A stretch of 20,053 nucleotides of DNA from a virus. Within the stretch, counting starts at the first letter, position 1. The number at the start of each line of letters is the position of its first letter. Under the pieces are notes generated by a model. It saw only the letters and a program-made list of their open reading frames with translations, did no database searches and was not told the DNA's origin. The translations under genes were made by a program, and so were the position numbers. Positions 1 to 20,053 of this stretch are shown here, piece by piece. The DNA is taken from positions 1 to 20,053 of IMG/VR virus record IMGVR_UViG_3300020056_000212. The stretch is one strand, 5' to 3'.

Positions 1-3000
1 TATTGAGTTGATGCCAGGATCGTTCACATTCACATGTGGTTCTGACAACAACCTACAAGAGATCTCCCATCCACGTCCTTCAGATCCACCATATCGCACA
101 CCACTGCCAATTACTGCAGTTCCAGACATCAACACAATTCAAGTACAAGTTGGTGTTGGTACTGGTGGTATTCACACATTCATCCGTTGTGCAGACAATG
201 CAGTGGGTGTAATGACTGCGAATGTTGATGAAGTAAATGCTGCTGCAACACTGCAGAAAAACCGTGACTTCCTTGCAAACGAGACAGTTGGTTATCTTGC
301 GAATACTTACTTTATCTACGACTCAGAAAAGTGCGAAAGAGATACAGGATACATCATTGATGCAGTTAAACGTGACGTTCTAACTGGTTCAAACTACAAC
401 GCAGTATTCAATGGACTTGCGTATCGTTCTGGTACAGTAGGTGCAGACAATGTTGTTAACGAACAGTTGACTGAGACTGTCGGTGCATATACATGGTTGA
501 AACAACAGGTCGCCGTATCCCTATCTGGTACTTCACTAACTCGTTCTAATGATGCATTCGATGAAATCATCGATATCATCACAAATGGTTCGGGCGCTGC
601 AGCTACAATTAACTTCGGTGACTCTTATGTTTCTAATGATGCACTGAATACTCGTGGTATTCTTCAGTCTAACAAAGCATTCCTACAAGCTGAAATCACT
701 GCATGGATTACTGCGAACTACCCATCTCTAACTTACGATGCTGCGAAGTGTGAGAGAGATGTTGGTTACCTAGTTGACTCTGCATCATTTGACATCCAAC
801 ATGGTTCGAATGTTGCGTCTATTAACAACGCAAGAATTTATTTCGAAAATGCGGTTTCTATTCTTCCTGCAGATCAAAGAGCAATCACTGCAGAAGCGTT
901 CATGCATATCGCAAGTGTTGCGAAGAAACTTGCACGTAATGAGACTGTTACTCCTACAACTGGTAACGTAGAAACTCCTGTAACATGGACTAATGTAGAA
1001 TATACACCAATTGATGTAAACTACAATCCAGTATCTGGTATCATGAATATCGATCTTGGTGCAACTCACTCATTCTCAAATGGTGATTACATCATCTTTG
1101 ATCCTGAGTCAATCACATTGTCTTGTGGTTCGCCTGCACAAAATATCGTTCATCCTCGTACAACAGATCCTGCGTATGAAAAACCAATTAAGGTTCTTGC
1201 ATCAACTGCAAATACTATTACGTTGGATGTTGGTGATGCAAATGGTTATCAAGAAGAACATACATTTGTTTCTGCAACTGCAGGAGCGGTTAAGAAATAC
1301 TTCTCTGACTTCATGAGTCAACGTGTAGAAGACTTGATCAACATCGTATCTGATGCAATTGAACTAGATGCGCCTGTATATCCAAACCCAGTTGAACCAA
1401 ATGATGTTGGTACAGAATTCTATCAAACATCTGCAAAAGGAACCATCGTTGGTGGTGGATCCACTGCACGTGAAGGTGTTGTAAAAGGCGGATCTGGTGG
1501 TGTCGAAGGTGCACAGTCGGGTCTATTGTCCTACAATGTTGGTGGACCAGAAATGGAAGACCCAACTGATAAGTTCTCTCCATTTGAATTTGGACCAGGC
1601 GAGACTGGTTATGCTTCTGAATTCCAAGTTGCAACTGGTATCATCAACGGTTTGACAGAAAAACTACAGACAGAAATTACAACATACATCAACGAACAAT
1701 ATAACGGTATTGGTTTCGTAGAATCAAAATGTATTCGTGACAGTGGATATCTGATTGATGCGATCACTGAAGATCTTCTGTATGGTGGAAATGAAGCAAC
1801 AATCAAAGCTGCACAAGCATACTTCATTAACTCTATCAACCTACTACCAGATTATCAGTACGATGCAACTAAGGCTGCGTTTGATCACCTTGCGGTGTCT
1901 GCAGAAAAAGTTGCACTTGAACAAACTGTTATTCCACACTTCAAACAGTCTTTCACTCCAACTGATGTTGTATATGACGCAAACAATGGTGTTATGGAAG
2001 TTACTGTTGGATCTCACGATCTTGAAGTTGGTGATTTTGTCTGGTTTGAAGAAGAGTCAATCACATTCTCTTGCGCAAACACAGACACTCTTGTAGTAAC
2101 AAACATCTCGCATCCTCGTGCTGCGGGTGGTGCAGGTACACCTGATTATGCATTCGAACGTCCAATCAAGGTTACTCAGACAACTGCAACCACATTCACT
2201 GTAACAGGGTTCACAATTCCAAATGGTTACACTGGATCTCATACATTCGTAAGTGCGGATGCTGATGCAGTTAAACAAGTTACTAAAAACTTCTTGAAAC
2301 AAGACAAGACTGGAACTGCAACATCTGTAAGTGTCGGACAACGCATTGAAGATCTTATTAAGATTATATCTGGTGTTGTAGATGATCGTACAGATGAAAA
2401 CATTCCTGCAATTTCTGGTGCACCTGAGTATACACCTCTACGTACATTCGCACGTGATCAGATCCATGCAAACCGTAAGTTCTTGATCGAAGAAGTTGTT
2501 GCATATCTAAACGACAGATACTTCACATACGATGGTGACAAGTGTTTCCGTGACACTGGATTTATTCTAGATGCGGTTAAACAGTCTGGTTCTATTGCCG
2601 GTGCACAACCATTGATTCAAGTTGGTCTTGCATATGTAAGTGGTACAACTGGTGCAAATGAAGTCAAGTGGGCACAGTTAAGTGAGATGGTTGGCGGTCT
2701 GCGTTATATCAGAGATCAACTTGTAGAAGCTGCAAGAACTGAAGAGATTGCACTGTCTCCATATGATGACACATATATTGTAGAAAATAACATCAAAGCG
2801 AACTTTGATACGATCATCGCAATTATGACTGGTGAAGTGTCTAACCCAGTTCCAGTATGGCCATCAGTCCTACAGGGTGGTGATCCAGATGGAGTAAATG
2901 CAAGAATTATTCTACAAAATAACAGAACATTCTTACAAGCAGAAGCTCTTGCATGGTTGGCATTGAACCATCCTTCATTGACTTTTGATACTGCTAAGTG

Positions 3001-4036
3001 TACAAGAGATGTCGGTTACTTCGTAGACGCAGTTTCTTGGGATATCTCACAAGGTGGTAACCAGTCTTCTGTAAACACTGCGAGACTATACTTTGAGAAT
3101 GCAGTAAGTGTTCTTCCTGTAGATCAACGTGAACCAACAAGAGGCGTATTCAACCGTCTTTCAGAAATCGCAGATGAGATCGTTCAAAACATTGCAGTAA
3201 CTAAGACTTCTGGTAACGCACAGAACCAAGACACAACAACCACTGCAGCGAATGCTGTAACAGGTGCACGTGTGAGTTCTTTGATGTCTATCGTAGTAGA
3301 TGCGATTGATGAAAACGATATTGACAAACTACCTACAGTCGTAGACAACTATGCATTCGCAATTGCTAATAACCCACAAGATAAGAGAATGTATGATCTT
3401 ATCACTAAGAAACAGGGTGCAATGCAGGGTGCAATTTTGAACCACATTGCAGAAGAGTACAACGGTCTTGCATATAACGAAACTAAGTGTCGTCGTGATC
3501 TAGGTCATATCATCGATGGTATTGCGCACGATATGCAATACGATGGTAACTCTGCAACTCATAAAAATGCACTTGCATACTTCGAAAATGCAATCAATGT
3601 TCTTCCAATGTCACAACGCAAACCAACACGTGAAGCGTTCAAACATCTTGGAGAAACAATTGAAACCATTTTGATGAGAGTAGATGTCGAACCAACTATT
3701 CAGAAGTTGACAAGATTTACTCCAACTACTGCAACATACAACCCTGCAACTGGTGTGTTTGTCGCAACTATTGGTACACACCAATTGAAAGTTGGTGATG
3801 CAATTATGTTTGCACCAGAATCGATCACATTCTCTTGTGGTGTTGCACCTGCAGGTGCTACAGTGAACATTTCACACCCACGTGCGACAGATCCGTTCTT
3901 CAATAAACCAGTAGTAATTACTGCAGTTGATGCAACTACAATCACTATGAATGTTGGTGCTGCAACCAACTATACTGGGGTTCATACATTTGTATCTGCA
4001 CAGTACGATGCGATTGTTCATGTAGAAGGTAACTTT
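1..4036 (+). repeat. Module A repeats (four beta-rich copies in the giant structural protein)
   Basis: Four diverged copies of a module of roughly 100 to 115 residues lie at about 1-214 (beginning cut off), 1001-1303, 1952-2296 and 3716-4036. The order of conserved elements is Y-x-x-x-x-G-V/I-M, then H-x-L-x-V-G-D, then E-S-I-T-F-S-C, then H-P-R-A-x-D-P, then P-I-x-V-T and a strand ending in H-T-F-V-S-A. Copy 3 has a small insertion after HPR (A-A-G-G-A-G-T-P-D-Y). The alternation of polar and hydrophobic residues suggests a beta sandwich, which is an inference. Each copy has one cysteine at the same place. Confidence 0.75.
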
Positions 4037-6046
4037 ATCCATCAAGATAAACGTCATCTACCTGCAGTATATCCAGAACGTGCGGATCTTAAGGGTGAAG
4101 CAATGAAACTTGCAAACATGATTGCGGATGCTGCAGATGATGTAGATCCATCCAAGATCCCCGCAAGAGTTGCACCAGATACTTCTTGGACTCCACAGAA
4201 CTATATTGCATCTAAAACATTGATCCAAGACGAATCAGAAACTCTTTCCAAACATGTTATTGAATATGTTGGACGTGAGTGGAATGGATTGTCCTTCCCA
4301 CGTGCTAAGTGTCGTCGTGACATGGGCTTCTTGGTTGATGCTGCATCACATGATGTTCAGTACGAAACAAACTATGCATCTCGAATTGCTGCGCAAATTT
4401 ACTTTGAAAATGGCGTCAGTGTCCTTCCTGTAGATACTCGCAGACAGACTGCAGATGTTTATCGCACAATGAAATTGTTGATGTCTGATATCGTTCAAGA
4501 GATCGATACAACTAACACAACAATCACTTCTACTGCACAAGACATCTCAGGTACACCTGCGACTGCAACAGAAGGTGCAGAAGTTGTATCTCTGATTGGT
4601 ATCGTAGAAGATGTGATCCGTGAAGATAGTCTTGCCCCAATCCCAACACTGCAGTCTCCAAATACTGCATGGGTTGACAGTGAAGTAGTAACTGCATTTG
4701 GTGAGATTGAAGACAATACAGTTCAACTTGCAGATGACATGATCCACTTCATCAACACTGAGTTTGATGTACTTGACTATAACAAGTCTAAGTGTCGTCG
4801 TGATGTTGGTTATCTGGTAGATGCATTCTCTTATGACTTGAACTACGGTGGTAACACTGCATCTCGTTGGAACGCAGAGTTCTACTTCTGGAACTCAGTA
4901 TATCGTATCCCAGAAGATCAACGTGTTGCAACTGCGAAGTCTTATCGTCATCTTGGTAAGATTTGTGCAGATATTGTTCAAGGTAAGTATGATGGTCAAA
5001 AAATTAAGTCTGAAACTGCGACTGAGGTCGAAGCAGCAAAAGTTGTCGGACTTGCAAATATGTTCTATCTAACTCAGATAAATAAAGATACAAAAGAACT
5101 ACAAAAACTTGATGAACCAGATTATGGTTGGGTTCAAAAACCCTTTAGAGATGCAGCAGATATCTTGCTATCAAAACGTGGTCCTTTGCAGTATGATGTT
5201 GTTAGATTTGTTAATGCAGAATATAAATTTGTTGACATTAACTTGACTAGACGTGATGCGGGCAACTTGTTGCAGACGATTGTGAATGATGTTAAATTCG
5301 TTAATCCGAATACAGGTCAGAGAGGGTCTACAAAAGCGACTAGAACATTCTCGCAGTCTCTATTTGACCAAAAAGGACAACACGTGTTCCCAGTATTCAA
5401 CCCACAGACACAAGGGTTGATCTTCAAAGGAACAGTCCCAAGTATTTCTGCTCGTAATGATTTGCAGACTAATCCAAATGTGACCTTGAAAAAGAATCAC
5501 GCATATATTGTTTCTGATGATGTAAATATCAACTTCTACGCAGGAACTATATACTATTGGAATGGAAGTGCATGGGTTGATGATGGTCCAAACAATACGG
5601 ATCTTCTATATGCGTTCTACGCATCATGGGATAAGATGAGAGACTTTATTATTGCGAACTATTCACCAGATGCAGAGCATAGTGCAATGATTACGCTTCT
5701 ATTTGATGAATGTCTGAAAGACAACGTCTTGAAACCAGATGTGTTGACATTCGGTTCACTTGTTGAATCAATTGCGCACCAGTTTAACGGTGGTGCTGCA
5801 GGTGTTAACAGAACTGCGTTGCCACTGAACTTTAGAAACCTTGGTCCTGCGACTTCTGCGATTTCTTCGGTTCTTTCAGAAGACGGTGGACGTGTAAGAT
5901 GGTCGGGTGCTGATGAATTGAACAACCAGTACTTCGCAAGAGGTTTGAGAATTAACGGTAGAACAGGTCGAATTGAAGGTAGACCATTTACCTCTTCGGT
6001 TCGTAAACTCGCAAGACGTGCTTCGAACTCTAGAGCCGTAGTATAA
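1..6046 (+). CDS. Giant modular virion structural protein, 5'-truncated by window edge
   Basis: The reading frame is open from base 2 to the TAA at 6044-6046, about 2014 residues. The ATG at 11 is not a credible start, because the codons at its left (I-E-L) continue a repeat module whose other copies are complete (compare W-F-E-E-E-S-I-T-F-S-C near 2042-2075). Two module families are visible: a beta-rich module A with the signature 'ESITFSC...HPR..DP...HTFVSA' (four copies) and a helical-looking module B with 'KC.RD.GY.VDA...D...GGN...YF.N.V..LP..QR' (eight clear copies and one degenerate). Between them recur short helices of the type 'V..LI.IV.D.I'. The last 240 residues lack repeats and end in a basic tail (VRKLARRASNSRAVV). 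Proteins with these signatures recur among large unassigned structural proteins of T4-like marine phages (recalled, not searched). A baseplate or tail role is inferred from the fibre genes downstream. Confidence 0.8.
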   Translation, partial: IELMPGSFTFTCGSDNNLQEISHPRPSDPPYRTPLPITAVPDINTIQVQVGVGTGGIHTFIRCADNAVGVMTANVDEVNAAATLQKNRDFLANETVGYLANTYFIYDSEKCERDTGYIIDAVKRDVLTGSNYNAVFNGLAYRSGTVGADNVVNEQLTETVGAYTWLKQQVAVSLSGTSLTRSNDAFDEIIDIITNGSGAAATINFGDSYVSNDALNTRGILQSNKAFLQAEITAWITANYPSLTYDAAKCERDVGYLVDSASFDIQHGSNVASINNARIYFENAVSILPADQRAITAEAFMHIASVAKKLARNETVTPTTGNVETPVTWTNVEYTPIDVNYNPVSGIMNIDLGATHSFSNGDYIIFDPESITLSCGSPAQNIVHPRTTDPAYEKPIKVLASTANTITLDVGDANGYQEEHTFVSATAGAVKKYFSDFMSQRVEDLINIVSDAIELDAPVYPNPVEPNDVGTEFYQTSAKGTIVGGGSTAREGVVKGGSGGVEGAQSGLLSYNVGGPEMEDPTDKFSPFEFGPGETGYASEFQVATGIINGLTEKLQTEITTYINEQYNGIGFVESKCIRDSGYLIDAITEDLLYGGNEATIKAAQAYFINSINLLPDYQYDATKAAFDHLAVSAEKVALEQTVIPHFKQSFTPTDVVYDANNGVMEVTVGSHDLEVGDFVWFEEESITFSCANTDTLVVTNISHPRAAGGAGTPDYAFERPIKVTQTTATTFTVTGFTIPNGYTGSHTFVSADADAVKQVTKNFLKQDKTGTATSVSVGQRIEDLIKIISGVVDDRTDENIPAISGAPEYTPLRTFARDQIHANRKFLIEEVVAYLNDRYFTYDGDKCFRDTGFILDAVKQSGSIAGAQPLIQVGLAYVSGTTGANEVKWAQLSEMVGGLRYIRDQLVEAARTEEIALSPYDDTYIVENNIKANFDTIIAIMTGEVSNPVPVWPSVLQGGDPDGVNARIILQNNRTFLQAEALAWLALNHPSLTFDTAKCTRDVGYFVDAVSWDISQGGNQSSVNTARLYFENAVSVLPVDQREPTRGVFNRLSEIADEIVQNIAVTKTSGNAQNQDTTTTAANAVTGARVSSLMSIVVDAIDENDIDKLPTVVDNYAFAIANNPQDKRMYDLITKKQGAMQGAILNHIAEEYNGLAYNETKCRRDLGHIIDGIAHDMQYDGNSATHKNALAYFENAINVLPMSQRKPTREAFKHLGETIETILMRVDVEPTIQKLTRFTPTTATYNPATGVFVATIGTHQLKVGDAIMFAPESITFSCGVAPAGATVNISHPRATDPFFNKPVVITAVDATTITMNVGAATNYTGVHTFVSAQYDAIVHVEGNFIHQDKRHLPAVYPERADLKGEAMKLANMIADAADDVDPSKIPARVAPDTSWTPQNYIASKTLIQDESETLSKHVIEYVGREWNGLSFPRAKCRRDMGFLVDAASHDVQYETNYASRIAAQIYFENGVSVLPVDTRRQTADVYRTMKLLMSDIVQEIDTTNTTITSTAQDISGTPATATEGAEVVSLIGIVEDVIREDSLAPIPTLQSPNTAWVDSEVVTAFGEIEDNTVQLADDMIHFINTEFDVLDYNKSKCRRDVGYLVDAFSYDLNYGGNTASRWNAEFYFWNSVYRIPEDQRVATAKSYRHLGKICADIVQGKYDGQKIKSETATEVEAAKVVGLANMFYLTQINKDTKELQKLDEPDYGWVQKPFRDAADILLSKRGPLQYDVVRFVNAEYKFVDINLTRRDAGNLLQTIVNDVKFVNPNTGQRGSTKATRTFSQSLFDQKGQHVFPVFNPQTQGLIFKGTVPSISARNDLQTNPNVTLKKNHAYIVSDDVNINFYAGTIYYWNGSAWVDDGPNNTDLLYAFYASWDKMRDFIIANYSPDAEHSAMITLLFDECLKDNVLKPDVLTFGSLVESIAHQFNGGAAGVNRTALPLNFRNLGPATSAISSVLSEDGGRVRWSGADELNNQYFARGLRINGRTGRIEGRPFTSSVRKLARRASNSRAVV
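260..5310 (+). repeat. Module B repeats (KC-RD-GY helical units in the giant structural protein)
   Basis: The K-C-x-R-D codons begin at 329, 746, 1727, 2540, 2996, 3485, 4307 and 4790. A ninth copy reads L-T-R-R-D near 5243 and has lost the cysteine. Each signature follows a helix of the form 'N..FL..E...Y' plus an aromatic loop, and most are followed by 'YF.N.V..LP.DQR..T..AF.HL', so a full unit is roughly 140-160 residues. Spacing is 417-489 bp where two B units adjoin and 813-981 bp in the other three intervals. In two of those three intervals an A module lies between the signatures. These sizes suggest duplication of both B alone and an A+B cassette. Confidence 0.75.
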
Positions 6047-6056
6047 AAGGAAAGAG
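6047..6056 (+). promoter_or_regulatory. Ribosome binding site
   Basis: The purine tract AAGGAAAGAG directly follows the stop codon of the giant protein and lies 2 bases before the ATG at 6059. Its AAGGA core has conventional spacing to that ATG and supports it as the start. Confidence 0.7.
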
Positions 6057-6058
6057 AA

Positions 6059-6514
6059 ATGTCATTTACACAATATGAAGATGCAAATACTGGTATAACA
6101 GTCATTGTTACCTCTCAGGCGCCCGATGCGTATCCTATTGGTTTCAATAAAGTTTTGACAACGGAATATTTTCCGATTATAACTGTGCCTCAATTTAGAG
6201 TTCCCGAACTTGTGTTTGGTGGTTCTGAAACTATTGAGCCAGGGATTGGGGAAGTTATTTCCCCTCTCATTTTAACCAACACTAGTGCAAATACGGTTTC
6301 AGTTGATGTGCAAATTTACAGATATGATAATTCATTAACATTTGATCTAATTAAACAATTACCAGTGCCCTCATACGATACTATTCCGATTCCTATCAAT
6401 GGTCAATTCTTTGCATCTGGTGATTTGTTACAAGCCAGGTGTAGTGCAAACCTTGCAATTACTGCAACTTTGTCATATACGATAGGTCAATCGGAGGAAT
6501 ACGATGTCGACTAG
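6059..6514 (+). CDS. Small beta-rich virion protein, unassigned
   Basis: This encodes 151 residues, starting 12 bases after the upstream stop behind a good Shine-Dalgarno tract. No signal peptide or membrane segment is visible. The second half has alternating hydrophobic strands with 'SPLILTNTSANTVSVDVQIY', then a proline-rich turn ('PIPINGQFF'), then 'SGDLLQARCSANLAITATLSY'. This order (neutral strand, 'G..L.SGD.L.A..S....V..T.SY') resembles a family of small beta-sandwich proteins found in tail gene clusters of many phages. I recognise the pattern but cannot name a characterised member. It sits between two virion genes and its last 11 bases overlap the collagen-like gene, so a structural, adaptor or decoration role is likely. 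Function remains inferred. Confidence 0.75.
   Translation: MSFTQYEDANTGITVIVTSQAPDAYPIGFNKVLTTEYFPIITVPQFRVPELVFGGSETIEPGIGEVISPLILTNTSANTVSVDVQIYRYDNSLTFDLIKQLPVPSYDTIPIPINGQFFASGDLLQARCSANLAITATLSYTIGQSEEYDVD
6493..6497 (+). promoter_or_regulatory. Ribosome binding site inside the upstream gene
   Basis: GGAGG lies 6 bases before the ATG at 6504, inside the last codons of the preceding gene. It fixes the start of the collagen-like gene upstream of the previous stop (6512-6514) and suggests translational coupling. Confidence 0.75.
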
Positions 6515-9500
6515 GTTTCGCACTTTTACTGGTCGTGGTTACACGATTGGTAATGGTATCCCACAAGATCCAGCGCAGTTAGATCCTGCTGCATTTAAAG
6601 GTTCGGTAATTTACACGATTACCGACGAAATCCGATATTCGGATGGAACGGCATGGTTGCCAGTTGCAGGTGTGCAAGGGGCTGTTGGCATACAAGGAAA
6701 CCAAGGTACACAAGGTGTTCAAGGTAATTATGGACCAGGCTTCACAATCATTGGTTCTGTACCAGATGTAGATGCGGGCGGTGATCCACAAGCAACTCTT
6801 AATACTGCATTCCCATCCGCAAGTGTTGGTGACGGTGTCATCGATGATGCGGATGAAGAACTTTGGATATATGACGGCGTTAACTGGATTAACATTGGTA
6901 CATTTAGAGGTGTACAAGGTTTTCAAGGCGTACAGGGAACACAAGGTACACAGGGTGACTTAGGTGCAAAGGGTGTACAAGGTTTCCGTGGTTTCCGTGG
7001 ATTCCAAGGTCTTCAGGGCGTTCAAGGTACACAGGGTTTCCAAGGTATCCAAGGTGATAAAGGTAACCAAGGTATTCAAGGCGTACAAGGAACCCAAGGT
7101 TTACAAGGCGATCAAGGCACACAAGGTTTACAGGGTCCTCAAGGCCCACAAGGTTTGCAAGGCGTCCAAGGGACCCAAGGACCACAGGGTACGCAGGGTT
7201 TACAAGGTAATCAAGGTACAGATGGTGCATTCGCAGGTCAGGGTGTACAGGGTCCTCAAGGAACGCAAGGCGTGCAGGGAACGCAAGGCGTTCAAGGTAC
7301 TCAGGGCCCACAAGCATTCCAAGGTGTACAAGGTACACAGGGTTGGCAAGGTGAAGCGATCCAAGGTACGCAAGGCGTTCAAGGTACTCAGGGTCCACAG
7401 GGAACCCAAGGTGTTCAAGGTGTCCAAGGCACACAAGGTGTGCAGGGTCGTCAAGGCCCACAAGGTACGACTGGTATTCAAGGTGCGACTGGTTTACAGG
7501 GCGATGGCGGTTCTCAGGGTGTTCAAGGCGTACAGGGTGTGCAAGGCGTTCAAGGACTTCAAGGTTTTGAAGGTTCTTACGGTGGATTGACATTCCAATG
7601 GGAATTGAACCCAACCTCTGGTAATACATTCCCAGGCGTTGGTAAATTTGGTCTGTCTGAAGGAAACACTCCAAGTGCTGCAAACGTTTATGCAGTTGAC
7701 ACAATTTGGTTTGACGATAAACCTTCTGATAGTAACAGAAGACTAGATGATATCTTCAATTATATTGACAGAAATCCAAGTACTCCAAAAGGTCAACTTG
7801 TTATCAGAACTCCACGTGATACTGCAACAAATGACTTCGAAGTTATTATCTACGAAATTAATGACTGGACATGGGCTCCACCAACTGGATATGAAGATAA
7901 TGGTTGGTTTGATGTTACATTCATCGAAAAATCATTCTTGGGTGCGGGCGGCGCAAACACTAACTCTTGGTTAGATGCGACTGCACGATACGGTGACGAA
8001 GCGATTGTTTCTTTCATTCCCGCTGGTCCAGTAGGCGACACTGGTGTTCAAGGTGAAACTGGTATTCAAGGTTTCCAAGGCATTCAAGGTGTGCAGGGAT
8101 GGCAAGGTATTCAAGGCGTCCAAGGCGTTCAAGGCACACAAGGTTTCCAAGGTGTGCAGGGTCAAGCGATCCAAGGTGTACAAGGTATTCAAGGTGGTCA
8201 GGGCACACAAGGTTTCCAAGGCTTCCAAGGTATTCAGGGACAAGAGGGATCTCGTGTCTTTGAAGTTACCAATGTAGGTAATATTGCATATGAAGTAGAC
8301 GGCGTCAACAATCCAACACTACAATTGTTGAGGGGTTTCACATACACGTTTAACGTCAATGCATCTGGTCACCCATTCTACATCAAAACTGCGCCAGGTA
8401 CTGGTACAGGTAACCAATATACTACTGGTGTAACAAACAACGGTGTTGATGTTGGTCTTATCACATTTAGAGTTCCATACAACGCACCAGACACATTATA
8501 CTATCAATGTTCTAACCATGCGGGTATGGTTGGAATTCTTTCAATTTCTGATTTGGGACCACAAGGACCACAAGGACCGCAAGGAACACAGGGGTTCCAA
8601 GGTATTCAAGGTGATTCTGGCGGATTTGGTGGTGCAACCTTCGATTATACATTCGACGGTTCTGGTACAACTGCAATCAATACTGCAGTCGGTGATATCA
8701 GATTCAACAACGCAACTCCTTCTGCAGTTACAGAAATCTATATTGACGAACGTGACGATAACTTTGCAAACCTAGACAACTATTATGCATCTCTTGATAC
8801 TGTAACAGGTCTTGTCAAGGGTACATTGAAGATCATGCGTAAAGCAGATCCAAACAACTTCTTTGTCTTTGATTACGAAGATATTACTGACAGTACTGGT
8901 TACTGGACATTTGAAGTTAATTACCTAACTGGTAATGGTGCTGCATTCAATGATAACGAAGACATCATAATTACGTTCACACGTGGTGGTTCTACTGGTG
9001 CAGGTGTACAGGGTGCGACTGGTGCAGACGGACTTCAAGGTTCTATTGGCGCACAAGGTATTCAAGGTGTGCAGGGTATTGCACAACAAGGTACACAAGG
9101 TGTTCAAGGTATCCAAGGTGGTTTGGGCACACAAGGTTCAAGTGGGACTGGGGTTCAAGGCCCACAAGGTCCACAGGGTGCTGATGGTTTCCAAGGTAGT
9201 GTTGGTTTCCAAGGTCCTTCTGGTCTAGGATCTCAGGGTGTTGCAGGTTTCCAAGGCGCTCGTGGTTTCCAAGGTGATCTTGGTGGTGCTGGTGCGCAAG
9301 GTGGTCTTGGACCACAAGGTATCCAAGGTGTGCAAGGTTTACAGGGCCCGCAAGGTCCAACCGCACAGGGTGCAGGTGGTTTGCCTGGACCGCCCGGCTC
9401 ACAAGGGGTCCAAGGTCCACAAGGTACATCTGGTTTCCAAGGTGCGACTGGATTTGGTAACCAAGGTAACCAAGGTACTCAGGGTATTCAAGGTGTTCAA

Positions 9501-10409
9501 GGTTTCCAAGGCGGCGGTGGCGGCACTGGTATCCAAGGTGTTCAAGGTTATGTTGGTCCACAAGGTACACAAGGTGAAGCAGCTCAAGGTGGATTTGGTG
9601 TACAAGGTATCCAAGGTGTACAAGGTACACAAGGACCAGTATCACAAGGTACTGGCGGTTTGCAAGGTATCCAAGGTCCACAGGGTACTCAGGGTATTCA
9701 AGGTGCTGATGGTACTAATGGAGATGGAATTCAAGGTTTCCAAGGTGTACAAGGTGTTCAGGGGGACGGTGGTTTCCAAGGTCCTGCAGGTACTGGTACA
9801 GATGGTGTTCAAGGACCACGTGGTTTCCAAGGACCAACTGGTGTAGGTCTACAGGGTCCTACAGGTGATGGCGCACAGGGTATCCAAGGTGTTCAAGGTG
9901 TTCAGGGTGATACAGGCGCCACAGGTCCAGCGGGTTCGGGTGCTGATGGTATTCAAGGACCACGTGGTTTCCAAGGTGATATCGGGGAAATTGGTCCACA
10001 AGGTGTTCAAGGTGAAGCAATCCAAGGTGAAATTGGTGCACAAGGTGCAACTGGTTCGATTGGCGCACAAGGTACTGATGGTTTGCAGGGCCCTGCAGGG
10101 CCAGGTAACTCTGCTGCAACTGTTGATGTTGCCAACATATATGGTACTGGTTTAGAATCATCTAATATGTTTGTAACATTTGTGCCTGGCGGTTCTGGTG
10201 CAAGAACTATCTACGCAACGACTGGTCCAAACACTGGTGGCGAACAGAACTTCTTCTATAATACAAATGCGGATACATTATATTTGGAAAATATCACTGC
10301 GGATGGTAACCTCTTTGCAGGGGGTGCATTGATTGGTTCTCATCAAGACCCATCAAACAGAACGTTAATCATCAGAGACTCTGCAGGAACGGTAGTGTGG
10401 GGTACTTAA
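6504..10409 (+). CDS. Collagen-like phage fibre with embedded cupredoxin-like domain
   Basis: This encodes 1301 residues. The order is: residues 1-55, a short head with '[13 protein letters not shown]'; 56-79, a first Gly-X-Y block; 80-135, a spacer ending '[13 protein letters not shown]'; 136-359, collagen block 2; 360-507, globular domain G1; 508-583, block 3; 585-684, cupredoxin-like domain; 685-708, block 4; 709-833, globular domain G2 (related to G1); 834-1201, the long block 5; 1202-1301, a beta-rich C-terminal domain. The Gly-X-Y blocks are dominated by [12 protein letters not shown] and G-P-Q. Such proteins form trimeric rods in phage fibres (family knowledge), and the C-terminal domain may be the trimer cap or receptor-facing tip (inference). 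The gene begins inside its upstream neighbour, which ties it to the same operon. No signal peptide is seen, as expected for a virion protein. Confidence 0.88.
6669..7580 (+). repeat. Collagen-like Gly-X-Gln blocks 1 and 2
   Basis: Block 1 covers 6669-6740. A spacer of about 56 residues follows (6741-6908), which contains an acidic '[14 protein letters not shown]' stretch. Block 2 runs 6909-7580. Glycine occupies every third position and glutamine most Y positions. Block 2 has slips in the register such as 'GAFAGQG', 'GPQAFQG' and 'GEAIQG'. Short units like G-V-Q-G-T-Q recur with synonymous third-base changes, so the DNA repeat is imperfect although the protein repeat is strict. Confidence 0.9.
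7581..8024 (+). other. Globular domain G1 inserted in the collagen-like fibre
   Basis: About 148 residues between collagen-like blocks. It begins 'GGLTFQWEL', contains '[14 protein letters not shown]', a helix '[12 protein letters not shown]', then 'KGQLVIRTP' and '[15 protein letters not shown]', and ends '[11 protein letters not shown]'. The succession of strands matches domain G2 at 8628-9002 (F-x-Y-x-F ... I-Y-I-D-E-R ... L-D-x-Y ... K-G-T-L-K-I ... F-V-F-D-Y-E-D-I-T ... I-I-I-T-F). Modules of this type recur in collagen-like proteins of phages and prophages, to my recollection. Binding specificity is unknown. Confidence 0.7.
8025..8252 (+). repeat. Collagen-like block 3
   Basis: About 25 Gly-X-Y triplets, mostly G-x-Q, with breaks at 'GVQGWQG' (still in register) and 'GQAIQG' (register slip). 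The same 'AIQG' slip occurs in blocks 2 and 5, each time after 'GEA' or 'GQA', which suggests duplicated segments. Confidence 0.85.
8256..8555 (+). other. Cupredoxin-like (type 1 copper) domain within the fibre
   Basis: Residues 585-684 of the collagen-like protein. The domain shows '[14 protein letters not shown]', 'YTFNV', then 'GHPFYIKT' with His623, '[17 protein letters not shown]' and the terminal ligand loop C-S-N-H-A-G-M with Cys669, His672 and Met675. One His after a strand, followed by Cys-x2-His-x2-Met near the C-terminus after a 'YY.C' strand, is the classical cupredoxin type 1 copper ligand pattern (plastocyanin and pseudoazurin group). I see the ligands directly; copper binding is inferred. 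No other cysteine is present in this domain. It is flanked on both sides by Gly-X-Gln triplets, so it would be displayed along a trimeric rod. Confidence 0.75.
8556..8627 (+). repeat. Collagen-like block 4
   Basis: Eight triplets starting with three consecutive G-P-Q and ending G-D-S-G-G-F. It is a short rod or hinge between the cupredoxin-like domain and globular domain G2. Confidence 0.8.
8628..9002 (+). other. Globular domain G2, paralogous to G1
   Basis: About 125 residues containing 'FDYTFDG', '[17 protein letters not shown]', 'LDNYYASLD', '[20 protein letters not shown]', '[12 protein letters not shown]' and '[10 protein letters not shown]'. The same order of strands appears in G1, pointing to an internal duplication. 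The IRFNNAT...IYID and KG.L....DP..F..F signatures are ones I associate with a recurrent insert in phage collagen-like proteins. No catalytic residues are recognisable. Confidence 0.7.
9003..10106 (+). repeat. Collagen-like block 5 (longest)
   Basis: About 368 residues of Gly-X-Y with Gln in most Y positions. Proline in X is more frequent here than in block 2 (G-P-Q, G-P-A, G-P-P-G). Interruptions of the type 'GIAQQG', 'GPTAQG', 'GEAAQG', 'GPVSQG', 'GEAIQG' insert one residue into the triplet register, and several are spaced through the block. A glycine run near 9511-9523 adds flexibility. The block ends 'GPAGPGN' and gives way to the C-terminal domain. Confidence 0.88.
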
Positions 10410-10426
10410 TTGCTCTGAGTCTATTA

Positions 10427-10434
10427 TATAAATA
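10427..10434 (+). promoter_or_regulatory. T4-type late promoter (TATAAATA)
   Basis: This is an exact match to the T4 late promoter octamer, in the 46-base gap between the collagen-like gene and the next gene, which is the largest gap in the window. Transcription would start a few bases downstream (near 10440), giving a leader of about 15 bases that carries the purine-rich AAAAAGAG before the ATG at 10456. It is the only exact copy I found by eye on the + strand. Its presence implies a gp55-like late sigma system in the phage. Confidence 0.7.
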
Positions 10435-10455
10435 AAATAAAAAAAGAGTAATGGA

Positions 10456-10794
10456 ATGGCCTCAACAGCAAACATCTACATAGACAAAGGAACGGATTTT
10501 CGTGTCGAATTAACTTTATTCGATGGTGACGACGATCCGCTTCCAATCTCTGTGCTCGATTTCTTTGCGGATATTCGTAAAGTATATTCAGAGTCCTCTC
10601 CACTAACAAGCTTTACAGTAGAAAAAAGTACTCAGGTTGCGGGTTTGGTTACACTTGTGTTAACTGATACGCAAACAAGAACGTTAAAGCCAGGGAAGTA
10701 CCAATATGATGTGTTGATGCGAAAACAATCTGGGGAAATGTCTAAAATTCTTGAGGGACTTGCTTTTGTTGTAGATACAGTAACAGAGGTCTAG
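10456..10794 (+). CDS. Small tail-adaptor-like beta-sandwich protein
   Basis: This encodes 112 residues. It starts at the second of two close ATGs (10451 is out of frame). The sequence follows a recurring phage pattern: 'YIDKGTDFRVELTLFDGDDDPL', then 'DFFADIRK', a variable loop, 'TSFTVE', 'GLVTLVLTDTQTRTLKPG', 'YQYDVLMRKQSGEM' and 'ILEGLAFVVDTVTEV'. This 'G.D....L.L.D.DG.P....F.A.IR...G.V.L.L...T..L..G.Y.YD......G....LEG.......VT' layout is typical of small beta-sandwich proteins near phage fibre genes, comparable with the N-terminal domain of BppU-type baseplate proteins. The likely role is linking fibre to tail or baseplate, by analogy. Four bases separate it from the giant fibre gene, so the two are co-translated, and the late promoter lies just upstream of both. 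Confidence 0.72.
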   Translation: MASTANIYIDKGTDFRVELTLFDGDDDPLPISVLDFFADIRKVYSESSPLTSFTVEKSTQVAGLVTLVLTDTQTRTLKPGKYQYDVLMRKQSGEMSKILEGLAFVVDTVTEV

Positions 10795-10798
10795 ACGC

Positions 10799-13700
10799 AT
10801 GGCAATTAAAGTCGTAGTAGGTGACTCACCAGAAAGATCCGTCACAACGGTTCTAGAAGGCGAACAAAAACCCCTCATCACCCCAGATTCCGTTACACTT
10901 GGTGTTGATACGGTTGGTCCCTATGTTGCCACGCTCTCTTCTGGTAATGGTGTTATTCTATTTCCAGAAGATGCAAATACTCGCAACATCGAAACTGCAA
11001 ATATTACCATTGTTCACGCAAACACTTCTGGTGAAATTAGCACAAACAATGATGTCTTACAATTTGTAAGAAACGTAGAAATCGATCAGTTCGGTCACGT
11101 TACTGTTTTTGCAGGCACAGAATTCAACCCAGATCAGTTCTACGCATCTAATGGTGTCATTTTCACAAATGATATCACCATTGGTAATACTGTTATTGGT
11201 AACAGTGGAAATACTTTTACACTTGAAGGTCTGACATCACTTATTGTTGGTGAACTGACCTTAGCGAATAATACTATCGCTACAGGCGAAGAACTTGTAT
11301 TCCAAACTGGTGCAAACTCATACATTTCTGTTTCTAATGCACGTATTTCAGATCTTGCAGAACCAGTTGCGAACACCGATGCTGTCACAAAATCGTACAT
11401 CGATACCGCATTGGACAATTTGGAACAGGGTCTTCTATTTGTTGCAGATCCGCAAAGTCCAAATGATGCCACCAACAAACGGTATGTCGACAACCTCGTA
11501 CAAGGTCTAAACGTAAAACCGTCTGCACTCGCTGCGACGACTGGCGATCTTGCAGGTGCATTCAACTCTGCAAATAATACTCTTGTTCTTCCCCCATACA
11601 ATGTAATGAACATCGACGGTGTCACTACATGGGAAATTGGGGATAATATTCTTGTTAAAGATCAGACTAATCCTGCAGAAAATGGTACATATGATGTTAT
11701 TCAATTGGGTAACGCATTTGTTCCATGGGTTCTTAAAAGATCCGAATATGCAAATGAGAGTTCGGAACTGCCAGGCGCATTTGAGTTTGTCGTTGATGGT
11801 ACAGTTAATGGTAACAAAGCATTTGTTGCAACTGTTATAGACGCTGAAACATTTACTATCAACCAAGACGCAGTCACGTGGACTCAGTTCTTCGGTGAAG
11901 GTAACTACTTTGCAGGTAAAGATCTTACACTCGTCAATGGTAGAGAATTTGTTTTAAATTCAAATGTAAATTTGGAAACAATCACGTCTCTTGACTTAGA
12001 GACACTTACAATCGTATCTAATACAGTCGTCATCGACTCAGAAGGTGGACTTGTTCTTCCTGTAGGATCTACAAACGATAGATCTGGTAACATCCAAGGT
12101 ATGATTCGTTATAACACGACTGATGGTCAGTTTGAAGGTTATGACGGTAATGCATGGTCAGGTCTTGGCGGTGTTATCGATGTAGACCAAGACACATATA
12201 TTTCTGCAGAAGATACTGCAGGATCAGACAATGATCAACTAAAATTCTATACTGGTGATGTCAACAGACTGACAATCGATCAATATGCAATCACTGCAAA
12301 CGTCGACATCAATCTAGATACAACTGGTGCACTAACACTTCCAGACGGCACATCTGCACAACGTGATGCAATTCCTCAATTCCGTAGAGGTATGATCCGT
12401 TATAATACTTCAGACGATCAGTTCGAAGGATACAATGGTAATAACTGGCAAGGTCTTGGTGGGGTTGTTGACGTTGATCAAGACACAAAGATTACTGCAG
12501 AATATACGCCAGGCGGAGATCAGGATGAACTGAACTTCTATGCGGGTGGAAACCACGTTGCACAGTTCTATGCAAACAAAGATGTTTACTTCTATGGAAA
12601 CATGGATGTTTCTGGTAACGTTGTTATCGGTGGTAACATCAGACTTGGTGATAACGAGATTGACAACATTGAAGTTGTCGCAGACTTTACATCTAACCTG
12701 TTGCCAAATGACAACGACACATATATGTTGGGTGGTACTGGTAAGAACTGGTACAAACTATTCACAGGTAGAATCGGTCATGACAGTAATGTTGTCATCA
12801 TCGAAACAGAAGGTGCCCTAACACTTCCAGTTGGTTCAACAGCTAAGAGACCACCTGCATACGAAGGTATGATTCGTTTCAATACGGATGACAATCGTTT
12901 TGAAGGATATGATGGAAACATCTGGGCAGGTCTTGCAGGATCAGTTATTGACGTTGATCAGGATACAAAGATCACTGCAGAAACGTCTCCTAATGCAGAC
13001 AATGACCAACTGAACTTCCATACTGCAGGTCATCTAAGACTGACTATTGATGAAGATGGTATCATCAAAGTGCCAGCAGGGAACAATATGTTCCTTGAAG
13101 CGCCTGGTGGTTTTATCAATGTTGGCAATACTATTATAACAAATCTTGCAGACCCTGTCAATGACCAAGATGCAGTTACGAAGTATTATTTGGAAAAAGG
13201 TGGTTTTGCATCCACACTTACTCTAAAAGACAACTCTAATACTCACTTAGTTGCACTTCTACAATCTCCCACGGTGACTGTAGGTAGAGGTCTTGAAGTA
13301 CAGAATGCAAACAGTACTGCATTTGAACTTGCAGTTGATGTGACAGGTGTTCAGCCAGGTATCTACGGTAACGATGGTTATGTTCCTCGTGTTCGTATTA
13401 CAGAAGATGGTCGTATTGACTTTGCGACAGAACTTCCAGTAGAACTTCAGGCGAATGCGATTCCAGACTTTACAGAGGTGTCGATGGACATCACTGGTCT
13501 GATGTTCCGTGACGGTACACACACTGGTGTGTATGTGTACTACGATGACGCTGGTAACACGATCAACATTTCACACAACACGTCTCCTATCACTAATACT
13601 GATAATGCAGATGGTGAGTTTATTCAGAACTTGGAGTTCGATGAATTTGGTCACGTTGTTGTTTTAAATTCTGCAAACTTGGATCTTCAGTATATTCGTA

Positions 13701-16700
13701 CTGATGGTACAATCCCCGCATCCAACACAATTATTGCTCCTCGTTTTGCAGACTCTGCAAACATCGAATACTTTATTGATCCATTTGAAACATCGCAAAT
13801 CAGAAACTTGATTTTGGGTTTTGGTTCTAATACTGCATCTATTGAAATGTCTGATGGTCCATTACCCACAGATAAATCATTCATCTATGCTTCTGCAGGC
13901 GTTATTGGGTTCGTTGATAATTCACTCAATTACTTTGCATCTGCAAACCGTACTACTGGTGACTTCACGGTTACTGGTAACTTGATTGCGGGTGGGTTTG
14001 CAGACTCACAAGATACAAGTTTTGTTATCAACCCTGCAGACATCTCAAACGTAAACAAATTCTACGTTGAAGACCATGCATGGTTTGGATATAACATATC
14101 TCTAAACCAACAAGGTTTCTCTGCAAACAATGGTGTTATCGAATTTGGTGGTGCAAAACTTCGTAACGTTGGTATTCCAGTTGAAGTTCACGATGCAGTT
14201 ACCCTTGGATTTATGCAAGCTGCAATCCAAGGTGGTGAAGGTACAAGTCTTTCTAACACATTTACAATTGACGTTAACGTCGATGGTTCAACTCTTGAAA
14301 TCGTTAACGATATCACTCGTGTTAAAGATGGTGGTATCACTAATGCGAAGATTGCAACACCTTACATTACTATTGCGGGTGAAACTCAAGCAACAATTCC
14401 ACCATTCTTTGTCACTGCAAACCTAACACTATTTGATGGTGATCAGTGGCAAGTAAACGGTACTCTACGTGATGAGACATATTCTTTCACAGAAGAACCA
14501 ACACTTCAAGTTTATATTGGTGATACACTTAATTTTGCAGTAAGTGGTGCAAACACCATTTCACTTTATATTAAAACTTCCGAAACATCTGGTACTGGTG
14601 ATGCGGCATTTGGTGTAACAAACCAAGGTGCAACAGGTGGTGAAACACTTACATTTGTTCCAGATACGGTTGGTACATATTACTATATTGATATTAACAA
14701 TACAGATCGTTCTGGTCAAATTACTGTTTCAGAACAATATACTCCTGCAGAAAATATCAATTTAGGTGAGACACTTACCTTTGCTGCGGGTGAAGGTATC
14801 AACACTGAAGTCACAAACAATACGATCACAATCTCTGCAGAACTTGCTACTGCCTTTGCGTCAAATGACAACAGAGGTATTGCTGCATTTGCGAACGCAG
14901 ACTTTGTAGTGACCAACGGTGTCGTAGAATTTGCAACATCTGGTGTCACTGCAAACACTTACGGTTCTTCTACTGCAATTCCAATTCTGACAATTGACGA
15001 ACATGGTCTTGTCACTCTTGCAAGTACTGCATCAGTTGCAGGCGTCGACGGTGTAAGTTACGAGAATTCGAACAACACAATTACTATCGTTACTGGTGAT
15101 GGTTCTGAGTTCCATATTCAGACAGAGACCACAGTAGAACTTTCTGGTAAAGTAACAGGAACTGCAACCTCTTCAAACGGTACAGTTCAAATTGCAACTG
15201 AACTAGAAGACACTGGTGTCGTTGCAAACACTTACGGTTCGTCTACTGAGATCCCAGTCATCACAATTGATGTTGATGGTAGAATTACTCTTGCAAACAC
15301 TGCATCTGTTGCGGGTGTCGATAGTTTCTCATACGATCCTGCAAACAATACCATCACACTGATTACAGGTGACGGATCAGAGTTCCATATTGCTACTGAA
15401 ACTGCAGTTGAATTAACTGGCAAGGTTACTGGTTCTGCCACTTCTTCAAACGGTACTGTACAAGTAACGACAGAACTTGAAGATACTGGTGTTGCTGCGG
15501 GTACATATGGTTCTGCATCTCAGATCCCAGTGTTTACAGTTGATGACGATGGTCGTATTACTGTTGCAAATACCGCAGCGGTAGGTGGTATCGATGACTT
15601 CTCATATGATGCCGCTAACAATACAATCACATTGTCTTCTGGTGATGGATCAGTATATCATCTAAGAACCGAAACAACTGTAAACCTTCTTGGTGATGTG
15701 ACTGGTACTGCGACATCTTCGAACGGTACAGTCGAAGTCACTGCAGACATCTCAACCACTGGTGTTGTTGCAGGAGTTTATGGTACTGCTTCCCAAATAC
15801 CAATTATCACTGTAGCTGCAGATGGTCGTATCACTACAATGTCCAACACTGCAGTCGCAGGTGTTGATGACTTTGTTTACACTTCTGCAAATAACACACT
15901 AGGAATTTTCACTGGTGACGGATCTGTATTCCTACAGAAGATTGACTCATTTGATGAGACTGTAAACTTTGGTGCAGACATTGATGTCACAGGAAACGTT
16001 ACTGTAAGTGGTACTGTTGACGGACGTGATATTGCGGCAGATGGTGCGAAACTAGACAACATCGAAGCAGGGGCGACAGGGGATCAAACTGCAACAGAGA
16101 TCCTTAATCTTCTTCTGACAGTAGATGGGGATGGATCAGGCCTTGATGCAGACACCGTTGATGGATACTCTGCACAAGAAATCTTAGATGCGTCTGCTAA
16201 CAACGCACAAAACCTTATTGGTGACGGTGAAGTATTCATCTATGCAAACACTGGTGTAACAGTTAATTCGACAAATGTCAACTATAGATTTAACTTAAAC
16301 AGTGCAAACAGTTTTACATTCGATGTTGGTCACGCAGACACTTCTAGTATTGCAAACACAAGTTTGTCACTTCCAAATGTTTTAACTGGTATTACCTTTG
16401 ATGAGTTCGGTCATGCACAAACAACTTCTTCTACGGATCTCGACGGTAGATACTACACTGAAGCAGAGTTGGATGGTGGTCAACTTGACAACCGTTACTA
16501 CACAGAAACTGAACTGGATGCAGGTCAATTAGATAACAGATACTACACTGAAGCAGAGTTGGATGGTGGTCAACTAGATTCACGTTACTTCAATCTGACA
16601 GGTGATACAGTAACTGGTAACTCTACATTTGAACAGAATGTGATAATTGATGGAACAATCAACCGTGATCCTCGTATCACACTATATGGTTTCGTCAACG

Positions 16701-17362
16701 GTTTCACAGATCTAGTAAACCTCGCAAACGGTTCTATGTTCACATCTTCTGATACTGTAATCAGTGTTGGTGATGGTTTGGATATCGTTGGTGGAACGAT
16801 CAATGCGAACGTTGAAATATCTCATACAGATACTTCTAGTCAAGCAAATGTTGCATTCGCAAATACTGCACTTGCACCAGAATTTATCTCTGCAGTTGAC
16901 GTAGATCAGTTTGGTCACGTTGTTGGAGTTTCCAAAGAAGTCAGACTTTATCTTGACCAAGCAACTGCAGATAATAGATATGTAAACGAAACTGGTGATA
17001 CGATGACAGGGAACTTGGAAGTCCAAGCTGTCATCTCACAAGATTATTCTGCATTCCATTCTGAGTCATTAACACTAACAACAACATCTCCAACTGTATT
17101 GTTTAGTTTCGCTCATGCAGATTTTATGGGTGGTGAATTCATTATTACTGGTAAAAATGGAATAAATAAACATATTACAAAAATGTTGATTGTTCATGAT
17201 GGCACTACTGCATCAGCAACAGAGTTTGGTAAGGTGGTGACAAACACTGACCTTGCAACTTACGATGTTATAATTAATGGTAGCGATGTTCAAGTTTTGG
17301 TTACTCCATCACAATCATCATCTACGGAGTTCGTAACCTTTGCAACTCTAATAAAAGATTAA
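10799..17362 (+). CDS. Giant modular tail fibre protein
   Basis: This encodes 2187 residues. The start ATG lies 4 bases after the previous stop, behind AGAGG inside that gene. Recognisable parts in order: an N-terminal region with 'VEIDQFGHV'; 'DAVTKSYID' and 'DATNKRYVD' boundary motifs (about residues 195-235); a common fibre module with 'ILVKDQTNPAENGTYDV' (about 237-370); three 'GMIRYNT..QFEGY.G..W' repeats (from about 417); a 'DAVTKYYLEKGG' boundary; 'LEFDEFGHVVV'; a 'DAVTLGFMQ' boundary; a degenerate cupredoxin-like domain (about 1213-1314); four 91-residue repeats (about 1382-1745); 'DGRDIAADGAKLDNIEAGAT' and 'SGLDADTVDGYSAQEIL'; three YYTE repeats (about 1884-1928); 'DTMTGNLEV'; and a unique C-terminal domain of about 120 residues ending 'FATLIKD'. 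Such motif chains are typical of marine T4-like phage fibres. The C-terminus is the best candidate for receptor contact (inference). Confidence 0.87.
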   Translation: MAIKVVVGDSPERSVTTVLEGEQKPLITPDSVTLGVDTVGPYVATLSSGNGVILFPEDANTRNIETANITIVHANTSGEISTNNDVLQFVRNVEIDQFGHVTVFAGTEFNPDQFYASNGVIFTNDITIGNTVIGNSGNTFTLEGLTSLIVGELTLANNTIATGEELVFQTGANSYISVSNARISDLAEPVANTDAVTKSYIDTALDNLEQGLLFVADPQSPNDATNKRYVDNLVQGLNVKPSALAATTGDLAGAFNSANNTLVLPPYNVMNIDGVTTWEIGDNILVKDQTNPAENGTYDVIQLGNAFVPWVLKRSEYANESSELPGAFEFVVDGTVNGNKAFVATVIDAETFTINQDAVTWTQFFGEGNYFAGKDLTLVNGREFVLNSNVNLETITSLDLETLTIVSNTVVIDSEGGLVLPVGSTNDRSGNIQGMIRYNTTDGQFEGYDGNAWSGLGGVIDVDQDTYISAEDTAGSDNDQLKFYTGDVNRLTIDQYAITANVDINLDTTGALTLPDGTSAQRDAIPQFRRGMIRYNTSDDQFEGYNGNNWQGLGGVVDVDQDTKITAEYTPGGDQDELNFYAGGNHVAQFYANKDVYFYGNMDVSGNVVIGGNIRLGDNEIDNIEVVADFTSNLLPNDNDTYMLGGTGKNWYKLFTGRIGHDSNVVIIETEGALTLPVGSTAKRPPAYEGMIRFNTDDNRFEGYDGNIWAGLAGSVIDVDQDTKITAETSPNADNDQLNFHTAGHLRLTIDEDGIIKVPAGNNMFLEAPGGFINVGNTIITNLADPVNDQDAVTKYYLEKGGFASTLTLKDNSNTHLVALLQSPTVTVGRGLEVQNANSTAFELAVDVTGVQPGIYGNDGYVPRVRITEDGRIDFATELPVELQANAIPDFTEVSMDITGLMFRDGTHTGVYVYYDDAGNTINISHNTSPITNTDNADGEFIQNLEFDEFGHVVVLNSANLDLQYIRTDGTIPASNTIIAPRFADSANIEYFIDPFETSQIRNLILGFGSNTASIEMSDGPLPTDKSFIYASAGVIGFVDNSLNYFASANRTTGDFTVTGNLIAGGFADSQDTSFVINPADISNVNKFYVEDHAWFGYNISLNQQGFSANNGVIEFGGAKLRNVGIPVEVHDAVTLGFMQAAIQGGEGTSLSNTFTIDVNVDGSTLEIVNDITRVKDGGITNAKIATPYITIAGETQATIPPFFVTANLTLFDGDQWQVNGTLRDETYSFTEEPTLQVYIGDTLNFAVSGANTISLYIKTSETSGTGDAAFGVTNQGATGGETLTFVPDTVGTYYYIDINNTDRSGQITVSEQYTPAENINLGETLTFAAGEGINTEVTNNTITISAELATAFASNDNRGIAAFANADFVVTNGVVEFATSGVTANTYGSSTAIPILTIDEHGLVTLASTASVAGVDGVSYENSNNTITIVTGDGSEFHIQTETTVELSGKVTGTATSSNGTVQIATELEDTGVVANTYGSSTEIPVITIDVDGRITLANTASVAGVDSFSYDPANNTITLITGDGSEFHIATETAVELTGKVTGSATSSNGTVQVTTELEDTGVAAGTYGSASQIPVFTVDDDGRITVANTAAVGGIDDFSYDAANNTITLSSGDGSVYHLRTETTVNLLGDVTGTATSSNGTVEVTADISTTGVVAGVYGTASQIPIITVAADGRITTMSNTAVAGVDDFVYTSANNTLGIFTGDGSVFLQKIDSFDETVNFGADIDVTGNVTVSGTVDGRDIAADGAKLDNIEAGATGDQTATEILNLLLTVDGDGSGLDADTVDGYSAQEILDASANNAQNLIGDGEVFIYANTGVTVNSTNVNYRFNLNSANSFTFDVGHADTSSIANTSLSLPNVLTGITFDEFGHAQTTSSTDLDGRYYTEAELDGGQLDNRYYTETELDAGQLDNRYYTEAELDGGQLDSRYFNLTGDTVTGNSTFEQNVIIDGTINRDPRITLYGFVNGFTDLVNLANGSMFTSSDTVISVGDGLDIVGGTINANVEISHTDTSSQANVAFANTALAPEFISAVDVDQFGHVVGVSKEVRLYLDQATADNRYVNETGDTMTGNLEVQAVISQDYSAFHSESLTLTTTSPTVLFSFAHADFMGGEFIITGKNGINKHITKMLIVHDGTTASATEFGKVVTNTDLATYDVIINGSDVQVLVTPSQSSSTEFVTFATLIKD
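12046..13020 (+). repeat. Three GMIRYN fibre repeats
   Basis: The ATG of 'GMIR[YF]N' lies at 12101, 12392 and 12869. Each copy starts with 'L.LP.G[ST]' and a short linker, continues '[DN]..FEGY[DN]GN.W.GL.G', and then 'D[VQ]DQDT.I[ST]AE' followed by 'D[NQ]D[EQ]L.F'. The first two copies are 291 bp apart. The third is 477 bp further on because a stretch with 'NHVAQFYANKDVYFYGNMDVSG' and 'LLPNDNDTYMLGGTGKNWYKLF' is inserted. The W and Y rich core is a common small beta module of phage fibres. Confidence 0.8.
14437..14739 (+). other. Degenerate cupredoxin-like domain without copper ligands
   Basis: About 101 residues of the giant fibre align by eye with the cupredoxin-like domain at 8256-8555: 'PTLQVYIGDTLNFAV' with '[15 protein letters not shown]', 'LYIKT' with 'FYIKT', 'AFGVTNQGATGGETLTFVP' with '[20 protein letters not shown]', and 'TYYYIDINNTDRSGQITVS' with '[18 protein letters not shown]'. 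None of the four ligands is retained: His623 aligns with Ile, Cys669 with Ile, His672 with Asn, and Met675 falls at the Arg/Ser position. The fold is probably kept while metal binding is lost. Confidence 0.6.
14942..16033 (+). repeat. Four tandem 273-bp (91-residue) fibre repeats
   Basis: Equivalent codons (the Ala of 'ANTYGSS', 'AGTYGSA', 'AGVYGTA') fall at 14951, 15224, 15497 and 15770, exactly 273 bp apart each time. A unit reads 'TGV.A.TYG....IP[IV].T[IV]D.DGRIT.A.TA.V.G[VI]D.FSYD.ANNTIT...GDGS.[FY]H..TET.V.L.G.VTGTATSSNGTV.V....'. The second half of the fourth unit diverges and merges into 'VTGNVTVSGTVDGRDI'. The 'TYGS...P.[IV]T[IV]D..G.IT' core is a widespread phage fibre motif. Confidence 0.88.
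16448..16582 (+). repeat. Three tandem 45-bp (15-residue) YYTE repeats
   Basis: Units at 16448-16492, 16493-16537 and 16538-16582 encode R-Y-Y-T-E-[AT]-E-L-D-[GA]-G-Q-L-D-[NS]. Units 1 and 3 share 38 identical bases, while the middle unit differs mainly at synonymous third positions. The motif is known from fibre proteins, usually just before an 'LTGDT.TGN' segment as here. It probably forms a regular trimeric stalk (inference). Confidence 0.88.
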
Positions 17363-17380
17363 ATAATACTGCCTAATTCT

Positions 17381-17388
17381 GGGGAGAG
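17381..17388 (+). promoter_or_regulatory. Ribosome binding site
   Basis: GGGGAGAG is centred about 12 bases before the ATG at 17397. It sits in a 34-base gap and supports this start for the last gene. The gap (17363-17396) contains no exact late promoter octamer and no evident hairpin terminator. Confidence 0.7.
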
Positions 17389-17396
17389 TGAACCGA

Positions 17397-20053
17397 ATGG
17401 CAAACGATAAGAAATTTATAGTCAAAAACGGCCTCCAAACTCTTGGAGACGTACTCATTGGTACGTCTACTGACGATGGTGTTAGTAAACTTCAAGTAGA
17501 TGGTCCTACTCATATTGAGGCCACTCTTCCTTCATATCCTACCTTAAAAGTTACGAACGACTCTGGTTCTGCAGGTGCACCCATCATTCAATTCGTTGGA
17601 CCTTCTGGTGCATTGAATGTTGAGAACCTTGGAACCCTAAACGATTACGGTATCTTTAACTCTACAAATGGTATTGAGTTTCATAACGGTAATGATGGTC
17701 TAGTCTTCAAACAAAACGGTGTTGCAAGACTTTCTATTGAAAATGGTAACACAACTTTCACAGGTTTGTCAACTACAAATATCGAAGGTCGTCGTATTAT
17801 TACGACAGATGACGAAGCACGTAATGGTGGTTCATTCGACGCTGCAACACTTGATGGTTTAGACTCTATCCAGTTTGTTCGTTCTGATGAAGACGATACA
17901 ATGGATGGTTCGTACATTATCACAGGTAACTTGACAGTTTTCGGTACGACGACAACCATCTCTTCTGAAACAGTAACAATCGCAGATAACATTCTATTGT
18001 TGAATAGTAATGTTACAGGTACGCCTTCTGAAAATGCAGGTATTGAAATTGAAAGAGGAACATCTACAAATGTTTCCTTCATTTGGAATGAAGCTGCAGA
18101 CTGGTGGACAATCGGTGATTATGCACTTGAAACAATTGAGATTAGATCAGTTGCTGATAATGATCTTCTTCTTCGTGCTGCAAGTTCAGGTAGTGCAAAT
18201 GTTAACATCACTGGCGGATATGGTACTTCCTACCAAGGTCTAAGATCTGCAAAAGTTGGTGTCGAAGGTTGGGGTGAGATCCTTTACAATAGTGCGACAA
18301 AACTTAAAGGTATCTCTGACGGTATAGAAGCAACCGAAAACCTTGATGTTAAAGGTGATATCACTATTGGAGACAACAATGGTGCTGCACAGATTTTCTT
18401 TGACGGTAGTGGTCTTAATAATACTCTGTATTCAAACAATGGGGAAATTGGTTTCCTCAAACAGAACTTTAACTACGGTGCATATCTAAACTCAGACGAA
18501 GACTGGATTGTATCTGGTAACAATGTTGCACAGGGTAATATTATTTCAGAAGGCGACATCACTGCGTATGATGATATCGTTGCAAACAATAATATCAATG
18601 CAACTAATGGTAATATCACTGCAGATGCGGGTAATATCGCAGCTACTACAGGTAATGTAACTGCAGGAAACAGTATTACTGCACAGAATAACATTACTGC
18701 AACAACTGGTAATATCGATGCGACTGCAGGAAACGTAACTGCAGGGAATGATGTATCAGCAGGTAATGACGTTACCGCTGCAAACGATGTGACTGCAACT
18801 GCAGGTGACGTAACTGCAGGACAAGACGTTATTGCAACACGTGACATCTCTGCAGGTAGAGATGCAAACATCACTGAAGACTTAACTGCGAATAATGCGT
18901 ATATCACCAATGATCTGACCGCTGACGACATTATCTCCCAGACTATCAATGCGAACAGTGCAATCATTGGTGATATCACTGCGAACAATATTGTTGCAGA
19001 TCAGGATATTCGTTCTGGTCGTTTCGTCGACAATGACGATGACACATATTTCTTCGATGGTGATAAAGCGTCTGTTGCGAATACAATCGGTATCGATACT
19101 TACATCTTCCATAATGGTGATACAGACACACGTATGGGATTTGATGGTGCGGATCAAATCAGTTTCCAAACTGGTGGTACAGAAAGATTAAACATTGACA
19201 ACAACTCTGCAGACTTTACTGTAGGAGTTTATGCACCAACATTCTATGATTCAGATGACTCAAACTACTTCGTCAATCCTGCATCTGCGTCGATCATGTC
19301 AAGTATCTACATCGACGACTTTATCTATCATGCGCAATCAATCAATGACTATATGGGATTTGCCGCTGCAAATGATTGGCGAGTTACGATTGGTAGTACA
19401 CTTAAACTGAATGTTACAGATGCAATCACGCAATCTTTCAATAACGTTCGTGCACCAAGATACCTTGGTGCATCTGGCACAACATATTACTTAGACCTAG
19501 ACAACACAGGAAACAATACGTCTCTTGCGGTTGATGGTCGTGTCCAAATTGGTAACGTTACTGATGTTGACAGATGGAACGACAACACTGGTACTGGTGG
19601 TATTTCTCTTGCATCTTACAATGGGTTTGGTGGAAACAACAACCCATCTATCGCCATCTCTGGTGCGAATGGTGCATATGCACTAATGTACATGAACCGT
19701 ATCGATATGGGCAACAACCCATTCGATAACAGTAACAGATATATTCATTTCTATAAAGATGGTTCTCCTGTTCAAAAGATTGCGGGTGACACAACTGGTA
19801 ACCTTAACTTTGTACCAGATTCAGATGCGACTGCAGTTAAGTTCTGGAACGCAAGTGCAGACAATCTATTCACTATTAATGGTGGTGGTGCAGTTGTTGT
19901 CGGTGGTGAATCTGCAACTTATGGAAGTTCAGATGCTACTCCTGTTCTGGGTAGTATTACCAACAATAGACTACATGTAAATGGTTCTATCCAACTTAAT
20001 GGAAACAATGACGCAATCGTATTTGGTCGTGGAACTTCATCATTCCTAAAAGA
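17397..20053 (+). CDS. Second modular tail fibre protein, 3'-truncated by window edge
   Basis: The frame runs from the ATG at 17397 without a stop to the last base (885 complete codons), so the gene continues beyond the window. The N-terminus is 'MANDKKFIVKNGLQTLGD', then 'VLIGTSTDDGVSKLQVDG', a common opening of marine phage fibres. About residues 145-240 carry 'AATLDGLDSIQFVRSDEDDTMDG', 'GNLTVFGTTTTISSETVTIADNILLLN', 'GIEIERGTSTNVSFIWNE' and 'WWTIGD', a module I recognise from many T4-like phage fibres. A short-period tract follows (about 385-540), then 'APTFYDSDDSNYFVNPAS' (near 612-636), another common fibre motif, and beta-rich segments with 'YLDLDNTGNNTSLAVDGRVQIG' and 'ALMYMNRIDMGNNPF'. 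Its receptor-facing end is probably outside the window. It follows the first giant fibre, so the pair may form parts of one appendage or alternative fibres. Confidence 0.85.
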   Translation, partial: MANDKKFIVKNGLQTLGDVLIGTSTDDGVSKLQVDGPTHIEATLPSYPTLKVTNDSGSAGAPIIQFVGPSGALNVENLGTLNDYGIFNSTNGIEFHNGNDGLVFKQNGVARLSIENGNTTFTGLSTTNIEGRRIITTDDEARNGGSFDAATLDGLDSIQFVRSDEDDTMDGSYIITGNLTVFGTTTTISSETVTIADNILLLNSNVTGTPSENAGIEIERGTSTNVSFIWNEAADWWTIGDYALETIEIRSVADNDLLLRAASSGSANVNITGGYGTSYQGLRSAKVGVEGWGEILYNSATKLKGISDGIEATENLDVKGDITIGDNNGAAQIFFDGSGLNNTLYSNNGEIGFLKQNFNYGAYLNSDEDWIVSGNNVAQGNIISEGDITAYDDIVANNNINATNGNITADAGNIAATTGNVTAGNSITAQNNITATTGNIDATAGNVTAGNDVSAGNDVTAANDVTATAGDVTAGQDVIATRDISAGRDANITEDLTANNAYITNDLTADDIISQTINANSAIIGDITANNIVADQDIRSGRFVDNDDDTYFFDGDKASVANTIGIDTYIFHNGDTDTRMGFDGADQISFQTGGTERLNIDNNSADFTVGVYAPTFYDSDDSNYFVNPASASIMSSIYIDDFIYHAQSINDYMGFAAANDWRVTIGSTLKLNVTDAITQSFNNVRAPRYLGASGTTYYLDLDNTGNNTSLAVDGRVQIGNVTDVDRWNDNTGTGGISLASYNGFGGNNNPSIAISGANGAYALMYMNRIDMGNNPFDNSNRYIHFYKDGSPVQKIAGDTTGNLNFVPDSDATAVKFWNASADNLFTINGGGAVVVGGESATYGSSDATPVLGSITNNRLHVNGSIQLNGNNDAIVFGRGTSSFLK
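18550..19020 (+). repeat. Short-period solenoid-like tract in the second fibre
   Basis: About 155 residues with an isoleucine or valine every 6 to 8 positions in units such as 'GNITA', 'GNVTAG', 'NDVSAG', 'NDVTAA', 'GDVTAG', 'RDISAG', followed by longer units ('DLTANNAYITNDLTADDI'). It is almost free of aromatics and charges apart from Asp. The regular hydrophobic spacing with small residues and Asn/Asp between is what beta-helices or intertwined trimeric beta-stalks show. The DNA carries repeated ACTGCAGG strings in the central part. The structure is inferred from periodicity only. Confidence 0.65.

Follow-up and report, generated by a model that had tools for sequence, protein, structure and literature searches.

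A cupredoxin-fold domain without copper ligands, probably inserted as a module into a giant phage fibre protein

The window analyzed here, a whole virus contig of 20,053 bases from IMG/VR that belongs to an aquatic phage, encodes two similar domains in separate fibre genes. One of them, D1, carries the four ligands of a probable copper site, as judged from its residues; the other, D2, carries none of them. This locus raises the question of whether D2 is truly a relative of the copper-type domain, how it reached its fibre, and what became of the ligands. Our preferred reading, to which we assign a probability of about 82%, is that D2, a beta-sandwich of the cupredoxin fold, entered the fibre at one surface loop as an inserted module and has lost its type-1 copper site.

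Position, homology and predicted fold of D2

D2 spans 14411..14740 on the plus strand, as supported by its AlphaFold model, by Foldseek and VIA matches to cupredoxins and by its HMM score. It lies within a giant fibre ORF of 2187 aa from the ORF list (10799..17362, plus strand), which matches PF03906 (phage T7 tail fibre N-terminal domain) above cut-off and also has PHROG virion structural and baseplate matches. The original prediction placed the domain at 14437-14739, which is out of frame by one base and contains 10 stops; read in frame, the stretch becomes 14438-14740, from which the predicted domain extends back to 14411. D1 (8250-8567, plus strand; ligands H41, C87, H90 and M93), identified by alignments, AlphaFold and fold matches, is flanked by collagen-like stretches within a 1301-aa ORF for a collagen-like fibre (6504-10409). 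The two fibre genes are neighbours in a loose sense only, as a small gene (10456-10794) lies between them. Out-of-frame or degenerating sequence was ruled out by the open ORF, a dN/dS of 0.12 and the presence of the sequence on contigs from several metagenomes. No DNA-level relatives were found among annotated phages, and psbA, sought as a pointer to the phage host group, was not matched on any of nine related contigs, all of them fragments. A small preceding ORF had suggested that the D2 host gene is an ortholog of the giant gene of P-HM2; this candidate was rejected, since the P-HM2 gene encodes a subtilisin/Ig protein that matches the D2 host at the domain only.

Several other features of the window were recorded. 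A partial 2014-aa ORF (2-6046) contains many repeats around KCxRDxGYLVDA...YGGN, and its last 414 aa had no tblastn match in the annotated phage collection. The giant fibre carries tandem modules of about 90 aa at 15060-16300 (DGSEFHIxTETTVELxGKVTGxATSSNGTVQ...). The next fibre ORF (17388-20051) has a KKFIVKNGLQ-type N-terminus like that of a 407-aa ORF in L075/L077, which itself has a ligand-bearing cupredoxin domain.

D1 and D2 show 33% identity and have the motifs YIKT and GVTN.G in common. Their Smith-Waterman score is 91, compared with 31 +/- 6 for shuffled sequences, none of 2000 shuffles scoring as high (alignment z = 10). Profile-profile alignment, proposed beforehand as a check, gave a probability of 97% and an E-value of 1e-10 over 80 columns (hhalign, four D2 sequences versus 38 D1-type domains). 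With an HMM built from ligand-bearing domains only, D2 scored 51 bits, the best of 500 shuffles 7.3 bits and its reversed sequence only 2 bits. When the HMM was restricted to D1-type domains, D2 scored 38.5 bits. The PHROG matches of D2 (phrog_27200, E 3e-12; phrog_9158, E 7e-12) fall in the same families as those of D1. By significant profile match and shared motifs, D2 thus fits the phage-fibre cupredoxin-like family (PHROG 677 / 9158 / 27200 module), and its homology to the copper-type domain D1 is confirmed. The likeness had been described as running end to end. This holds for about 80 of the 101-106 residues but not for the first ~20 residues of D2 (WQVNGTLRDETYS), for which another family branch gives a better alignment than D1 does. 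Extending the D2 profile recovered the same seven loci only.

Neither D2 nor D1 matched PF00127 (Copper-bind) or PF13473 (Cupredoxin_1) at E <= 10. A single-domain sequence search of the PDB returned nothing convincing; a profile search of the PDB returned weak but consistent matches to cupredoxins. The AlphaFold2 models reached a pLDDT of 95.6 for D1 and 89.9 for D2, and for both the best Foldseek matches in the PDB were cupredoxins. Structural superposition, the other check proposed for this pair, placed both models in the same register on 2dv6, a Hyphomicrobium nitrite reductase of which the N-terminal cupredoxin domain is the matched part. VIA-align gave a Z of 10.8 for D1 (rmsd 2.3 A, 92 residues, chain 26-137) and 11.7 for D2 (rmsd 1.9 A, 94 residues, chain 25-134). 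D2 is thus predicted to form a Greek-key beta-sandwich over the whole domain. Because the alignment behind the D2 model consists mostly of ligand-bearing rows and may favour the cupredoxin fold, the prediction does not prove the fold independently, although the sequence evidence points the same way. The models support the same fold for D1 and D2.

Ligand positions in D2 and across the family

All four ligand positions are changed in D2, as originally predicted. Numbered from 14411, the family HMM alignment places Ile (I50, 14558..14560) at the first His position, Asp (D94, 14690..14692) at the Cys position and Arg (R100, 14708..14710) at the Met position; the second His position is occupied by Asn (N97, 14699..14701; all on the plus strand), and by Asp in the other D2 orthologs. 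H, C, H and M of D1 are thus I, D, N and R in the window and I, D, D and R in three other distinct sequences, so that all D2 orthologs lack the ligands. D2 does not have the set of a type-1 (blue) copper site (His, Cys, His and an axial Met or substitute), and from the missing ligands we infer that it would bind no type-1 copper. Its dN/dS is 0.118 (window versus L005), with 0.145 and 0.117 for the flanks. This purifying selection, similar to that on the flanks, indicates that D2 is maintained rather than decaying.

Purifying selection would also be expected if D2 had kept or re-evolved metal or ligand binding through other residues and were an active receptor-binding unit, for example through the Asp and Arg that are conserved at the former copper site, or through a calcium or carbohydrate site. 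All four D2 sequences do have Asp in place of the old Cys and Arg in place of the old Met, which leaves room for a binding activity gained there. However, with so few sequences this invariance is weak evidence, the remaining acidic residues of the loop differ between sequences (YYIDINNTDR / YYIDGADTNR), and neither family nor structure matches point to a new site. We consider such a gain unlikely, and favor a domain that lost its copper site and persisted without metal.

A comparison of D1 with D2 had been put forward as a way to see selection on the ligands. Its first half stood, as all 38 aligned D1-type domains have the ligands H41, C87, H90 and M93; a cleaner comparison is nevertheless provided by L146 (731-3862) and its orthologs. 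L146 has three tandem cupredoxin domains, each of them ligand-bearing. Its orthologs, L135 (70% identical over 839 aa) and L167 (61% identical over 1054 aa), have kept the ligands in domain 1 and lost the full set in domains 2 and 3, the first His being the sole ligand kept in domain 2 of L167.

A first census of the family comprised 255 distinct domains, among them 236 HCHM, 9 HCHQ, one HCHL and one HCHA, together with D2 and three other losses. It was biased against ligand-less members, because the search peptide patterns included ligand motifs. The census was therefore enlarged by two scans started from ligand-less domains; the result, which is not a random sample either, contains 322 distinct phage domains with all four positions read, of which 294 have H, C and H and 28 lack the cysteine. 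These 28 include an NSHM/NSYM pair, a separate, well-supported ligand-less clade with Y, S/T/A, Q/E and M/L (L363, L381, L389, L398, L400, L401, L405, L406, L410, L413, L414, L420 and L422), and others. When ligand states were mapped on a family tree, as had been suggested, the ligand label required about 8 changes (7-9 in bootstraps), only 3 of these changes being forced by well-supported branches. Ligand loss is thus recurrent in the phage domain family.

Two further observations concern domain arrays. In the Y, S/T/A, Q/E, M/L clade, a second, partial cupredoxin match sometimes occurs later in the same ORF. In subtilisin-linked ORFs (L118, L134, L140, L141, L151 and others), the axial Met is replaced by Gln (HCHQ) in the C-terminal cupredoxin at about aa 1385-1410, which is consistently the last domain of the array.

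When bacterial and archaeal genomes were scanned, relatives turned up in Bacteroidota, Myxococcales and other MAGs, and all full-coverage domains were HCHM. The phage relative L146 passes the plastocyanin/azurin family PF00127 (32.4 bits versus a cut-off of 21.2 bits). Both results indicate that the ligand-bearing state is likely ancestral. Since HCHM predominates in phages as well as in bacterial relatives, and given the tree, we infer that the ligands would have come first and then been lost. In several cases, phages appear to have kept the cupredoxin fold as a plain building block after loss of the copper site.

Insertion into the fibre and origin of D2

Alignments with the empty sites of L229 and L290 delimit an inserted block of about 120 aa, linkers included (aa 1196-1318; 14384..14752, plus strand). 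L229 and L290 encode two independent fibres that are homologous to the giant ORF to the left and to the right of D2 yet do not contain it: ITFAGE or ITIAGE is followed by a loop of 4-5 residues and then by NVNLGETITF or NVNLGETLTF (e.g. ITIAGE-FGSAD-NVNLGETLTF). Since the flanks are joined directly in these homologous hosts, the ~120-residue block was inserted into one loop. The right flank (14753..14998, plus strand) is a common fibre module (NxxLGETLTFAAGEGINT...) with 232 relatives in viral contigs, most of them without D2; the upstream stretches of other right-flank relatives that were tested gave no significant cupredoxin match. The L290 contig has a D1-type domain in another ORF but an empty D2 site, indicating that D1 and D2 occur independently. 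Moreover, members of the domain family occur in collagen-like fibres, in gp9-type connectors, in subtilisin-like proteins and elsewhere. This spread and the empty-site comparison bear out the earlier proposal that the fold moves as a module between fibre genes.

The same proposal regarded D2 as a sibling of D1. In three trees built without the ligand columns, D1 and D2 fell in different halves of the family, separated by well-supported branches (100/97, 99/100 and 99/98). D2 groups with the domains that follow the subtilisin domain in P-HM1/P-HM2-type proteins (PF00082 in L134), and also with D3, a third domain that has its HCHM ligands intact and lies at the C-terminus of a different large structural protein, in phages that have D1 and D2 (L302 1-1755, minus strand, L303 and L304; regions of G002, G003 and G005). 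As D2 is on a long branch, the trees do not fix its exact nearest relative. In the AU test, a D2+D3 grouping was compatible with the data (p-AU 0.508), and a D1+D2 clade had a log-likelihood 25.8 lower, without formal rejection (p-AU 0.089).

The absence of a formal rejection, the location in neighbouring fibre genes of one phage, the 33% identity and the shared YIKT and GVTN.G could all be accommodated if D2 had arisen within this phage lineage by direct duplication of D1, with a move of 6 kb to the following fibre gene and a later loss of the ligands. The separating branches argue against this, as do the GxxRDxxYS segment and the shorter TxGTYYY turn, which D2 has in common with the other branch, and the presence in the same phages of D3, a ligand-bearing member of that branch. 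We judge direct duplication quite improbable; D2 is probably not a copy of D1. Finally, chance likeness between low-complexity, beta-rich fibre sequences, in which case D2 would not be a cupredoxin, could draw on the lack of any significant Pfam, NCBIfam or PDB sequence match for D2 alone, but this reading is already contradicted by the shuffled and reversed controls, the profile-profile match, the PHROG families common with D1, the confident D2 model and its consistent fold matches, and is extremely improbable.

Possible role and comparison with known systems

According to the preferred reading of an inserted module, the D2 block would have entered a phage fibre protein at a single surface loop, and its type-1 copper site would have been lost after descent from a ligand-bearing state. 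D2 would then be a metal-free beta-sandwich knob, giving bulk, stability or a contact surface to a fibre that is probably trimeric, as phage fibres are. Its most likely function, judging from sequence, is that of a structural or adhesive fibre module that needs no metal. A broader proposal, which we find rather doubtful, is that virion fibres use real copper sites widely and that the site is repeatedly discarded or repurposed, the empty pocket becoming a new binding site (for a receptor, a glycan or another partner) in D2 and other lineages.

The metal discussed so far for marine phage tails and fibres is iron at HxH motifs (PMC11705849). Among the open-access papers searched, we found none joining cupredoxin or blue-copper domains with phage fibres. 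The family offers a comparative system within a single virion domain: a copper site in most members, an axial change (Gln, Leu or Ala) in some, and several losses. The orthologous pairs of L146 with L135 and L167 are natural experiments, and such a system makes the role of copper in marine phage fibres testable.

Among known systems, the D1-type domains of marine phage fibres and of the gp9-type baseplate-wedge tail-fibre connector (PHROG 677, Kyanoviridae) are homologous in fold to D2, and have in common with it YIKT, GVTN.G and a place inside virion fibre or connector proteins. They carry H, C, H and M, whereas D2 has I, D, N and R and sits as an insertion in a loop of a different type of fibre. 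The nearest branch to D2 in the trees is the cupredoxin beside the subtilisin domain of P-HM1/P-HM2-type proteins (PHROG 27200, 9158), with which D2 has GxDRxxxxS and PxTxGTYYY in common; there, however, the ligands are present and the host protein has a Peptidase_S8 domain. The best BFVD matches of D2 include S8/S53 peptidase-domain proteins. Plastocyanin/azurin (PF00127), amicyanin, rusticyanin and the cupredoxin domains of nitrite reductase have their fold in common with D2, which in contrast has no ligand and no PF00127 match. The C-x2-H-x2-M spacing of D1 is presumably that of amicyanin. A cupredoxin fold without copper serves as a binding or structural unit in ephrins and some phytocyanin-like proteins of eukaryotes, but these are cellular proteins, whereas D2 is part of a virion.
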